Assembly (NCBI RefSeq): GCF_030128825.1
Contig: NZ_CP119128.1
Location: 124,001-188,000, forward strand
Length of the DNA stretch: 64,000 bases
Reading direction: 5' to 3'
From: Sphingobium sp. WTD-1
GTDB lineage: Bacteria > Pseudomonadota > Alphaproteobacteria > Sphingomonadales > Sphingomonadaceae
A model generated the notes under the pieces. That model saw only the letters and a list, made by a program, of their open reading frames with translations, was not told where the DNA came from and did not search any database. Shown in pieces: positions 1 to 64,000 of the stretch (its first letter is position 1; each line of letters opens with the position of its first letter). Both the position numbers and the translations under genes were made by a program.

Positions 1-16
1 GGTTCGACCGGCGGCC

Positions 17-1054
17 CTACCCGTTCCCGCTACCGCCGACGGCAGAAGATCGGGCGCTCGCTACCACGGGGTGGCGCGGCCGCTGGTCCTTTTCGAAACA
101 GGTAAGATTATCGATCGTGGTCGCCGCGATCGCGGTCATCGCCTCGACGGTGAAGAAGGCCTGGTGGCCGGTGATCAGCACGTTCGGAAAGGTGAGCAAC
201 CGCGCAAAGAGGTCGTCCTGCAGGATCTCGTCCGACAGGTTTTCGAAGAAGAGGTCGCCCTCTTCCTCGTAGACATCGAGACCGAGATAGCCGATCACCC
301 CGTTCTTGAGCCCCTCGATTAAGGCCCGGGTGTCGACAAGCGCGCCGCGTCCGGTGTTGATGAGCATCACGCCTCGCTTCACCCGCGACAGCGCATTGCC
401 GTCGATCAGATGCCGCGTCTCCGGCGTCAGCGGGCAATGAAGAGTAATGATGTCGGAGGAGGCTAACAGGGTCTGCAGATCGACGATCTCGGCGCCGGCC
501 GCGCAAATCTCGGGTGTCGGCGCCGGATCGTGAACAAGGATGCGGCAGCCAAAGCCGGCAAGGATCCGCGCCACCGCGGTGCCGATCTTCCCCGCTCCGA
601 CGACGCCTGCGGTGCGGCCCTTGAGATCGAAGCCAAGCAAGCCGTCGAGCGCGAAATTCCCTTCGCGAACCCGCGCATAGGCCCTGTGGATCTTGCGATT
701 GAGCGTCAGGATAAGTCCGACGGTGTGTTCTGCAACCGCATCCGGCGAATATGCCGGGACCCTGCCGACGGCGATGCCGAGCTCGTTCGCGGCGGCAAGG
801 TCGACATGATTGAAGCCAGCGCTGCGCAAGGCGAGCATTTTTGTGCCGCCGGCAGCAAGCCGCGTGAGGACCGGGCGATCGAGCACATCGTTCACAAACG
901 CGCATATGGCAGAGGTCCCTGCTGCGAGCAGCGCGCTTTCCTCGGTCAGGCGAACTTCGAGATAGCGCATCCGGTGCGGCGCGCCTTTCGCCGCATTGGC
1001 CTCATCCAGAAAGCGCCGATCATATGCCTTGGTGCTGAAAACCGTCACGTCCAT
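17..1054 (-). CDS. ldhA: D-2-hydroxyacid dehydrogenase (D-lactate dehydrogenase type)
   Basis: A cytoplasmic NAD-dependent enzyme predicted to reduce pyruvate to D-lactate or act on a similar 2-hydroxyacid. The 345 residues match the family's usual length. Visible motifs are the Rossmann glycine motif VGAGKIG near residue 151, the catalytic Arg in NTGRGALVD, the Glu in LDVYEEE and the catalytic His in ITGHQAF, so the Arg-Glu-His triad is complete. It diverges from the PEP synthase gene across about 300 bases. Together with PEP synthase and the stress protein it suggests a low-oxygen or stress block, which is inference. Substrate specificity cannot be read from the sequence. Confidence 0.9.
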   Translation of the reverse strand: MDVTVFSTKAYDRRFLDEANAAKGAPHRMRYLEVRLTEESALLAAGTSAICAFVNDVLDRPVLTRLAAGGTKMLALRSAGFNHVDLAAANELGIAVGRVPAYSPDAVAEHTVGLILTLNRKIHRAYARVREGNFALDGLLGFDLKGRTAGVVGAGKIGTAVARILAGFGCRILVHDPAPTPEICAAGAEIVDLQTLLASSDIITLHCPLTPETRHLIDGNALSRVKRGVMLINTGRGALVDTRALIEGLKNGVIGYLGLDVYEEEGDLFFENLSDEILQDDLFARLLTFPNVLITGHQAFFTVEAMTAIAATTIDNLTCFEKDQRPRHPVVASARSSAVGGSGNG

Positions 1055-1360
1055 GGCTGCGCTTCCCTTTGTCCTCCACCGTAGCGGCCCGTATGTCCCT
1101 CAACGCGCAAGCACGTCGCCGAGGTTCCCGGGCGCCTGTGCATTGCCTTGTGGACATGCTCTCGACAACCTGTGTGTACCGCGGGGATTAGCTGTTGCTC
1201 GAAGACTGCGAGCAGCTGCTCGTCCCTGCACCTCGTCCCGCCGGACGGCGATTGGCGGCGGACCTCCGGAGCGTTACCTAGAGACAATGGCGGAAAGGAG
1301 CATCAAGCTGCCTTCCGCAAAGTACTCCACCCATCAAGCTAGCCAGGAAGAGGGTCGCCT
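1055..1360. other. Intergenic region between divergent ldhA and ppsA
   Basis: About 306 bases separate the two divergent starts and must hold both promoters. A purine-rich Shine-Dalgarno (about 1344-1353) precedes the ppsA ATG. I see no convincing sigma-70 boxes, no FNR/ANR-type TTGAT-N4-ATCAA site and no gene. Confidence 0.5.
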
Positions 1361-3745
1361 ATGCCAAGCTCTTTCGTCATCTGGTTCGAAGATGTCGGGA
1401 TCGCCGACATCCCGCGTGTTGGCGGCAAGAACGCCTCCTTGGGCGAGATGACCGTGGCGCTCGCCGCGGACGGGATGAGGGTACCCGCCGGCTTCGCGAC
1501 CAGCGCCGAGGCTTACCGTCTGTTCGTCGAGGAGAACGGTCTTACGCCCGAGATCGAAGAGCTTTTCTCATCCTATCACGCAGGCACTGCGACGCTTCAG
1601 GAAACCGGCGAAGCCATTCGCTCGCGCTTCCTCGAGGCGGAATTTCCCGCATCCCTCGCGAACGAAATCCAGGCAGCCTATCTGGAGCTCGGTGAGCGCA
1701 TCGGGTCAGATCGCCCTGCGGTGGCGGTGCGTAGCAGCGCAACGGCGGAGGATCTTCCAGACGCGAGCTTCGCCGGTCAGCAGGAAACCTTCCTCAACGT
1801 GCGCGGAAGCCGCGCCCTCCTGGAGGCCTGCCGGCGCTGCTACGCATCGCTCTTCACCGACCGCGCGATCAGCTACCGTGAAGCCAAGGGGTTCGACCAT
1901 CTCGAGGTCGCCCTGTCCATTGGCGTCCAGCAGATGGTCCGGTCGGATCTCAGTGGATCAGGCGTCATGTTCTCGATCGACACCGAGACCGGTTTCCCCG
2001 GTGCGATCGTCATCAGCGCGGCCTGGGGACTGGGCGAGACCGTGGTCCAAGGTTCGGTCGATCCCGCCAAATATGTCGTCTTCAAGCCTCTGCTCGACAC
2101 GCCGGGCGCCGTGCCGATCATCGAGAAGAGCCTGGGCGCGAAGGCGACGCGCATGACTTACGCTGAAGGCGGCAGCAGGCGCACCCGCATCGAAGACACG
2201 ACCCTCAAGGAGCGGGAGGCTTTCGTCCTGGGTGACGAGGACATCATCCAGCTGGCGCGTTGGGCCGCGGCCATCGAGCGCCACTACGCACGCCCCATGG
2301 ACATGGAGTGGGCGAAGGACGGCGAGAGCGGCAAGCTGTACATCGTCCAGGCGAGACCGGAGACCGTCCAGGCGCAGACCAGTCGCACATCGTTCAGCCA
2401 TTACAGCCTGAAGCAGAAGGACACACCGATCGCGACGGGAGCAGCGATCGGCAGCGCGATCGCGGTCGGCAGAGCCTGTGTCATCCGAACGGCCAAGGAT
2501 ATCGAGAGCTTCAAGGAAGGTGCGATCCTGGTCACCGAGACCACCGACCCTGACTGGGTCCCCATTATGAAGCGCGCCGCAGGCATCGTCACCGATCACG
2601 GCGGAACGACCAGCCATGCCGCGATCGTGGGAAGGGAACTCGGCGTGCCAGCAATCGTCGGCACGGGTGACGCGAGCCGCCTCATCCAGGAGGGGCAGAG
2701 CATCACTTTAAGCTGCGCAGAAGGAGACGCCGGCGCGGTCTACGAGGGCGAGCTCGAATTTGAGATCGAAGACGTCGACGTGGGCGCTCTCCCCGAGCTT
2801 GCGACCGCGATGATGGTCAACATCGCCAATCCGGCAGCCGCGTTCCAGTGGTGGCGTCTGCCGGCGCGCGGCGTCGGCCTCGCGCGCATGGAATTCATTA
2901 TCAACTCGCTGATCAAAGTGCATCCGATGGCGCTCGTTCATCCGGAACGGACCGATCCGGAGACGCAGCGCCGGATCGAGGCGCTCACGCGTGGCTATGA
3001 CGATCCGGCCGACTACTTCGTCGACGTGCTGGCGCGCGGGATCGCGAAGCTTGCCAGTCCTTACCACCCCCACCCCGCCATCGTTCGCTTGAGCGACTTC
3101 AAAACCAACGAATATGCGCACCTTCTAGGCGGAGAAGCCTTCGAGCCGCAGGAGGAAAACCCGATGCTGGGTTTTCGCGGCGCTTCGCGCTACTACGACG
3201 ATCGCTACCGCGAGGGGTTCGCCCTCGAATGCCGGGCGCTCAAACGGGTTCGCGAGACGCTCGGATTCTCCAATGTCATCATCATGGTGCCGTTCTGCCG
3301 GACGCCGGCCGAAGCGGATCGTGTGCTCGAAACGATGGCGCAAAACGGTTTGCGGCGCGGCGAACACGGTTTGCAAATTTACATGATGTGCGAGATACCC
3401 TCGAACGTCATCCTCGCAGAACAATTCGCCCGACGTTTCGACGGGTTCTCGATTGGCTCGAACGACCTGACCCAGCTTGTGCTCGGCGTCGATCGTGACT
3501 CTGGTTTCCTGACGAACCTGTTCGACGAGCGCGACGAGGCCGTGACCCGCATGATCGCGGACGTCATCGCCAAGGCCCATGCAGCGGGTATCAAGATCGG
3601 CATCTGTGGGCAGGCGCCCAGCAATCACGCCGACTTCGCCGCCTTCCTCGTCGCGCAAGGCATCGATTCGATATCCCTGAACCCGGACAGCTTCGTCCGC
3701 ACGATTGCTGTCATCGCCGCCGCGGAGCGGGAGCGAGGCAGCTGA
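1361..3745 (+). CDS. ppsA: Phosphoenolpyruvate synthase
   Basis: Converts pyruvate, ATP and water to PEP, AMP and phosphate, a gluconeogenic step in the cytoplasm. The 794 residues are the full family length. An N-terminal ATP-grasp domain (residues about 5-345, with AVRSSATAEDLPDASFAGQQ) is followed by the swivelling phosphohistidine domain with the catalytic His in HGGTTSHAAI near residue 418. A C-terminal TIM-barrel PEP-binding domain carries SIGSNDLTQ near residue 700 and the Cys of GICGQ near residue 747. The start is supported by a Shine-Dalgarno 8 bases upstream. The gene is intact. Confidence 0.95.
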   Translation: MPSSFVIWFEDVGIADIPRVGGKNASLGEMTVALAADGMRVPAGFATSAEAYRLFVEENGLTPEIEELFSSYHAGTATLQETGEAIRSRFLEAEFPASLANEIQAAYLELGERIGSDRPAVAVRSSATAEDLPDASFAGQQETFLNVRGSRALLEACRRCYASLFTDRAISYREAKGFDHLEVALSIGVQQMVRSDLSGSGVMFSIDTETGFPGAIVISAAWGLGETVVQGSVDPAKYVVFKPLLDTPGAVPIIEKSLGAKATRMTYAEGGSRRTRIEDTTLKEREAFVLGDEDIIQLARWAAAIERHYARPMDMEWAKDGESGKLYIVQARPETVQAQTSRTSFSHYSLKQKDTPIATGAAIGSAIAVGRACVIRTAKDIESFKEGAILVTETTDPDWVPIMKRAAGIVTDHGGTTSHAAIVGRELGVPAIVGTGDASRLIQEGQSITLSCAEGDAGAVYEGELEFEIEDVDVGALPELATAMMVNIANPAAAFQWWRLPARGVGLARMEFIINSLIKVHPMALVHPERTDPETQRRIEALTRGYDDPADYFVDVLARGIAKLASPYHPHPAIVRLSDFKTNEYAHLLGGEAFEPQEENPMLGFRGASRYYDDRYREGFALECRALKRVRETLGFSNVIIMVPFCRTPAEADRVLETMAQNGLRRGEHGLQIYMMCEIPSNVILAEQFARRFDGFSIGSNDLTQLVLGVDRDSGFLTNLFDERDEAVTRMIADVIAKAHAAGIKIGICGQAPSNHADFAAFLVAQGIDSISLNPDSFVRTIAVIAAAERERGS

Positions 3746-3827
3746 CGCGAGTGGCACCAAACAGATCGTGCGGGCGGCCATCGGGTCCGCCGTCGCGGGC
3801 AGCTGCGGTCTTGCAGGAAGAATAAGC

Positions 3828-3865
3828 GACCCCGCCGCCGGGGGGTCTCGAGAGGCGGCGGGGTC
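3828..3865. terminator. GC-rich hairpin between convergent ppsA and usp
   Basis: A 12-base GACCCCGCCGCC arm is matched by its complement across a roughly 14-base loop, between two convergent genes. There is no clear T-run, so it could be a bidirectional terminator or a transcript-end stabilising hairpin. Confidence 0.55.
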
Positions 3866-3919
3866 AGGCTCCGGAGCGTGTGGCGAAAACGCCGACAAGC
3901 TCCGGGGCGGGGGGTCTTG

Positions 3920-4741
3920 TCAATGGGCGAAGAGCAGCGGAATCTCAGCGCCGTCGATGAGGTCCCGGGTGACACCGCCCAGGATCATTTCCCGCAGGCG
4001 CGAGTGCCCATAGGCTCCAAGCGCCAGCATCGCCGCGCCATGCTCCCGCGCGCCGCGGATGAGTGCCTCGGCGTCCGAGCCGTCGCCGCGGGACAATGCG
4101 ACCACATCGGCATCGAAGCCGTGGCGAGCGAGATGCCGTGCGATGTCGGCGCCAGGCTCGGACCCATGGCCTTTTTCACTAGGCTTGCCGTTCAGCACGA
4201 GGACGTCGATCTTCGCGCCGGGATCGGCCAGCGCCTTGGCTTCCCGCAAGGCGAGCGTCGCCTCACGCGTGGCGTTCCAGCCAATCGCCAGATGGTCGAC
4301 CGCGCCGGGGCGGTGACCTTGCGGGAGCACGAGGACCGGCCGTCCGGAAGCGAACAGAATACTCTCGATCGTCTCGCGGCGGATCGGCGGATGCTCATAG
4401 GCGCTTCTGGGACCAAACAGGACGAGATCGGCATAGCGCGCATAGACGGCCGCCTTCGAGAAGATCACGGCCGGCTGATCGGAGATCGTGCGCACTTCGA
4501 TGTTGGCGGCGCCGGCTGCCTTGGTGATCCGCGCCTCCTTGGCGCTGACAGCTTCAGCGTAATCGTCGAGGAAGACGTAAGGCGGCCCCATTGTCAGCGC
4601 ATAGGTTTCCGCGGGCATCGCCGAGAGCACGACGAAGGACAGCCTGGCATCATGAAAAGCTGCAAAGGCGATCGCGTCTTCCAGAAACTGCCCGTCCTGT
4701 TCGCCGGTATCGACAACCGCGAGAAGATCCCTGATCGGCAT
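3920..4741 (-). CDS. Universal stress protein, tandem UspA domains
   Basis: A cytoplasmic 273-residue protein made of two UspA-like halves, each of the usual ~140 residues. The first half begins IRDLLAVVDTGEQD. The second carries AIGWNATREATLALREA and ends with the ATP-binding-type motif LGAYGHSRLREMILGGVTRDLI. Proteins of this kind are common in stress and low-oxygen regulons of alpha- and gammaproteobacteria; the exact role here is unknown. The gene runs convergent to ppsA, downstream of the cytochrome c gene on the same strand. Confidence 0.88.
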   Translation of the reverse strand: MPIRDLLAVVDTGEQDGQFLEDAIAFAAFHDARLSFVVLSAMPAETYALTMGPPYVFLDDYAEAVSAKEARITKAAGAANIEVRTISDQPAVIFSKAAVYARYADLVLFGPRSAYEHPPIRRETIESILFASGRPVLVLPQGHRPGAVDHLAIGWNATREATLALREAKALADPGAKIDVLVLNGKPSEKGHGSEPGADIARHLARHGFDADVVALSRGDGSDAEALIRGAREHGAAMLALGAYGHSRLREMILGGVTRDLIDGAEIPLLFAH

Positions 4742-4869
4742 TCCCGTCCTCCATTTGGCTCACGCGACGAGTTGTAGCCGCCCCGCGAGCCAGCTTCATT
4801 TGTGGGATATACGTAGGCGCGCCGGCAGGTTGCATGGGCAGCAAAGCCAGGCGCGGGAGACGTCCGGAG

Positions 4870-5244
4870 TTACTGGATTGGCGGCCGGTAATCCGCGCTT
4901 TGCAGCGTCAAGATATAGGCGGCGAGGTCATCGACATGGCCAGGCGCGATCTCGAACTTCATCACTTCGGGGAAATTGTGCGAATCGCGCAGCCAGGGCT
5001 TCAGCGTGTCGAGCGTGAGACCCCGTGCGTTCGCAACCGCTTCGAAGCTCGGCGCTTCCGGTCTTGGCGAGCTGCCCTCCCCGACGCCATGGCAGGCGGC
5101 GCAGTGGGCGCGCGCGAAAGCGGCTCCGCGCGACGCGGGCGTGTCCCGTCCGGCCGCAGCGGCGATCGATGACCGGCCGCCCGCCGCCGCGCTGCACGCC
5201 GCGGTGAGGATGACGACTGCAGAGAGGAGGCCGGCCTTGCGCAT
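4870..5244 (-). CDS. Class I cytochrome c, probable lipoprotein
   Basis: A small 124-residue c-type cytochrome for electron transfer in the periplasm. A hydrophobic N-terminus is followed by a lipobox-like LTAAC at about residues 13-17, so the protein may be membrane-anchored by lipid. One haem site, CAACH, lies near residue 46. A possible axial Met lies in FPEVMKFE near residue 92. It sits upstream of the universal stress protein gene on the same strand. Its redox partner is not evident. Confidence 0.85.
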   Translation of the reverse strand: MRKAGLLSAVVILTAACSAAAGGRSSIAAAAGRDTPASRGAAFARAHCAACHGVGEGSSPRPEAPSFEAVANARGLTLDTLKPWLRDSHNFPEVMKFEIAPGHVDDLAAYILTLQSADYRPPIQ

Positions 5245-5276
5245 GCGCGCAATCTATCGGGAGCCGCAATTGTGCG

Positions 5277-5768
5277 TCAACCGGCCGCCGGCCGTAACAG
5301 ATGCGAGGGGCAAGTCGTGCAATCGCTCGCGCCGAAGCCGTTGGCCGTGCAAACGAACAAGCCCGAGCCGATGAGAGTGCCGACGATCGCGCACTCGTTG
5401 CCGCCCTCTACCGCAATGGCTTGCGCGGTGGCGGCTACTGAGGTCAGGTGATCGATATGCCAGCGAAGCGTCTTGCTGCGCTTCAGATGCCTTGCGATTC
5501 TGGCGCGCAGGCCTCCGGGGCCGTAGGCTCTCCCCGCGTAGACGTACCAGCCGGGCCCGAAGCTATCGGAGCCGGATCGGCTGGAAAAGACCACCTTCTC
5601 GTCCAGGCGGAGCAAGATAGCGTAAGCGCCCGTGCTCAATGGCAGGGTCGCGATGCTGTCCGCTGCAACCGGCACTCCGCCGATAAGCTGGCCCATGGCC
5701 GCCATGAAGCGGCTCTCGTCGGAAGTGATGGCGCATGGCGAACCGAAGTGAACGTCGCTGCGGCTCAT
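5277..5768 (-). CDS. DUF123 / GIY-YIG-like (Uri superfamily) protein
   Basis: The core shows the DUF123 pattern: TGAYAILLRL, then GWYVYAGRAYGPGGLRARIARHL and a WHIDHL segment. This family is a GIY-YIG relative of unproven function; some members are called sugar-fermentation-stimulation or endonuclease-like. The C-terminus has a Cys-rich DCTTCPSHL tail typical of the family. The reading frame is open further upstream to 5858. I chose the Met at 5768, but the Met at 5705 is equally possible, because neither has a strong Shine-Dalgarno. Confidence 0.75.
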   Translation of the reverse strand: MSRSDVHFGSPCAITSDESRFMAAMGQLIGGVPVAADSIATLPLSTGAYAILLRLDEKVVFSSRSGSDSFGPGWYVYAGRAYGPGGLRARIARHLKRSKTLRWHIDHLTSVAATAQAIAVEGGNECAIVGTLIGSGLFVCTANGFGASDCTTCPSHLLRPAAG

Positions 5769-5988
5769 GACGAATGGTGAAACTCTCGCGGAGAAAGGGT
5801 GTGATTTTTGTCGATGATAGGATGGCGGGAATCGGCAGGAAAGGTCAGGCCGTTTCACTCACGTTTATCTTGGATCGCTTGACCATTGGGGGGGACGACC
5901 GTGCGACCCCGAGCTTTTCGGCGCCTGATTATGGCCGAGCCCAGGGAGCGGCGCTGCAGGACCCATACATGACAAGCAAGCCCATGGT

Positions 5989-6651
5989 CTAGCGCTCGAA
6001 CAGACGGGGATGCTTTTCTATGAAACGCCGGCCCCAGCTATCGAGATAGGCTTTGCGCGGTTGCCGCATATAGCGGTAGCCAGCCAGGGACACGGCAGCC
6101 GCTCCAACCGCATCGACGATGAGATCGGTCATTGTGTCCGACAATCCCGTGGGATCGCCGGGTGTCGGCTTCTGCATGGTCAAGCCGGCGAAGCTGTCCA
6201 TGGCATATTCGAAGATCTCCCAAAGCGCGCCCACGCCGATCGAAAAGAAGAAGGCAAACATGGCGATGAAGGCAGGCGGCATCTGCATGTCGACATGCTC
6301 GTTCTTGTTGAGCGCATAGACCAGCATGAAGCCGACCAGGCCAAGTAGCAGCCCGGCGGTTGCGTGGAGGGCGTCGTCCCACCACCAGATGCGTTCGTAA
6401 TAGTCGAGCACCTCGCCCAGAAAAATGGAAGCAAAGGCGAAAAGAACGCCGACTAGGTGTATCTCGGATGGTATCAGGGCGGCTCCGCTGTGAAGACGCC
6501 TCGCAAGCGGTGCGGCGGTGAATACGAGCAGGCAGACCACAAGGAAGCTGTGAAGCCAGCGCCCCCGATAGGTCAGGACGATGAGCTCCGCGACGAGGAG
6601 GCCGGCAAGGACGAGCGTGATCAGCAGATGGGCGCGGCGAGCAGTTGTCAT
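5989..6651 (-). CDS. YjdF/DUF2238-like integral membrane protein
   Basis: About 220 residues with at least five hydrophobic segments. The conserved family segments WWWDDALHATAGLLLG and FSIGVGALWEIFEYAMD are followed by SDTMTDLIVDAVGA. Members are inner-membrane proteins without a proven function. The Met at 6651 is preferred over the upstream 6714 because AGGGAG stands just before it and the first membrane helix follows at once. No obvious functional partner adjoins it. Confidence 0.8.
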   Translation of the reverse strand: MTTARRAHLLITLVLAGLLVAELIVLTYRGRWLHSFLVVCLLVFTAAPLARRLHSGAALIPSEIHLVGVLFAFASIFLGEVLDYYERIWWWDDALHATAGLLLGLVGFMLVYALNKNEHVDMQMPPAFIAMFAFFFSIGVGALWEIFEYAMDSFAGLTMQKPTPGDPTGLSDTMTDLIVDAVGAAAVSLAGYRYMRQPRKAYLDSWGRRFIEKHPRLFER

Positions 6652-6768
6652 GCTCCCTGAAAACATTCCTGGCAGACCATGTTCCGTGCCCACCCTCGGT
6701 CTAAACCGATCCATGATCAGGGTGGGATCGTGTCCCCAGTCACTGCTGGCTGCAAGTGCTCTTCGGAT

Positions 6769-7419
6769 TCAGGACTTGCTTTCGGGCATGAGGCTTATCG
6801 AGCAGCGACGATGCATTCTACGCAAATCAGGCCGAAGAGCGGCGAGCCTGCTGTTCAGCCAGCTCCAGACGTGCTGTTCTTCGATCAACATGGGAGCGGT
6901 CGATCCTGCTTGTCGCAGTGACCTGGTCGTCGGGCGCTCGATCAGCGAGAAGGCCGCGCCGTCTGCTGTCATGCGGCATAGACCGCCGAGGTAGAGCGGC
7001 TCGTCATCGGCGGCTTGGACGCGCGCGCGCAGGCTGGCCGCATCGACACCGGGTGCGAGCAGGATGCTGTCCGCGACAACGACACAGCGCTGTTCGTGAA
7101 CGCCATGGCCAAACGCAGGCCACAGGCCGCCGCGCGCGAGAAGCAGCGGAACACCTTCGCCAGGCAGTCCCCAGCTCATCTCGACACACACGAAATCTTC
7201 GCCGGTTCCGTATAGGACCAGAGCGCGACCGAACGGCCGCACCGCTCGCGGCGCGAGATCGAGGCCGTGCAGATAACGGCGGGGCAATACCGCACGCATG
7301 GAGTTCTGCTCGAAACCGATCAAACCCTGCGCAGCCGCACACTGCTTGGGCAGGGTTTCTTCGATCGGCGCCAGGAAGTCATAGTCCTTTGCATCGAACA
7401 ACGAGAGCTGCGAAGTCAT
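6769..7419 (-). CDS. Unknown protein, weak resemblance to SRAP family
   Basis: A 216-residue protein from the Met at 7419 (MTSQLSLFD). Segments such as VCVEMSWGLPGEG, ARGGLWPAFG and a late TAPMLIEEQHVWSWL recall the layout of SOS-response-associated (SRAP/YedK) proteins, with a strand-WG-L element, a LW element and a late PML-W-L element. The catalytic N-terminal Cys2 of that family is missing, so any SRAP activity is doubtful. I do not recognise it with certainty. It may be a non-catalytic relative. Confidence 0.45.
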   Translation of the reverse strand: MTSQLSLFDAKDYDFLAPIEETLPKQCAAAQGLIGFEQNSMRAVLPRRYLHGLDLAPRAVRPFGRALVLYGTGEDFVCVEMSWGLPGEGVPLLLARGGLWPAFGHGVHEQRCVVVADSILLAPGVDAASLRARVQAADDEPLYLGGLCRMTADGAAFSLIERPTTRSLRQAGSTAPMLIEEQHVWSWLNSRLAALRPDLRRMHRRCSISLMPESKS

Positions 7420-7590
7420 TGCAACGGTCCGGCGGCAATTGCGATGAGCCGCCATGCCCGAACGGACGCCGCTTGGCTACCGCGGGCCGTAATCCCGAAC
7501 TCCTATTTACAACGATTTACAGGACAAGCTGGCTATCTGGCCCCAAGAGCGCCGCACACCATTTCGGGTGCACTTCACTTGGAGCTGGCC

Positions 7591-7728
7591 ATGCTCGGCG
7601 CATCGATTTGCTTCTTCCTGGTCATGGCGTTCTGCTTCGCAGTGATCGTGGCAAAGGCAGACTGGACTCACCGATTGGCTGCCTCGCACGAAGAGAATGC
7701 GCGGCCGGCATCAGGTGAGCGCCGATGA
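7591..7728 (+). CDS. Possible small single-pass membrane protein
   Basis: A 45-codon reading frame starts at an ATG after CACTTGGAG and encodes a strongly hydrophobic helix (about residues 3-23) followed by a charged tail. It lies in an otherwise gene-free gap of nearly 380 bases between two minus-strand genes. The membrane-peptide pattern is the only support; expression is not shown. The rest of the gap shows nothing I can name. Confidence 0.3.
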   Translation: MLGASICFFLVMAFCFAVIVAKADWTHRLAASHEENARPASGERR

Positions 7729-7798
7729 CAACGACCGGGTCAGAGCCCGACATTGTTGCTGCGCATTCCGGCAGCGGCACACTGGCGGCACCGGCCAG

Positions 7799-8440
7799 CT
7801 ATGTGGATTCGCAGACGACGTGATCGAGGCCCTTGGGCGCGGCGGGATCGGCGTGGAACGCCTTGTTGTCGGGCCCGAGATCGCCCGACAAGAGGATATG
7901 TGCCCCGCCGGCATAGAGCTCCACCGAGGCTGAGCCGAGAATATGGCCCGCGTTCCAGAGCCTGGCCTTGAACCCGGGGGCGGGTTCGAACCAGTTCCCG
8001 AGCGCGACCGGACGAGAAAGCCGCCACGCGCTGATCGCATCTTCTTCGGTGTAGAGAGGTTCGAACAGCGCGTCGCCGGCGCGGTCGCGCCGTCGGTTCC
8101 GGCGCTCCGCCTCATATTCCTGGATCCTGCCGGCATCGGCCAGCATGAATTCGAGAAGGTCGCTCGTGGCCTGCGTGCACCAGATCGCACCCTCATAGCC
8201 CTGGGCCGCAAGCTTGGGGAGAAGGCCGCAATGATCGATATGCGCATGGGTCAGAATCACCGCGTCGATCCTCCGCGGATCGAACCCGAAGCTGCCGAGG
8301 TTGAGCGCCTCGAGACTGCGCGAGCCTTGGAACAGACCGCAATCGACCAGGATCGAGCGGGCGCCTAGCGCGAGCTCCATGCATGAGCCGGTGACAGTGC
8401 CTGCCGCACCGTGGAACTTCATCGTGAGCTGATGGGTCAC
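7799..8440 (-). pseudogene. Metallo-beta-lactamase-fold RNase/esterase-like protein, truncated before the beta-CASP domain
   Basis: The N-terminal half of a metallo-beta-lactamase/beta-CASP protein of the CPSF73/YsH1 kind. The metal motif THAHIDHCG is present near residue 68 and HILLSGDLGPDN near residue 190. The frame stops right after LDHVVCEST, where intact family members continue ESTYG into the beta-CASP and RMMBL parts (usually 450-540 residues in all). The predicted 213-residue product would lack the beta-CASP domain and its last metal ligands. The start is a GTG at 8440 with AGAGGG upstream. The cause looks like a deletion junction at about 7800. Confidence 0.75.
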
Positions 8441-8581
8441 CTGTTTCCCTCTTGATTGATCTTGAGCCAATGCATTCCCGCCCCGAGCGGCGGGCCGAGC
8501 TGCAAGGGTCTGATTGTGAAACCCGCGCCTTCCTTCATGAGCAAAGGCGCAGGGCGGTTGCAAGCCAGCGCGTTTTTACCT

Positions 8582-9025
8582 TCATGGCAGCGCCTGAACC
8601 TCGTTCTCAAGCCCGCGGATCCGGCCGACGATGGCGACAAAGAACGCGGTCGACCATCCCAGAAGGATGAGGCCGTTCGCTCCCTCGATCGCGCCGAGCA
8701 GACGCCAGCGCTCGTCGAGGACGACATCCCCATATCCCACCGTCGTGTAGGAAGAGGTTGAAAAGTAGAGCGCCGCCTCGAAGCTCCTGAGCGCCTCGAC
8801 GGCGATGTAGAAGCCTGCATAGAGCCAGATTTCAAGGGCATGGAGAACGAACAGGCCGCCGGCCGCGCCCAGGATCCCCAATCCTTCATGCCAGAGCGTG
8901 CGAACGGTTCGCCTTCCGCGATGACGGCGGAGCAGCGCGAGGAGAAGCGCGATCCCGCCAAGATGGATGAAGATGGTCAGCACCACCAAGGCAGTGGCGA
9001 CCGCAAGTTCCAAAGACAGGTTCAT
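8582..9025 (-). CDS. Small potassium-channel family membrane protein
   Basis: About 147 residues with two or three hydrophobic segments and an ion-channel pore motif, STSSYTTVGYGDVVLD, which holds the K+ selectivity filter TVGYGD. The length fits a minimal two-helix (Ion_trans_2) subunit that would assemble as a tetramer in the inner membrane. The Met at 9025 is chosen over 9061 because the first hydrophobic helix follows it directly. No ligand-binding RCK domain is present. Confidence 0.85.
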   Translation of the reverse strand: MNLSLELAVATALVVLTIFIHLGGIALLLALLRRHRGRRTVRTLWHEGLGILGAAGGLFVLHALEIWLYAGFYIAVEALRSFEAALYFSTSSYTTVGYGDVVLDERWRLLGAIEGANGLILLGWSTAFFVAIVGRIRGLENEVQALP

Positions 9026-9128
9026 GAGGACCGTTTCCACGCGCGGGCACTCTCGGGCCATCCGTGATAGTCCGTAGGGTCAGTGAAACAGCGCCTCTCT
9101 TCAGCACAACATGCTGGCGCCGTGCCCG

Positions 9129-9222
9129 TCAGGCATTCACCAGACACCGCCGGTCCGCCGGCGTCTCTTCCACCGTTGCAACCAGATTCCTGATCTCTTG
9201 CACGACGCGCGAATTGGGAAAC
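9129..9222 (-). pseudogene. 3' tail of an unknown gene cut by the Tn3-family transposon
   Basis: Next to the transposon end the minus strand keeps an open frame ending NSRVVQEIRNLVATVEE...LVNA and a stop at 9129. It reads like a natural protein C-terminus, and it becomes transposon terminal repeat upstream of 9222. The rest of the gene is not on the other side of the transposon. Identity unknown; it could be chance. Confidence 0.3.
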
Positions 9223-9260
9223 GGCCCCTGTGCATTATCAGGACACGGATTCACGGTAGC
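9223..9260 (+). repeat. Tn3-family left terminal inverted repeat (38 bp)
   Basis: Matches the reverse complement of 14315-14352 at 33 of 38 positions, including an uninterrupted GGACACGGATTCACGGTAG block. The tnpA stop codon at 9251 lies inside it. Confidence 0.9.
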
Positions 9261-12202
9261 GGTTTGATGAGCAGCGGCATGAGGCCGTTGGCGTCGAGAT
9301 CGAGGTGATCGGACCAGACATAATCGCCGGTGAGATTGATGCGATCCCAACCCAACGGCGAGAGCCGGGACAGCATAGCTGGATCGATGGGGCTTCCTCG
9401 ACGACGCATTTCGTCGACGGCGCGCCCCAGATAGCGACAGTTGAACAGGATAATCGCTGCGGTGACGAGGTTGAGCGCGGCCGCTCGGGTCTGCTGGTTC
9501 TCCAGGCCACGGTCGCGAAAACGGCCGAGCCGATGGAAGGCGACCGCCCGGACAAGGCTGTTGCGGGCCTCGCCCTTGTTCAACTCGGCAGTGACGGTAC
9601 GGCGCAGAGCCGGATCCTCGAACCAGCGGAGCGTGAACAGCGTGCGCTCGATCCGCCCGATCTCCCGCAGCGCCGCAGCGAGGCTGTTCTGCTGGCGGTA
9701 GGCGGACAGCTTCTTCAGGATCAACGATGGCGTGACGGTGCGGTGACGGATCGCGCCAATGACACGTTCAATATCGGGCCAGTGGCTGACGATCAGGTCC
9801 CGGTTGAGCCTGTGACCGAACAGTGGCGCAAGCCTGCCATAGCGCTTCGAGGGTTCGAAAGCGTAGAGGCGCCGGTCGGACAGGCGAGGAATGCGCGGCT
9901 CGAAATCGAGCCCGAGGAGATGCATCGTCGCGAATACGATGTCGGAAACGCCGCCTCCATCGACGTGCAGCGCGGTCAGATCGGCGTTGCTGTCATGGCC
10001 GAGGAGCCCATCGAGCGCATGGATGGCTTCTCCTGCCGTGCCGGCGATCACCGTCTGGTGCAGCGGCGCGTAGCGGTCGGTGATGGTGGTGTAGATCTTG
10101 ACCACTGGGTCGCGACCATAATGGGCGTTGACCGCTCCGCCGGCTTCGCCCGGCCCGCCCAGGTAGAAGGCCTGGCCATCCGCGGAAGCCCGGTGTCCTT
10201 GCCCAAACCAGGCGGCGATCGGCTCGGCGTGGATGGCGTCGGTCAGACAGGCGAGCGCCGCCCGAAAGGTTTCCTCGCGCATGTGCCATGTCTGCATGCG
10301 CAGCAGCGCGCGGCGTGACCCTGCGCCGCATACCTCGGCCATGCGCGACAGCCCAAGATTGGTCGCTTCGGCAATCAGAGTGGCGAGGAAGGCCTGCTCA
10401 TCGCCAGGCGGCAACCCGGTCGAGACGTGCCCGAAGTGCCGGGTGAAGCCGGTCCAGCGTTCGACTTGCGACAACACGTCGGTGATACGCGTGGCAGGCA
10501 GCATGTCGTAGCAGGCAAGCGTCAGGCGCCGTCCTTCGTCGTGCCTGGCATCATCGTCCTTCAGTTCCTTGGGAAATCGCAATCGCTCGCCAGCGAACAG
10601 GGCAGCATCGCGTCCGGCCAGATTGTGGGCGACGTCGCGCAAGGCGCTGTCGAGCTGCGCGGCGCGCTGATCGAGCCATGCGTGTGGATTACCGAGCGAG
10701 AACGGCGGTTGCAGCGCTGCGCCGGATAACGGCGCGAGCAGCACGTCCAGCGACCTGTGCAGCCTTGACCTCGGCACCCAGATATCACCCGAGGCCAGTG
10801 CATTGGTGAGCGCGCCGTAAGTCGCCATCTCCCAGTGCGTCCGGTCGATCTTGCCGGCGACCACGACATGGCGGTGCCAGCGCCGCTCGACATGACCGAG
10901 CGGAACGTCGGCAGGGAGGGGCTTGCGCCAGTCGCCATCAAGATTCGACAGGATCGCCATCGCGTCGCGCAATGCCGCGGTGCCGGCCCGACCGTGGAAA
11001 TCGAGCGTTTGCAGGAATAGAGGTCCTGTTCGCTTGAAGGTCCGGTACTCGGCTGCGATCTCGCTTAGCACATCGTCCCTGTGAGGTGCCGCGGTACGAC
11101 GGATGATCGCGGCATCGGCATCGAGCATGTCGAGAGGCACGATATCCCTGAGGGCCGCGCCGATATCTTCACCGGCACGTGCTGCCCGGCTAACTGTTTC
11201 CAGCACAGTGGCGATGCGCATCAGCCGGTCGCGGCCTTCGCGTCCCGAGATCGCGATCCCCTGTTCCAGGCGTTTGCGGGCACGAAGATGAGCGCGTCCC
11301 ATCAAGGTGCCGAACATGGCGATCGCCGCGTCGGTAAGCGTGGCCTCCAGCTCGCGCAGCGTAGCAAGCAGGATGACCCGCCTGCGGGAAGCGCGCATCT
11401 GTTGGAAAGCCTGGGCGGTATAGCGCACGCCTTCGCGGGCGAACTGCGTCAGGCGTGGCTCGTGCAGGGGATCGACCGGAACACAGGCAATACCGGTCCT
11501 GTGAATCAGCGCGACCTTTTCGAGGATTTCAGCGAGCGAGGCTGACGCTACGCGGGGCTCCGGTTCGCGCAACCACGACAAGCGGCTCTGTCGGTGATGC
11601 ACCTTCTCGTCGACCAGCGTATCGAGACGCTGACGCATATCCGCATCGAGTTTATCGTCGACTGCGGCGACCAGATCGGTTTCCGCCCGCAGCATCGCCT
11701 CGGCCGCCATCCGCTCAACGACGCTGATGCCAGGGATGACGATGCGCCGCGTGCGCAGCTCGTCGAGCAGTCGATCGAGCAGAATACGCCCGTCCACGAT
11801 GGCCATGGCTTCGGTTTCTAGCCAGGTCATCATGATGCCGCGCGCTGGCCGGCTGAGATCGGTGAAGCCGAAGCGCGCCTTGATGGCGGCAAGCTGATCG
11901 TAGCGGGTCGGCGCTCGCCGCGCGAAGTCGGCGACGACGCCTGCATCCACTCCGACCTGTTCGGCGATGTGGTCGAGCATGATTGCAGGCAACAGCTCGC
12001 CTGTGCGCAGATGTCGCCCCGGATAGCGCAGGCAGCAGAGTTGCAGGGCATAGCTCAAGCGGGTCGCCGGAGTGCGTGCGAAGCCGATCGCAGCAAGGTC
12101 CTCGGCATCGAGGCCATGATGTCGCACCACCGCCGCCTCGCTGTCGGGCAAAGCAAGCAACGCGGCGCGCTGCCGCTGGGTCATCGGAATACGTGCGGGC
12201 AT
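9251..12202 (-). CDS. tnpA: Tn3-family transposase TnpA
   Basis: A 983-residue transposase, full length for the family, that cuts and joins the 38-bp ends during replicative transposition. The N-terminus (about residues 5-165, MTQRQRAALLALPDSE onward) is the DUF4158-type DNA-binding part. The C-terminal two-thirds is the DDE catalytic domain, with LHVDGGGVSDIVFATMHLLG near residue 745 and the C-terminal segment ending GWDRINLTGDYVW typical of Tn3 enzymes. A GGAGGAT Shine-Dalgarno precedes the ATG. It is divergent from the resolvase gene. No frameshift is visible. Confidence 0.95.
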   Translation of the reverse strand: MPARIPMTQRQRAALLALPDSEAAVVRHHGLDAEDLAAIGFARTPATRLSYALQLCCLRYPGRHLRTGELLPAIMLDHIAEQVGVDAGVVADFARRAPTRYDQLAAIKARFGFTDLSRPARGIMMTWLETEAMAIVDGRILLDRLLDELRTRRIVIPGISVVERMAAEAMLRAETDLVAAVDDKLDADMRQRLDTLVDEKVHHRQSRLSWLREPEPRVASASLAEILEKVALIHRTGIACVPVDPLHEPRLTQFAREGVRYTAQAFQQMRASRRRVILLATLRELEATLTDAAIAMFGTLMGRAHLRARKRLEQGIAISGREGRDRLMRIATVLETVSRAARAGEDIGAALRDIVPLDMLDADAAIIRRTAAPHRDDVLSEIAAEYRTFKRTGPLFLQTLDFHGRAGTAALRDAMAILSNLDGDWRKPLPADVPLGHVERRWHRHVVVAGKIDRTHWEMATYGALTNALASGDIWVPRSRLHRSLDVLLAPLSGAALQPPFSLGNPHAWLDQRAAQLDSALRDVAHNLAGRDAALFAGERLRFPKELKDDDARHDEGRRLTLACYDMLPATRITDVLSQVERWTGFTRHFGHVSTGLPPGDEQAFLATLIAEATNLGLSRMAEVCGAGSRRALLRMQTWHMREETFRAALACLTDAIHAEPIAAWFGQGHRASADGQAFYLGGPGEAGGAVNAHYGRDPVVKIYTTITDRYAPLHQTVIAGTAGEAIHALDGLLGHDSNADLTALHVDGGGVSDIVFATMHLLGLDFEPRIPRLSDRRLYAFEPSKRYGRLAPLFGHRLNRDLIVSHWPDIERVIGAIRHRTVTPSLILKKLSAYRQQNSLAAALREIGRIERTLFTLRWFEDPALRRTVTAELNKGEARNSLVRAVAFHRLGRFRDRGLENQQTRAAALNLVTAAIILFNCRYLGRAVDEMRRRGSPIDPAMLSRLSPLGWDRINLTGDYVWSDHLDLDANGLMPLLIKPLP

Positions 12203-12331
12203 GTTTCATCCTCCAAAAACCTCTTGCCTTTTGTTGGCTTAGTGAAAGAGGATTGTGAAAGACCCAAGGCTGCGGAAATTGGTGCATGCTGTTTCCGCCT
12301 CCAGATACGGCCGTTTGTGAAAGAGACGCAG
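12203..12331. promoter_or_regulatory. Divergent tnpA/tnpR region, probable res site
   Basis: The 129 bases between transposase and resolvase are where Tn3-family elements carry the resolution site. A short motif close to GTGAAAGA recurs three times (about 12241, 12254 and 12316), which may mark resolvase half-sites. Both promoters must also lie here. Confidence 0.5.
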
Positions 12332-12937
12332 ATGACGCGCGAACCCTATCTGATCGGTTATGCCCGCGTGTCGAAGGGCGACGACCAGTCGAACGCCGCG
12401 CAGCGGCGCGCGCTCGATGCGGCCGGCTGCAAGCGGGTGTTCGAGGAGACCGCCAGCGGTGGGCGGTGGGACCGACCCAAGCTTCTGGAGATGATCGGCC
12501 AGTTGCGCGACGGAGACGTCGTCGTCGTCTGGAAGCTTGACCGGCTGTCGCGCAGCCTAAAGGATATGCTGCACATCATGGAGCGGATCGAGCTGGCAGG
12601 CGCGGGCTTCCGCTCACTGACCGAGGCGATCGACACCACCACCGCGGCAGGGCGGATGATGATGCAGATGGTGGGAAGCTTCGCCGAGTTCGAGCGGGCC
12701 ATGATTCGCGAGCGTACCAGCGCCGGCCTTGCCCAGGCTCGCGCAGAAGGACGGATCGGCGGGCGTCGGCCCAAGCTCGGCGACAAGCAGCGCCGCGAAA
12801 TCGCCGAGTCCGTCACGTCCGGCCGCAAGTCCGGTGCCGAGATGGCGCGGCTCTACGGCGTCAGTGAACCCACCGTCTCGCGCATCGTCGCCGCGCACCG
12901 CCAGCAATTCAGTCAGCAGCAGAGGGAACAGGCATGA
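12332..12937 (+). CDS. tnpR: Serine resolvase TnpR
   Basis: A 201-residue site-specific recombinase that resolves transposon cointegrates. The N-terminal catalytic domain has the nucleophile Ser in GYARVSKGD (residue about 12) and the Arg-rich KLDRLSRSLKDM and FAEFERAMIRERT segments. A C-terminal helix-turn-helix (about residues 160-190, GAEMARLYGVSEPTVSRI) binds DNA. The start is the ATG just before TREPYLIGYARVS; an open frame upstream is not conserved resolvase sequence. Its stop overlaps the next gene's ATG by four bases, so the two are translationally coupled. Confidence 0.95.
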   Translation: MTREPYLIGYARVSKGDDQSNAAQRRALDAAGCKRVFEETASGGRWDRPKLLEMIGQLRDGDVVVVWKLDRLSRSLKDMLHIMERIELAGAGFRSLTEAIDTTTAAGRMMMQMVGSFAEFERAMIRERTSAGLAQARAEGRIGGRRPKLGDKQRREIAESVTSGRKSGAEMARLYGVSEPTVSRIVAAHRQQFSQQQREQA

Positions 12938-14292
12938 AGCGTGGTCACGATCTGTCCGGCGTCATGAAGTTCGCCACCTCGCCGGCCTGGGGCGAGCATC
13001 TGGGCGAGGCGCTCGGCGATCATCTCGGGCTGGCGATGGAGGAGTTCGACTTCGAAGCGGACGAGCTGGCGGACATCGTCGGCGATCATTGGGCCGGCGT
13101 GTTGTGGGGATGCGCGTTCGAGGATCTGCTGACGCGCACCATCCAACCCGACCGGAACATCGTCGATGACTATATTCGGCGCCGGGGCTGGAATGAGAGC
13201 GGCCCGACCAAAATCTACCTGCGTGCCCTTCGATCGTCAGTGATGAGCCTCCACGAGGTCAGCGAGGTCGAGCCCGGCAGCGGCTTCCTCGTGCGCGACC
13301 TGATCCGGGGCGGCGAGCCGCTTCGAGTATCCGAGCGCAGCGCCTCGCAGACGCTGAAGCAATGGGACAGGATCGGTGCCCGCGTCGTGCAGGTCGGAGG
13401 CAAGCACCTCCTGTCGGGCGGCGTGCTGTCGTTCACGATGGAGGCGGCCGAGGCGCTCGTCGCCGATCTACGGCGCTCGAAGGGCAAGCGCAGCCCGCGC
13501 ACCGCGTTGAACCTAGACGCCGACGATCTGGCTGCACTTCCGGCCCTCATCAGCACGGCATGGCTGTTCGATGTCGTTCCCAAGACCATGGGACCGGCGC
13601 CCATCCCCACGCTGCACAACATTGATGGCGAGGAGGTGATGTTCCACCGCGTGCGCTTTCCCTTCGCACGCGGCGTGACCCAGGCGCTGGTCGGCGAGCG
13701 GCTTGATACTGTCCCTGCGCTTCAGCGGGAAACCACGCACTTTTGGAACTGGCTGGGCGAGAAACCGAACGGAAAAGCGAAAAGCACCGGGCGCATGGCG
13801 TGGGGTGTGACGATGGCGGACGGCACCCCGGTGCTCGGCAATGTCGAATTGAAAGGCCGCGCCCTGATGCTCGCCGTCACCTCGGCCGAGCGAGCGAAAC
13901 GCGGCACCGCGCTTATCAACGATGCGCTCGCCGGGTTGGTCGGCTCGCCGCTGACCACGATTGAGACGGTCGAACAGGCCATGGCGGCGCGGGCCGAGGG
14001 GCTGACATCATCCGAACCGGCACCCGCCATTGCGCCAGAGGTTGCAACCCCGCTCATCCATGCCATGCTCGACCGTCAGTACCGCGCGACGCTCGATGAA
14101 CCCGTCGGCATGCTCGGCGACATCACCCCGCGCGCAGCCGTTCAAACTGCCGCAGGCCGGCACCGAGTAGCCGGGTGGCTCAAGCATCTCGAAAACCGCA
14201 GCAGCAGCCAACTCGACGCGAACGACCCGATGGCCACCTACGACTTCACTTGGATATGGCGCGAACTTGGCATCGAGAACCTGCGCAAATAG
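12934..14292 (+). CDS. Tn3-borne passenger protein of unknown function
   Basis: A 452-residue soluble protein whose start overlaps the tnpR stop (ATGA), so it belongs to the transposon. Acidic N-terminal segments (residues 20-60, EFDFEADELADIVGDHW) are followed by a region rich in basic and Arg-Ser pairs that could bind nucleic acid (SERSASQTLKQWDRIGARVV). The C-terminus ends DFTWIWRELGIENLRK just before the right inverted repeat. I do not recognise the family; no enzyme motif is clear. Coupling to the resolvase suggests a role in transposition, target choice or maintenance, but that is inference. Confidence 0.75.
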   Translation: MKRGHDLSGVMKFATSPAWGEHLGEALGDHLGLAMEEFDFEADELADIVGDHWAGVLWGCAFEDLLTRTIQPDRNIVDDYIRRRGWNESGPTKIYLRALRSSVMSLHEVSEVEPGSGFLVRDLIRGGEPLRVSERSASQTLKQWDRIGARVVQVGGKHLLSGGVLSFTMEAAEALVADLRRSKGKRSPRTALNLDADDLAALPALISTAWLFDVVPKTMGPAPIPTLHNIDGEEVMFHRVRFPFARGVTQALVGERLDTVPALQRETTHFWNWLGEKPNGKAKSTGRMAWGVTMADGTPVLGNVELKGRALMLAVTSAERAKRGTALINDALAGLVGSPLTTIETVEQAMAARAEGLTSSEPAPAIAPEVATPLIHAMLDRQYRATLDEPVGMLGDITPRAAVQTAAGRHRVAGWLKHLENRSSSQLDANDPMATYDFTWIWRELGIENLRK

Positions 14293-14314
14293 TTCGCTAC
14301 CCCTGACGTCGATG

Positions 14315-14352
14315 CCTACCGTGAATCCGTGTCCCTACAATGCACAGAGGCC
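14315..14352 (-). repeat. Tn3-family right terminal inverted repeat (38 bp)
   Basis: The inverted partner of 9223-9260. Its outer bases supply the last codons and the stop of the truncated virB11 frame (GLCAL then TAG). Confidence 0.9.
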
Positions 14353-15242
14353 CAGATCGGCGCCTCCCTCGCTTTCTTTAACCAGCAGTGTCAGCTGCTC
14401 GAACGCCAGTTCAGCGGAATCCGCATGGATCGTGGTGATCGAGCCAGGATGCCCGCTGTTGACGTTGCGCAGGTAGAAGAAGGCGGTTCCGTCACGCAGC
14501 TCCTGAAGCAGAATGCGATCGGGCCTCATGCGTAAGGCGCTTTCAAGAAGCTCCTTGGCCGTCACCTTCGCCGTTCCAGTGCCGTCCTTGCTGTAGATCA
14601 TATGGACGACGTTCTTGTGCGGCACGACCAGCTCGCGGGTATCCTCGATTGTCAGAAGCCGTTCATTTTCCGGGATCAGCTTGATGAGACCCTTGGAAAA
14701 AGTGGTCTTGCCTGAGCCGGTAGCGCCAGAGATCAGGATGTTGAGACGGCTGCGCACGGCCAGCTCGAAGAACTCGACATGCCTACCAGCGTGGAGAAGG
14801 CCCTGAAGCCGCTCTTCCACGCTGCTGACGCGCGCTTGCTCGCCACCTTTGTATCAGCGAACAGGCCGCTCGCCTCGAAATCGGCCATCGACATCGTTTT
14901 GGTAGATGGCTTGCGCACCGTGATCGACACCGTCCCGTCGGGAACGACAGGTGGAAGCACGAGCTGGACACGTTCCCCGGTCGGAAAAATGGTCGAGCAG
15001 ATTGGGGTTTCGCGCGATACATCCTGTGATGTGAACGCCGCTGCTGCCCGAGCCAGTTGGTTGAGCGATTCAAGGGTCAACGCGCCTTCGCGCTCCCAGG
15101 TCCATCCACCCCGGCGCTCGATGCCGATGATTTCTGGCTCATTGATGACGACTTCGGTTACATCGTCAGCGTCGAGAAAGCGGCGCAGCGGGCGAACGGC
15201 ATGATCGAGGATCGCTGTGTTGCGGAACGCCGCCGAGGTCAT
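14353..15242 (-). pseudogene. virB11: virB11, frameshifted and truncated by the transposon
   Basis: The T4SS traffic ATPase VirB11, normally a ~330-residue hexameric inner-face ATPase. The N-terminal half reads in one frame from the ATG at 15242 (ITVRKPSTKTMSMADFEASGLFADTK). The ATPase half (VEERLQGLL, Walker A GATGSGKTT, LTIEDTRELV, ITTIHADSAELAFEQL) reads in another frame up to 14353. One missing G in AAAGGTGG near 14846 explains the shift, because restoring it gives DTKGGEQARVSSVEERL. The C-terminus is then lost at the Tn3 right repeat. A sequencing error could explain the shift but not the truncation. Confidence 0.9.
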
Positions 15243-16438
15243 TTGAGGCTCAGCCCATAGACCTGCGAGAAATCGAAGTCCTTGGCCACGGTGATGGCCA
15301 GTTCTGTCCCTTGGTTCACGCGCACGATCGGTCGTATCTGTTGGGTGTCCTGCAATACCTGCGATGTCGTGTCGCCGGGAGTGCGGAAGACAGTGGAGCC
15401 AGCGGGGCTGACGGCCTGGCCCGCAATCTGACCGCCAGCGTCAAGCACGCTGAAGAGCATCGCGGCACCGAACCGTTGCCAGAAGAAGCGATCGATCTTG
15501 CCGGTTATGCCGGAACGACCGACCGGATCGGAAGCAGGCGAGCCAATGTCGATGGCAACGCCGCGCGGTGTCACTGCACGGGTCCACATGGCGAAGAGGC
15601 GATTTTGGCCGCGCTGTAATCCGCCTTGGTACTCGCCGAATACGCGCGTCCCCTTTTCAAGCAGCACGACACGGCCGTTGTCCGAGTAGATGTCGCGCGG
15701 GATGATGCAGGTCGTATAGCCTGGCACGCTGCTATCCATCGCGGTCTGAAGCGTACACGGCAGGATGGCACCAGCGGTAACGAGATAGTTGCGGTCCCCG
15801 ATCATCCGCGCAGAGGCCGTGCCGATCGAGGAAGTTTGCTTCAGGCCGTCCAGCTTCGTAGCGGACGGTTGGCTATTATCCGGCCCGCCTTGGGACGGCG
15901 GCAGATCGGTGCGACCATCGTCTTGAGGGCGTGCCAAACCTTGATTGGCGTTGTAGGCAATTAGCGTCGACCGGCGCGCATTGTCGCTGAGCTGGCGTGC
16001 TTCATTGGCGCGGCGCTCTGCTTCGCTTGCCTGTCGACTTTGCTGTCCACCTGACGCGCCATAGGGCGTGATAGGTTGGCCGTCAGGTCCGATTGCCGGA
16101 ACCTGATCGCCGGCGAGCTGGACCGGAGCATTGGGATCGCGTGGCGCGGTCGCCAGCGTCGGCGCAATGACCGTGTTAGGATCATAGGGGGCTTCTGCCG
16201 CAGCAGGAGGCGCCTTTCGTTTGGCTTGGATCGCCTGGTTGTTGCCGCCCGAACCTGTGATGAGGGTCAGGATGGTGAAGATGGCCGCGCCTCCCAGCGC
16301 CGCACCGACGATCATCTTCTTATTGTCCCACTGGACGGCGTTGAGGGAAGGAATGCGGTTCGGCCGATCGGCTGCCGGTGTGCGGTCGATTTCGTTCACG
16401 TCGGGCGTCGCATCGACGTCAAATCTCTTGTCCGTCAC
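15239..16438 (-). CDS. virB10: VirB10, T4SS channel scaffold
   Basis: A 399-residue inner-membrane-anchored protein that spans the periplasm and helps form the outer-membrane pore. A short cytoplasmic part is followed by a membrane helix (about residues 44-60, KMIVGAALGGAAIFTILTLI), a Pro- and Gln-rich periplasmic linker, and the conserved C-terminal TrbI/VirB10 domain (SVPGYTTCIIPRDIYSDNGRVVLLEKGTRVFGEYQ). The GTG at 16438 is chosen because it follows the virB9 stop by one base; an ATG at 16501 would lie deep in virB9. The stop overlaps the virB11 start (15242). Confidence 0.92.
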   Translation of the reverse strand: MTDKRFDVDATPDVNEIDRTPAADRPNRIPSLNAVQWDNKKMIVGAALGGAAIFTILTLITGSGGNNQAIQAKRKAPPAAAEAPYDPNTVIAPTLATAPRDPNAPVQLAGDQVPAIGPDGQPITPYGASGGQQSRQASEAERRANEARQLSDNARRSTLIAYNANQGLARPQDDGRTDLPPSQGGPDNSQPSATKLDGLKQTSSIGTASARMIGDRNYLVTAGAILPCTLQTAMDSSVPGYTTCIIPRDIYSDNGRVVLLEKGTRVFGEYQGGLQRGQNRLFAMWTRAVTPRGVAIDIGSPASDPVGRSGITGKIDRFFWQRFGAAMLFSVLDAGGQIAGQAVSPAGSTVFRTPGDTTSQVLQDTQQIRPIVRVNQGTELAITVAKDFDFSQVYGLSLK

Positions 16439-16439
16439 G

Positions 16440-17282
16440 TCAGTTCTCCGTCGTGCGCTCGACCACTTCCGATGCCGTGTCCGTTTTCGGATCACGGCCA
16501 TAGAAGGTGGGATTTTCGTTGTAGATGCACAGGACGACCTTGCCCCGGCGCAGCCGCATTTCCTTGTAAACGCCGTGGATGACGACGAACTCGTCTCTCA
16601 CGTCAAAGGGTGCCGTTGCCTCGCTTCCGTCAGGGTTGACGGTGAAGATGGCAGGAATCTCCCGCTGGTTCGGGAAGCGCAAAACCGTGAACTGCCCGTT
16701 ATCGCTGATCTCCGAAGGTTGTAGATCGGAAGCGCCCTGCACCTGATAGGCGAGATTGCGCTTGCCTTCGAGCACGCCAATGTCGAGGGCGGTCTTGATC
16801 GCCCCGTTCTGCATCTCCAGCGCCTTGGTGAGCTGAACGCGCTGGGCCGCAATACGAGCCTCCTGCGCTTCAAATTCGGGATAGCGCAGGCGGACCTTGA
16901 AGAAGGTGCCTGCGGAACGCGCGCTCGCTACAGCCGCCAGCTCGAACGTGTAGTTGCGCTTGGTTCCCTGAAAGTCAGTGACGACGATCAGGTTGGTAGC
17001 CCCAGCACGCTCACGCGGTTTCACGAACAAAGAATTTTCAGCCGGGGCCACTTCCCAGGAGACGGTATCCCCCATGGCCACGAACTTGATGACCTCGCCC
17101 GCGGCAAATTCGATTTGCGTCGCCGTGCGGAAGGCGCTGCGGATCGCGATCACATTGCCGTCGGTATAGTTGACCTCGCGGATACGCATATCCGGGCCAA
17201 GCTGGCGCGGTGTCTGCTCGGCCATCACCGGCGCGGATATGAAGGCGCAGATCGTGGTCGCCATGAGAAGCGTAGTTTTCAT
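16440..17282 (-). CDS. virB9: VirB9, T4SS outer-membrane complex protein
   Basis: A 280-residue periplasmic/outer-membrane component of the conjugation channel. A Sec signal peptide ends near AEQ (residues 20-23, ISAPVMAEQ). The N-terminal domain carries GDTVSWEVAPAENSLFVKPRE and the C-terminal domain the TrbG/VirB9 signature NREIPAIFTVNPDGSE to DEFVVIHGVYKEMRLRRG. The ATG overlaps the virB8 stop by four bases, so translation is coupled within the operon. Confidence 0.93.
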   Translation of the reverse strand: MKTTLLMATTICAFISAPVMAEQTPRQLGPDMRIREVNYTDGNVIAIRSAFRTATQIEFAAGEVIKFVAMGDTVSWEVAPAENSLFVKPRERAGATNLIVVTDFQGTKRNYTFELAAVASARSAGTFFKVRLRYPEFEAQEARIAAQRVQLTKALEMQNGAIKTALDIGVLEGKRNLAYQVQGASDLQPSEISDNGQFTVLRFPNQREIPAIFTVNPDGSEATAPFDVRDEFVVIHGVYKEMRLRRGKVVLCIYNENPTFYGRDPKTDTASEVVERTTEN

Positions 17283-17971
17283 CGCGTCGGAACCTCCGCG
17301 TCGGCCCGGTAGGATCGAACCTGAAATCCGAGCGGGTTGGCATATCGACCGGATTCCGTTTCCGGCTTCGACAGCACATCGAAAGTGATTGTCGCGATGG
17401 CGGGCGTCTCGATCACCTGCTGGTCGCGCTCTAGCCGTTTGACGAACCGTATCTGGGCGACATTCGGCGAGATGAACGCTACCGAGCGTATCGCCACGAA
17501 CACGGAGTCATTGGCCGTGAACTGGTTTTGCGGAGAGTCCGGGTTGTCCTTCCGATAGAAGGTCGTCCAGCGGGTCTGCTCCTCCCGGTTAGATAGAGCC
17601 AGTACCTTGCGGAAGAACTCTTCCCGAGCTTGAGGAATCCACCCTTCGCGATTGCGCACGTAGTCAGCGAGAAAGTATTTGCGAACCGCCTCGTCATAGG
17701 TGATCGCCTTGTCGCCGCGCAGCTCTTGCGTGACGTCGGTAGCCCCCGTCGATCGGTCCACTGTCACGACGTAAGGAACGACGGTTTTGAGTGGTGACAG
17801 GGCCATGACCGACCCGACGCTGACGACAGCCAATGTCGTCGAGACCCCGGCAACGATCCATGCCACCCGGCGCGACCGCGCAGCGGCAACGAACCTGTCT
17901 CGATCCCAGCTTTCCGCCTCCGCGAAATACGCCTTCAGGTCTTCGTCCTGATCTCTTACGCCGATCGCCAT
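17279..17971 (-). CDS. virB8: VirB8, T4SS inner-membrane assembly protein
   Basis: A bitopic inner-membrane protein of about 230 residues that nucleates the secretion channel. A short cytoplasmic N-terminus (DEDLKAYFAEAESWDRDRF) is followed by one membrane helix (AWIVAGVSTTLAVVSVGSVMAL) and a periplasmic NTF2-like domain with the family segments KTVVPYVVTVDRSTGATDV and NVAQIRFVKRLERD. The Met at 17971, one base after the upstream stop, is preferred over 17986. Confidence 0.92.
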   Translation of the reverse strand: MAIGVRDQDEDLKAYFAEAESWDRDRFVAAARSRRVAWIVAGVSTTLAVVSVGSVMALSPLKTVVPYVVTVDRSTGATDVTQELRGDKAITYDEAVRKYFLADYVRNREGWIPQAREEFFRKVLALSNREEQTRWTTFYRKDNPDSPQNQFTANDSVFVAIRSVAFISPNVAQIRFVKRLERDQQVIETPAIATITFDVLSKPETESGRYANPLGFQVRSYRADAEVPTR

Positions 17972-17972
17972 A

Positions 17973-18356
17973 TCAGCAGCTCGCAAATTTGGGAGGGAGC
18001 GCCGCTCTGGCGCTTGAGGAAGTCGTTACAGCACCGATCGCCGGCACTTTGTCAGCCCGAGACGTATCGGCTCCCAATGGGGGATTGGGCGGCGCATCAG
18101 ACGGAAAGAGATTGGTCGCAGGCGGTGCCGACGAGCCTGGAGCGCCCGGCGTCGGGGGTGTGCCATGTGGCACAGTTGGGCTTGCCGGACCGGTTGAGCG
18201 ATCCGGAACCGTCGGCAGGACGCTTCCATAGGGGTTCGCTGGACGCTTATGCCTGCCGTTGCAGCGGGCCAGCTTTTCATCTTTCGCCGCGCTTGCCGGC
18301 ATCGGAAATGCCAGGGATGCAAGCGCGAGAACAGCAAAGGCAGATGCGATTTTCAT
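17973..18356 (-). CDS. Exported proline-rich protein in the VirB7 position
   Basis: A 127-residue protein with a clear signal peptide (MKIASAFAVLALASLAFPMPASA) and a mature part very rich in Pro, Ala, Thr and Ser, ending PPKFASC. It stands between virB6 and virB8, where other operons carry virB7. However, it is far longer than the ~45-residue VirB7 and has no lipobox; its Cys are in the mature part and at the last residue. Its reading frame contains the 16-base palindrome found twice in the maintenance region. Function as a VirB7 analogue is inference from position. Confidence 0.7.
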   Translation of the reverse strand: MKIASAFAVLALASLAFPMPASAAKDEKLARCNGRHKRPANPYGSVLPTVPDRSTGPASPTVPHGTPPTPGAPGSSAPPATNLFPSDAPPNPPLGADTSRADKVPAIGAVTTSSSARAALPPKFASC

Positions 18357-18370
18357 TCCATCTCTCCGAG

Positions 18371-19378
18371 CTAGTTGGTGCGGCTGAGCGTACCGCCAGT
18401 GGCACGGCTTCCTGAGCCGCTACGGCGGGCGGAGCGCCATGCGCGTGCGACAGCGTTCGATGGCGCGTTGGACATTGCGCGCCCAATCATGGGTGCGACA
18501 TTGCCAGTGGCCGCGTTCGCGAACTGCGTGGCGAGTGATGCGCCACCGCCTCCGAGACCGGCAGCGAGGCCCGGAATTTGGAGGAAAAAGAAAAAACCCA
18601 GCACATAAAATGCGATAGCTCTGATCGCGATGACCGGAATGTTTGTGTCTCCGGTGAAGGCTTGGCTCATGAAATCTTCCCCAGTGTTACGGATGAAGAT
18701 TGTTAAGAGGAGTGCGAACGCAACCAGCATCACGTAGTTGATGACTGATCCAAGCCACGAAAAGAAAAAGGATCGGGTCGATTCGAATAGCAGTGCCGCA
18801 ACGAATATCGGCCCAACAACTGCTAAGAGCGCCAATGAAAATAGCGCGAAGGCGCAAATGGTGAAGCCGAGTGCCGCTGATAGAATGGCGAGTACCATTA
18901 GAATGAGGCAGTAAATTCCGGTGAAAAATATCTCGACTATATTGTTCGGTAGCCCAACGAGATTTTTCCCCGCAGCGGCTGTGCGGGCGTCCTGAATTTC
19001 CGTAATTTTGACTACGGTGTTGGATGCACCCCTGACCATCTGGTCGAAGAAGTCGCCAAGGCCATTAACGCTTGGCCCTCCGACCGCAGTCGCTACGTCA
19101 CGCGGTAGCCCATCCATGGTGAAGAGGCTTACGGATGCGCCATATAAGGTCGTGACAGCGAAAACGAGCGCCGCCAGTTTCATCCCACGATAGACAAATT
19201 CGCGGAACGGATATTCGACTGCCCCCCGAAGGATCGCGAGGCCCAGCAAGATAATATAGATTGTCACGCCTACCCGAAGGGGGCCTGAAATCCAGCCCAC
19301 CACACCCGCATAGGCAGCGATAACCCCAGCCAGTGCATCGTTTAGGTAAGTGAACATGGTCTGGAAGAGGTTTCCCAC
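18371..19378 (-). CDS. virB6: VirB6, T4SS polytopic membrane protein
   Basis: A 335-residue TrbL/VirB6-family protein with six or more hydrophobic helices, forming part of the inner-membrane DNA path. Helices are seen at about residues 32-50, 69-85, 140-195 and 205-280. The basic, Ser/Gly-rich C-terminal tail (ARSARRSGSGSRATGG) is typical of this family. Its bases are visibly more AT-rich than the flanking virB genes, which suggests a different history for this segment. Confidence 0.9.
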   Translation of the reverse strand: MGNLFQTMFTYLNDALAGVIAAYAGVVGWISGPLRVGVTIYIILLGLAILRGAVEYPFREFVYRGMKLAALVFAVTTLYGASVSLFTMDGLPRDVATAVGGPSVNGLGDFFDQMVRGASNTVVKITEIQDARTAAAGKNLVGLPNNIVEIFFTGIYCLILMVLAILSAALGFTICAFALFSLALLAVVGPIFVAALLFESTRSFFFSWLGSVINYVMLVAFALLLTIFIRNTGEDFMSQAFTGDTNIPVIAIRAIAFYVLGFFFFLQIPGLAAGLGGGGASLATQFANAATGNVAPMIGRAMSNAPSNAVARAWRSARRSGSGSRATGGTLSRTN

Positions 19379-19417
19379 TATCCTACCCCTTACTCGGTGG
19401 TGAGCATGAAAACTGGG

Positions 19418-19738
19418 TTAGAGACCCATTCCTTTTTTGAAGTCGTCTCTGTCTTTGCGGGATTTCAGTAGCTCGTTGGCGCTATCGACGTTGTTGCAGG
19501 TCGACACGACGATAGATGGCCAACTTGCAGGCGGCCGCTGTGACGATTTCCACTGAGCACAGACCGTCTCCATCTCTCCGCGCTCGGGCTGATGTTCGGC
19601 ATAAAATGCGACATCGCGCAGGGGCATGTCCGACCGTAGGTCATCGCCAGCCTGCTTTTCCTCCGACTTCGTACAGCCAGCGATCGCCATGACGGCCAAA
19701 GCAACGCCCAAACACCGAATATTCACATGGGGCATCAA
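19418..19738 (-). CDS. eexN: EexN-like entry-exclusion lipoprotein
   Basis: A 106-residue lipoprotein with a lipobox AIAGC near residues 18-22. The short mature region has the pattern of EexN proteins: a Tyr-Ala-Glu-His segment (VAFYAEHQPERGEMETVC) and a later CNNVDSANELLKSRK. EexN proteins block entry of a second copy of the same conjugative element. It lies between virB5 and virB6 and overlaps the virB5 stop by four bases. The name rests on pattern and place, not on a search. Confidence 0.75.
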   Translation of the reverse strand: MMPHVNIRCLGVALAVMAIAGCTKSEEKQAGDDLRSDMPLRDVAFYAEHQPERGEMETVCAQWKSSQRPPASWPSIVVSTCNNVDSANELLKSRKDRDDFKKGMGL

Positions 19739-20451
19739 TCGATTCCCATCCCAGCTTTGAAATCAGCACGGTCGGATTGCTGCAAAGCGACATATCGCTG
19801 GTAATCAGCTTCAGCCTTCGCACGGCGCTGAAGCTCCACCGCTTGCAACGCCATCTGGTCGTTCATCATCTGCGCCTGTTCCAGTTGCAGCCGAGCCGAC
19901 ATATCGGCCCGCTCCGCAGCCGATGTCGCACTGCCAAGGCGGCCGCGTAGCTCTTCCAGCCCTTCGCGGCGGCTTGTGACCGCATCGCCGACGTTGCTGG
20001 CAAGGCCGGTAGATACCGCCGCTTCGCGTGCGCCCTGCTCATAGGCGGCGCGCTCGCTTTCCGTAGAGGCTTGTGACGAACGGCCGATGAGATCTTGATA
20101 GACATCGTTCGCCTTGCCGCGCAGGCCGCCTACGACATCGACATTGCCGTTCGTGTAGCCGTCGAGGCTGGACGACGAGACATCGCTTGTGCGCAGCATG
20201 TCGCTCTTGAGCTGGTTGGCAACATTGCTGATGTCGGTCGCCTTATTGAGATCGCGATACAGCGATTGCGCTTGCTCGATCTGCTGCTTGCCTTGAAGGA
20301 TGGCTTGGCGGGCCTGCTCCAATTGCTTGATCTGCTGCGCAAAGGCTCGTGGATCGAACACGATCCCGGTGCCAAGCTGGGCCTGCGCCGTCCCGGCGCA
20401 CATGAGCGCGGACCCAGCCAGCGCGATGGTGACACCCTTCAAACGACGCAT
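19735..20451 (-). CDS. virB5: VirB5/TrbJ, minor pilus protein
   Basis: A 238-residue exported helical protein thought to sit at the pilus tip and to act in recipient contact. The signal peptide ends GTAQAQ near residue 24. The mature start FDPRAFAQQIKQLEQARQAI is the usual TrbJ/VirB5 opening, and the rest is long Gln- and Arg-rich coiled-coil helices. It lies just downstream of virB4. Confidence 0.88.
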   Translation of the reverse strand: MRRLKGVTIALAGSALMCAGTAQAQLGTGIVFDPRAFAQQIKQLEQARQAILQGKQQIEQAQSLYRDLNKATDISNVANQLKSDMLRTSDVSSSSLDGYTNGNVDVVGGLRGKANDVYQDLIGRSSQASTESERAAYEQGAREAAVSTGLASNVGDAVTSRREGLEELRGRLGSATSAAERADMSARLQLEQAQMMNDQMALQAVELQRRAKAEADYQRYVALQQSDRADFKAGMGID

Positions 20452-20463
20452 GTCATTTCTCCT

Positions 20464-22854
20464 TCAGCTTGGGCGGCGACGTTGGTGGAAGATCGGGAGC
20501 CAGGTCGCCGGGTCCGGCCCAAATTCGGCAGCGGTTTCGATCGCTATGGAGGTGGTTTCCGCGCGGCCCGACAGCACGGCCAGTTCATCGTCGAGGCCGG
20601 TCAGGTCCAGTTCGACAACCACGCTGTCATGGCCCTGCTTCACCAGAAATTTGCGGGATTCCGGGGAAAGCTCTTCGCGGATGAGCTGATATTCGGCGTC
20701 CGTCAGCGAGAAGCCGTCAACATAATCGCGGCGTGCGCCCTTGGGATTTGGCAGCATCACCTGGGTCGCAACCTGTTCAAGAATGGAATGGGCAATGTCG
20801 CTCTTGAGGGCGTCAGCCGGCGACTGCGTGGCAAACACCATAAGCGCGTTGCGCTTCCGGTAAGTTTTCAAGCCGTCCTGGGCGAAGGAACGGAACGCCT
20901 CGTCGCCCAACGCCTTCCAGAACTCGTCGACGGCGATGATCGTGCGCTCGCCCGTCAGCAGCTTGTCGATCCGATGGAAGAGGTAAAGCATCACCGGCGC
21001 GCGGATTTCGCCATTGTCGAGGAAGTCCGTCATGTCGAAGCCGATGAAGCGGGTATCGAGTGTCATTTCGTCGGCCGCATTGTCGAAGACCCACCCCATC
21101 GATCCACGCGCCGTCCACTTTTCCAGGCGCGCGCCGATCCCGCTTGCGTCCGCCATGCCGAGCATGGTGCGCAGAGCATCGAGCGATCGATCTTCACGGG
21201 GCAGTCGCATCACTGCGGCGATCCCCTCGTCGATCATCCGCTCCTCCTGAACCGAAATCGGGCGGCTTTCCGTGCGGACGAGCTGGCGCACGAAAAGGGA
21301 CAGCCAGGCCCGGTCTTCGGCGGTATTTTCCAATGCTTTGAGGGGCGCAAAGCCAGTGGGCGTCCCATTCGCCAAAGCGAGATATGTCCCCCCGGATGCC
21401 AGCACGAAAATCTGCGCACCGCGATCCTTGTCGATGAATATCTGCCTCGCGCCGGTCTTTTCTGCCTGCGCCATGAGGAAATTGACGATGACGGTCTTGC
21501 CCCCGCCAGAGGGGCCAATGACGAGCGTGTGGCCGAGATCGCGCTTGTGGAAGCTGAAGAAATAGGGACTGCGCGCGCTTGTCTTCATGAGGGCGATGGC
21601 ATCACCCCAATGATTGCCGATGGCGAGGCCCGCTGGATAGGTGTGGAAGGGAGAGAAGGCGGCGAAATTGAGCGACGTGATCGGAGCCGGTCTGGCACGC
21701 CATGCGAAATTGCCGACAAGCTGGCTCCAATACGCAGCCTCCAGCGCAGCTCCCTCGCGCGCGGCCACCATACCGGTATCGGCAAGAGCAGCGCGTGCGA
21801 TCGACATATTATCGCGTAGGCCCTTGAGGCTGTCGGAATAGACTGCCAGCGTAAAATGATGGTCGCCCAGCACGAAGCGGTTCGACATCAGATCGTCGGC
21901 AGCGTCTTCGAGATCGAGCATCTGACTGACGGCACGATCGTCGGCGTTTTCCATCTGCTTCTGGCGCAGCCGGAACCGCTCTGATGCGGCAGCACGGCCC
22001 AAGAACGTGAAAGATTGGGTGAGGACGAACCCGAAATCGACGGCGAGCAGCGATTCAAACTGGCGCGGCGTCGTAAAGGCCGGATATTCCCGAATGCCGA
22101 AGATGCCGCCAAACGCGCTGCGATCCGCATCGCGGACCTCGACCGTCTCGCCACCGAAGATGACGCGCTGACGGTATAGCGCACTGCCAAGGTGGCCACG
22201 AATGATCGGAACCCGGCGATGCCGTCCCGTCATCACCATTTCCGCGACTTCCATAGTCTCGGAGAATTTGAGGCCGTTATGCCCATAGATCGCCAGTCTG
22301 CGCGGCGAGCAACGGTCCATCAGCTTTTCGAAATCACGCGCCTTGTCTTCCAGCGCTTCGAGAAGATCGGCGTCGATCGCGTCGGCTTCGGCGTTCGCGC
22401 GGGCTTTGCTTTTGAAGAGCTGGACCAGCTTGTCGGCGCCATGGATGGCAGGACGCAGCACGAGCGTCACAAAGAAGCGGTTGATGAACATCCGCTCCTT
22501 GTTCATCCGCGCAAAATAAGCAGCATCGAGGTCGCGCGCGAAGCGAGAGCGAAAGTTGCCGCCGGGATATTGTTCAACCCGCGCCCGAACCAGATGCGTC
22601 CAGATCGACAGCCGATCATCATGGAGGTTGCGCAGCATGCCGTTGAGCTTGGCGTGCCAGTCGTTGAGATCGCGAACGTCGGCGGTTTCGAAGGCACGTC
22701 CTTGTAATTCGAACGTCAGCATGATGGCGCCGGAATCGAGTGCAACCACCTCGTCGGTGACATGGCGCGCATAGGGCAGGAATTTGGTCGGCAGCACTTC
22801 CTTGAGCGCCACCTTCAAGGGCACCTGGTCGGACAGGCGGCTCGCTTTAGGCAT
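20464..22854 (-). CDS. virB4: VirB4, T4SS ATPase
   Basis: A 796-residue ATPase, full length for VirB4, that drives pilus assembly and substrate transfer at the inner membrane. The N-terminal CagE/TrbE domain covers about residues 1-400. The C-terminal RecA-like domain has Walker A GPSGGGKTVIV near residue 445, Walker B TIIAVDEFWKAL near 640 and the later FATQSPADAL. Its start overlaps the virB3 stop. It appears intact. Confidence 0.95.
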   Translation of the reverse strand: MPKASRLSDQVPLKVALKEVLPTKFLPYARHVTDEVVALDSGAIMLTFELQGRAFETADVRDLNDWHAKLNGMLRNLHDDRLSIWTHLVRARVEQYPGGNFRSRFARDLDAAYFARMNKERMFINRFFVTLVLRPAIHGADKLVQLFKSKARANAEADAIDADLLEALEDKARDFEKLMDRCSPRRLAIYGHNGLKFSETMEVAEMVMTGRHRRVPIIRGHLGSALYRQRVIFGGETVEVRDADRSAFGGIFGIREYPAFTTPRQFESLLAVDFGFVLTQSFTFLGRAAASERFRLRQKQMENADDRAVSQMLDLEDAADDLMSNRFVLGDHHFTLAVYSDSLKGLRDNMSIARAALADTGMVAAREGAALEAAYWSQLVGNFAWRARPAPITSLNFAAFSPFHTYPAGLAIGNHWGDAIALMKTSARSPYFFSFHKRDLGHTLVIGPSGGGKTVIVNFLMAQAEKTGARQIFIDKDRGAQIFVLASGGTYLALANGTPTGFAPLKALENTAEDRAWLSLFVRQLVRTESRPISVQEERMIDEGIAAVMRLPREDRSLDALRTMLGMADASGIGARLEKWTARGSMGWVFDNAADEMTLDTRFIGFDMTDFLDNGEIRAPVMLYLFHRIDKLLTGERTIIAVDEFWKALGDEAFRSFAQDGLKTYRKRNALMVFATQSPADALKSDIAHSILEQVATQVMLPNPKGARRDYVDGFSLTDAEYQLIREELSPESRKFLVKQGHDSVVVELDLTGLDDELAVLSGRAETTSIAIETAAEFGPDPATWLPIFHQRRRPS

Positions 22855-23170
22855 GGCGACCGAACCCCTTGCGCTTGATGCCTTTGAGCGGGAGGGGTGT
22901 GTAGCTGGACCCGCCCCAGAAGGCGCGATTGCGGTTCGCTGCCTTGGTGCGTCCCCACAGGAAGATCAGCCGAAACGCATTGACGTCGTGGCGCACGATC
23001 AGCCGTGAAATGCCGAACAGCACCGCCGCAATGACCGCTGCATAAACCGGATTGTTGAACCCGATTAGCACGATCACTGAGGATAGAAGGATGACGACGG
23101 CTGCCTCAATTGGGATTCCGGCGAAAAGCGCAGGGCGCGTCACCGCCAGAAACAGCGGGTTGCGCGCCAT
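22847..23170 (-). CDS. virB3: VirB3, T4SS inner-membrane protein
   Basis: A 107-residue small membrane protein that works with VirB4. The typical opening is MARNPLFLAVTRPALFAGIP, followed by two membrane helices (AAVVILLSSVIVLIG and VYAAVIAAVLFGISRL) and a basic C-terminal tail with FWGGSSYTPLPL. The Met at 23170 fits the family start; an ATG seven codons upstream (23191) is also possible. Confidence 0.92.
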   Translation of the reverse strand: MARNPLFLAVTRPALFAGIPIEAAVVILLSSVIVLIGFNNPVYAAVIAAVLFGISRLIVRHDVNAFRLIFLWGRTKAANRNRAFWGGSSYTPLPLKGIKRKGFGRHA

Positions 23171-23248
23171 GATTTCCCGTTCCTCGTTCATATAATGCAA
23201 CCTCCGTCCTTGACGGTGATGGCGGGGCGCTGCGCACCCGCCCAAGCC

Positions 23249-23617
23249 TCAGCCGGCGTTGAGCTGATCGACGATCCAGGGCGCTGAGAAGATCAGCGCG
23301 ATGCCGATGATGACCGTCACCAGCGCGCCCGTGTTCACTCGCCCTGTCAGCCAGCCAAATCCAGCGGCGATGATCGCCAGAATGGCGACCGTGCGCAGGA
23401 GACCATTGCTGAGAAGGTTCAGCACGGACTGGCCGAAACTTTCGAGGTTCGTTTGCGCCAGCGCCGGTTCTGCCGACAGAAGCGATGCCAATGCCACCAG
23501 GCCGATCATCGATAGGAAGCGCGCCAGTCTGCGGTGGCGTGCCGACATAGCATCGATGCGAGCAGCGACGCGCGATCGGAATGGAAGCGTCGGCACGCCG
23601 AGCGACACAAGGTTCAT
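23249..23617 (-). CDS. virB2: VirB2, major pilin
   Basis: A 122-residue pilin precursor. A long signal region ends near AEPALAQ (about residue 56), followed by the two-helix mature pilin (LLRTVAILAIIAAGFGWL and ALVTVIIGIALIFSAPWIVDQL). The size of the mature part, about 66 residues, is right for VirB2. Its ATG overlaps the virB1 stop by four bases. Confidence 0.92.
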   Translation of the reverse strand: MNLVSLGVPTLPFRSRVAARIDAMSARHRRLARFLSMIGLVALASLLSAEPALAQTNLESFGQSVLNLLSNGLLRTVAILAIIAAGFGWLTGRVNTGALVTVIIGIALIFSAPWIVDQLNAG

Positions 23618-24300
23618 CGGTTGTCTCCTTCTCCGGCGAGCCTCGCTCGCTCAAATTCCGCCTTCGCGAACACGTCCCACGATGGCGGCGGGGGGGTGGG
23701 GATGGCTTGCGCCTGTCCCGTGTCGGACGCGTTTTCCTCGACCAGTGCGGCCAGCATCGTCGCCGGGGCCAAAGTAGCAGTGTCAGGGGCACTGGAAACG
23801 GTAATAGGGTGGGCTGCGACGGGCATGGCCGTGTCGGCGATGCCGGCGTTGCCGACCACGCGGCCGACATAGCCATTGGCAAAGCCACGCGATTTCGAGC
23901 CTGTGTTGTACATGGAAAGCGCTATGCGCAGCGCCCGTTGCGGGTGATGAGCAGCCCTGACTTGTCGGTAATTGCCAGCGAGCACTGCGCCGGCAGCTGC
24001 GAGATTAGTGCAGGGTTCGAAGACAGTATCCCATGTGAGGCCAAGGGCCTTCATGTTTCGGGAATTAATCTGCCCAAGCCCCAAGTCGACCGAATAGCCT
24101 TTGGCGACATAGGCACGCGATACTGCGATTGCCTGCGGCAACGTGGTTGGCTGGGAAACCTTGCGCGCCAATCCGTTGACGTTGATCGCCAGTTCATAGC
24201 CCTGGCTTTCGGTCTGGACGATCGCCGCAATCGTCTCCGGAGCTACATCAGGCGCGCATTGCGCGGCGAGACCCAGAATTGCTGCGGCGGAGAGCGTCAC
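23614..24300 (-). CDS. virB1: VirB1, lytic transglycosylase
   Basis: A periplasmic enzyme of about 228 residues that opens peptidoglycan for T4SS assembly. The catalytic Glu lies in AIVQTESQGYELAI, followed by the SLT signatures GLGQINSRNMKALG and ALSMYNTGSKSRGFANGYV. A Pro-rich tail (AIPTPPPPSWDVF) follows. I place the start at the GTG at 24300, with AGGAGAGGTG directly upstream. The frame is open to 24471, but that part does not look like protein. First gene of the virB operon. Confidence 0.9.
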   Translation of the reverse strand: MTLSAAAILGLAAQCAPDVAPETIAAIVQTESQGYELAINVNGLARKVSQPTTLPQAIAVSRAYVAKGYSVDLGLGQINSRNMKALGLTWDTVFEPCTNLAAAGAVLAGNYRQVRAAHHPQRALRIALSMYNTGSKSRGFANGYVGRVVGNAGIADTAMPVAAHPITVSSAPDTATLAPATMLAALVEENASDTGQAQAIPTPPPPSWDVFAKAEFERARLAGEGDNR

Positions 24301-24561
24301 ATCACCTCTCCTGCCGTGTCGAAACGTCAGGAGAGATGCATAGCCGCCTTGCTCCAATGACGCCGGAAGCGAGGAGAAATTCGGCTGAATTTGCCGGATG
24401 AGCTGCACTCGACGCGAGATATGGCGCGATGCACAACACGGATGAACACAAGCGATTTGCCATGTTTTCACTCCATTTGTGAAAACAGGCTATGTTAAGA
24501 AATCAGCCTTGGCCACCCCGAAAGCGACAAAGGTTCATTCTGGAGGCATCAATCCATCCCG

Positions 24562-24849
24562 CTAAAATGTCGCCTCGTCCTTCATTCCGGGATAGGGGTG
24601 CAAACTTATTACGCCTTCGTACCCGTAGCCCATAATGATATGTCGGATCGCGGAAGAAGCGCGTTTATACAATCGGATGCGCTTTTTATCGTATAATCCG
24701 ACATGGAACAGCGCGGTGCCGCGCCAGCTCACGCGGATATTTATGTGCCACTTGCCGGAGTCATGCTGGCAGACGTGAACATCTGTGATCGTCCCGCCTG
24801 GAGGGCGCTGCGTCGTGAGTTCCCGTTCAAGAAGTAGCTCTAATTCCAT
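24562..24849 (-). CDS. Small protein of unknown function upstream of virB
   Basis: A 95-residue soluble protein with regular beta-strand-like segments (DVHVCQHDSGKWHINIRVSW, ALFHVGLYDKKRIRLYKRASSA). No motif is recognised. It is on the same strand as the virB operon but 261 bases away, and divergent from the primase-like gene. The gap 24301-24561 contains nothing I can name apart from the presumed virB promoter. Confidence 0.6.
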   Translation of the reverse strand: MELELLLERELTTQRPPGGTITDVHVCQHDSGKWHINIRVSWRGTALFHVGLYDKKRIRLYKRASSAIRHIIMGYGYEGVISLHPYPGMKDEATF

Positions 24850-24940
24850 TGCTATCCTACAAGCGATTTAACGTGTTTTCGCTGGTGTCACATATCGCCC
24901 TGCGATACCGTGATCCCGCACTTCAACGGAGGTCTCTTAA

Positions 24941-25822
24941 ATGGCCCGACGGCATACCGCCACGATTGAGGATCAGGCAGATCGAATTGTCCGGCAGCTT
25001 GGTGGTCGGTGGACCGGCGATTTTGCGATGTGCAAATGTCCAGCCCATGCCGATGGGAAGGCAAGCCTTTCTATCCGCGTTGGTGATCGCGCCGTGCTGT
25101 TCCATTGCTTCGCCGGATGCACGGCAGAGGCGATCATGGCGGCTCTGCGGTCGGGCAAGATCCTTGCCCCGCCCAATCATGATCCGGGCCAGCGCCAAGA
25201 GGGCAAGGCCGATCTCAACAAGGTCGCTCTGTCCGTCTGGCGCCATGCCGATCCCTTTCCCGGCAGCTTGGCCGATCGGTATCTGCGGACACGGGCAATC
25301 GTGCCGCACGGGATCAACGCGCGTTTCGATCCGCGTTGTCAGTGCGGCGCAGGGGCCGCCAAGGCGTTCGCCCCGGCGCTGATCGTGCCGATCGAAGAAG
25401 ACGCCGGCGTCGTCGCGATCCACCGCACCTTCCTGACCCCAGATGGGCGCTGGAAAGCCGAAATGGAGGAACCCAAGCGGATGCTGGGCAATCCTGGCGT
25501 CGGTGCGGTGCGCTGGGGTGGCATCCCTGCCGACGGCGTGCTGCGCCTTGCTGAAGGGGTGGAGGATGCGGCCAGCGTCATGAACCTGCTCGAACCCGGT
25601 CACTTCGTATGGCCGGTGCTCGGGATCGAGCGGTATCAGGGCATCGCCATTCCCGAGAGCGTTCATACGGTCATTCTCTACAGCCAGCATGGCATTGAGG
25701 CTGCGCGCGCGGTGGAACGGGCTACGCCTCACCTCACCGGGAATGGCCGCCGGCTGCACACCAAATTGCCGCCGCATAGCGGTGACTGGAATGACCTTCT
25801 GCGCGAGATTCGTGCGACATGA
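24941..25822 (+). CDS. CHC2/Toprim primase-like protein
   Basis: A 293-residue protein with an N-terminal CHC2-type zinc finger (CKCPAHADGKASLSI and LFHCFAGC, about residues 29-66) and a C-terminal Toprim-like part with LAEGVEDAASVMNLL near residue 205. In active Toprim domains the next strand ends in a DxD motif. Here it reads VILYSQHGIEAA, so the acidic pair is missing and catalysis is uncertain. Such proteins are carried by conjugative plasmids to prime the transferred strand. ACGGAGGT precedes the ATG. It overlaps the next gene by four bases. Confidence 0.85.
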   Translation: MARRHTATIEDQADRIVRQLGGRWTGDFAMCKCPAHADGKASLSIRVGDRAVLFHCFAGCTAEAIMAALRSGKILAPPNHDPGQRQEGKADLNKVALSVWRHADPFPGSLADRYLRTRAIVPHGINARFDPRCQCGAGAAKAFAPALIVPIEEDAGVVAIHRTFLTPDGRWKAEMEEPKRMLGNPGVGAVRWGGIPADGVLRLAEGVEDAASVMNLLEPGHFVWPVLGIERYQGIAIPESVHTVILYSQHGIEAARAVERATPHLTGNGRRLHTKLPPHSGDWNDLLREIRAT

Positions 25823-26403
25823 AGCTGTTTCCCGGTGTTCCGCCCTTCCAGCGGTGGATGATGGCTACGACCTTTGTGGTGGTGGCAGTCTATTCCATCT
25901 CGCAGAACAAAAGCTCACTCGTCGAAGCGGCACAGACCAAACTCTCATCGCCCTCCCCACGGATTATCGATGGCGACACCGTGGATTTTCCCAACGGTCG
26001 GGTGCGCGTCGTCGGCATCGATGCTCCAGACGATGATCGTCCTCAACTCAAGGTATTGGCGAGCGAGGCGTTGCGCGGGTTGGCCGCCCGCGACGGCGGA
26101 TTGACCTGCTCAGTTTCGTTGTTCGATTATGCCCTGCGTCGCGAAGAGCAATGCCGCTCGTCCCCGAAGAGCTATGGGCGCCTGAACCTGTCATGCCGTT
26201 TCATCCGCAACAATGCCAGTGTGGGTGCGACAATGGTCGCACAGGGTTATGCGGTCGATTATCGCGCTTATTCCGGCGGAGCATATATGGATTTGATGCG
26301 CGACGCAGCGGAGCGCCGCGCTGGTTTGTGGGGCATCGACTATAACAGGATGAGAGAGCTGGCTATCCAGCGCGCGCGGCTTCCTGCCGGTTGTTCGAAA
26401 TAA
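25819..26403 (+). CDS. Staphylococcal-nuclease-like thermonuclease, exported or anchored
   Basis: A 194-residue SNase-family protein. A hydrophobic N-terminal segment (about residues 11-24, MMATTFVVVAVYSI) targets it to the membrane or periplasm. The SNase core shows IIDGDTVDFPNGRVRVVGIDAPD and VAQGYAVDYRAYSGGAY to GLWGIDY. Four Cys may form disulfides. The gene is common beside T4SS operons; a role in degrading incoming or released nucleic acid is inference. It is coupled to the primase-like gene. Confidence 0.85.
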   Translation: MKLFPGVPPFQRWMMATTFVVVAVYSISQNKSSLVEAAQTKLSSPSPRIIDGDTVDFPNGRVRVVGIDAPDDDRPQLKVLASEALRGLAARDGGLTCSVSLFDYALRREEQCRSSPKSYGRLNLSCRFIRNNASVGATMVAQGYAVDYRAYSGGAYMDLMRDAAERRAGLWGIDYNRMRELAIQRARLPAGCSK

Positions 26404-26430
26404 GTGCCACCCCATTCGGAGGTGGCACTT
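26402..26430. terminator. Hairpin between convergent nuclease and TonB receptor genes
   Basis: A perfect 10-bp stem AAGTGCCACC / GGTGGCACTT with a 9-base loop. It starts at the nuclease stop codon and lies between convergent genes, so it probably terminates both ways. Confidence 0.75.
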
Positions 26431-26434
26431 GAGT

Positions 26435-28639
26435 TCAGAATTCCAGACCAGCAGTAATGCCATACGTCCTTGGCGGAGCGTAGGTTGCTAGGATCAGTCG
26501 GCTTGTGGCGATGACGTAATTGGTGGAGTAGAAAGTCTTATCGAATATGTTCTTTGCCCATAGCGAGACGCTGATGTTACTCGGCATCCGATAGGTGACG
26601 GATCCATTCACCACCGTCCGTCCGCTTTGGGATGCACGTTCGTCATTGAACGGCGTGAAGTAGATCTTCGACTTGTAATCAACGTCGGCCGAAAGGGTGA
26701 TATCTCCCCCTGACGGAAGATCAGTCACATAGTTCCCGCGAAGGTTCATGGTCCATTCGGGGGCCTGCACGAGCCTATTGCCTTTCAGCGATCGCACCGG
26801 CGACGGCGGCGTTTGATCGAGTTCGAGTGGATTGGACGATGAGTAATCATCGAATTTCGCATCCAGGTAGCCGCCTGCGGCGGTCAGCGACAGGCCCTTG
26901 GCAGGCCGTAGCGTTGTCTCCAGCTCGATACCCCACGTTTTTGCTGAGGCTGCATTTTCGAAGATCGTGTTGATCGACGTGCCTGAGGCTGATGGGACCG
27001 ACTTACCAACTTGAAGGTCGGTGAACGTCGATCGGAACCCCGTCAGGTTGAAGGTCAGCATGTTCCCAAGAAGCGTGGTTTTCAAACCACCTTCCCAGTT
27101 CTCGACCGTTTCGGGACGAAGGATGGGATTGAGCTGCCCCGCAAGGATAATGCCGCTCTTGAAGCCTTTCGAATAGGTGCCGAAGGCAAGCACCCCTCGA
27201 ACGGGGCGCCATTCAATGGAAAGGCGGGGAGAGAAATTGTCAAAGCTGCCGCCCGGGCTGCTGAGGAATGTCCCGCCTGGGTTGATTGTCGTCGAGTTCC
27301 CGGTCCTCTTTTCATGGGTATAGCGGGCGCCCGCCGTGAGGCTGAGCTGATCCGTCAATTCATAGGTGGCTTGCCCGAAGACGGCCGCACTGCGGATATT
27401 TACGTCTCCCATGAAACGGACGCGCACGCTCTGCTGTGCCGGTGCAACATCGATGCCGGGATTCAGGCCGATCTGGTTGTCGCCGAAAAGATATTCGTCG
27501 AAATAAAAGGCCGAGACGAGTGCATTCAGTCGCTCAGTCGAAAGCGATAGCTGCAATTCCTGAGAAAATTGATGTCCGCGCGAGTAATTGTTCTGGCGCG
27601 TTGGGTTTTGCACCGCTGAGGCATCGAGATCCTGGAGCGGGTTGTTGTAGAATTTCCGGTAGTTGGTGATGGACTTGAGCGAAAGCAATTCGTTCAGCTC
27701 TGCGTCGAAAGTGCCCGTAACAGACCAGGTCTGTCGTTTGTTTCGGATCGGGCCTTCCGAAGCTATGTCCCGGATGTCAGTCGCATAGCCGCCTTGTCCA
27801 AGGCCATAAAGCGGACTGCCGACTGGCTGACTAGGGAATGACACTTCCTTGAAATGCAGGCCGTAGGCAGCGTCATCCTCATGGTGAAGCTCGCCGCTGA
27901 GCAGGAAGGATACGTCCGGTCCGAGGTCAAAATTCACTAGCGCGCGAATTGAGCGCTTGTTGGCGTCGTCGATGTCAGTGCCGATACGCGGATTTCGACC
28001 AAAGCCCGAGCGGTCCTCCGTGCGAATGGCCAATCGCGCCTGAACGCCGTTAGTAATCGGGCCGCCGACCGCTGCCTCGCCAACAATCTGGTCATAATTG
28101 CCATACGTCATGCGTATGTAGCCATTAAGGTCGTTGGTAGGCTTGCGCGTGATGAGGTTGATGACGCCGCCGGTTGAATTTCGACCGTAGAGCGTACCTT
28201 GCGGGCCACGCAGAACCTCGACGCGCTCCAGGTCGAAAAATGATCCGAGCTGGTTGATCGACTGCGAGATGACCGCGCCGTCGACATGCATTGCAACCGA
28301 CGGGTCTGCTCCAACGAAAACGTTATCGAGACCAACGCCCCGGATGAAAATCTGGGCAATGCCGAACTGCGTCCCGACTGACACATTGGGTACGATCGAG
28401 CCAAGTCCGGACACATCGTTGGTGCCGCTCGGGCCGATAAGATCGCCTCCAATGGCTGACACCGCTATCGGCACATCCTGAAGGCCCTGGGCACGCTTTT
28501 GCGCGGTGACGATGATGTCGCCAGCCTCCGCCTCCGGCATGGTGTTTTGTTGTGTGACCGCTTTGTCCTGTGCGTAAACAGGTGCTGCGATTGAAATACC
28601 CGCAGCGCACAGCATGGCGCTTGCCAGCCTCTTGCCCAT
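26435..28639 (-). CDS. TonB-dependent outer-membrane receptor
   Basis: A 734-residue TonB-dependent receptor. The signal peptide ends near PVYAQ (residue about 24). The plug domain shows GDIIVTAQKRAQGLQDVPIAVS and IRGVGLDNVFVGADPSVAMHVDG, and the barrel ends with the aromatic RTYGITAGLEF. This iron-complex-like subclass is highly expanded in sphingomonads, where several members import aromatic compounds. Its place beside an aromatic catabolic cluster suggests uptake of that substrate, which is inference. Confidence 0.92.
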   Translation of the reverse strand: MGKRLASAMLCAAGISIAAPVYAQDKAVTQQNTMPEAEAGDIIVTAQKRAQGLQDVPIAVSAIGGDLIGPSGTNDVSGLGSIVPNVSVGTQFGIAQIFIRGVGLDNVFVGADPSVAMHVDGAVISQSINQLGSFFDLERVEVLRGPQGTLYGRNSTGGVINLITRKPTNDLNGYIRMTYGNYDQIVGEAAVGGPITNGVQARLAIRTEDRSGFGRNPRIGTDIDDANKRSIRALVNFDLGPDVSFLLSGELHHEDDAAYGLHFKEVSFPSQPVGSPLYGLGQGGYATDIRDIASEGPIRNKRQTWSVTGTFDAELNELLSLKSITNYRKFYNNPLQDLDASAVQNPTRQNNYSRGHQFSQELQLSLSTERLNALVSAFYFDEYLFGDNQIGLNPGIDVAPAQQSVRVRFMGDVNIRSAAVFGQATYELTDQLSLTAGARYTHEKRTGNSTTINPGGTFLSSPGGSFDNFSPRLSIEWRPVRGVLAFGTYSKGFKSGIILAGQLNPILRPETVENWEGGLKTTLLGNMLTFNLTGFRSTFTDLQVGKSVPSASGTSINTIFENAASAKTWGIELETTLRPAKGLSLTAAGGYLDAKFDDYSSSNPLELDQTPPSPVRSLKGNRLVQAPEWTMNLRGNYVTDLPSGGDITLSADVDYKSKIYFTPFNDERASQSGRTVVNGSVTYRMPSNISVSLWAKNIFDKTFYSTNYVIATSRLILATYAPPRTYGITAGLEF

Positions 28640-28842
28640 AGATCCTCCCCGTTGTCGGTTTGTGGCGGGCGATACCTGCCACTCCGGCGTCGGAATTATT
28701 TCCTTTGCGCCGGTTTGCTTACGGTGGAGGCAATTACGCCAATCAACTAGAACGATAATATGGATAACATGAATCTATGAAACTTATGAGTTAGAGCGGC
28801 AGACGGTCGGCGTTTATAAACTGTTCTTCCGATACCATTGTT
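28640..28842. other. AT-rich gap between the LysR gene and the receptor gene
   Basis: About 200 bases upstream of the receptor gene, noticeably AT-rich between 28720 and 28830. It should contain the receptor promoter. I see no gene. Confidence 0.4.
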
Positions 28843-29778
28843 CTACCCAATTTCGGATTCAGAAGAGGGATCACGTCCGAGAAAGAGTTCCGAAATCAAC
28901 GCGCGCAGCCACAATATTGCCGGGTCGTGGTGGACCCGCCGATGCCAAAATTGCTGTAGCTCGATCGGAGGAATGGCCAGTGGCGGCGGTATTTGCCGGA
29001 GACCCGCAAGTTCGGCGTAGGTTGTGCCTACCGCTTTGGGTACGGTTGTAATCAAGTCCGATTTTGCGATCAGGAGCGGCGTGCTCACGAAATGGGGGGA
29101 CTGGAGCTGAATGTGGCGGGACAGTCCCTGTTGCGATAAGGTGCGCTCGAACAATTCCTGACTTCTGCCTTCCTGAGAGACGACCACGTGACCCAGGTTC
29201 AAAAACTGGTCGAGTGTAATCGTTGACCCGACTGTGGGATGGCCTGCCCTCACGAGGCAGACGAATGGATGTTCGAACAGCTTCTGCTTGTAGAATGCGG
29301 CGCCATCCAGGTCCGGAAAATATCCCAATGCCAAATCCACGATGCCTTCGGCCATGGCCCGCTCAAGATCTTCGGGCCTCATCGAATAGCAGCGGATGGT
29401 AGCCCCCGGTGCCCTTTGGGCCAGTGCTTGCATCAACTTAGGTATGAAGACCAACTCGCCGATGTCCGAAGTGGTAATTGCGAACCGTCGCTCGCTTCGG
29501 GCCGGATCGAACGATGGTGTTCGCAACAATTCCGTATCGACGGTGGCCAGGATCCGGCGAACAGGGTCACGCAAGCGTTCCCCGGTGGGCGTTGGCTGCA
29601 TCCGGTTGCCCTGGCGGACCAGAAGTTCGTCATTAAAGAATGTGCGCAGCTTCGACAATGCAAAGCTCACATTTGGTTGGCTAACCTTCAGGCGCCGGGC
29701 TGTCGCATTGACCCCCCGCTCTTCCAACAGAGCATCGAGAACGACAAGCAGGTTCAGATCGAGAGCACGGTAATCCAT
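28843..29778 (-). CDS. LysR-family transcriptional regulator
   Basis: A 311-residue LTTR. The N-terminal winged helix-turn-helix reads LDLNLLVVLDALLEERGVNATARRL then VSQPNVSFALSKLR (residues 7-50), followed by an effector domain with ALGYFPDLDG and FVCLVRAGHPTVG. It is close to the NodD/PcpR-like subclass that senses aromatic compounds. It is divergent from the aldehyde dehydrogenase gene across about 100 bases, the normal place for its operator. Confidence 0.92.
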   Translation of the reverse strand: MDYRALDLNLLVVLDALLEERGVNATARRLKVSQPNVSFALSKLRTFFNDELLVRQGNRMQPTPTGERLRDPVRRILATVDTELLRTPSFDPARSERRFAITTSDIGELVFIPKLMQALAQRAPGATIRCYSMRPEDLERAMAEGIVDLALGYFPDLDGAAFYKQKLFEHPFVCLVRAGHPTVGSTITLDQFLNLGHVVVSQEGRSQELFERTLSQQGLSRHIQLQSPHFVSTPLLIAKSDLITTVPKAVGTTYAELAGLRQIPPPLAIPPIELQQFWHRRVHHDPAILWLRALISELFLGRDPSSESEIG

Positions 29779-29814
29779 TTCACTAATATAGCCTATCAGA
29801 ATAAACAGAGATAC

Positions 29815-29838
29815 GGATAATTGCGAATTGCGCTATCC
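29815..29838. promoter_or_regulatory. Dyad in the LysR/aldehyde dehydrogenase intergenic region
   Basis: GGATA and TATCC arms 14 bases apart lie about 40 bases from both divergent starts, and an ATTGCG repeat sits between them. This could be a LysR-type binding site, but the spacing differs from the classical T-N11-A box. Confidence 0.35.
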
Positions 29839-29877
29839 TGACGTTGGTCAGCCCAGACTGACGCGAGAGGAGCGATG

Positions 29878-31374
29878 ATGGCGACGGTTACAGAAATCAA
29901 AAGCGACGCACAGGAAACTGGTGCGTGGCTCGGTTCGAACATCTGGGATGGTCGAGCATTCGATGGTGACTGGACGCCACTGCAAACCTCCGCAAACGTT
30001 CTTGAGCCTGCTACCGGTGCCGTCCTCGGATCGGTCGGTCTTGCAAGTCCTGAAGACATTCGGGCCGCTGCAGTAGCCGCCAAAAGTGCACAGAAGAGCT
30101 GGGCGGCCACTGGCTATGATGAGCGTGCTGCCATCCTTCGTGCTGCTGCTGCCGTGGCAGAGAAATATCGCGCCGAGATCGTCGACTGGATCGTGCGCGA
30201 GAGCGGCTCGATCATTGCAAAAGCCGAATATGAAGTCGCAGTGTCGATCAAGCTGCTGCACGAAGCCAGCGCGATGCCGAGCCAGGCATGTGGTCAGGTT
30301 CTGCCCTCCTCTCCGGGCAGGCTGAGCATGGCGCGCCGGCGTCCTCTCGGCGTTGTCGGTGTCATCAGCCCATTCAACTTCCCGCTTTATCTCGCTATCC
30401 GCGCCGTTGCGCCAGCGATTGCCGTGGGCAACGCTGTGGTCCTCAAGCCTGACCCACGCACTGCGGTTTGCGGTGGCTTCTCCATTGCTCGTATTTTCGA
30501 AGAAGCCGGACTCCCCAAGGGTGTGTTGCATGTTCTGGCCGGTGACGGTGCTGCAGGCGCCGCGCTTTGCAGCGATCCGGATGTCGCCATGATCCAGTTT
30601 ACCGGATCGACCGCCGCAGGCCGCAAGGTTGGCGAAGCGGCAGGACGACATCTCAAGAAAGTTTCACTGGAGCTGGGCGGCAAGAACGCGCTGATCATCC
30701 TTGACGATGCGGACATCGATCTGGCCGTAAAGGCCACAAAATGGGGTGCCTATCTGCATCAGGGACAGATCTGCATGGCGACCGGCCGCGTGCTGGTACA
30801 TGAGCGGATTGCCGAGCAGTTCACGAAGGCTCTAGCGCAGTCGGCCACGCAGCTTCCCGTCGGGGATCCAGCAAGCGGTCAGGTGGCTTTGGGGCCCCTG
30901 ATCAACGAGGCCCAGGTCGCCCATGCGACAAGGGTTGTTGAAAACAGCGTTGCGGCGGGTGCCACCATCGAAGCAGGTGGCACGGCCGACGGCTTGTTCT
31001 TCCAACCGACTGTCCTTTCAAACGTGCTCCCGGGCAATCCAGCGTTTGAGGAAGAAATTTTCGCGCCGGTTGCTGTCGTTACGCCCTTTGCCTCCGACGA
31101 GGAGGCTATCGCTATCGCCAACAACGGCGATTACGGCCTTTCCGCAGGCGTCATTACCGCGTCGCTGGAGCGGGCGCTTGCGTTCGCTGACCAATTGCAT
31201 GTCGGCCTCCTGCACATCAACGATCAGACCGTGAATGAAGAAGTGGTGAACCCGTTTGGCGGGACGGGAGCATCAGGAAACGGCACCAGCATCGGCGGCC
31301 CGGCCAATTGGGAAGAGTTCACACATTGGCAGTGGCTGACGATGCGCGGCGTAGTGCCTGCGTATCCGCTTTAA
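29878..31374 (+). CDS. Benzaldehyde/vanillin-type aldehyde dehydrogenase
   Basis: A 498-residue NAD(P)-dependent aldehyde dehydrogenase. It has FTGSTAAGRKVG for cofactor binding, the catalytic Glu in LELGGKN and the catalytic Cys in QGQICMA. The C-terminus reads HINDQTVNEEVVNPFGGTGASGNG, the pattern of benzaldehyde, salicylaldehyde and vanillin dehydrogenases (LigV/XylC relatives) rather than of short-chain enzymes. In this cluster it would oxidise an aromatic aldehyde such as 4-methoxybenzaldehyde to the acid. Of two adjacent ATGs the second (29878) has better spacing to GAGAGGAG. Confidence 0.93.
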   Translation: MATVTEIKSDAQETGAWLGSNIWDGRAFDGDWTPLQTSANVLEPATGAVLGSVGLASPEDIRAAAVAAKSAQKSWAATGYDERAAILRAAAAVAEKYRAEIVDWIVRESGSIIAKAEYEVAVSIKLLHEASAMPSQACGQVLPSSPGRLSMARRRPLGVVGVISPFNFPLYLAIRAVAPAIAVGNAVVLKPDPRTAVCGGFSIARIFEEAGLPKGVLHVLAGDGAAGAALCSDPDVAMIQFTGSTAAGRKVGEAAGRHLKKVSLELGGKNALIILDDADIDLAVKATKWGAYLHQGQICMATGRVLVHERIAEQFTKALAQSATQLPVGDPASGQVALGPLINEAQVAHATRVVENSVAAGATIEAGGTADGLFFQPTVLSNVLPGNPAFEEEIFAPVAVVTPFASDEEAIAIANNGDYGLSAGVITASLERALAFADQLHVGLLHINDQTVNEEVVNPFGGTGASGNGTSIGGPANWEEFTHWQWLTMRGVVPAYPL

Positions 31375-31401
31375 TCAATAAGAAGAAGGGACGAGAGGAA
31401 C

Positions 31402-32070
31402 ATGAAGGGTATTTGGGCTTCGCTCGCGGTCGCGAGCTGTTTCATGGCAGTGCCGGCCATGGCTCAGGATAACTCAGGGGACGATTTCAAACGGGTGATG
31501 ATCCGTGGCGGCTTTGCTTACCTGAAGTGGGATGAAGGAGCGTCCGTCAATGTGGGCGGACAGGTGGTGCCGGGTGGCACGACCCGCCTGTCCAATAACA
31601 AGGGGGTCGAAATCGATGTCTCCTATTTCCTGCATCCCAACGTTTCGGTGGCAGTCGCCGTAGGCGTGCCACCCACAACGACGCTCTATGGTGCTGGAAC
31701 GCTGGAATCCGCCGGTGAGCTGGGCAAGGTCACATACGGTCCCGGATCGGCGACAGTCCTGTATCACATCACGGGTCTCGGCCCGGTGAAACCGTATCTT
31801 GGCGCCGGCGTCAACTACACGATCATCTTCAAGACGAAGGATCGGCTCCTGCAGGATTTCAAGGCCAAGGACACGGTTGGCCCGGTCCTTCAGGGGGGCG
31901 TGGACATCGCCCTAAACAAGAGCTTCGGCATCTATTTCGATGCCAAGAAAATTTTCGCCACGTCGGATACCACGTGGAAGCTGCCCACGCCTGCGGGTCT
32001 CGCGCCTGGCACCGCGAAGGTCAAGCTCGACCCCCTCGTGCTCAATGCCGGCGTGTCATTCCGGTTCTAA
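31402..32070 (+). CDS. OmpW-family outer-membrane protein
   Basis: A 222-residue outer-membrane beta-barrel with a signal peptide ending VPAMAQ. OmpW features include [38 protein letters not shown] and a final [10 protein letters not shown] ending in Phe. OmpW/AlkL proteins form a small hydrophobic channel that admits non-polar compounds. Between two aldehyde dehydrogenase genes it likely admits the hydrophobic substrate. Start supported by GAGAGGAA upstream. Confidence 0.9.
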
Positions 32071-32080
32071 GGATCAAATC

Positions 32081-33598
32081 ATGAACAAGCCCGAGACATT
32101 CTTCAACGTCGCGCATCCCTTCAAGGCTCAGTACGATAATTTTATCGGAGGGCGATGGGTGGCGCCGGTGGAAGGCCGGTATTTCGACAACAGCACGCCG
32201 ATCACCGGGGAAGTCGTTACGAGCGTCGCTCGTTCTTCCGCTGCAGATGTCGAGCTAGCGTTGGACGCCGCCCACCGCGCGAAGGATGCCTGGGGCCAGT
32301 TCAGTCCTGCCGAACGCGCTCTGGTCCTCAATCGTATCGCTGATCGGATGGAGGAAAATCTTGAGCTGCTCGCTACGGCTGAAACATGGGATAACGGCAA
32401 GCCGATCCGGGAAACGCTCGCGGCGGACATCCCACTCGCGATTGACCATTTCCGCTATTTTGCGGGCTGCATCAGGGCGCAGGAAGGCGGTATTTCGGAG
32501 ATCGACCACGATACCGTCGCTTATCACTTCCATGAGCCGTTGGGTGTCGTAGGCCAGATCATCCCTTGGAACTTCCCGCTTCTGATGGCCTGCTGGAAAC
32601 TGGCCCCTGCAATGGCTGCCGGCAATTGCATCGTCCTCAAGCCTGCGGAGCAGACCCCGGCCTCCATTCTCGTCCTGATCGAGCTGATTGCCGACATCGT
32701 GCCACCAGGCGTGATAAACGTCGTCAATGGCTTTGGCGTCGAAGCAGGCAAGCCACTCGCTCAGTCGCCTCGCATCGCGAAGATCGCCTTCACAGGTGAA
32801 ACCACGACGGGCCGGCTCATCATGCAATATGCCACGGAGAACCTGATCCCGGTTACGTTGGAGCTGGGCGGCAAAAGTCCGAACATCTTCTTCTCCGATG
32901 TGATGGCCGAAGACGACGATTATCTCGACAAGGCCATCGAAGGCTTCGCCATGTTCGCGCTCAATCAGGGCGAGGTATGCACCTGTCCGAGCCGCGCGCT
33001 TGTCCATGAGAGCATCTATGACAGGTTCATGGAAAAGGCGATCCGTCGCGTTGAGGCAATCGTGCAGGGCAATCCGCTCGACCGCTCGACCATGATCGGC
33101 GCGCAGGCATCGTCGGAGCAGCTGGAAAAGATCCTCAGCTACTTCGACGTTGGTCGCAATGAAGGCGCAAAAGTGCTGACCGGCGGCGAGCGTGCGACTT
33201 TCGATGGTCCTCTTGCTGGAGGCTTTTATGTCAAGCCGACCGTTCTCGCCGGGCATAACCGGATGCGGGTGTTCCAAGAAGAAATCTTCGGCCCTGTCGT
33301 GTCGGTAACGACCTTCAAGAACGACGAAGACGCCTTGGCGATTGCGAATGACACCCTCTACGGGCTTGGCGCCGGTGTGTGGACCCGCGACGGTAGCCGG
33401 GCTTATCGTATGGGCCGGGGCATTCAGGCCGGTCGGGTGTGGACCAATTGCTATCACGCTTATCCGGCGCACGCTGCTTTCGGTGGCTACAAGCAGTCGG
33501 GCATCGGTCGCGAAAATCACAAGATGATGCTGGACCACTATCAGCAAACGAAAAATCTGCTGGTAAGCTACAGCCCGAAGAAGCTCGGCTTCTTCTGA
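32081..33598 (+). CDS. ExaC-like acetaldehyde/aliphatic aldehyde dehydrogenase
   Basis: A 505-residue aldehyde dehydrogenase close in pattern to the NAD-dependent acetaldehyde dehydrogenase of ethanol oxidation (ExaC, about 506 residues). The opening [19 protein letters not shown], the catalytic Glu in LELGGKSPN, the Cys in [12 protein letters not shown] and the end [14 protein letters not shown] are all typical. It is followed by a DUF779 gene, a pairing well known for this enzyme type. A short aliphatic aldehyde is therefore its likely substrate. An AAGGAT ribosome site precedes the ATG. Confidence 0.92.
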
Positions 33599-33612
33599 TC
33601 GGCCTCTGAGCG

Positions 33613-33966
33613 ATGACACATCAGTCCGCAACCCATTCGATCCAGGCTACCCCGGCCGCGCTCGCTCTGATCGCGCAGATCGAAGAGGAGCATGGCGAGC
33701 TGATGTTTCATCAATCCGGGGGATGCTGCGATGGCTCCTCACCCATGTGCTACCGCAACGGGGAGTTGCGGGTAGGCGACGGAGACGTGCTGCTTGGCAC
33801 GGTCGGCACTGCCCCTTTCTACATCGGCAAGGCGCAGTTCGAGCAGTGGGGCCGACCGCAACTGTTGCTCGACGTTGTGCCGGGCCGAGGAGGCATGTTC
33901 TCTTTGGACAATGGCCGACAAGTCCGCTTCCACATTCGCCCCAAAACAAAAACGCAGGAGAGCTGA
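33613..33966 (+). CDS. DUF779 protein, aldehyde dehydrogenase partner
   Basis: A 117-residue soluble protein with the DUF779 signature HGELMFHQSGGCCDGSSPMCY and a Cys pair that may bind a metal. DUF779 genes are commonly found next to acetaldehyde dehydrogenase genes of the ExaC/AdhB type, as here, 14 bases downstream. The molecular function is unproven. Confidence 0.9.
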   Translation: MTHQSATHSIQATPAALALIAQIEEEHGELMFHQSGGCCDGSSPMCYRNGELRVGDGDVLLGTVGTAPFYIGKAQFEQWGRPQLLLDVVPGRGGMFSLDNGRQVRFHIRPKTKTQES

Positions 33967-33967
33967 G

Positions 33968-35029
33968 ATGGCAACCCAACACTTCGATCCAGATACGAGT
34001 GCAGCCGCTGCACCCATTCCTCCCGCAGCAAATAAAGCACCGGGAACGGAGAGCTATAAGCAGCGCCGAAAGTGGATCGCCGACCGAATTGAGTCCCTCG
34101 ATCCGGAGGTGGACTATAGCGAGATCTGGCGTCTGACGACCTGTTACTACGTCGATGATATGTTCATGAACATCATCTACACGACGGGAATCCAGAATTT
34201 TACATTGCCGCCTGCCGGCACGATCCTGCTGACCAACAAGGGCCGTGGACCCATCGTTTCACGTCCGGAAGACCGCGCATATGAAACACTGCGCCACTTC
34301 TGGGCTTGGTTCGAATACGGACCTGACAGCCCTTATGTTCAGGGTTCCGTCGAGCGGGTCAACAAGGTGCACAAGTCGATGTCGCGCGTGTTGCCCGGTG
34401 CGTTCCCGGCCCGCGATTTCATCTATACCGCAGGCTGGACCTGCTGCGACGTCCATCGTCTGTTCGTCGGGCTGGGCCTCAAGGGCTTCAGCGAGAAGCA
34501 GAAAGCCGGCGCACATCGTTACTGGCAGAAGCTCATGTCCTATTTCAAGGACGAGGACGGCAATCCGATCGCCTTTCCCGAATCCTTCGATGCCACGGTG
34601 CAGTATCTGGAGGAATATGAGGCCCACGAATGGCCACGCGTTCCTACCGGCAAGGTTTGTGCTGACGCGCTGACTGACCAATATGCCCATGACTGGTTCC
34701 CGCGCGGTTTTCGCTGGCTCGGACGTCAGGTGATCCTCTCGCTTCAGAAGCCGCGCACGCGCGCGATCATGAACATGGATGAGCCGAACCCCATTCTGAA
34801 GCCCATCATTCGCGGCGGCATCGCCGCCTTCATCTGGATGAAGATGAATGTACTGGCTGATCCCAAGCTGTCGACGCCGGAAAAGGCCCGGCTGAAGGGA
34901 CAGATCAAGGGCCAGCATCAGCCTGCGCCGACCGAAAAGGTGTCGGCATGCCCTTACCACAATCGGGTGCCGCTTGATGTGGCTACCCAGATCCCCGGCC
35001 CTGCCGGATATGTAGGATATAAGAATTGA
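33968..35029 (+). CDS. MpaB-family oxygenase (DUF2236)
   Basis: A 353-residue protein of the oxygenase MpaB family, which includes haem-b latex-clearing protein Lcp and mycophenolic-acid MpaB. Visible segments are [49 protein letters not shown] and [17 protein letters not shown], with His residues spaced as in haem-binding members. It has no signal peptide. It is the only enzyme in the cluster that could attack a C=C side chain, so it may cleave a propenyl-benzene to two aldehydes. That role is inference. The ATG lies one base after the DUF779 stop; its own stop overlaps the ferredoxin ATG by one base. Confidence 0.88.
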
Positions 35030-35343
35030 TGCAGTTGATGATCCGCACCAGAGAAGGAGAAGAGCGCAGCGTCCCGGCGTCCGAAGGGGTTTCCGTGATG
35101 GAGATCGTTCGTGATGCCGGTGTGGACGAGCTTCTCGCCCTTTGTGGTGGCTGCTGCTCGTGCGCGACCTGCCACATCTATGTCGATGATGCGTTTGTGG
35201 CCGCCCTGCCCGCCATGACGGCCGACGAAGACGACCTCCTCGACAGTTCGGACCATCGCCGCCCCAATTCGCGGCTTGCCTGCCAGATTCTCTTCAACGC
35301 GCAGCTCAACGGGCTGCCTATCGAAATCGCTCCGGAGGACTGA
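35029..35343 (+). CDS. [2Fe-2S] ferredoxin of a Rieske O-demethylase
   Basis: A 104-residue plant/vertebrate-type ferredoxin. Ligands are Cys39, Cys45, Cys48 ([11 protein letters not shown]) and Cys85 (SRLACQI), the CX5CX2C...C pattern. The sequence around [15 protein letters not shown] and LLDSSDHR closely recalls DdmB, the ferredoxin of dicamba O-demethylase, which passes electrons from an FAD reductase to the oxygenase. It sits between the MpaB and oxygenase genes, which fits that role. Confidence 0.93.
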
Positions 35344-35347
35344 TCCC

Positions 35348-36415
35348 ATGACCCGCGCCGCCAACGCCGATCACGAACCGTTTCTGTACGACGCCTGGTA
35401 TGTCGCAGGCTGGGCAACAGACCTGAAGCCCGGTGAGCGCATCGGTCGAACCTTTCTTAATCAGCCCATTGTCCTTTTCAGGACGGCATCGGGGGATGTC
35501 GGGGCGCTGGAGGATCGCTGCTGTCACCGTGCCATGCAGCTGAGCCACGGCCATGTCGAGGGTGAGATTTTGCGTTGCACCTATCATGGTCTTGAGTTCG
35601 GCACGGATGGCATTTGCTCGCGCATTCCTGCGCAAGAGAAGATCCCCAAGACCGCCTGCGTCCGCAGCTACCCTCTGGTCGAGCAGGATGCCATGCTCTG
35701 GATCTGGATGGGCGATCCCTCAAAGGCCGATGCCGAACGTATCCCGTCCCATCACTATCATAACGATCCGAAATGGGCTTGGCGCGGCGCGCATTTCCCG
35801 GTGAATGGCAATTGGGAATTGCTGGTCGACAATCTGATGGATCTATCGCACCTGCCTTATATCCATCCCAACACCATCGGCGGCAATCCCGAGCTTCATT
35901 TCAAGACGAAGACGGAGACGACAAAGCTGCCCAATGGGGTCAAGGTCGAGCGCCGTATGCCTGCCTCTGTCCCGCCTCCGACCTATATCGATGCCAAGGG
36001 GTTCAAGGGGCTGGTCGATCGCTGGCAGGAAATCGAGTTCATGCCGGTCATGATCCGCATTCATACTGGCGCCTGTGATGTCGATACAGGGGCCTATGAA
36101 GGCAAGCGCGACCATGGTTTCTCCATGCTCGGCTTCCACGGCATCACGCCTGAGACGGAGCGGACAACGCATTATTTCTGGTCAATGGCGACCAACATCC
36201 TCGACGGCGATATTCCCGATGTCGTGTTCGAGCAGACCGCCCGAACCTTCAAGGAGGACCAGGAGGTTCTAGAACTGCAGCAGGTTCGCATGGAAGCCGA
36301 CCCCAACCGGCCCTTGATCGACATTGCAAGCGATGTCGGCGGGCGGCAGGCTCGCCAGCTCATTCGCAAGCTGATCCGCGCGCAGCATGAGGAAGAGGCG
36401 CGCGAAGTAGCATGA
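35348..36415 (+). CDS. Rieske non-haem iron monooxygenase, aromatic O-demethylase type
   Basis: A 355-residue oxygenase component. The Rieske cluster ligands are Cys58, His60, Cys77 and His80 (CCHRAMQL and CTYHGLEF). The mononuclear iron site reads N162, D165, H168 and H173 in DNLMDLSHLPYIH, with the same spacing as dicamba monooxygenase DdmC. Length and C-terminus also fit DdmC/VanA-type O-demethylases, which turn Ar-OCH3 into Ar-OH plus formaldehyde. With the ferredoxin before it and the reductase after it, this is a three-component system. Presence of pobA downstream points to 4-methoxybenzoate as substrate (inference). Confidence 0.93.
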   Translation: MTRAANADHEPFLYDAWYVAGWATDLKPGERIGRTFLNQPIVLFRTASGDVGALEDRCCHRAMQLSHGHVEGEILRCTYHGLEFGTDGICSRIPAQEKIPKTACVRSYPLVEQDAMLWIWMGDPSKADAERIPSHHYHNDPKWAWRGAHFPVNGNWELLVDNLMDLSHLPYIHPNTIGGNPELHFKTKTETTKLPNGVKVERRMPASVPPPTYIDAKGFKGLVDRWQEIEFMPVMIRIHTGACDVDTGAYEGKRDHGFSMLGFHGITPETERTTHYFWSMATNILDGDIPDVVFEQTARTFKEDQEVLELQQVRMEADPNRPLIDIASDVGGRQARQLIRKLIRAQHEEEAREVA

Positions 36416-37665
36416 GCGACACGCCCCACTATGATGTCCTGATTGTCGGTGCAGGCCACGCAGGCGGTCAGGCTGCCATAAGTCTTCTGCAGGCGGGCTT
36501 CACCGGCTCAATCGGTATAGTGGGGATGGAAAACCATCAGCCCTATGATCGCCCGGCATTGAGCAAGGACTATTTCTCCGGGGCGAAGACCTTCGAGCGG
36601 CTGATGTTACGTCCACCGGCCTTCTGGTCAGAACGCGGTATCACATTCCATCATGACCATCAGATAGTAGCAATTGAACCGCAGACGCGGCGGATTGTGG
36701 CGCTGGATGGGGCAATGTTCCGCTACGAAACCTTGATTTGGGCGGCGGGCGCAGATCCCCGCAACCTCTCCTGCCCGGGAGCAGGGTATGCTGGCGTTCA
36801 CACGATCCGCAAACGAGCGGACGTCGACCGAATGCTGGCGAACCTCGATACGGTTCAGCATGTTGTTGTCATTGGCGGCGGCTATATCGGCCTCGAAGCC
36901 GCCGCTGTGCTGCGAAAGTTCAATAAGGACGTGACCCTTTTGGAAGCCCAGGATCGGCTTCTGGGGCGCGTGGCAGGGCCGACCCTGTCGGCTTTCTTCG
37001 CAAGCGAGCATGTCGCGCATGGTGTCGACGTCCAGCTTGGCGCACAGGTCGCCGCGCTGGAAGGAAATGAAGGGCAGATCGAAACTGTCGCGCTATCCGA
37101 TGGACGCAGACTGAAGGCGGATATGGTGATCGCTGGGATTGGCGTGATCCCGGCAGTGGGGCCGCTTGAACAGGCTGGCGCATATTGCGCCAACGGCGTT
37201 GTGGTTGACGATTGCTGCCGGACGAGTCTCGAAAACATCTATGCGATCGGTGACTGCGCCCAGCATCAAAATCCTTTCGCGGATGGTGCTGCAATCCGCC
37301 TCGAATCCGTCCAGAATGCCAATGATATGGCCAAGATCGCTGCCCTGTCGATTGTAGGAAAACCCTCTACGGGGCGGGACGTGCCATGGTTCTGGTCGAA
37401 CCAGTATGACATCCGTCTTCAGACGATCGGCCTGCTTACGGGATATGACGAGGAAGTCATCCGCGGCGATCCCGCATCCCGCAGCTTTTCAATCGTCTAT
37501 CTCAAGGACGGGAGGGTCAAGGCTCTCGACTGCATCAATGCCACAAAGGACTATGTGCAGGGTAAGGAGCTTGTCCTGAAGGCAGCACTGCTGCCCGCTT
37601 CGCTGCTGGCCGATGGGACGGTGCCTCTCAAGACGATGCTTGCTGAGACTGCGGAGCACGCCTGA
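36412..37665 (+). CDS. FAD-dependent ferredoxin reductase
   Basis: A 417-residue NAD(P)H:ferredoxin reductase of the rubredoxin/putidaredoxin reductase family. It has VGAGHAGGQAA for FAD, YDRPALSKDYF, the second Rossmann motif VVIGGGYIGLEAAAVL for NADH, and YAIGDCAQH. Length matches DdmA-type reductases (~408). Its ATG overlaps the oxygenase stop by four bases, so all three redox components are co-translated. Confidence 0.93.
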   Translation: MSDTPHYDVLIVGAGHAGGQAAISLLQAGFTGSIGIVGMENHQPYDRPALSKDYFSGAKTFERLMLRPPAFWSERGITFHHDHQIVAIEPQTRRIVALDGAMFRYETLIWAAGADPRNLSCPGAGYAGVHTIRKRADVDRMLANLDTVQHVVVIGGGYIGLEAAAVLRKFNKDVTLLEAQDRLLGRVAGPTLSAFFASEHVAHGVDVQLGAQVAALEGNEGQIETVALSDGRRLKADMVIAGIGVIPAVGPLEQAGAYCANGVVVDDCCRTSLENIYAIGDCAQHQNPFADGAAIRLESVQNANDMAKIAALSIVGKPSTGRDVPWFWSNQYDIRLQTIGLLTGYDEEVIRGDPASRSFSIVYLKDGRVKALDCINATKDYVQGKELVLKAALLPASLLADGTVPLKTMLAETAEHA

Positions 37666-37715
37666 CCAACAGAATATGATTTGGGTCTTGATCGATCAAA
37701 ACAAGGAGAGAGTGT

Positions 37716-38900
37716 ATGAGCGGCAATCGCGGAGTGGTGTATGTCGGGCCCGGCAAGGTTGAGGTCCGTGACATCGACGACCCGAAGTTCGAGGATCCGC
37801 GCGGGCGGAAGATCGAACATGCCGTCATTCTCAAGATCCTGGCCACGAATATCTGCGGATCTGATCAACATATGGTCCGGGGCCGCACCACTGCCCCCGA
37901 AGGTCTGGTTTTGGGCCATGAAATCACCGGTGAGGTGATTGAAAAGGGGGCCGATGTCGAAATGCTCGATGTCGGCGACATCGTTTCCGTCCCCTTCAAT
38001 GTGGCCTGCGGCCGCTGTCGCACATGCCGCAACGGCGACACGGGTGTTTGCCTGACCGTGAACGATGGCCGGGCGGGCGGCGCTTATGGTTATGTCGACA
38101 TGGGGGGATGGATTGGCGGGCAGGCCCGTTATGTCATGATCCCCTATGCCGACTTCAACCTCCTGAAGTTTCCTGACCGCGATCGTGCGCGCGCTAAGAT
38201 TCGTGACCTCACAATGCTGACGGACATCCTGCCCACCGGCTTCCATGGTGCGGTGAAGGCAGGTGTCGGTGTCGGCTCGACGGTTTATGTTGCTGGCGCC
38301 GGCCCCGTTGGTCTTGCCGCAGCGGCGTCAGCGAGGATCCTTGGTGCCGCTGTTGTCATGATCGGTGACTATAACAAGGACCGGCTTGAGCACGCCCGCA
38401 AGGTCGGCTTCGAACCGATTGATCTGGGTTCGCACGACCGTCTTGGTGAATTGGTCGCCAATGTCACCGGGGCACCCGAGGTTGATTCAGCGATCGACGC
38501 TGTAGGCTTCGAGGCCGTGGGGCATAGCGGAAAGGAACAGCCCGCTGCGGTCCTCAATCAGATGATGGAAATTACCCGCGCCGCCGGCTCCATTGGTATT
38601 CCCGGTCTTTACGTAACCGAGGATCCTGGCGCGGTCGAAGAGAGCGCGAAGACGGGGAATCTCAGCCTGCGGCTTGGGTTGGGCTGGGCGAAGTCCCAGA
38701 GCCTGCATACCGGCCAAACCCCGGTGATCCGTTATAATCGGCAGCTCATGAATGCGATCCTGTACGATCGGCTACCAATCGCTGACATCGTGAACGCGCA
38801 GGTTATCGGTCTCGAAGAGGCCCCGACGGGATATGAAACTTTTGATCGCGGTGCTGCGGTAAAGTTCGTCATTGACCCGCATGATGCGATTGCCCGTTAA
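37716..38900 (+). CDS. fdhA: Glutathione-independent formaldehyde dehydrogenase
   Basis: A 394-residue zinc medium-chain dehydrogenase. The catalytic zinc region is CGSDQHMVRG and GHEITGEV; the structural zinc Cys lie in VACGRCRTCRNGDTGVC; the NAD motif is VAGAGPVGLAAAAS. The overall pattern, including GGAYGYVDMGGWIGGQARY, matches the Pseudomonas putida enzyme (398 residues) that oxidises formaldehyde without glutathione. It would remove the formaldehyde made by the demethylase just upstream. AAGGAGAG precedes the ATG. Confidence 0.93.
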   Translation: MSGNRGVVYVGPGKVEVRDIDDPKFEDPRGRKIEHAVILKILATNICGSDQHMVRGRTTAPEGLVLGHEITGEVIEKGADVEMLDVGDIVSVPFNVACGRCRTCRNGDTGVCLTVNDGRAGGAYGYVDMGGWIGGQARYVMIPYADFNLLKFPDRDRARAKIRDLTMLTDILPTGFHGAVKAGVGVGSTVYVAGAGPVGLAAAASARILGAAVVMIGDYNKDRLEHARKVGFEPIDLGSHDRLGELVANVTGAPEVDSAIDAVGFEAVGHSGKEQPAAVLNQMMEITRAAGSIGIPGLYVTEDPGAVEESAKTGNLSLRLGLGWAKSQSLHTGQTPVIRYNRQLMNAILYDRLPIADIVNAQVIGLEEAPTGYETFDRGAAVKFVIDPHDAIAR

Positions 38901-39031
38901 ATCTCCCGAGACGTCGGGGCTGTGGCAGCTTTTGGAATAGACGCTGCCATTCCATTCCGCACGATTGGCGAACCGTCGATCAGATAGTACCAACTGCAGG
39001 CCTGATCGACGGCATCGTTATTCAAGGGGCC
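38901..39031. terminator. Convergent gap after fdhA with a weak hairpin
   Basis: Between fdhA and pobA a 7-bp stem TGGCAGC/GCTGCCA (38923-38949) encloses a T-containing loop. It may end both transcripts. The signal is weak. Confidence 0.4.
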
Positions 39032-40201
39032 TCAGACAGGAAGCCCGACATAGTTCTCGGCAATCGAGCGCTGCGCGGATTCGCTCGATGCGATATAGTC
39101 CAGCTCGGCAACCTGAATGCGACGTTCGAAGTCGCCATCGTCGGGGAAACGATGCATCAGCTTGGTCAGTGACCAGCTGAAACGCTCGGCCTTCCACACA
39201 CGAGCAAGCGCCTTTTCCGAATATGCCGCAATCGCGTCCCCGTCGTTGTTCTTGAAAAACGCCGTCAGGGCTTCAGCGGCGTAATGGACGTCGCTGGCGG
39301 CCAGGTTGAGGCCCTTGGCACCGGTTGGCGGCACGATATGCGCGGAATCGCCACAAAGTAGCAGGCTGCCATAGCGCATCGGTTCGAACACGAAGGAGCG
39401 TAGCGGGGCGATCGACTTCTCGATCGATGGGCCGCGCGTGATATGCGCTGCGGCTTCCGGGCCAAGGCGCACACTTAGTTCGTCCCAAATCCGATCATCG
39501 CTCCAGTCCTCGACCTTCTCGGTCACCGGAACGTCGATATAGTAGCGGCTGCGCACGTTGCTGCGCTGGGACGCAAGGGCGAACCCGCGATCGTGGTTGG
39601 CATAGATCAGTTCGTGATTGCACGGCGGCACATCGGCCAGGATGCCGAGCCATCCAAAGGGATAAACCCGCTCGAATGACCGTGCGATTGAGGCAGGAAT
39701 TGCCTGTCTGGACGGGCCATGGAATCCGTCGCAGCCAATGATAAAGCGCGCATCTACCTGATGATCGGCGCCATCCTTGGTATAGGTAACGAAGGGCGCA
39801 TCGCCTTCGATATCGTGCAGGGCGACGTCGGCAGCCTCATAGATCACTTCCAGCCCGCGCGGTCCGGCGGCTTCCATGAGGTCGCGCGTCAGTTCGGTCT
39901 GCCCATAGACCATGACCTGCTTGCCCGTCAGGGCCTTGATGTCGATGCGGATTAGGCGCTCGCCATCGGCAAGATTGAACCCGTCATGTGGAAGGCCCTC
40001 CGCTTTCATGCGCGCGTCCAGGCCCAGGCGCTCCATAAGCCCAACAGTGACCTGTTCCAGAACGCCAGCACGGATGCGCGATAACACGTAAGGTCCGGAC
40101 TGGCGTTCGATAACCACGCAGTCGATACCTTCGGCTTTGAGAAGATGGGCGAGGAGCAGGCCCGCAGGGCCAGCGCCGATGATCGCAATCTGAGTTTTCA
40201 T
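39032..40201 (-). CDS. pobA: 4-Hydroxybenzoate 3-monooxygenase
   Basis: A 389-residue flavoprotein hydroxylase, the usual length for PobA, converting 4-hydroxybenzoate to protocatechuate with NADPH and O2. The FAD motif is IIGAGPAGLLLAHLL, followed by ERQSGPYVLSRIRAGVLEQ, the DG motif GCDGFHGPSR and the GD motif GDSAHIVPPTGAKGLNLA. The active-site Tyr/Pro region YYIDVP is present. The Met at 40201 begins the FAD-binding strand directly, so the longer frame to 40264 is not used. It is divergent from the AraC gene. Confidence 0.95.
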   Translation of the reverse strand: MKTQIAIIGAGPAGLLLAHLLKAEGIDCVVIERQSGPYVLSRIRAGVLEQVTVGLMERLGLDARMKAEGLPHDGFNLADGERLIRIDIKALTGKQVMVYGQTELTRDLMEAAGPRGLEVIYEAADVALHDIEGDAPFVTYTKDGADHQVDARFIIGCDGFHGPSRQAIPASIARSFERVYPFGWLGILADVPPCNHELIYANHDRGFALASQRSNVRSRYYIDVPVTEKVEDWSDDRIWDELSVRLGPEAAAHITRGPSIEKSIAPLRSFVFEPMRYGSLLLCGDSAHIVPPTGAKGLNLAASDVHYAAEALTAFFKNNDGDAIAAYSEKALARVWKAERFSWSLTKLMHRFPDDGDFERRIQVAELDYIASSESAQRSIAENYVGLPV

Positions 40202-40253
40202 GAGAATGTCTCCACCGCGGCACGCTCTCCTCCGGCGTGTTCGCTTTCCCCTT

Positions 40254-40268
40254 AGAATTGACAATTCT
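40254..40268. promoter_or_regulatory. Palindrome in the pobA/araC intergenic region
   Basis: A perfect inverted repeat AGAATTG-A-CAATTCT lies 52 bases before pobA and 54 bases before the AraC gene, and contains a TTGACA that could serve as a -35 box. It is a good candidate operator for the divergent pair. Confidence 0.5.
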
Positions 40269-40322
40269 CCACCTGTTCGAGAAGAGACGGCGAGGTCATA
40301 TCGCTGGTACTTTTAGGACAGG

Positions 40323-41165
40323 ATGATGCAGAACTCCGCGATACCCAGCTTTGTGCTCTACGGCGAAATGCTGAGCGACAATGTGCCGGAATTCGCCCAT
40401 ATTGAGACGATCGCTACTCGTAGCGCGCTCTATGATTGGGAAATTTCTCCCCATCGGCATCTGCGCAGTGTCCAAGCTTTGCTGTTGTCTAGCGGACAGG
40501 TTCAATTTCGCTGTGACGATCATATCAACGACTTGGCTGCCCCCTGCTACATGATTGTGCCGATCGGCAGCGTCCATGGGTTCCGATTTACGCCAGAGAC
40601 CGCCGGGCATGTGCTGACACTCTCGGCAGGCTTTACATCTCGGGCGGTGGGTAGCAACGATCCCCTGCTGCGTTTGCTTACGCAAGGGGCCTGCGGAGCA
40701 ATTCCCGATGGGAATATCGCGAGAGTCTCCTGGTTGTGCAACGAAATGCTTGCCTGCCAGTCTGACTGGCGGGCACCGGATCCGTTGTTCATGGCGCTCG
40801 CAGAAGCGCTGGTTCGATCGCTACCGGCACCATTGAAGGATGACAGCGCTGATGAAGAGCGCTTAGTCGCGTTCCGACGCCTGATAGAAATCCATCTGCG
40901 CGAGCATCACGCAGTCGCTTGGTATGCGCAGCAACTCAATATCACCACCAAGACACTCACAAGAATTTGCCGCCGCAAACTCGATTGCACACCAACCGAA
41001 TTGATACATCAAAGGCTATTGCTGGAGGCGCGCCGTTTGCTGGGCTTTACGAATGCAAGTATCGTTCAGGTGGCGGATCAGCTGGGCTTCTCGGACAGCT
41101 CCTATTTTTCGCGCTTCTATCGCCGGATGACGGGGCACCGCCCATCGATTGATAAGAACCCATGA
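40323..41165 (+). CDS. pobR: AraC-family regulator, PobR/HpaA-like
   Basis: A 280-residue regulator with an N-terminal cupin-type effector domain (LYDWEISPHRHLRSVQALLL) and a C-terminal AraC DNA-binding domain with two helix-turn-helix units (residues about 195-275, ending FSDSSYFSRFYRRMTGHRPS). It is divergent from pobA, as is the AraC-type PobR/PobC that activates pobA in response to 4-hydroxybenzoate. ATGs at 40323 and 40326 are both possible. Confidence 0.88.
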   Translation: MMQNSAIPSFVLYGEMLSDNVPEFAHIETIATRSALYDWEISPHRHLRSVQALLLSSGQVQFRCDDHINDLAAPCYMIVPIGSVHGFRFTPETAGHVLTLSAGFTSRAVGSNDPLLRLLTQGACGAIPDGNIARVSWLCNEMLACQSDWRAPDPLFMALAEALVRSLPAPLKDDSADEERLVAFRRLIEIHLREHHAVAWYAQQLNITTKTLTRICRRKLDCTPTELIHQRLLLEARRLLGFTNASIVQVADQLGFSDSSYFSRFYRRMTGHRPSIDKNP

Positions 41166-41234
41166 TGGTTGGCGTTGGATGCCTGCTCCTCTTCATTACT
41201 GCACTTTCGCATAGTCTATTCTTTGCGCCACAGT
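41166..41234. other. Junction between the catabolic island and the plasmid leader
   Basis: Immediately after the AraC gene the sequence passes into leader copy 1. About 70 bases hold no feature that I can name. This is the likely right edge of the catabolic segment. Confidence 0.4.
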
Positions 41235-41492
41235 CCTCCCCCGGAGGCCCGCCAGCGCCGGGGGAACACCAAGGGCTACTGCCCTTTCGTTCCCGAACGA
41301 CAATCGTGCCCCCCGTGTAATCCGCCAAGCACAGTGCCCGATGCCTGTGACGGCATCGACCGCGCTAAGGCGGCTCGCCCGCGCCAGGCGCAAGATTCTC
41401 GCCCTCCCTCCCCATCCCGTTCCTCGCCGGAAGGGCAGAGCCGCATGCCGCAGAGCAAGCGGCTTTCAGCCTCAAGAGGAAAGGACGAAACA
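41235..41492 (+). repeat. Long leader repeat, copy 1 (upstream of ardC)
   Basis: About 258 bases ending at the ardC ATG. It shares blocks with copies 2 (44777-45049) and 3 (49891-50116): CCTCCCCCGGAGGCCCG, GGGGAACACCAAGGGC, CCCTTTCGTTCCCGAA, CCGCCAAGC, CGGCTCGCCCGCGCCAG, CTCCCTCCCCATCCCGTTCC and, with copy 2, GGCAGAGCCGCATGCCGCAG. No protein is conserved through it, so the DNA or RNA itself is probably what is kept. Confidence 0.9.
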
Positions 41493-42428
41493 ATGGGACG
41501 CATCACTGACAACCGGGCCGACGTCTATCAGGACATCACCGACCAGATGATCGCCATGATCGAGGCAGGCACCCGGCCTTGGTCTAAATCATGGAACGGG
41601 ACCACCGCGCCCAACATCCCGCTGCGTTCGACTGGCGTTCCGTATCGCGGCATCAATATCCTGACCCTTTGGGTGGCTTCCATGACAAAGGGCTATGCCT
41701 CGCCGCATTGGCTGACCTTCAAGCAGGCGCTGGCGCTGGGCGGCTGTGTTCGCAAAGGCGAGAAGGGATCGACCGTTGTCTATGCCAACAAGATCGTCGT
41801 GGGCGATGGCAAAGGTGGAGAACAGGGCGGCGAAGCGGGTGGTGAGGGCAAGCGGCAGGTTGCGTTCCTGAAGCGCTACACGGTGTTTAACGCCGAGCAG
41901 ATCGACGGCATCGAGGCGCAATATCCTGCCCCCGCGCCGATCATCACCGCCACCAATCCCGATGACCGGGACGCCGAGCTTGACGCGCTCTTTGGCCGGG
42001 TGCCCGTCACGGTGCGCCATCATGGTGCGCAGCCCTATTACCAGCCAAGCGGCGATCATGTCGTCATGCCGCATTTTGCCGACTTCCATACCAGCGACGA
42101 TTATTATTCGACCCTTGCCCACGAACTATGCCACGCCAGCGGCCATCAGGACCGGCTTGCCCGTCAAACCCTCCTTTCCACGAAGCGCGAAGATTATGCG
42201 CGGGAGGAACTTGTCGCTGAATTGGGGGCCGCTTTCGTCAGCGGGGCGATCGGCATCAAATTGCATGACCGCGAAGATCATGCCGCTTACCTGTCGAGCT
42301 GGCTTGCAGCGCTGCGCAATGACAAGCGGTGCATCTTCACTGCCGCGCGCCATGCACAGGACGCAGCAGACTGGCTGTTGAGCCATATGGGCGCAGAGCA
42401 GGCAGCCACGCTGGAGGAGGCAGCCTGA
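41493..42428 (+). CDS. ardC: ArdC-type antirestriction protein
   Basis: A 311-residue protein with the N-terminal ssDNA-binding DUF1738 domain (YQDITDQMIAMIEAGTRPWSKSW, about residues 11-33) and a C-terminal zincin-like metalloprotease domain with the HExxH motif in TLAHELCHASGHQDRL near residue 213. ArdC protects incoming single-stranded plasmid DNA from host restriction. It directly follows leader copy 1. An AAGAGGAAAGGA ribosome site precedes the ATG. Confidence 0.92.
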   Translation: MGRITDNRADVYQDITDQMIAMIEAGTRPWSKSWNGTTAPNIPLRSTGVPYRGINILTLWVASMTKGYASPHWLTFKQALALGGCVRKGEKGSTVVYANKIVVGDGKGGEQGGEAGGEGKRQVAFLKRYTVFNAEQIDGIEAQYPAPAPIITATNPDDRDAELDALFGRVPVTVRHHGAQPYYQPSGDHVVMPHFADFHTSDDYYSTLAHELCHASGHQDRLARQTLLSTKREDYAREELVAELGAAFVSGAIGIKLHDREDHAAYLSSWLAALRNDKRCIFTAARHAQDAADWLLSHMGAEQAATLEEAA

Positions 42429-42686
42429 CCGTCTTGGGCAGCCCGGTCCCATCAGGGGCCGGGATCGCCCGGACGGTACGCATAGGGGATCAGGGCGAGG
42501 AAATTGCTCGCCGCCCTCCCGCAAGCGGGCGAGCGGCGCTATATAGCGTTTGCAGGGCTTTTTAGGGCTTGAAGCCATTTCAACTTGTTCTTGAAATGTT
42601 AGCTTTCGCGGCGTATATCGATCTCAACATGGCCGTCCCCGCTGTTGCCTCTGGCATCAAGGGGCGGCCTTCTTCATATCTGGGCC

Positions 42687-43646
42687 ATGTTGCCGCCCTA
42701 CACCAAGCCTCACCTCAGTTTTGCCGACCAGCTCGCGCTTCTCATGCAACGCGGCCTGGTCGTCACCGATGCCCCCAAGGCAACCGAACATCTCCAGCGT
42801 ATCGGCTATGGCCGCCTCACCCTCTATTGGCAGCCGTTCCAGCAGCGCGTACCCGATCCGAACAAGCCCCATAAGACTTTGCGCATCGAGCAGTTTGAAG
42901 CCGGCGCGGAGTTCCGCCATGCGGTCGACCTCTATCTGTTCGACAAGCAGTTGCGGCTCCTTTTCCTCGACGCGCTGGAAAGGATCGAAGTCGCGCTGCG
43001 CGTGGATCTCGCGCATGCGCTGGGCAAGCGTAACCCATGGGCGCACCGTGATCCGGCCCATCTTGATGCGCAGCGTGCCAATCAGCCCATGCAGGGCAGC
43101 ACGCGGCATACGAGCTGGCTGGCGAAGGCGGATCAATCGATCACCCGTTCCAAAGAGGATTGGGTCGTAGAGTTTCTGGCCACCTACAGTTCCCCGATAC
43201 CTATCTGGATGGCGGTAGAGGCATGGGACTTCGGAACGCTCTCCTGGCTGCTGGAAATGGCGCACCCCAATGATCGCGCTGCGATCGCCAAGCGATACGG
43301 CTTGCTCCCCGATACGCTGGTAAGCTGGGTCAGGTCGCTCGCGTTCGTGCGCAACATCTGCGCCCACCATGCCCGCCTCTGGAACGCTGGCATCGTCAAC
43401 CAGCCCAAGGTTCCCCGGCAATGGGAGGCGGCTCAGGTCGTCCATATCGGCGCCGACTTCGTGCAGCGAAGTCGCGTCTATGGCACCGCGGCGGTGGCCA
43501 GCCATCTCATCAAGCGGATCAATCCGGGCACCACCTGGAGCAGCCGGATGAAGGACCACTGGCTTGCCTTCCCCGTCATGCCGTTTGCCAGCGCCGCGCA
43601 AGGCGGCTTCCTGCCGGGATGGGATCAGGAAGCTATCTGGAGCTGA
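42687..43646 (+). CDS. Abi_2-family protein with HEPN RxxxxH motif
   Basis: A 319-residue member of the AbiD/AbiF (Abi_2) family. Motifs are LQRIGYGRLTLYWQPF near residue 35 and the HEPN nuclease-like VRNICAHHARLWN (Rx4H) near residue 230. Family members block phage growth by abortive infection, probably by RNA cleavage. The ATG at 42687 lacks a strong Shine-Dalgarno; the frame opens at 42645. It lies 258 bases downstream of ardC with no clear feature between. Confidence 0.85.
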   Translation: MLPPYTKPHLSFADQLALLMQRGLVVTDAPKATEHLQRIGYGRLTLYWQPFQQRVPDPNKPHKTLRIEQFEAGAEFRHAVDLYLFDKQLRLLFLDALERIEVALRVDLAHALGKRNPWAHRDPAHLDAQRANQPMQGSTRHTSWLAKADQSITRSKEDWVVEFLATYSSPIPIWMAVEAWDFGTLSWLLEMAHPNDRAAIAKRYGLLPDTLVSWVRSLAFVRNICAHHARLWNAGIVNQPKVPRQWEAAQVVHIGADFVQRSRVYGTAAVASHLIKRINPGTTWSSRMKDHWLAFPVMPFASAAQGGFLPGWDQEAIWS

Positions 43647-43675
43647 AAATTCGCGGGCGGCCGATCGCAGCGCGA

Positions 43676-44496
43676 TCAGCCGCCGAGCAGTATCTGTGCC
43701 AGCTTCTTGAGCATACCCGACAAATCACCGAACAAGTGCAGCACCGTCCCCCAGGTCAGCGCCGGGATGGAATGTTCAATGAGCTTGTCGACGGCGAGAT
43801 CGCCTTTCTTGGCAAGCCAAGGGCCGATTTTCGCGCGCAGCGCCTCAAATCGTGTCGACAAGCGTGCCACTTCGACAGGATCGGGCGTCGGCGCTTCCAG
43901 CGCCGTGCGCGTCTCTGCAATCGTTGTGGTGATTTCACCGGCGTCCTCGTCAGTATAGGGCGGGAGGCCGATGCCGTCAGGGGGTGGTTGTGGCCCAGGT
44001 TGGCTGGGCTGGTCGGGAGCGCGGCAACCGCGCTTTCGAGTTGCTCAAGCCGCTCAAGAATGTCTTTCGTCAGCGCAACGGCCTGTGGTGATCCGGTTTC
44101 AAGCGTCTCGTCTTCGTCTTCCGGATCGGGATGTTCGTAGTATTCGCTGTTGCTCGACGGTGCCCATTCGAACGTGCCGGCGTCGGTGATGCGCTCGGCC
44201 GCTTCTGCGATCCAGGTCGCATCGAACTCAGTCTTGAACGTATCGTGGAGGATGTCTTGAGGCTCATACGGGCCGCCATAGGGATAGATATATTTCTGAT
44301 CCTCATTGTCCCAAGGCATCTGGTTCTGGGGATCTTCGAAATTCTCGTGAAACCAGTTTTCCATCGTCTCGATGGCCGAGGCTTTTTCCTCTTCCCTTTG
44401 CTCTGCTTCCAGACGTTCGGCTTCCTGCATCTGCCAATGATGATGCTCTGCTTCCAGATCGTGTCGTCGTTGTTCTTCGGATCGTTCTCTGGCCAT
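43676..44496 (-). pseudogene. Acidic coiled-coil protein of unknown function, frameshifted
   Basis: The N-terminal frame from 44496 encodes a very Glu-rich helix (about residues 1-45) and an acidic middle (PDPEDEDETLE), reaching NLGHNHPLTASASRP. From there the natural continuation (YTDEDAGEITTTIAETRTAL, then ARLSTRFEALRAKIGPWLAKKG and GTVLHLFGDLSGMLKKLAQILLGG) lies in another frame, while the first frame turns into low-quality Arg-rich sequence. One missing C in the CCC at about 43955 explains it. The intact protein would be about 272 residues with a C-terminal hydrophobic helix. Function unknown. Confidence 0.7.
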
Positions 44497-44603
44497 GGCG
44501 TCAGTCTATAAGGTCTGCGTGCCGGTTCCAAGCATCTGTATCCTTTACTGCTTGCCTGCGTGTCGCCTGAGCTTGGCCGCCTGATGGGGATAGAAGCGAG
44601 GCT

Positions 44604-44728
44604 GGGCGCGACCCTGCCGGGCACGGCTCTATCGGCGCTGCTGGCGCCGACCAAGCCACCGTGCCGGCGTCTCGGCCCATTCGGGTGACGATCCTCGCGT
44701 AAGGGGGGTGTGCCATGTGGCACACCCC
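44604..44728 (+). repeat. 125-bp repeat A with 16-bp palindrome
   Basis: About 90% identical to 49151-49272. It includes GGGCGCGACCCTGCCGGGCA, CTATCGGCGCTGCTGGCGCC and the palindrome TGTGCCATGTGGCACA at 44709-44724. It lies 48 bases before leader copy 2. The stretch 44497-44603 upstream shows nothing else. Confidence 0.88.
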
Positions 44729-44776
44729 CTGTTGCCGCGCTGGTGCGCGTTGTGGCGTTCGCAGGACGTCCCCGGC

Positions 44777-45049
44777 CCTCCCCCGGAGGCCCGTTCCCGT
44801 TCTTCATGTTCTTGGGGGGAACACCAAGGGCTGCTGCCCTTTCGTTCCCGAAGCAAAATCGACAGCCCCGTGTGGTCCGCCAAGCGCGGCACCCGCCGCC
44901 CCTTGCAGGGCGTCGGCCGCGCTAGGGCGGCCTGCCCGCGCCAGGCCATCGATTTTCCCTCTCCCTCCCCATCCCGCTCCTCGCCGGAGGGGCAGAGCCG
45001 CATGCCGCAGAGCAAGCGGCTTTCAGCCCGAGGAAAGGAGACAAGGACA
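44777..45049 (+). repeat. Long leader repeat, copy 2 (upstream of the ParB-like operon)
   Basis: The second copy of the leader, in the same orientation, with a ~20-base difference after the first block and near-identity to copy 1 in its last 90 bases (CCTCGCCGGA onward to the ATG). Confidence 0.9.
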
Positions 45050-45241
45050 ATGGCTTACACACGGTACAAGGGCGATCCCTACTGGAAGCGGGCCAAGGTG
45101 GACGGGACCAGTCAGGACGGCACCCCCTATCGCAAGGGCGAACGGGTGTTCTTCTACCCCCGAACCGGCGCGACCTACGCAGGCGATGCCGCCACGCGCG
45201 CCTCTGCCGAATTTGACGAACTCGCAGCCCTCGAAGGCTGA
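45050..45241 (+). CDS. Small plasmid protein, first gene after leader copy 2
   Basis: A 63-residue protein (MAYTRYKGDPYWKRAKVDGT) rich in Tyr, Lys and Arg in its first half, with GERVFFYPRTGATYAG in the middle. The size and the conserved aromatic/basic pattern suggest a small DNA- or RNA-binding protein, but I do not recognise it. It is preceded by AGGAAAGGAG and followed 42 bases later by the ParB-like gene, probably in one transcript. Confidence 0.75.
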   Translation: MAYTRYKGDPYWKRAKVDGTSQDGTPYRKGERVFFYPRTGATYAGDAATRASAEFDELAALEG

Positions 45242-45283
45242 CCTCCCCCCATTCCCGACATCACGAAATCAGGAGCTTTCATC

Positions 45284-47107
45284 ATGGCTATCATCACCCC
45301 CAAGCTGTCGCAGCTTCGTCTTTCCCCGCTCAACCAGCGCCGCATCAAGCCTTCCGCTATCGACTCCATGGCCGACGATATTCACGCGCACGGCCTGTTG
45401 CAGAACCTTGTCGCCTATGAGGAAGACGGCCTGTTCTGGGTCTTTGCAGGCGGGCGTCGCTATCGGGCCTTAAAGGAACTGGTGAAGCGCAAGAAGGTCA
45501 GGAACAGCGACCTGATCCCCGTCGAGGTCCGCACCAAGGAAGAAGCCATCGAACTGTCGCTGGCAGAGAACTTCCAGCGCGAGGACATGCACCCGGCAGA
45601 CAGCATCCGTGCTTTTGCGGCCCTGCGCGAAACCGGCATGGACGCCGAGGAAATCGCTGCCCGCTTCGGTCAGGCCGTCAGCTTCGTGTATAAGATGCTA
45701 CGCCTTTCCGCGCTGGCCCCGGCGCTGATCGACCTGATCGCCAAGGATCAATTGTCGCTCGAAGCAGCGCGCGCGCTCACCCTTACCGACGATCATGATT
45801 TTCAGGTGAAGGTCTGCAAGGCGGCAAACGGCCATGCCCACACCATTCGCCGGATGCTCACGACCGAGAAGGTCGAGACGACCAGCGGCCTGTTCCTGTT
45901 CGTCGGGCGGGAAGCCTATGAGGCCAAGGGCGGCACGATCACCGTGGACCTGTTCAGCCAAGGCGATGAAGGTTTTGCCGACACTCCCGAACTGGTGGAG
46001 GAACTGGCAGAGGAAAAGCTGGAAAGCATCGCTGCGGAATATCGCAGCATCGGGTGGTATGAGGTGTGCGCTGGGATCGCCTACCCTCACAACCTCTACA
46101 TGAAGGGAAGCATGTATCCCGCTACCCGCGAACCGACCGAGGCTGAAAGCGAGCGCCTTGCCGCCCTCGCCGCCGAGATCGAGGCCATTGCCGACGATGA
46201 AGGCGAGGACAGCGAACGGATCGAACCGCTGGTGGACGAGCAGGACGCGATCATGGAAAGCCAGCGGGTCTTCACGCCCGAGCAGATCGCCGTTGGCGGT
46301 GTGGCGCTGTGGATTTCGCGGGATGGGACGCTGGGCAAGAGCATCTACCGGGCCAAGGCCGAACCCAAGCCCAAGAGCAGCCATGACGGTCCCGCGCCCC
46401 TCTACAGCAATGCCCTGTTCGCGGACCTGTCGCGCATCAAGACCCGGATCGTTCAGGAAGCGGTTGCCGCAGACCCGGCGCTGGCGCTCGACATCATGCT
46501 CGACAGCCTCGCAGGCCAGTTGCTGCATGGCGCACACAGCTATCAGATGGCGGCAGAAGTGCAGGCCAAGATGGTCCCCACCGATGTGGCCGACGAATTG
46601 ATGGCAACCAGCGATGTGCAGGCCGTCGAGGAAGTCATGGCGACTCGCTTTGCTGCTATCCCTGAACAGGGCCGCTTCGAGGCGATCCGGGCCATGTCGG
46701 GCGACGACAAGATGGCGCTGCTGGCGGGCCTTGTTGCGATGACGGTGGACGGCACCGTGTTTTCAGGTGGCTCTCCCGGTCAGCGGCATCACCAGTTCGA
46801 GCAGATCGCCCGCGCCAGCAGCGTGGACATCGCGGCGCGGTGGAAGGCCCCCATCGCCCTGTTCGACAAGATGCGCCGTGCCGCTCTGATCGATGTGCTG
46901 CGCGAGGAAGTGGGCGCACCCAGCGCGGAGAACTGCGCCACGATCAAGAAGAAGGCGGACCTTGCCGTCAACGTCGCGGAGCGCCTGCCCGCTGGGTGGC
47001 TTCCCGCTCCCATGAAGATCGGGGCGTTCGATCAGGCCGATACCGGCATGGATCCGGACAGCGCCATGATGGACGAAGAGGATATGACCGAAAACGAAGA
47101 CGCCTGA
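45284..47107 (+). CDS. ParB/RepB-like protein
   Basis: A 607-residue protein. The N-terminal ParB/sulfiredoxin domain shows LSPLNQRRIKPSAIDSMADDI, the CTP-binding motif AGGRRYRAL and LAENFQREDMHPADSI. A central helix-turn-helix region follows (EIAARFGQAVSFVYKMLRLSAL, about residues 125-150). The C-terminal 400 residues are acidic and unlike classical ParB (usually ~300 residues), and no parA gene is nearby. Such long orphan ParB-like proteins are typical of conjugative-plasmid leading regions, where they act in transcription or defence evasion rather than segregation. Confidence 0.88.
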   Translation: MAIITPKLSQLRLSPLNQRRIKPSAIDSMADDIHAHGLLQNLVAYEEDGLFWVFAGGRRYRALKELVKRKKVRNSDLIPVEVRTKEEAIELSLAENFQREDMHPADSIRAFAALRETGMDAEEIAARFGQAVSFVYKMLRLSALAPALIDLIAKDQLSLEAARALTLTDDHDFQVKVCKAANGHAHTIRRMLTTEKVETTSGLFLFVGREAYEAKGGTITVDLFSQGDEGFADTPELVEELAEEKLESIAAEYRSIGWYEVCAGIAYPHNLYMKGSMYPATREPTEAESERLAALAAEIEAIADDEGEDSERIEPLVDEQDAIMESQRVFTPEQIAVGGVALWISRDGTLGKSIYRAKAEPKPKSSHDGPAPLYSNALFADLSRIKTRIVQEAVAADPALALDIMLDSLAGQLLHGAHSYQMAAEVQAKMVPTDVADELMATSDVQAVEEVMATRFAAIPEQGRFEAIRAMSGDDKMALLAGLVAMTVDGTVFSGGSPGQRHHQFEQIARASSVDIAARWKAPIALFDKMRRAALIDVLREEVGAPSAENCATIKKKADLAVNVAERLPAGWLPAPMKIGAFDQADTGMDPDSAMMDEEDMTENEDA

Positions 47108-47113
47108 CGGATT

Positions 47114-47140
47114 GGGGGCTGGTGGGAACCAGCCCCCTTT
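47114..47140 (+). terminator. Rho-independent terminator after the ParB-like gene
   Basis: A perfect 10-bp stem GGGGGCTGGT/ACCAGCCCCC with a 4-base loop, followed by TTTCTT, seven bases after the stop codon. Confidence 0.9.
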
Positions 47141-47183
47141 CTTCCCATTCCGCGATGCGGTGCGTGGTGGCCCGTCGCCCCCG

Positions 47184-47270
47184 GCGCGCCCGCCCTGCCA
47201 CGGCAGGACGGGCGCGCTCGCCGTTCCTGGCGGAACCGCTCGGCGCCGCGCGACCAAGGCCGCGCGGCGC
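47184..47270. other. Two strong GC-rich hairpins in tandem
   Basis: 47184-47217: 16-bp arms with one mismatch around a 2-base AC loop (GCGCGCCCGCCCTGCC). 47243-47270: perfect 10-bp arms (GCGCCGCGCG) around an 8-base loop. They fill the 250-base gap between the ParB-like and DUF2971 genes after the terminator. Neither has a T-run. A single-strand origin, ssDNA promoter or part of a transfer origin are possible. Confidence 0.6.
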
Positions 47271-47357
47271 TGGGGCGACTGCGTCGCGTTTCAAAGTGCC
47301 TTTTCGACTTCCAAACCGCCGCATACACCCAAGGATACCCCTTGGAGCGATTGGTAA

Positions 47358-48392
47358 ATGCCGGAAGATCCCGATGTCCCAGAGCCACTGCGCAAGCTGC
47401 TGGCCATCTTGTACCAGAATAACGATCGCCGAACCGCAGAGCTGAGGGCGAGCGGGCGAAAATTCGCGCATTACACCACAGCGGAAAACGCGCTGAATAT
47501 TTTGTCCGGTCGCTCGCTGTGGCTGCGCAACGCCGCAGTCATGAACGACCATTCGGAAATCGAGCATGGGCGCGGTATCCTCGATCGGTTGCTGGCCATA
47601 GAGGCACCACTCGGCCGCGACTTTTTCGGTGCTTTGGATGCGGTGCATGACGGAATTTCCAACACGATCCGCGGCCGATACTACCAGGAAGCCCATAGCG
47701 CCCGCGATCTGACCTACATGACGTCGCTTTGCGAGCATGATGCGGATGATTGGCTTGGGCAGCTTTCGATGTGGCGGGCGTATGGCGGCGCGCGCGCCAG
47801 CGTGGCACTGGTGTTCAATCCCGAGGTTATTTTTGACCCTTCGGTTCACCTCAATGTCTCGGCCTCCCCCGTGCACTATGGGGATGATGCAAGCGTCGCT
47901 GCTGAACTTGCTGACCTAATTGCGGGCTTGAGGGCCGACCCTGAAGCGATTGCGGCGGTTGATCCATGGATGGTCGCCCATGTCGTGTCTGGCGCGCTCC
48001 ATTACGCGCTGCTGTCGATCAAGCATCGCGGGTTCCGAGAGGAGCGGGAATGGCGCATATTGGCGCGCGCCGACGAACTGCCCCCCAACGGCCCGGTAAA
48101 GCGCGAGGTCAAATCGATCGGAGGTATCCCGCAGCTTGTTCACGTGCTCCCGCTGCACGGGCACGGCAGCCCTCTCCCTTGCAACGAGGTACAGTTCCAC
48201 CATGGGATGGAAGCTGATGAGGTGATGTTCCTCCCGCAATTTTCATGGGACAGGCTGATCGACCGCATCATCGTTGGCCCTTCGCTTTTCCCCGAAACCG
48301 TCAAGGCTGCGATCGAGGAGCAACTGAAGCTCGACGGCGTGAACCGATGGGACCAGCTGGTGGAACTGAGCGAGATACCGCTGCGGGTGTAA
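47358..48392 (+). CDS. DUF2971 protein
   Basis: A 344-residue protein with the DUF2971 pattern: FAHYTTAENALNILSGRSLWLRNAAVMND, then TYMTSLCEHDADDWLGQLSMWRAYG and later HRGFREEREWRI. The family's function is not proven, but its members are frequent in phage-defence neighbourhoods. It is followed 42 bases later by a CoiA-like gene and the two may work together. Confidence 0.82.
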   Translation: MPEDPDVPEPLRKLLAILYQNNDRRTAELRASGRKFAHYTTAENALNILSGRSLWLRNAAVMNDHSEIEHGRGILDRLLAIEAPLGRDFFGALDAVHDGISNTIRGRYYQEAHSARDLTYMTSLCEHDADDWLGQLSMWRAYGGARASVALVFNPEVIFDPSVHLNVSASPVHYGDDASVAAELADLIAGLRADPEAIAAVDPWMVAHVVSGALHYALLSIKHRGFREEREWRILARADELPPNGPVKREVKSIGGIPQLVHVLPLHGHGSPLPCNEVQFHHGMEADEVMFLPQFSWDRLIDRIIVGPSLFPETVKAAIEEQLKLDGVNRWDQLVELSEIPLRV

Positions 48393-48434
48393 CGGGACCG
48401 ATGATGTCGGTGCGCAATTGCCGAAGGATGTGAG

Positions 48435-49130
48435 ATGGGATCGTTCGCGCTTGACGCCCAGGGAAGCCCGATCATTGCAATGGATGTCCCCTCTACCGTC
48501 TGGGAGAGCTGGAAAGGCAGCGGTACGGCGCTCGGGTTTACGATGGCGTGCTGTGGGTCAACAGCCGTGCCGAAAACCAGCCTTACCGGGCTACAGTTCT
48601 ATGCTCACCACAGCGATGAATGTGCGACGGCACCGGAGACGATCTGGCACCGTCAAGCCAAGGCCCTGATTGTCGATGCAATGCGCCAACTCGGCATGGA
48701 GTGCGCCGAAGAGGTCATGGAGAATGGCGCTCGCCCCTGGAAAGCCGATATTCTCGTCCACCACGGAACGCGACGATTGGCCATAGAAATCCAGCATTCC
48801 TACCAGCATTTGCGCGACTATCTGCGACGGCAGGATCGGTATGCTTCCGCAGGGGTAGATTGCATCTGGGTGCTGCCAGCGGAGCGTTACCTGGCTCTAG
48901 CGAAGGTTACAAGGCGCAAGCGGATCAAAGAAGAGTTCGGAGGCAAGTTTCCTGCGTGTGGGCATATTGGCCCTTGTCTTCCTAGCTTGCCAGTCGTGAT
49001 GCTGCGTGATCCTGCCGCGCGCGAGATCGGGGGCGCATCCCTGCTAGCACCGCTCGATACATGGTGTCGCGCACTCATCGAGCGGCATTTTGTTTGGACC
49101 GATGGCACTTGGATCATTGCCGAGGGCTGA
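48435..49130 (+). CDS. CoiA-like competence/nuclease-fold protein
   Basis: A 231-residue protein. The middle shows the CoiA-like pattern: HHSDECATAPET then WHRQAKALIVDAMRQLG, WKADILVHHGTRRLAIEIQHS with the D...E-x-Q signature of a restriction-endonuclease-like core, and RYASAGVDCIWVLP. CoiA proteins act on incoming single-stranded DNA during transformation. In a conjugative leading region a role on transferred DNA or in defence is plausible but unproven. Confidence 0.78.
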   Translation: MGSFALDAQGSPIIAMDVPSTVWESWKGSGTALGFTMACCGSTAVPKTSLTGLQFYAHHSDECATAPETIWHRQAKALIVDAMRQLGMECAEEVMENGARPWKADILVHHGTRRLAIEIQHSYQHLRDYLRRQDRYASAGVDCIWVLPAERYLALAKVTRRKRIKEEFGGKFPACGHIGPCLPSLPVVMLRDPAAREIGGASLLAPLDTWCRALIERHFVWTDGTWIIAEG

Positions 49131-49150
49131 CGCTTCACAATCAAGGTTTC

Positions 49151-49272
49151 GGGCGCGACCCTGCCGGGCACGGCTCTATCGGCGCTGCTGGCGCCGACCG
49201 AGCCACCGTACCGGCGTCTCGTCCCATTTGGGTCACGATCCCCGCGTGAAGAAGTGTGCCACATGGCACACC
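49151..49272 (+). repeat. 122-bp repeat B with 16-bp palindrome
   Basis: The second copy of the repeat at 44604-44728. The palindrome reads TGTGCCACATGGCACA at 49255-49270. It ends just before the XRE promoter. Confidence 0.88.
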
Positions 49273-49289
49273 CCATAAAACGCGTGAAC

Positions 49290-49340
49290 GAGTAACCATA
49301 GGTTACTTTTACCTTGACTTATGTGTAACCATGGGTTACA
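49290..49340 (+). promoter_or_regulatory. XRE-gene promoter with two operators
   Basis: A -35 TTGACT (49312-49317) and a -10 TACAAT (49335-49340) are exactly 17 bases apart. Operator 1 (GTAACC-ATA-GGTTAC, 49290-49304) lies upstream of the -35. Operator 2 (TGTAACC-ATG-GGTTACA, 49322-49338) fills the spacer and covers the -10. This is a textbook autorepression layout for the HTH gene that follows. Confidence 0.88.
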
Positions 49341-49367
49341 ATTATGGGCACATAAGAGAGGAAAATT

Positions 49368-49799
49368 ATGAAACCAGATGAATTGAAGGCCCTGCGCAAA
49401 GGCACAGGATTGTCCCAACAGGGACTGGCGAACGAGTTGGGGGTGAGCCGCAAGTTCGTGAATGAAATGGAAAACGGTGCGCCTATCGACCAACGCACGC
49501 AGTTGGCCGTCCAAGCTCTCGCTCGCAAAATGAAGCTGATCTCCGATCTTTATTGGGTGGATGACAGCAATCGTGGCACGCACATTGTCATCCGTCGCAC
49601 GGAGCGAGAGCACGATCGGCCCAATGCGCTGTATTGGGGGCACTCCGAAATGATGCTTTACGGCGAGTTCGCGCATCGCAAGCATGCGGAACGATGGGCG
49701 CGTTCGCTGCGCGCGTCGGAAAATCCTCGCAATACCCGCACCCTGCGGCGTGCCCGCGCTAACGAGCAGGCCGAACGGGAAATCGCCGGTCAGGAGTGA
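49368..49799 (+). CDS. XRE-family HTH regulator
   Basis: A 143-residue protein with an N-terminal XRE helix-turn-helix (residues 5-55, LKALRKGTGLSQQGLANELGVSRKFVNEMENG). The C-terminal domain of unknown fold (RGTHIVIRRTEREHDRPNALYWGHSEMML) ends in a highly charged Arg/Glu tail. Two matching palindromes in its own promoter suggest autorepression. No toxin partner adjoins it. AGAGAGG precedes the ATG. Confidence 0.9.
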   Translation: MKPDELKALRKGTGLSQQGLANELGVSRKFVNEMENGAPIDQRTQLAVQALARKMKLISDLYWVDDSNRGTHIVIRRTEREHDRPNALYWGHSEMMLYGEFAHRKHAERWARSLRASENPRNTRTLRRARANEQAEREIAGQE

Positions 49800-49890
49800 T
49801 CGACCCGTAAACCCCTTGCTCAGCAGACGCACAGCGGTGCTGTGCGGCGTTTTCATCGCCGGTCTCGCCTTGGCGCGCCGCTGCGACAAG

Positions 49891-50116
49891 AGGGAACACC
49901 AAGGGCGCTGCCCTTCCGTTCCCGAACGACAATCGGTCGCCCGTGTAATCCGCCAAGCGCGGCACCCGACATCCTGACGGTATCGGCCGCGCTAGGGCGG
50001 CTCGCCCGCGCCAGCGACAGATTCTCGCTCTCCCTCCCCATCCCGTTCCTCGCCGGAACGGCAGGGTTGCCCGGCCCCACGGCCTTGCAGCCCATGCCAG
50101 ATGAAAGGAAAGCGAC
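49891..50116 (+). repeat. Long leader repeat, copy 3 (upstream of the DUF3768 gene)
   Basis: The third copy of the leader, 226 bases long. It lacks the first block and differs in the last 50 bases (CAGGGTTGCCCGGCCCCACG), but keeps GGGAACACCAAGGGC, CGGCCGCGCTAGGGCGGC and the CTCCCTCCCCATCCCGTTCC block. The 90 bases between the XRE stop and this copy hold nothing recognisable. Confidence 0.9.
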
Positions 50117-50503
50117 ATGCAGACCCCCGACCAGACCGAGACTATCCGCCGATTGAACGATGCGGCGCGTGCGATGCCTGGCGTTACCTGCCTTGCCAGT
50201 GCCACCCTCGGCTTTCAGGCCCTCCCCGCCGATGACCGTTCCGCCGCATTGGCGTTGATAGCGGGGTTCTCGAAATTCGACGACAACAATGACCCTTATG
50301 GTGAGCATGATTTCGGGGCGATTTTCCGTCTTGGATCGGGCGTCTGGACCCAAGATCGGCCCGAGGCCGATGAGGCGATTGCGATGACGGTTTTCTGGAA
50401 GATCGACTATTATGAGCCAAATCTGGCTTTTGGCAGCGATGCACCTTGGGATGAGCAACGCACCAAGCGCGTGCTGACGATTATGTTATCTAATGAATAC
50501 TGA
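50117..50503 (+). CDS. DUF3768 protein
   Basis: A 128-residue soluble protein with the DUF3768 pattern: FDDNNDPYGEHDFGAI, then VFWKIDYYE and a terminal TKRVLTIMLSNEY. It is a small protein common on alphaproteobacterial plasmids and has no proven role. It directly follows leader copy 3, which suggests early expression together with ardC and the ParB-like operon. Confidence 0.85.
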   Translation: MQTPDQTETIRRLNDAARAMPGVTCLASATLGFQALPADDRSAALALIAGFSKFDDNNDPYGEHDFGAIFRLGSGVWTQDRPEADEAIAMTVFWKIDYYEPNLAFGSDAPWDEQRTKRVLTIMLSNEY

Positions 50504-50518
50504 AACTTATGCCTTTTG

Positions 50519-50559
50519 TTGCGCTGCCGGGAGATGGTTAAAATCTTCCGGCTGCGCAA
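50519..50559. terminator. Long inverted repeat after the DUF3768 gene
   Basis: 17-base arms (TTGCGCTGCCGGGAGAT and its near-complement) around a 7-base loop, with two mismatches and no T-run after it. It may end the DUF3768 transcript or shape the vbhA leader. Confidence 0.55.
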
Positions 50560-50630
50560 CCGTTAAGCCAAGTGATTTGTTGAGGAATCACGACAAGAAG
50601 AGTAACGTTATCGGGGAAGGATGAGCGGGG

Positions 50631-50888
50631 ATGGCGCAGATCGATCTTGAGGTATTTCGCGAGCATGTTCGGCGCATGGACTTCGAGCGTGGCACGCCTG
50701 AGCAGATTGCGTTCTGGCGGGAAGACATCGCCGACGCACGCGCCAATCTGGTTATCGAGAACATGGCCCCAACCGATGAGGATGATGCCATGTTCGCCAT
50801 AATGCTCGACGAGGGCGTTCCGCCCTCGCTGATGGCCTCGATCATTCTCGGCCTCTACACGCCGGGAACGCACTCTGTTGCAGGCTGA
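50631..50888 (+). CDS. vbhA: VbhA-like Fic antitoxin
   Basis: An 85-residue acidic, helical protein directly upstream of a Fic toxin gene (2-base gap), the usual antitoxin/toxin order. VbhA antitoxins inhibit Fic AMP-transferases through a helix with the (S/T)xxxE(G/N) motif. Here the best match is NLVIEN (residues 39-44), where the Glu and Asn are kept but the first residue is Asn. The rest (MAPTDEDDAMFAIMLDEGVP) also resembles the VbhA C-terminus. Confidence 0.82.
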   Translation: MAQIDLEVFREHVRRMDFERGTPEQIAFWREDIADARANLVIENMAPTDEDDAMFAIMLDEGVPPSLMASIILGLYTPGTHSVAG

Positions 50889-50890
50889 CG

Positions 50891-52171
50891 GTGGCCGACG
50901 ACCCCTATACCTATCCTGACACCGACATCCTGCGGAACCGGCTTGGGATTACCGACGATGCCTTGCTCAACGAAGCAGAGCGCCGGTTGACGCTCGCGCG
51001 CGGCGCACACGCCGCGCGTCTTGTCTTTCCTGGTACGGCAGAAGGATACCGTGCCCTTCACCAGCACCTGTTCCAAGACCTGTATGACTGGGCAGGCGAG
51101 GACCGCACCGTCAGCATCGCCAAAGGCGGTTCCAGCTTTGCCGCGCCGCCCTACATCGCCCGCGAGCTGGATAAGCTGTTTGCAGACATGGCCGCGAGGA
51201 ATGGATTCCGTGGTCTTGCCCGCGACGAGTTTTTCGACAGCCTTGGCAATCACATCAACGAACTCAATGCCATTCATCCATTCCGCGAAGGCAATGGGCG
51301 CACGATGCGCCACCATGCGGTCCAGATCGCGCGGGAGGCTGGCCACCCCATTCGTATCGCATCAATCGACAAGACGCTGTGGATGGACGCCTCGCGTCAT
51401 GGCTTTCTGACCGGCGATCACCGCCCCATGACATCGGTTCTTGCGGCGGCTGCCGTTCAGCGGGAGGCCGCGCCAGAAGCGCGTATCGGTGCCCACGGTA
51501 TCGCGTTGCTGCCCCAGCGAGCGCCGCCAGCGGGACAGCGGTATCGCATGACTCTGAATAAGGTCCGTGAGGAGCTTGAGCGGTATCTTCCTGCTGCCCG
51601 ACAGCAAGCAGACGAACGCTTGCGCGCGCTGGCCGGACAGGACGCGGCGCCTGAAAAGATCGTCGCCGCGCGCACCGAACTTGCCTACGTCCGGCACGCC
51701 AAAGGTCCGGTCTATCAGTCGCACCTTCTGACCTATCTTGGTGTCCGCCAGGTCGATGCGGTCATTTCAGCCGAGCAGACGCCGCTGGAGCGCGTGCGAG
51801 AGATTGGGGCGGCTCTTGGGGTCCAGATCAATGGACAGCAGTCTGTGCAGCTTCAGCGGGCCGTCCGTGCGCTGGAGCGCCCGATCCTGCCCCCCGGTCA
51901 TGCGCCAGGACAAGAACGCCTTGCCGCCACATTCCTGAAAAACTCGGCCGAAGGAAATCTGGCCGATACCCGACTGGCGGCAGCGCAAGGCATCGTTGAC
52001 GCCGCCATGCAGACCGCTCGCGAGCGCGGGGAGAGCGCGAGGATGGTCACATCCATCGGTGAATCGACGCGCCAGCTTGTGGCGGAGCGTATCAGGAGCG
52101 GGAGCGCGCTGGACGCCGACCTTGGCAGTGGGCCTGCTCCCACCCCACCACCGAAGGATCGCAGCCGCTAG
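50891..52171 (+). CDS. vbhT: VbhT-like Fic-domain toxin
   Basis: A 426-residue protein starting at GTG. The Fic domain (about residues 40-200) has the full active-site motif HPFREGNGR at residues 129-137, so AMP transfer to a host target is predicted; the flap region FAAPPYIARELD is present too. The C-terminal ~210 residues are helical and charged (REELERYLPAARQQADERL, LADTRLAAAQGIVDAAM), ending in a basic KDRSR tail. In Bartonella VbhT this part is a BID domain that directs export by a VirB T4SS. I cannot prove a BID fold here. Confidence 0.88.
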   Translation: MADDPYTYPDTDILRNRLGITDDALLNEAERRLTLARGAHAARLVFPGTAEGYRALHQHLFQDLYDWAGEDRTVSIAKGGSSFAAPPYIARELDKLFADMAARNGFRGLARDEFFDSLGNHINELNAIHPFREGNGRTMRHHAVQIAREAGHPIRIASIDKTLWMDASRHGFLTGDHRPMTSVLAAAAVQREAAPEARIGAHGIALLPQRAPPAGQRYRMTLNKVREELERYLPAARQQADERLRALAGQDAAPEKIVAARTELAYVRHAKGPVYQSHLLTYLGVRQVDAVISAEQTPLERVREIGAALGVQINGQQSVQLQRAVRALERPILPPGHAPGQERLAATFLKNSAEGNLADTRLAAAQGIVDAAMQTARERGESARMVTSIGESTRQLVAERIRSGSALDADLGSGPAPTPPPKDRSR

Positions 52172-52225
52172 TCTGGCTATCGAACAGGCTTGTCAGAGCT
52201 GGCCGGTGGATGTCAGACTGCCCCC

Positions 52226-52492
52226 ATGCGTTATCCGGGAACCGTTATTTTCGCTCCAGAGAAATGGTTCATCGTTGTCTCCCATGACGAGGGCTTTACC
52301 CTCATCGAGATGGATGAGGACGAAACCGGTATCGTCACAGGTGATGTGCTGTACGCAAAATCTTGGCTCGGAGACGGCTCAAAGTCTTTGTCCTGCGGGA
52401 ACGTCATTCACCGGGGCCAATTTTGGGGATCGTATGATACCCGCACAGCTGCCATGCGAAAGGCCCTGCAATTCGTGACAAAGCAGGATTGA
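52226..52492 (+). CDS. Small protein of unknown function
   Basis: An 88-residue protein (MRYPGTVIFAPEKWFIVVSH) with alternating hydrophobic strands, an acidic DEDETG turn and a basic C-terminus. I do not recognise the family. It lies 54 bases after vbhT and ends five bases before the convergent SRAP remnant. The Met at 52226 is preferred because upstream codons do not resemble protein. Confidence 0.55.
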   Translation: MRYPGTVIFAPEKWFIVVSHDEGFTLIEMDEDETGIVTGDVLYAKSWLGDGSKSLSCGNVIHRGQFWGSYDTRTAAMRKALQFVTKQD

Positions 52493-52497
52493 GCGGC

Positions 52498-53037
52498 CTA
52501 CCGTTCATTCCTTCGCGTTGGGAAAACAGGACCGCGCACCGTCATCCGCTCAGCGTCATAGGGCTTCTGCAGGGCCACGATGTCGTCGTAGGTGCCATGC
52601 AGCCAGGTATCGATGTCCGCTGGTTCCAATATCGTGACCATCGCCTTGGGATGGATCGGGGCAACTAGGCTGTTCGGCTCACACGTAACCATCGTAAAGC
52701 CGTTACCTATCGCCGTCGGTTGCCAAAATCCCGCCACGGCAAAGACAGGCTGATCGGCCACGCCGAACCACATCTCGCCCTTCAGCGGCGGTTTCCCGTC
52801 GCCAAGATCATGCTTGTCAGGCGTGAACTCGCAGAACTCTGTGAGTGGTACGATACAGCGGCTTTCCGGCTTTTCGGCCAGCGTTCGCCATTGGGGATGA
52901 CCAAGTTGGCGCACGTTGGTCATAGGCCAGGCCGCCTTCCCGCCCAGAACGTCCCAGGCCATGACGTCCCACCCACGCTCGCCATCCTGTTCCCGGATGA
53001 CATAGCTGCGGGCTTTGGGCTGAGAACGGCGGAGCAA
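52498..53037 (-). pseudogene. SRAP-family (YedK-like) protein, N-terminus lost near the IS21 element
   Basis: The C-terminal ~180 residues of an SRAP protein, a DNA-protein-crosslink sensor for abasic sites in single-stranded DNA. It shows WDVMAWDVLGGKAAWPMTNVR, SRCIVPLTEFCEF, FAVAGFW and the late active-site part APIHPKAMVTIL. The catalytic Cys2 and the first strands are absent, because the frame runs into the IS21 left flank at about 53050-53110. Frames in that stretch are mixed, so the exact break is unclear. SRAP genes are common on conjugative elements. Confidence 0.75.
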
Positions 53038-53109
53038 TATTCGACCACGGTAGCGGCGGGATAGTCCTGCTGCGGGCGGCGTAAAAGTCGTCCACCTTGA
53101 AGCCTTTCT

Positions 53110-55205
53110 GCCGAGTCAGGGAGGTGTGGGGATCTACAGCGTGGAACTTTATCTTCAGGTCCGTCTGGCTTGCGCGGATGGCATGAGCCAACGGGCGGCG
53201 GCGAAGCGTTTCAATGTGTCGCGCGATACGGTACGCAAGATGCTGTCGTTTTCATCGCCGCCGGGTTACCGGCGCCAGTCCGTACCGCAGCGCCCGAAGC
53301 TGGACGGGTTTGTGGCGATCATTGATGGATGGCTTGAGGGTGACCGCAGTGTCCCGCGCAAGCAACGCCATACGGCGAAGCGGGTATTCGACCGTTTGCG
53401 CACCGAGCATGGTTTCACCGGCGGCTATACGATCATCAAGGATTACATCCGGGAGCGCGAACAGCGCAGCCGGGAGATGTTCGTGCCGCTGGCGCACCCT
53501 GCGGGAGATGCGCAGGCCGATTTCGGGGAAGCGCTGGTGGAGATCGGCGGGGTGGAGCAGAAGGCCTACTTCTTCGCGCTCGATCTGCCGCACAGTGATG
53601 CCTGCTATGTGCGGGCCTATCCGGCGGCGGTGGCGGAGGCCTGGGTGGACGGACACGTGCATGCCTTCGCGTTTTTCGGCGCGGTACCGCGCTCGATCGT
53701 CTATGACAACGATCGCTGCCTTGTGGCGAAGATCCTGCCCGACGGCACGCGGCAGCGTGCCACGCTGTTCAGCGCTTTCCTGTCACATTACGTGATCCGC
53801 GACCGCTATGCTCGCCCGGGCAAGGGGAACGAGAAAGGCAATGTGGAGGGGCTGGTAGGCTATTGCCGGCGCAACTTCATGGTGCCGATCCCGAAGTTCC
53901 CGACCTGGGAGGCGTTCAACCTGTGGCTGGAGGAGCAATGCCGCAAGCGCCAGCAGGACAAGGTGCGCGGGCAGAGCGAGACGATCGGTGAGCGCTTGGA
54001 ACGCGATCTCGCGGCCATGCAGCCTCTGCCCGCTACACCCTTCGAGGCCTGCGATCAGAAAGGCGGGCGGGTCTCCTCGCAATCCCTGGTGCGCTACAGG
54101 ACCAACGATTATTCGGTTCCGGTGGCCTGGGGCCATCAGGAGGTCTGGATCAGGGCCTATGTCGATGAGGTGGTGATCGGCTGCCGCAGCGAAGTCATCG
54201 CCCGTCATCCTCGTTGCTATGCCCGCGAGGAGGTTGTCTTCGACCCGCTCCATTATCTCCCGCTGATCGAGCAGAAGATCAACGCATTCGACCAGGCTGC
54301 GCCTTTGCAGGGCTGGGACCTGCCCGAAGCGTTCACGACACTGCAGCGGTTGATGGAAGGGCGCATGCACAAACATGGCAAGCGCGAATATGTGCAGGTA
54401 CTGCGCCTGCTGGAAACGTTCACCCTCGCCGATCTCCAGGCGGCGGTCGAACAGGCCATCGATCTTGGCGCCATCGGCTTCGATGCCGTCAAGCACCTCG
54501 TCCTGTGCCGGATCGAACGCGTACCGCCCAGGCTGGACCTGGACGTCTATCCCTTCCTGCCACGCACCACGGTCGAGAAGACCTTTGCCAGAGCCTATCT
54601 GAGCCTGCTCTCCGACCGGCAGGAGGCCGCATGAGCGATCAGGCCCCGGAGATCCTTCTCGCTCACCATCTCAAGGCGCTCAAGCTGCCTACGTGCCTGC
54701 GTGAGCATCACAAGCTCGCGCGGCAATGTGCCGCTGAAGGCGTCGATCATATCCGCTTCCTCGCCCGCCTCGTCGAGATGGAAATGATCGACAGGGAGCG
54801 TCGCATGGTCGAGCGGCGCATCAAGGCCGCGCGCTTCCCCGCCGTCAAAAGCCTCGACAGCTTCGACTTCGCCGCCATCCCCAGGCTCAACAAGATGCAG
54901 GTGCTCGAGATGGCGCGCTGCGAGTGGATCGAGCGGCGTGAGAACGCCATCGCTCTGGGGCCATCAGGCACCGGAAAGACGCACGTAGCGTTGGGGCTCG
55001 GACTGGCAGCATGCCAGAAAGGACTGTCGGTGGGCTTCACCACCGCGGCAGCGCTGGTCAGCGAAATGATGGAGGCCCGCGACGAGCGCCGTCTTCTGCG
55101 CTTCCAGAAGCAGATGGCCGGATACAAGCTGCTCATCATCGACGAACTGGGCTTTGTGCCGCTCTCCAAGACCGGCGCCGAACTGTTGTTCGAGCTGATC
55201 TCCCA
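53110..55205 (+). mobile_element. IS21-family insertion sequence, 3' end lost
   Basis: The istA and istB genes overlap by four bases as in IS21 elements. The left end lies somewhere between about 53050 and 53125; I could not fix its terminal repeat. The right end is missing because a Tn3-family element interrupts istB after ELISQ and the rest of istB is not found beyond it. Confidence 0.85.
53126..54634 (+). CDS. istA: IS21-family transposase IstA
   Basis: A 502-residue DDE transposase, full length. An N-terminal helix-turn-helix (MSQRAAAKRFNVSRDTVRKML) is followed by the catalytic core with the first Asp in AQADFGEALVEIG, the second in SIVYDNDRCLV and the Glu region GKGNEKGNVEGLVGYCRRNF. 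The C-terminal Mu-transposase-like beta domain has RYRTNDYSVPVAWGHQEV. The start is a GTG at 53126 with GGGAGG upstream. Confidence 0.93.
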   Translation: MGIYSVELYLQVRLACADGMSQRAAAKRFNVSRDTVRKMLSFSSPPGYRRQSVPQRPKLDGFVAIIDGWLEGDRSVPRKQRHTAKRVFDRLRTEHGFTGGYTIIKDYIREREQRSREMFVPLAHPAGDAQADFGEALVEIGGVEQKAYFFALDLPHSDACYVRAYPAAVAEAWVDGHVHAFAFFGAVPRSIVYDNDRCLVAKILPDGTRQRATLFSAFLSHYVIRDRYARPGKGNEKGNVEGLVGYCRRNFMVPIPKFPTWEAFNLWLEEQCRKRQQDKVRGQSETIGERLERDLAAMQPLPATPFEACDQKGGRVSSQSLVRYRTNDYSVPVAWGHQEVWIRAYVDEVVIGCRSEVIARHPRCYAREEVVFDPLHYLPLIEQKINAFDQAAPLQGWDLPEAFTTLQRLMEGRMHKHGKREYVQVLRLLETFTLADLQAAVEQAIDLGAIGFDAVKHLVLCRIERVPPRLDLDVYPFLPRTTVEKTFARAYLSLLSDRQEAA

Positions 55206-55218
55206 GGGGTTCCCGTAA
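54631..55218 (+). pseudogene. istB: IstB ATPase, truncated by a Tn3-family element
   Basis: The AAA+ helper of IS21 transposition, normally about 245-260 residues. Present are the helical N-terminus, Walker A GPSGTGKTHVALGL near residue 111 and Walker B LLIIDELGFVPL near 168. The frame then reads FELISQGFP and stops, where intact proteins continue FELISQRYERGS. GFP is encoded by the Tn3-type terminal repeat. Sensor residues and the C-terminus are lost, so the IS21 copy is probably inactive. Confidence 0.92.
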
Positions 55219-55303
55219 CATCTGTCCTAAAAGTAGCGGTAGTGGGAATGCCGGAAAACAGCCATTTCTGGCGGTTCTATTTTTCTAAGTGATTGAATTT
55301 GCA
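55206..55303 (+). repeat. Left terminal repeat of the second Tn3-family element
   Basis: About 80% identical to the reverse complement of 58303-58400 over ~95 bases, including GGGGTTCCCGTAACAT, AAAAGTAGCGGTAGTG and TTCTATTTTTCTAAGT. This is far longer than the usual 38 bp. Confidence 0.85.
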
Positions 55304-55387
55304 TGGCGTGCAGCTTTTCCGACTTTTTGGGACTCCGGTCATGGATGTTTGTAGCCTTTCCTCTGTAAAGCGGCGGGGTTCGAGTCG

Positions 55388-58306
55388 ATGCAGGATTGGC
55401 GCGCGCAGTATCTGGGGCTGACGACGTTTCCGGCCACGCTTACTGTCGCTGAGATCGATGAGCTTTTCAGGCTGGACGATGATATCGCCCGCATGGTTGG
55501 AGCGCGGCGGACACCGCTGACTCGCCTGGGGCTAGTGCTGCAGATCGGCTTTCTGCGCCTCACTGGGCGTTCGCTGAATTCGGTGCAAATGATCCCGCCA
55601 GCTGTGCTGACGCGCGCCGGCCAGGCGGCGGATATTTCGGCTCCGCAATTGGCGTCGATCCGTTCGATCTACCGGCGACGGATGACGCTTTATCAGCACC
55701 AGCAGGCTGCGATGGCCGCGCTGGCCTTCAGGGATTATGGCGACGCCAGCGAGCGCGCCCTGACCGGCCATTTGCGCCGCATGGCGACCCAGAGCTTCGA
55801 CAGCGCGGCGCTCACGCGCCAGGCGATGATCTGGCTTTTTGAGCACCGTTGGGTGCTGCCGGGCCAAAGCCGGATTGAAGACCGGGTGGCAGCTGCTCAA
55901 GCCTATGTCACCAGGTCCATTCGCGCAGAGATGATGCAAACAGTTGGTGGGCAATGCGTGCAGCGTTGGGTCCAGGATTTGTCTGCCGTCCATGACGAGG
56001 AAACGGGCGAGACGCTGTTTGAATGGCTGCGCAAGCCCACTACCGGTACAAGCCAGATCAATATTGCCGAAGCAGCGCAGCGGCTCGACGCGCTGCGGAA
56101 CCTGGGGGCTGACAGGCTATCACTGGGCGCCCTGCCGATAATCGGAATGCGCCATTATGCCAGCGGCATGGCTACCCAAAAAGTTCAAACCCTGGCTTTG
56201 CTCAGGGAGCCGCGCCGCGCCGTCGAGATTGGGTGCTGGTTGCGCTTGCACCTTCTCCAGTTGAACGATGTCGTGCTTGAGCAGGTCAGTCGGCGCATCG
56301 GCAACCTGTGGCGCGAAGCGCATGGGACAGTCGAGATCCGCGCCTTTCGCGAACTTGAAGTCTATCGCGCCGGTGTGAATGCTATCCGACGGGCACTGGG
56401 CGACTCCAGCCTCTCCGATGCTGCATTGCGTGCGACAGTGGTGACCGCGATTGCGCCGTTGCCGGTGGCGACTATCGGTACCGGGCGGGCGCAGGCGATT
56501 CGTGCCGAAATGGCTGCACGGCCTGCGCGCTTGCGGGCCCTGCTCAAAGCGGTGTCCGGCTTGAACCTCGCCTATGCAGAGGATCATCCCCTTGGGATTG
56601 CCATGACCACACTGGGAGGCGTCTATGCCAAAGACGAGACCGAATTGGCGGCTCTAAGCACGCCGTTTGCATCGGCCCCGCGCGCCTTGGTCGAAGCTGC
56701 ATCCACGGCGGAGGAAAGGCTGGCGGCCTATGAGGTGGCCACCGCGCTATTGCTCAAGCGCTCGCTGCGCAATGGTGCCGCGAGCAGCGTAGACAGCATC
56801 AAGCACCGCAGTCTTTCCGATCAGCTGATGCCGTCCGCGCAGTGGCTCAAACACAAGGGCAGCTTCGCCCGGGCGCAGGTACTGCCCAAGTCCCTTGAGG
56901 GCTATCTCGGCGATTACGAAGCGACATTGACCGCCCGGGTGACCGCGCTCGATGCCGCGATCACCGCCGGTGACATCGGCCTGCGCGAAGACCGGCTGCG
57001 GATCCCAAAGCTCAAGGCGCTTGGCGAGGGCCCGGAAGTCAGGGCGACACGCAGGGCCCTGTTCGGGGCGATCGGCGCGGTCCAACTGCCAGATATTTTG
57101 ATCGAGATCGATGCCCTTACCCATTTCTCATGGATCCTCTTGGGACGGCAGCCTGCCAGCACGACCGAGCTGACACAGGTCTATTGTGCCCTGCTGGGAT
57201 TGGGCACGATGCAGAGCGCGGCCAGCGTCAGCCGGATGGTTGCGGGCGTCAGCGATGACCAGATCGAACATGTGATGCGCCAGATTATCGCAAGCGGGCA
57301 GCTGCGCGCCGCAAGTGACGCAGTCGTCAACCACATGCTCTCCCACCCAGTTGCACGGCGATGGGGCACAGGTAAACAGGCATCGGCGGACATGATGAGT
57401 CTGGACGCCACGCGGCACCTTTGGAACGCGCGCACCGAACCGCGCCGCGGCACCAGGGCGATTGGCACTTATTCGCATATTCTCGATCAGTGGCCGATTA
57501 TCTACGATCAGGCTATCGTGCTCAACCAGCGCCAGGCCGGGGTCGCACTTGAAGGTGTGTTGCAGCAGCAGATCGCCGAGCTGCAGCGCCTGGCGGTCGA
57601 CACCCACGGCTTCACCCATTTCGCAATGGGATTGGCCAAGGTTCTGGGCTTTGACCTATGCCCCCGCCTCGCCGGCTTTTCAGGGCGCAAGCTCTACCTG
57701 CCGTGCGGTGTTGCTGTGCCGGCCCGGCTTGAGCCGATTGTCGAGCGGGTACCGCTCGGCCGCACGGCACGCAGCGGATGGGATGGTTTCCAGCATATCG
57801 CGGCCTCGCTCCAGAGCGGGTATGGTTCCGCCGCGACCATCATCGAGCGGCATGGCAGCGCCGCACGGGGAAACCCGGTCTACGAATGCGGCACCCTGGT
57901 CGGCAAGGTCATGCGCAGCGTGTTCATGCTCGACTATCTCGTCAACACAGAATTCCGGCGCGAGGTTCATCGGCTGCTTGCCCAGGGTGAATCGCTCCAT
58001 GCCCTGCAGCGCGCATTGTTGACCGGACGGATCGAGGCCAAGCATGGCCGAGCCAAGGATGATGCGAACGCCATCAGCGGGGCCCTCTCCTTGCTCACCA
58101 ACGTCGTGCTGGCTTGGAATACCGCGGCGATGCAGACCGAAATTGAGGCCAATCCTGCCCTCTACCCAACTGAGCATCTGACGCATATCGCGCCAGTCGC
58201 GCACCGTCACATCAACATGAAGGGCGTCATGCGTTTCACCATCGAGCCACACCACCAATTGGTGGGTAACGGCGCCGGAAAAGGTCAAAAGCTGCCAGTT
58301 CTATGA
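55388..58306 (+). CDS. tnpA: Tn3-family transposase
   Basis: A 972-residue Tn3-family transposase, full length. It opens with the DUF4158-type N-terminus (MQDWRAQYLGLTTFPATLTVAEIDE) and has the DDE domain in its last 400 residues (HILDQWPIIYDQAIVLNQRQAG, EFRREVHRLLAQGESLHALQRALLTGRI, NAISGALSLLTNVVLAWNTAAMQ and LTHIAPVAHRHINMKGVMRF). It belongs to a clade clearly different from the transposase at 9251-12202. The stop lies at the inner edge of the right repeat. Confidence 0.94.
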   Translation: MQDWRAQYLGLTTFPATLTVAEIDELFRLDDDIARMVGARRTPLTRLGLVLQIGFLRLTGRSLNSVQMIPPAVLTRAGQAADISAPQLASIRSIYRRRMTLYQHQQAAMAALAFRDYGDASERALTGHLRRMATQSFDSAALTRQAMIWLFEHRWVLPGQSRIEDRVAAAQAYVTRSIRAEMMQTVGGQCVQRWVQDLSAVHDEETGETLFEWLRKPTTGTSQINIAEAAQRLDALRNLGADRLSLGALPIIGMRHYASGMATQKVQTLALLREPRRAVEIGCWLRLHLLQLNDVVLEQVSRRIGNLWREAHGTVEIRAFRELEVYRAGVNAIRRALGDSSLSDAALRATVVTAIAPLPVATIGTGRAQAIRAEMAARPARLRALLKAVSGLNLAYAEDHPLGIAMTTLGGVYAKDETELAALSTPFASAPRALVEAASTAEERLAAYEVATALLLKRSLRNGAASSVDSIKHRSLSDQLMPSAQWLKHKGSFARAQVLPKSLEGYLGDYEATLTARVTALDAAITAGDIGLREDRLRIPKLKALGEGPEVRATRRALFGAIGAVQLPDILIEIDALTHFSWILLGRQPASTTELTQVYCALLGLGTMQSAASVSRMVAGVSDDQIEHVMRQIIASGQLRAASDAVVNHMLSHPVARRWGTGKQASADMMSLDATRHLWNARTEPRRGTRAIGTYSHILDQWPIIYDQAIVLNQRQAGVALEGVLQQQIAELQRLAVDTHGFTHFAMGLAKVLGFDLCPRLAGFSGRKLYLPCGVAVPARLEPIVERVPLGRTARSGWDGFQHIAASLQSGYGSAATIIERHGSAARGNPVYECGTLVGKVMRSVFMLDYLVNTEFRREVHRLLAQGESLHALQRALLTGRIEAKHGRAKDDANAISGALSLLTNVVLAWNTAAMQTEIEANPALYPTEHLTHIAPVAHRHINMKGVMRFTIEPHHQLVGNGAGKGQKLPVL

Positions 58307-58400
58307 ATTCAAATACTTAGAAAAATAGAATCGTCAAAAATGGCTTTTTTCCGCCATTCCTCACTACCGCTACTTTTGGGGAAAATGTTACGGGAACCCC
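58303..58400 (-). repeat. Right terminal repeat of the second Tn3-family element
   Basis: The inverted partner of 55206-55303. It contains an internal hairpin AATGGC...GCCATT around GGAAAAAA. Confidence 0.85.
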
Positions 58401-58420
58401 TTTATCGCAGACGAGCCTCT

Positions 58421-59533
58421 TCATTGAAACGTACCTGCCATCCCGGAATACCGCCGAAGCCAGTGCGCATAAGGCGCGGGTAGCACCCAGGTGGGCCGGG
58501 CTTTTTTCAGTGCCAAGGCTGCAAAGTAGGGATAATGTGGATTGGCGAGATGGGCTTTAGCAACCATAACCAGGTCAAGTTGGGCCTGCTCGACGGCCAT
58601 ATTGGCGACTTCTGGGTCGTCCATGCCCCAAGCGGTTGCGACGGGTAGGCCCGTAGCCTGCCGTACACTAGCGGCATACGGTGCCATGAAGCCTTTTTGC
58701 CATGGTATCTTGTTCTCGATTGTCGAGAAGCCGATGCTCACGTTGAGCATGTCGATCCCATGGGCGCGAAACTCCTTTGTCAGTGCGATCGAGTCCGCAA
58801 GCGTCTCCTCGTCGCGGCCATCGAATTCGATGACGCCCAAACGCGCGGTGAGTGGCAGATGTGTGGGCCACACCTTGCGAACTTCTTCGAGTGTCTCGAT
58901 CAGGAAACGCCCACGACCGCGCCATCCGCCGCCATATCGGTCGGTCCGTTGATTGGCATGGACCGAGAAAAAACTCTGCCCGAGGTAACCATGCGCAAAA
59001 TGCAGTTCGAGCCATTCAAATCCCGCCTCTAACGCGCGCTTGGCCGCCGAAACGAAATCGCCCTTTACGCGCTCGATGTCGTCCAGTGTCATGGCGCGAG
59101 GCGTTTTCGGCAGACCGCCCCCGAACGCAATGGCAGAGGGCGAGATCGTTTCCCAGCAACGCGGGTCGTCCGCCGGGATATGGTCGTCCCCTTCCCAAGG
59201 GAGATTAGCGCTCGCCTTTCGCCCGGCGTGACCGAGTTGAATTCCAGCCACCGCGCCTTCGGCTTTGATCTCGGCGGCAATGCGCGCCATGCCGTCGATC
59301 TGCGTATCGGCCCAGAGACCTGTGCATCCCGGCGTTACACGTCCGTCCGGCGACACAGCAGTCGCTTCCACAATCAAAAGGCCAGCGCCACCGCGCGCAA
59401 TCGAGGGATAGTGAACCCAGTGCCACCGATTGGTCATACCGTCGATTGCGCTATACTGGCACATGGGCGGCACCGCGATGCGGTTGCGCAGGGTGATGCT
59501 TTTGAGCGTGAATGGATCGAACAGAGACGGCAT
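58421..59533 (-). CDS. Old Yellow Enzyme family NADH:flavin oxidoreductase
   Basis: A 370-residue FMN enzyme of the YqjM/xenobiotic reductase subclass that reduces activated C=C bonds. It shows the flavin-tuning Cys in VPPMCQYSA, the substrate His pair in IQLGHAGRKAS, FAHGYLGQSFFSVHANQRTDRYGG and GMDDPEVANMAVEQAQLDLVMVAKAHLANPHYP. Met at 59533 begins the usual PSLFDPFTLKSI opening. It is the last gene of the minus-strand mutase cluster, 87 bases after the SDR gene. Confidence 0.92.
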   Translation of the reverse strand: MPSLFDPFTLKSITLRNRIAVPPMCQYSAIDGMTNRWHWVHYPSIARGGAGLLIVEATAVSPDGRVTPGCTGLWADTQIDGMARIAAEIKAEGAVAGIQLGHAGRKASANLPWEGDDHIPADDPRCWETISPSAIAFGGGLPKTPRAMTLDDIERVKGDFVSAAKRALEAGFEWLELHFAHGYLGQSFFSVHANQRTDRYGGGWRGRGRFLIETLEEVRKVWPTHLPLTARLGVIEFDGRDEETLADSIALTKEFRAHGIDMLNVSIGFSTIENKIPWQKGFMAPYAASVRQATGLPVATAWGMDDPEVANMAVEQAQLDLVMVAKAHLANPHYPYFAALALKKARPTWVLPAPYAHWLRRYSGMAGTFQ

Positions 59534-59620
59534 CACATCAGCCTTTGGTTTCTCGCAAAGCATGACAAAAGCGCAAGCGATGTGCGGCGCACGGCCCGCG
59601 ACGTCGAGCCGCAGCCCTGA

Positions 59621-60397
59621 TCAGGCTACCAGGGCATTCAACGCACCATCGACTACGACGACGGAGCCGTTCATGAACGAACCCGCGTCACTTGCCAGCA
59701 TGATGACTGGTCCCATGAGTTCCTCGATCCTGCCAAGACGCCGGGCCGGCATTTGCGCGATACGTTCGACCCCAGCCGTGCTCTCGAAGAAAGCCTCGTT
59801 CAGTTCCGTCTTGAACCAGCCCGGCGCCAAAGCATTGACGCGGATATTATATTTGGTCAGGTCCACTGCCATAGCGCGCGTGAGTTGGATCACCGCACCC
59901 TTCGACGCGCAATAGCTTGCCAGGCCAGGCTGCACGCCCAGTCCAAGGACTGACGCGACATTGATGATCGAACCACCCTTTCCGGCGCTGACCAGCCGCC
60001 GAGCGGCTGCCTGACCGACATTCCACACACCGCGAAGGTTGGTGTCGAACACGGCGTCACGAGCGGCCGGATCAATCTTCAGAAAATTGCGCGCATCGGT
60101 AACGCCCGCATTGCTGACGATGACATCCACGGTTCCGAATGCCTGCTCCGCAGCATCAAAGGCCCTTTCAATGCTCTCTACGTCGGTGACATCAGCCTGG
60201 GCCGCCACCGCGCTGCCCCCCGATTGTTCGATTTCACGGACAAGGTCGTCGAGGCGTTCGGCCCGGCGGGCAACGGCCACCACATGCGCGCCCGCTGCTG
60301 CCAATCCCTGCGCTAGGACACGGCCGATCCCGCTCGACGCGCCTGTAACCAGGGCGACTCGCCCCGAAAGCGAAAAAAGGTCAGGGTTCACTTTCAA
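59621..60397 (-). CDS. Short-chain dehydrogenase/reductase
   Basis: A 258-residue classical SDR. It has TGASSGIG for NAD(P), the NAG motif in VSNAGVT, the catalytic Ser region INVASVLG, and YCASKG with the Tyr and Lys. The C-terminus (GSFMNGSVVVVDGALNALVA) is typical. It overlaps the meaB stop by four bases, so it is co-translated with the mutase genes and probably acts on the mutase product or substrate. Confidence 0.92.
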   Translation of the reverse strand: MKVNPDLFSLSGRVALVTGASSGIGRVLAQGLAAAGAHVVAVARRAERLDDLVREIEQSGGSAVAAQADVTDVESIERAFDAAEQAFGTVDVIVSNAGVTDARNFLKIDPAARDAVFDTNLRGVWNVGQAAARRLVSAGKGGSIINVASVLGLGVQPGLASYCASKGAVIQLTRAMAVDLTKYNIRVNALAPGWFKTELNEAFFESTAGVERIAQMPARRLGRIEELMGPVIMLASDAGSFMNGSVVVVDGALNALVA

Positions 60398-61377
60398 TTC
60401 CTCATTTCAGTCAGTGGGTCGGGTCTGGCCAATATGCCTATCGCGGTCCTGGCCCCGTCGTCGCGCGATAAGGTGCCGTGCGCGACGTCTTCGGCTATTT
60501 CGTCAAACTGGGGGTCGGACGTGTCCAGCACCATGGCCGCCGCCATTTCGGCCACATCGCTGGCGAGCATCGATCGCGGATTGGTCCGCCTGAATGCCAC
60601 GACAGGTAGTGCCGACGGAAGTTCAGCAAACCTTGCGTCAATCGCATCAGCAAGCGCCTTCATGCCATCACCGCTCACCGTTGATGCAGAGAGAACGGAT
60701 CGACGCTCATCATGACCCCGATGATGAAGCATTGCATTCAAGTGCGCGGCGGTTCGAGCGGCGTCCGGCAGATCCGATTTGTTCACCACCAGCAGATCGG
60801 CGATTTCCAGTACGCCAGCCTTGATCGCCTGCATCTCGTCGCCCAGGCCCGGTGCACAAACGACAAGCTTGATGTCGGTAAGTTCTGCAACCTCGACTTC
60901 GGACTGTCCGGTGCCCACGGTCTCGACGATCACGAGGTCCATCCCGCCGGCTGCCAAAAGGTCCATGACGGACCGCGTGGTGCGCGTCACGCCGCCCAGA
61001 TGGCCGCGCGTCGCCAGAGAGCGAATGAACACGTCCGGGTTCGCGCTATGTGCGGCCATGCGCACCCGATCGCCCAGGACGGCACCGCCGCTGATCGGGC
61101 TGGATGGATCGACCGTTAATATCGCCAGGCGACCGTATCTCGGCAGCATTTCCTGCACGAGGCCGTTGATTAGTGAGGATTTTCCGGCTCCCGGTGGCCC
61201 CGTCACGCCCAGCGTTCGGCACAAACTGACCTGACCGCGCACAGCGACGGCCAGTTCAGTCCCGACTGGAGTGCGGTTCTCGATCGCCGTGATGGCACGC
61301 GCAATCGCCAGCGGGTCGCGGCCGCGGACCCCATCGAGAAGGGATGCAGCGTCCAGTCCTGAGCACAGACCAGTCAA
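60394..61377 (-). CDS. meaB: MeaB-type GTPase, acyl-CoA mutase chaperone
   Basis: A 327-residue G3E-family GTPase that loads and protects the B12 cofactor of acyl-CoA mutases. It has Walker A GPPGAGKSSLINGL near residue 57, the DPSSPISGGAVLGDRVRM segment, IVETVGTGQSEVEVAELTD and the guanine-specificity motif VVNKSDLPDA. The start overlaps the B12-subunit stop (ATGA). Length and motifs are intact. Confidence 0.94.
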   Translation of the reverse strand: MTGLCSGLDAASLLDGVRGRDPLAIARAITAIENRTPVGTELAVAVRGQVSLCRTLGVTGPPGAGKSSLINGLVQEMLPRYGRLAILTVDPSSPISGGAVLGDRVRMAAHSANPDVFIRSLATRGHLGGVTRTTRSVMDLLAAGGMDLVIVETVGTGQSEVEVAELTDIKLVVCAPGLGDEMQAIKAGVLEIADLLVVNKSDLPDAARTAAHLNAMLHHRGHDERRSVLSASTVSGDGMKALADAIDARFAELPSALPVVAFRRTNPRSMLASDVAEMAAAMVLDTSDPQFDEIAEDVAHGTLSRDDGARTAIGILARPDPLTEMRN

Positions 61378-61790
61378 ACCAGTCCCCGATATGCCCGCGC
61401 GAGCCGCTGAAAGGTTGCCACGACGTCGGCAAGAGGTGCCCCGCCACGGAATATCTCCCTGACACCGACAGCCTCCAGCGGGGCCACGTCGAAGGGGCGG
61501 ATGACGCCGCCCACGACCACCGGCAGGTCGCCAACTTCGCGGCGCTGCAACTCGGCGACGATTTTCTGGGTCGTCTCCACCTGGCCACCGGACATGAAGC
61601 TGAGTCCGATGATGTCGACGTCTTCCTGAAGGGCGACCGTGACGACGTCTTCGGGCTGTTCATAATCGATCACCACGACTTCCATCGCGGCATCGCGCAA
61701 TGCCAGTGCGATCGTCGCGATCGCGCGGTCATGGCTGTCGATAAAGCTCTTCGTCAGGAGTACGCGCGGGTTTGGCGCATTATCTTGCAT
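61374..61790 (-). CDS. B12-binding small subunit of an acyl-CoA mutase
   Basis: A 138-residue cobalamin-binding domain, the small subunit of a heteromeric mutase (HcmB/IcmB type). The B12 motif normally reads DxHxxG; here it is DSHDRA, with Ala for Gly, followed by the expected IIGLSFMSGGQV and VVGGVIRPFD strands. His, the cobalt ligand, is kept. It lies between the large subunit and meaB genes. Confidence 0.9.
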   Translation of the reverse strand: MQDNAPNPRVLLTKSFIDSHDRAIATIALALRDAAMEVVVIDYEQPEDVVTVALQEDVDIIGLSFMSGGQVETTQKIVAELQRREVGDLPVVVGGVIRPFDVAPLEAVGVREIFRGGAPLADVVATFQRLARAYRGLV

Positions 61791-61802
61791 AGTATCAGCT
61801 TT

Positions 61803-63479
61803 CTATTTGTTACGACCGAAAACGTCGTGGAGGATCGCCTGCATCTCGCCGAGCGTCGCATCCGCTTCGGCCGCAGCAACGAGATTTTCCATCACCGATC
61901 CGATCGCCCGGCCTTCACTGACATCGACCGCCGCACGACGAAGTTTGTCCAGAGCCTCCGAGCAGCGCGCCGCATCGCGATCCCGGCGATGTCGCTCGAT
62001 ATCCTCAATGGCGAGGCGAGCGGCTTCGGGATCGGGCTGGAACACGGCATATTGCTCGGGCTCGTCGGTAGTGTACTTGTTGACGCCGACCATCGTGCGC
62101 GCGCCACTCTCGATTTCCTGGCGCCATTGGTATGCTGCGGCAGACACTTGCTGCTTGACCCATCCGGATTCGATACAGGCTATCAGGCCGCCACGATCGT
62201 CGATGTCCGCGATGATTTCGAACACCCGGCGCTCGATCTCGTCGGTGAGCGATTCGATATAGTATGAACCGCCGAACGGGTCGGACACATGGACCGCGCC
62301 GGTTTCCTCCGCAATGATCTGGCTCGTCCTGAGTGACAAGGTTACTGCCTCTTCCGTCGGCAATCCGAGCGCCTCGTCATAGGCGTTGATGGTCATGCCA
62401 TTCGCGCCGGACAACACTGCCGCCAGCGCACCATAGGCGTTGCGGACCAGGTTGTTCAGCGGCTGTTGTACCGTGAGCAGCGAACCCGCAGTCTGCGCAT
62501 GAATCCGCGCTTGTAGCGAACCGCTCTTCTTGCAGCCGAACCGCTCGCGATTGACCTTGGCGTAGACGCGCCGAAGCGCGCGGGTCTTGGCTACTTCTTC
62601 AAAGAAATTCTCGCCGTACCGAACGTGGAAGCCGAACCGGGGCACGACGGAATCCGGCTCGATTCCAAGCTTCACGCACTCCTCGTTGACAGCGATGATC
62701 GCGGCGATCGAATAAGCCACGGCCTGGACATTGGTAGCGCCCGCTTCGCAGATATTATGCTCACTGATCGTCAGCGGATTCCAGAGCGGCACATGCTGCG
62801 AACAATAGGCTGCAATGTCCGCGACCAGCCGGTAGCTGCCGCGCGGCGAAAAGTTCGTGCCGCCGCTATGGCCGAAGAAATCCCAGATATAGTTGGTGAG
62901 GTTGCCACCGAGCGTGTCGAACGCGAAGCCGCGCCTTTTTGCCGCTGCCAGATAGAGCCCAAGCATGGCGGGCGAGCCAGCGTTCAGAACCAGCGAAACG
63001 GTGGTCTTGGCCAGGTCTTTGCCGGCGAGAAGCACTTCGTAATCGCTCGCCTTGCAGACCGAGATGCCGCAATCGCCGATGCTGCCGCGCACCCCAGGAT
63101 GGTCGGGATCATATCCCATCGACGTCGGCATATCGAAAATGAAATTATAGGCTTCGCGATCGAAATAGCCTTTTGATCCGCCTTGTTCCAGCAACAGGTC
63201 CATGCGCTCGCGCGTCTGTGCGGGCAGGCCGAAGCCGATGATCTGCAGGTCCATCCACGGCTGATACTGGTAATGGATCGGGTAGATGCCACGGGTGTAG
63301 GGATACTGCCCCGGCATTTCCGCCTCATTGCCCATCCGGTCGAGGCCGCCATAGACAGGCTCGACTTCCACGCCCGACCTGTTGCGGGCGACGAAGGAGC
63401 GATCCTTGTACCGCGCCGCCACCGTCTGCTGCCAGCGCTCATAGGCGCTGTCTTCTGTCTTTGTGCCTGTGCTGGTCAT
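61803..63479 (-). CDS. Acyl-CoA mutase large subunit (HcmA/IcmA-like), specificity unclear
   Basis: A 558-residue TIM-barrel subunit without a B12 domain, the length of 2-hydroxyisobutyryl-CoA (HcmA) and isobutyryl-CoA mutase large subunits. It shows MDLQIIGFGLP, FDMPTSMGYDPDHPG, ARIHAQTAGSLLTVQQPLNNLVRNAYGALAAVLSGANGM and SDPFGGSYYIESLTDE. The substrate-pocket position occupied by Tyr in methylmalonyl-CoA mutase is Ile here, as in HcmA, but the usual TIQND segment is replaced by NLTNYIWDFFGHSGGTN. It is a real mutase with a divergent pocket. Met at 63479 is preferred over 63512. Confidence 0.88.
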   Translation of the reverse strand: MTSTGTKTEDSAYERWQQTVAARYKDRSFVARNRSGVEVEPVYGGLDRMGNEAEMPGQYPYTRGIYPIHYQYQPWMDLQIIGFGLPAQTRERMDLLLEQGGSKGYFDREAYNFIFDMPTSMGYDPDHPGVRGSIGDCGISVCKASDYEVLLAGKDLAKTTVSLVLNAGSPAMLGLYLAAAKRRGFAFDTLGGNLTNYIWDFFGHSGGTNFSPRGSYRLVADIAAYCSQHVPLWNPLTISEHNICEAGATNVQAVAYSIAAIIAVNEECVKLGIEPDSVVPRFGFHVRYGENFFEEVAKTRALRRVYAKVNRERFGCKKSGSLQARIHAQTAGSLLTVQQPLNNLVRNAYGALAAVLSGANGMTINAYDEALGLPTEEAVTLSLRTSQIIAEETGAVHVSDPFGGSYYIESLTDEIERRVFEIIADIDDRGGLIACIESGWVKQQVSAAAYQWRQEIESGARTMVGVNKYTTDEPEQYAVFQPDPEAARLAIEDIERHRRDRDAARCSEALDKLRRAAVDVSEGRAIGSVMENLVAAAEADATLGEMQAILHDVFGRNK

Positions 63480-63519
63480 AGGATTGACGGCTCCATCCAG
63501 AGATTGATGCATTGGTTTT

Positions 63520-63921
63520 TCAAGTTAAGAAAATAGAATTGGTGTGCATCGTATCGAGATATTCCTTGGCCAAGGATATTTTCTCTCCGCGAACATTGAA
63601 CAAGAAATGATACTCGTTGTTGTAGACACGACCATTGTTCAATTCACCATAGGACTCAACTTCGGCAGCGACAGTATCGCCTTCCGCGATCATCGATCTC
63701 AATCGCATTTCAAGGCCGTTTGGTATCTCTCCCAATACGCCTCGCAGGATTGCGCTGATTTCTTCCTTTGTTTTGGGTCCGGCCAATGCGAATTGGTCCG
63801 GCTTTCCGCCGACCCACCATGTGGAATCCTCTGTCAGCATGTCGATGACGCCCTCGACGTCGCACTGGCCGAACTTTGCGAGTAATTTGCGGACGACATC
63901 CTTGCTCTGTTCTGCTGACAT
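63520..63921 (-). CDS. SnoaL/NTF2-like protein
   Basis: A 133-residue NTF2-fold protein of the ketosteroid-isomerase/SnoaL type. It opens VVRKLLAKFGQCDVEGVIDMLTEDSTWWVGG and has MIAEGDTVAAEVESYGEL and YHFLFNVRGEKISLAKEYLDT. Such proteins can be isomerases, cyclases or dehydratases; the active residues cannot be assigned. It heads the mutase cluster, upstream of the large subunit gene. Confidence 0.88.
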   Translation of the reverse strand: MSAEQSKDVVRKLLAKFGQCDVEGVIDMLTEDSTWWVGGKPDQFALAGPKTKEEISAILRGVLGEIPNGLEMRLRSMIAEGDTVAAEVESYGELNNGRVYNNEYHFLFNVRGEKISLAKEYLDTMHTNSIFLT

Positions 63922-63954
63922 CTTGTTTTCCTTCGACGGTTCAGATCTGTGACT

Positions 63955-64000
63955 TCATGCCGCGAACACGGACTTCAGGTGGAGGGTGTCATGATATTCC
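63955..64000 (-). CDS. C-terminal end of a gene entering from the right edge
   Basis: The last 14 codons (EYHDTLHLKSVFAA) and stop of an open frame on the minus strand run off the window. It looks like a genuine C-terminus upstream of the SnoaL-like gene, in the same direction. Too short to identify. Confidence 0.35.
   Translation of the reverse strand, partial: EYHDTLHLKSVFAA

Follow-up and report, generated by a model that had tools for sequence, protein, structure and literature searches.

A plasmid-borne island of Sphingobium sp. WTD-1 as a likely route from trans-anethole to protocatechuate, with a three-component Rieske demethylase candidate

Anethole, the aroma compound of anise, is reportedly degraded in Pseudomonas putida JYR-1 through anisaldehyde, anisate and 4-hydroxybenzoate to protocatechuate. 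Solved or well-studied enzymes related to this route include the t-anethole oxygenase of Stenotrophomonas maltophilia (8s1j), CYP199A4, the standard 4-methoxybenzoate O-demethylase of a family known for para-methoxybenzoates, and the three-component Rieske system DdmABC. The gene island described here would follow the same steps as the JYR-1 pathway, in a sphingomonad host. The pathway is known in outline, and the variant lies in the three-component, LysR-linked demethylase that takes the place of the demethylation step. Judging from the sequences, we consider it likely that this plasmid island forms a module complete in itself, leading from trans-anethole, or a close 4-methoxy-propenylbenzene, to protocatechuate. 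The anethole-type substrate put forward in an earlier note on this DNA is supported by homology of the oxygenase to 8s1j, by the recurrence of the gene set together with a demethylase candidate and PobA, and by the presence of chromosomal protocatechuate 4,5-dioxygenase genes.

The window, i.e. the whole 64-kb stretch that was analysed (G000:C2:124001-188000), belongs to replicon C2 (449,985 bases), the chromosome C1 having 5,078,332 bases. Conjugation genes of the Trb type (TrbI, CagX, TrbL and TrbE/VirB4 families, window positions 15239-22854) lie on C2 together with one for a ParB-like protein, and we therefore read this replicon as a plasmid of about 450 kb. The island (26435-41165, 14.7 kb) is bounded by a thermonuclease-like gene (25819-26403) and an ArdC-type ORF (41169-42428). 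Because the flanks on both sides match plasmid backbones of other sphingomonads, it looks like cargo. The module seems to have been put together locally within an accessory slot of C2. All 13 genes of the earlier note were found in their places by searching the island proteins against Pfam and 10 of the 13 against NCBIfam, the oxygenase being recognized by its match to 8s1j, but five starts had to be revised, the likelier ones being 32081 for ExaC, 33968 for the oxygenase, 35029 for the ferredoxin, 35348 for the Rieske oxygenase and 40201 for PobA (Table 1). The nine same-strand genes between 29875 and 38900, with gaps that are small or replaced by overlaps such as TGATG at 35027-35031, are arranged as in one operon.

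Table 1. Genes and candidate regulatory site of the island, in window positions
Feature	Position	Strand	Evidence
TonB-dependent receptor, pathway membership uncertain	26435..28639	-	PF00593 174 bits, Plug 53 bits
LysR-type regulator, divergent from operon	28843..29778	-	PF03466, PF00126
Candidate operator, interrupted palindrome CTAAT-N7-ATCAG	29783..29799	.	between LysR and operon
Aromatic aldehyde dehydrogenase ALDH1, predicted p-anisaldehyde dehydrogenase	29875..31374	+	PF00171 509 bits
OmpW-family outer-membrane protein, predicted uptake	31402..32070	+	PF03922 96 bits
ExaC acetaldehyde dehydrogenase	32081..33598	+	NF050026 955 bits, cut-off 900
DUF779 protein	33613..33966	+	PF05610 138 bits
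trans-Anethole oxygenase homologue, predicted side-chain cleavage enzyme, 353-354 aa	33968..35029	+	8s1j homology
[2Fe-2S] ferredoxin of demethylase	35029..35343	+	PF00111 (Fer2) 33 bits, four-cysteine motif
Rieske oxygenase, predicted 4-methoxybenzoate O-demethylase	35348..36415	+	VanA_C 154 bits, Rieske 74 bits
Ferredoxin reductase of demethylase	36412..37665	+	PF07992, PF14759 (Reductase_C)
FdhA, glutathione-independent formaldehyde dehydrogenase	37716..38900	+	TIGR02819 693 bits, cut-off 637; 4jlw 624 bits
PobA, 4-hydroxybenzoate 3-monooxygenase	39032..40201	-	TIGR02360 633 bits, cut-off 539; 1pbb 512 bits
AraC-type regulator, divergent from pobA	40323..41165	+	PF12833

In the proposed route the oxygenase would cleave the propenyl double bond of trans-anethole, giving p-anisaldehyde, which ALDH1 (the gene at 29875) would oxidise to p-anisate, and acetaldehyde, which ExaC with the DUF779 protein would turn into acetate. 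The three-component Rieske enzyme would O-demethylate p-anisate to 4-hydroxybenzoate and formaldehyde, FdhA would oxidise the latter, PobA would convert 4-hydroxybenzoate to protocatechuate, and the chromosomal LigAB would open the protocatechuate. We infer every one of these reactions, as well as the exact substrate, the heme content, the regulation and the uptake. Pfam and NCBIfam bear out the families named before for the benzaldehyde-type dehydrogenase, ExaC with its DUF779 partner and FdhA, and Pfam matches do the same for OmpW, the TonB receptor and the two regulators (LysR and AraC), the former two presumably acting in uptake and the latter two in regulation.

Homology along some 300 residues links the putative cleavage enzyme to the solved t-anethole oxygenase 8s1j (E 1.8e-85, residues 35-331; 42-45% identity over about 275-300 residues), with which it appears to share its fold, the N-terminus being longer in the window protein. 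In the fold comparison the next predicted neighbour after 8s1j is latex clearing protein (Lcp), so that "MpaB-type", the label first given to this enzyme, was right by fold; by profile it was not, as the oxygenase has no Pfam match and PF09995 (MpaB) has none in the whole genome. Residues R103, T107 and H135 are invariant across nine aligned sequences, with a spacing that resembles that of what we take to be R164, T168 and H198 of Lcp. By sequence it is probably a heme oxygenase of the trans-anethole-oxygenase family, and 42-45% identity to 8s1j does not fix its substrate preference. Such oxygenases are rare among the host's kin: matches were observed in 4 of 397 family genomes including the window's own, the best other one reaching 31%, and among 61 relatives the single match was the window's own genome.

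One may also consider that only the anisate/4-hydroxybenzoate core of the operon is read correctly, the oxygenase acting on another alkenyl arene (e.g. 4-methoxystyrene or a stilbene) that still yields p-anisaldehyde. Homologues with 30-33% identity in L017, L018 and L028 (3.7 kb) lie beside an ALDH gene and have no demethylase match; cleavage by the wider family may thus extend to alkenes of various kinds. However, ExaC and DUF779 directly precede the oxygenase gene, ExaC is also linked to the oxygenase in two Gammaproteobacteria (Acinetobacter johnsonii, 74%; Pseudomonas koreensis, 67%), and it fits a two-carbon aldehyde by-product, which styrene would not give; we therefore regard this alternative as quite improbable. 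ExaC passes its equivalog cut-off, its matches in five Rhodococcus loci reach only 35-37%, and DUF779 proteins are usual neighbours of ExaC-type dehydrogenases; the DUF779 gene also adjoins a gene annotated "adh" in several plasmid records.

The gene set recurs in part around oxygenase homologues elsewhere, which argues that it is more than chance. Homologues were collected from plasmid records (18 matched, 7 opened; at identity of at least 39%, 7 matched and 6 opened), genome contigs (12 loci) and genome samples, and 24 loci were searched with the island proteins plus P450, VanB, Rieske and ALDH proteins from two of them, L006 and L007, which consequently match themselves. In all ten loci with oxygenase identity of at least 39% (L005-L009, L011, L013-L015, L019) a Rieske or P450 match was present, in some only as pieces, while ALDH was found in seven and PobA in six (in L005 in two frames). 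PobA was not found in L011, L014 and L015, Acinetobacter copies in which decay has left a Rieske fragment of 124 residues, nor in L013, a contig of 6.1 kb whose end cuts the P450. The ten loci are not independent, as these three Acinetobacter copies seem to belong to a single lineage and the five from Rhodococcus are related to one another, and the clade of demethylase-linked oxygenases is weakly supported (74/66). As a control, the same search was applied to nine loci of 14 kb or more whose homologues are more distant (L010, L016-L018, L020-L024), and it gave Rieske or P450 in none, ALDH in two and PobA in one (L016); five loci below 4 kb (L002-L004, L028, L029) were excluded from these counts as too short.

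Two plasmids, P. koreensis P19E3 p1 and A. johnsonii pXBB1-8, both have the oxygenase, a Rieske oxygenase, a second ALDH, ExaC and PobA, the first with PobA in two frames and with matches to FdhA (70%) and OmpW (34%), the second with an annotated OmpW. Their demethylases adjoin a PDR/VanB-type reductase, whereas the window has a separate ferredoxin, a Reductase_C flavoprotein and a LysR regulator. The five Rhodococcus loci all contain the oxygenase, ALDH and a PDR/VanB reductase, and four have PobA, but a P450 stands in place of the window's Rieske enzyme. That of L007, the one tested, is CYP199-type (9g9q, E 5e-237; CYP199A4, E 3e-146), and those of the other four are 54-94% identical to it. 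OmpW has no match in any of the five, FdhA a match of only 26% in one, and the R. pyridinivorans locus has an annotated S-(hydroxymethyl)mycothiol dehydrogenase.

These neighbourhoods also bear on whether the module serves isoeugenol or methylisoeugenol instead, by way of vanillin or veratraldehyde and a vanillate- or veratrate-type demethylase. The C-terminal domain of the Rieske oxygenase is indeed VanA_C, and ALDH1 matches vanillin dehydrogenase (9ihb, 299 bits); its score is higher, however, against its best solved relative, 4-hydroxybenzaldehyde dehydrogenase (9jw2, 373 bits). Vanillate demethylation yields protocatechuate directly, so PobA, present in six of the ten linked loci, would be idle, and the CYP199 of L007 together with PobA points to 4-hydroxybenzoate as the intermediate. 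We thus consider isoeugenol-type substrates unlikely. Compared with its counterparts, ALDH1 itself shows just 42% identity in P. koreensis and 37% in A. johnsonii; its best plasmid relatives reach 61.5-68.6%, with a benzaldehyde dehydrogenase annotation in 10 of the 12 matches listed, and the cysteine and glutamate motifs of the ALDH family are intact both in it and in ExaC.

FdhA and PobA pass their equivalog cut-offs, and PobA, named as such before, retains on alignment all six of what we take to be its substrate-contact residues (Y201, S212, R214, Y222, P293, Y385). A counterpart of the pobA-AraC pair, with identities of 90% and 77%, is found on the Novosphingobium plasmid pP6W1, where ligA and further protocatechuate genes are close by. 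C1 has a second PobA, 63% identical to the plasmid copy, which is therefore not strictly needed, and with LigA at C1:1772030 and LigB beside it the chromosome can open protocatechuate.

All parts of the three-component Rieske O-demethylase proposed earlier are present, namely an oxygenase with Rieske and VanA_C domains, a Fer2 ferredoxin with all four cysteines kept, and a Reductase_C reductase. In the oxygenase the Rieske motif C-x-H-x16-C-x2-H is intact from residue 58 and the mono-iron motif DxxHxxxxH from 165, and by alignment an aspartate stands opposite D294 of DdmC, so that the 2-His-1-Asp ligands are kept. DdmC is its best solved relative (3gb4, 162 bits, homologous over its length), and the make-up of oxygenase, ferredoxin and reductase is shared with DdmABC, which might suggest a dicamba-type O-demethylase in a herbicide pathway. 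Yet of the presumed dicamba-contact residues N230, H251 and W285 only H251 is kept in the alignment (N230 is replaced by H, and W285 is opposite a gap), and the gene context is different, as the closest relatives sit with a LysR gene and mostly (7 of 10 loci) beside plant-glycoside hydrolases; a herbicide pathway is hence very improbable, and we take the protein as a candidate three-component Rieske 4-methoxybenzoate demethylase.

This demethylase seems to have been recruited locally. The Rieske oxygenases of P. koreensis and A. johnsonii are 47% and 45% identical to that of the window and form their own supported clade (97/100), and the closer relatives (65-74%) are from sphingomonads (G388, the host's own chromosome with a paralogue at C1:948870-949898, G402, G416, G398 and G408), all six with a divergent LysR homologue by the Rieske gene (in G402 in two frames). 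Plasmid records matched the Rieske oxygenase at 60-80% in 14 cases, five of which were opened; LysR was found in all four from sphingomonads, and the one from Roseomonas had no match to it. Among relatives at 51-54%, no such LysR match was observed in the seven loci opened. The G388 operon (L077) has the order LysR, Rieske oxygenase, second Rieske oxygenase, FdhA, ferredoxin, reductase, an order that G408 repeats up to FdhA, near a contig end. Identities to L077 are 74% for the Rieske oxygenase, 82% for FdhA, 59% for the ferredoxin, 54% for the reductase and 51% for LysR. L077 differs in its gene order, in its second Rieske oxygenase and in lacking the anethole-type oxygenase, whereas in the window ALDH1, OmpW, ExaC, DUF779, the oxygenase and the ferredoxin are placed between LysR and the Rieske gene. 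LysR and the Rieske oxygenase, ferredoxin, reductase and FdhA of the island thus resemble a sphingomonad operon that lacks the anethole oxygenase, and not the PDR/VanB-type set found in the loci of Gammaproteobacteria.

LysR relatives divergent from Rieske oxygenases are 61-69% identical to that of the island in five sphingomonad loci and 50-51% in two more. The palindrome next to LysR is a candidate operator: CTRAT-N7-ATCAG has a single exact match in the 64-kb window (0.14 expected; at least one in 9 of 100 shuffles), and a similar site with at most two mismatches occurs in 8 of 11 LysR intergenic stretches, against a background of 0.05 per 100 bases. The signal is suggestive only, since the motif was derived from these same loci, and no similar site was found in the LysR intergenic stretches of L038, L078 and L077, the closest operon.

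Taken together, the module looks as if it was joined in a sphingomonad from three sources. Two of them, a LysR-Rieske-FdhA-ferredoxin-reductase operon and a pobA-AraC pair, would come from sphingomonads, and the third would be an oxygenase/ExaC/OmpW part that the island shares with Gammaproteobacteria. More tentatively, and with somewhat less than even confidence, one may propose that the LysR-linked sphingomonad Rieske clade demethylates para-methoxyaryls, that some of its copies, beside alpha-L-rhamnosidase and GH1 genes, serve 4'-methoxyflavonoid rutinosides, and that here one was rewired, with LysR and its operator, to drive an anethole operon. If this more tentative proposal holds, the island would have the third independently recruited anisate demethylase in an anethole module, the other two being CYP199 and the Rieske enzyme paired with a PDR/VanB-type reductase. 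With the island a sphingomonad would have a complete genetic route, open to testing, for using a natural phenylpropene; the demethylase is a candidate for a three-component Rieske 4-methoxybenzoate enzyme, and the predicted alkene-cleaving oxygenase is a new one for making aroma aldehydes. The comparison suggests one catabolic idea, an alkene-cleaving oxygenase with PobA, that is combined with three different demethylase systems across Alphaproteobacteria, Gammaproteobacteria and Actinomycetota.

The slot that holds the island (window 26403-41169) has a thermonuclease gene on one side and an ArdC gene on the other, and appears to be a site at which this plasmid backbone carries accessory genes. 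In Sphingomonas insulae the same slot is occupied by a Shedu nuclease and an ATP-dependent endonuclease, and in two Sphingobium plasmids by toxin-antitoxin genes. The conjugation genes and the island are together bracketed by two Tn3-family transposases, one per side.

Among the Acinetobacter copies, that of Acinetobacter johnsonii (L006) is, according to the annotation, flanked on both sides by Tn7-like genes, with TnsE at one end and, at the opposite end, an AAA ATPase, a Mu-type transposase and TnsA; these genes may explain the spread of this copy of the module. Three other Acinetobacter copies (L011, L014 and L015) are decayed: what remains is a shortened oxygenase, which in L015 measures about 190 aa, together with a Rieske fragment of 124 aa; the copy of L011 sits between IS3-family transposase genes.

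Coordinates of the features discussed (L-numbered loci in their own numbering)
Feature	Coordinates	Remarks
Tn3-family transposase, window	9251-12202	
Fic-domain gene, window	50891-52171	
IS21-type genes, window	53126-55218	
Tn3-family transposase, window	55388-58306	
A. johnsonii module copy, L006	711-22236	
Oxygenase homologue and PobA, L016	3542-6648	
Demethylation operon, L077	8197-14511	LysR, RO, second RO, FdhA, then ferredoxin and reductase
Demethylation operon, L081	8703-13230	LysR, RO, second RO, FdhA
Glycosidase-linked LysR-Rieske locus, L043	7805-17540	own C1, about 947.8-957.5 kb

Two same-genus genomes share a demethylation operon with a common gene order (L077 and L081; RO, Rieske oxygenase), and no match to the anethole-type oxygenase was found in either genome. 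Among distant oxygenase homologues, those at 30-33% in L017, L018 and L028 adjoin an aldehyde dehydrogenase and may form alkene-cleaving pairs with it; these three loci (L028 spanning only 3.7 kb) gave no demethylase match. In Actibacterium naphthalenivorans (L016) the homologue (31%) adjoins a PobA with 63% identity to that of the window.

Outside the window, seven of ten LysR-Rieske loci (L037, L038, L039, L043, L078, L079 and L080), whose pairs are related to the window's, have nearby an alpha-L-rhamnosidase (GH78, by a Pfam check made for L043 only among the seven), a GH1 glycosidase and a TonB receptor. We infer from this gene content that these loci may encode a pathway acting on 4'-methoxyflavonoid rutinosides, of which linarin, diosmin and hesperidin would be examples.
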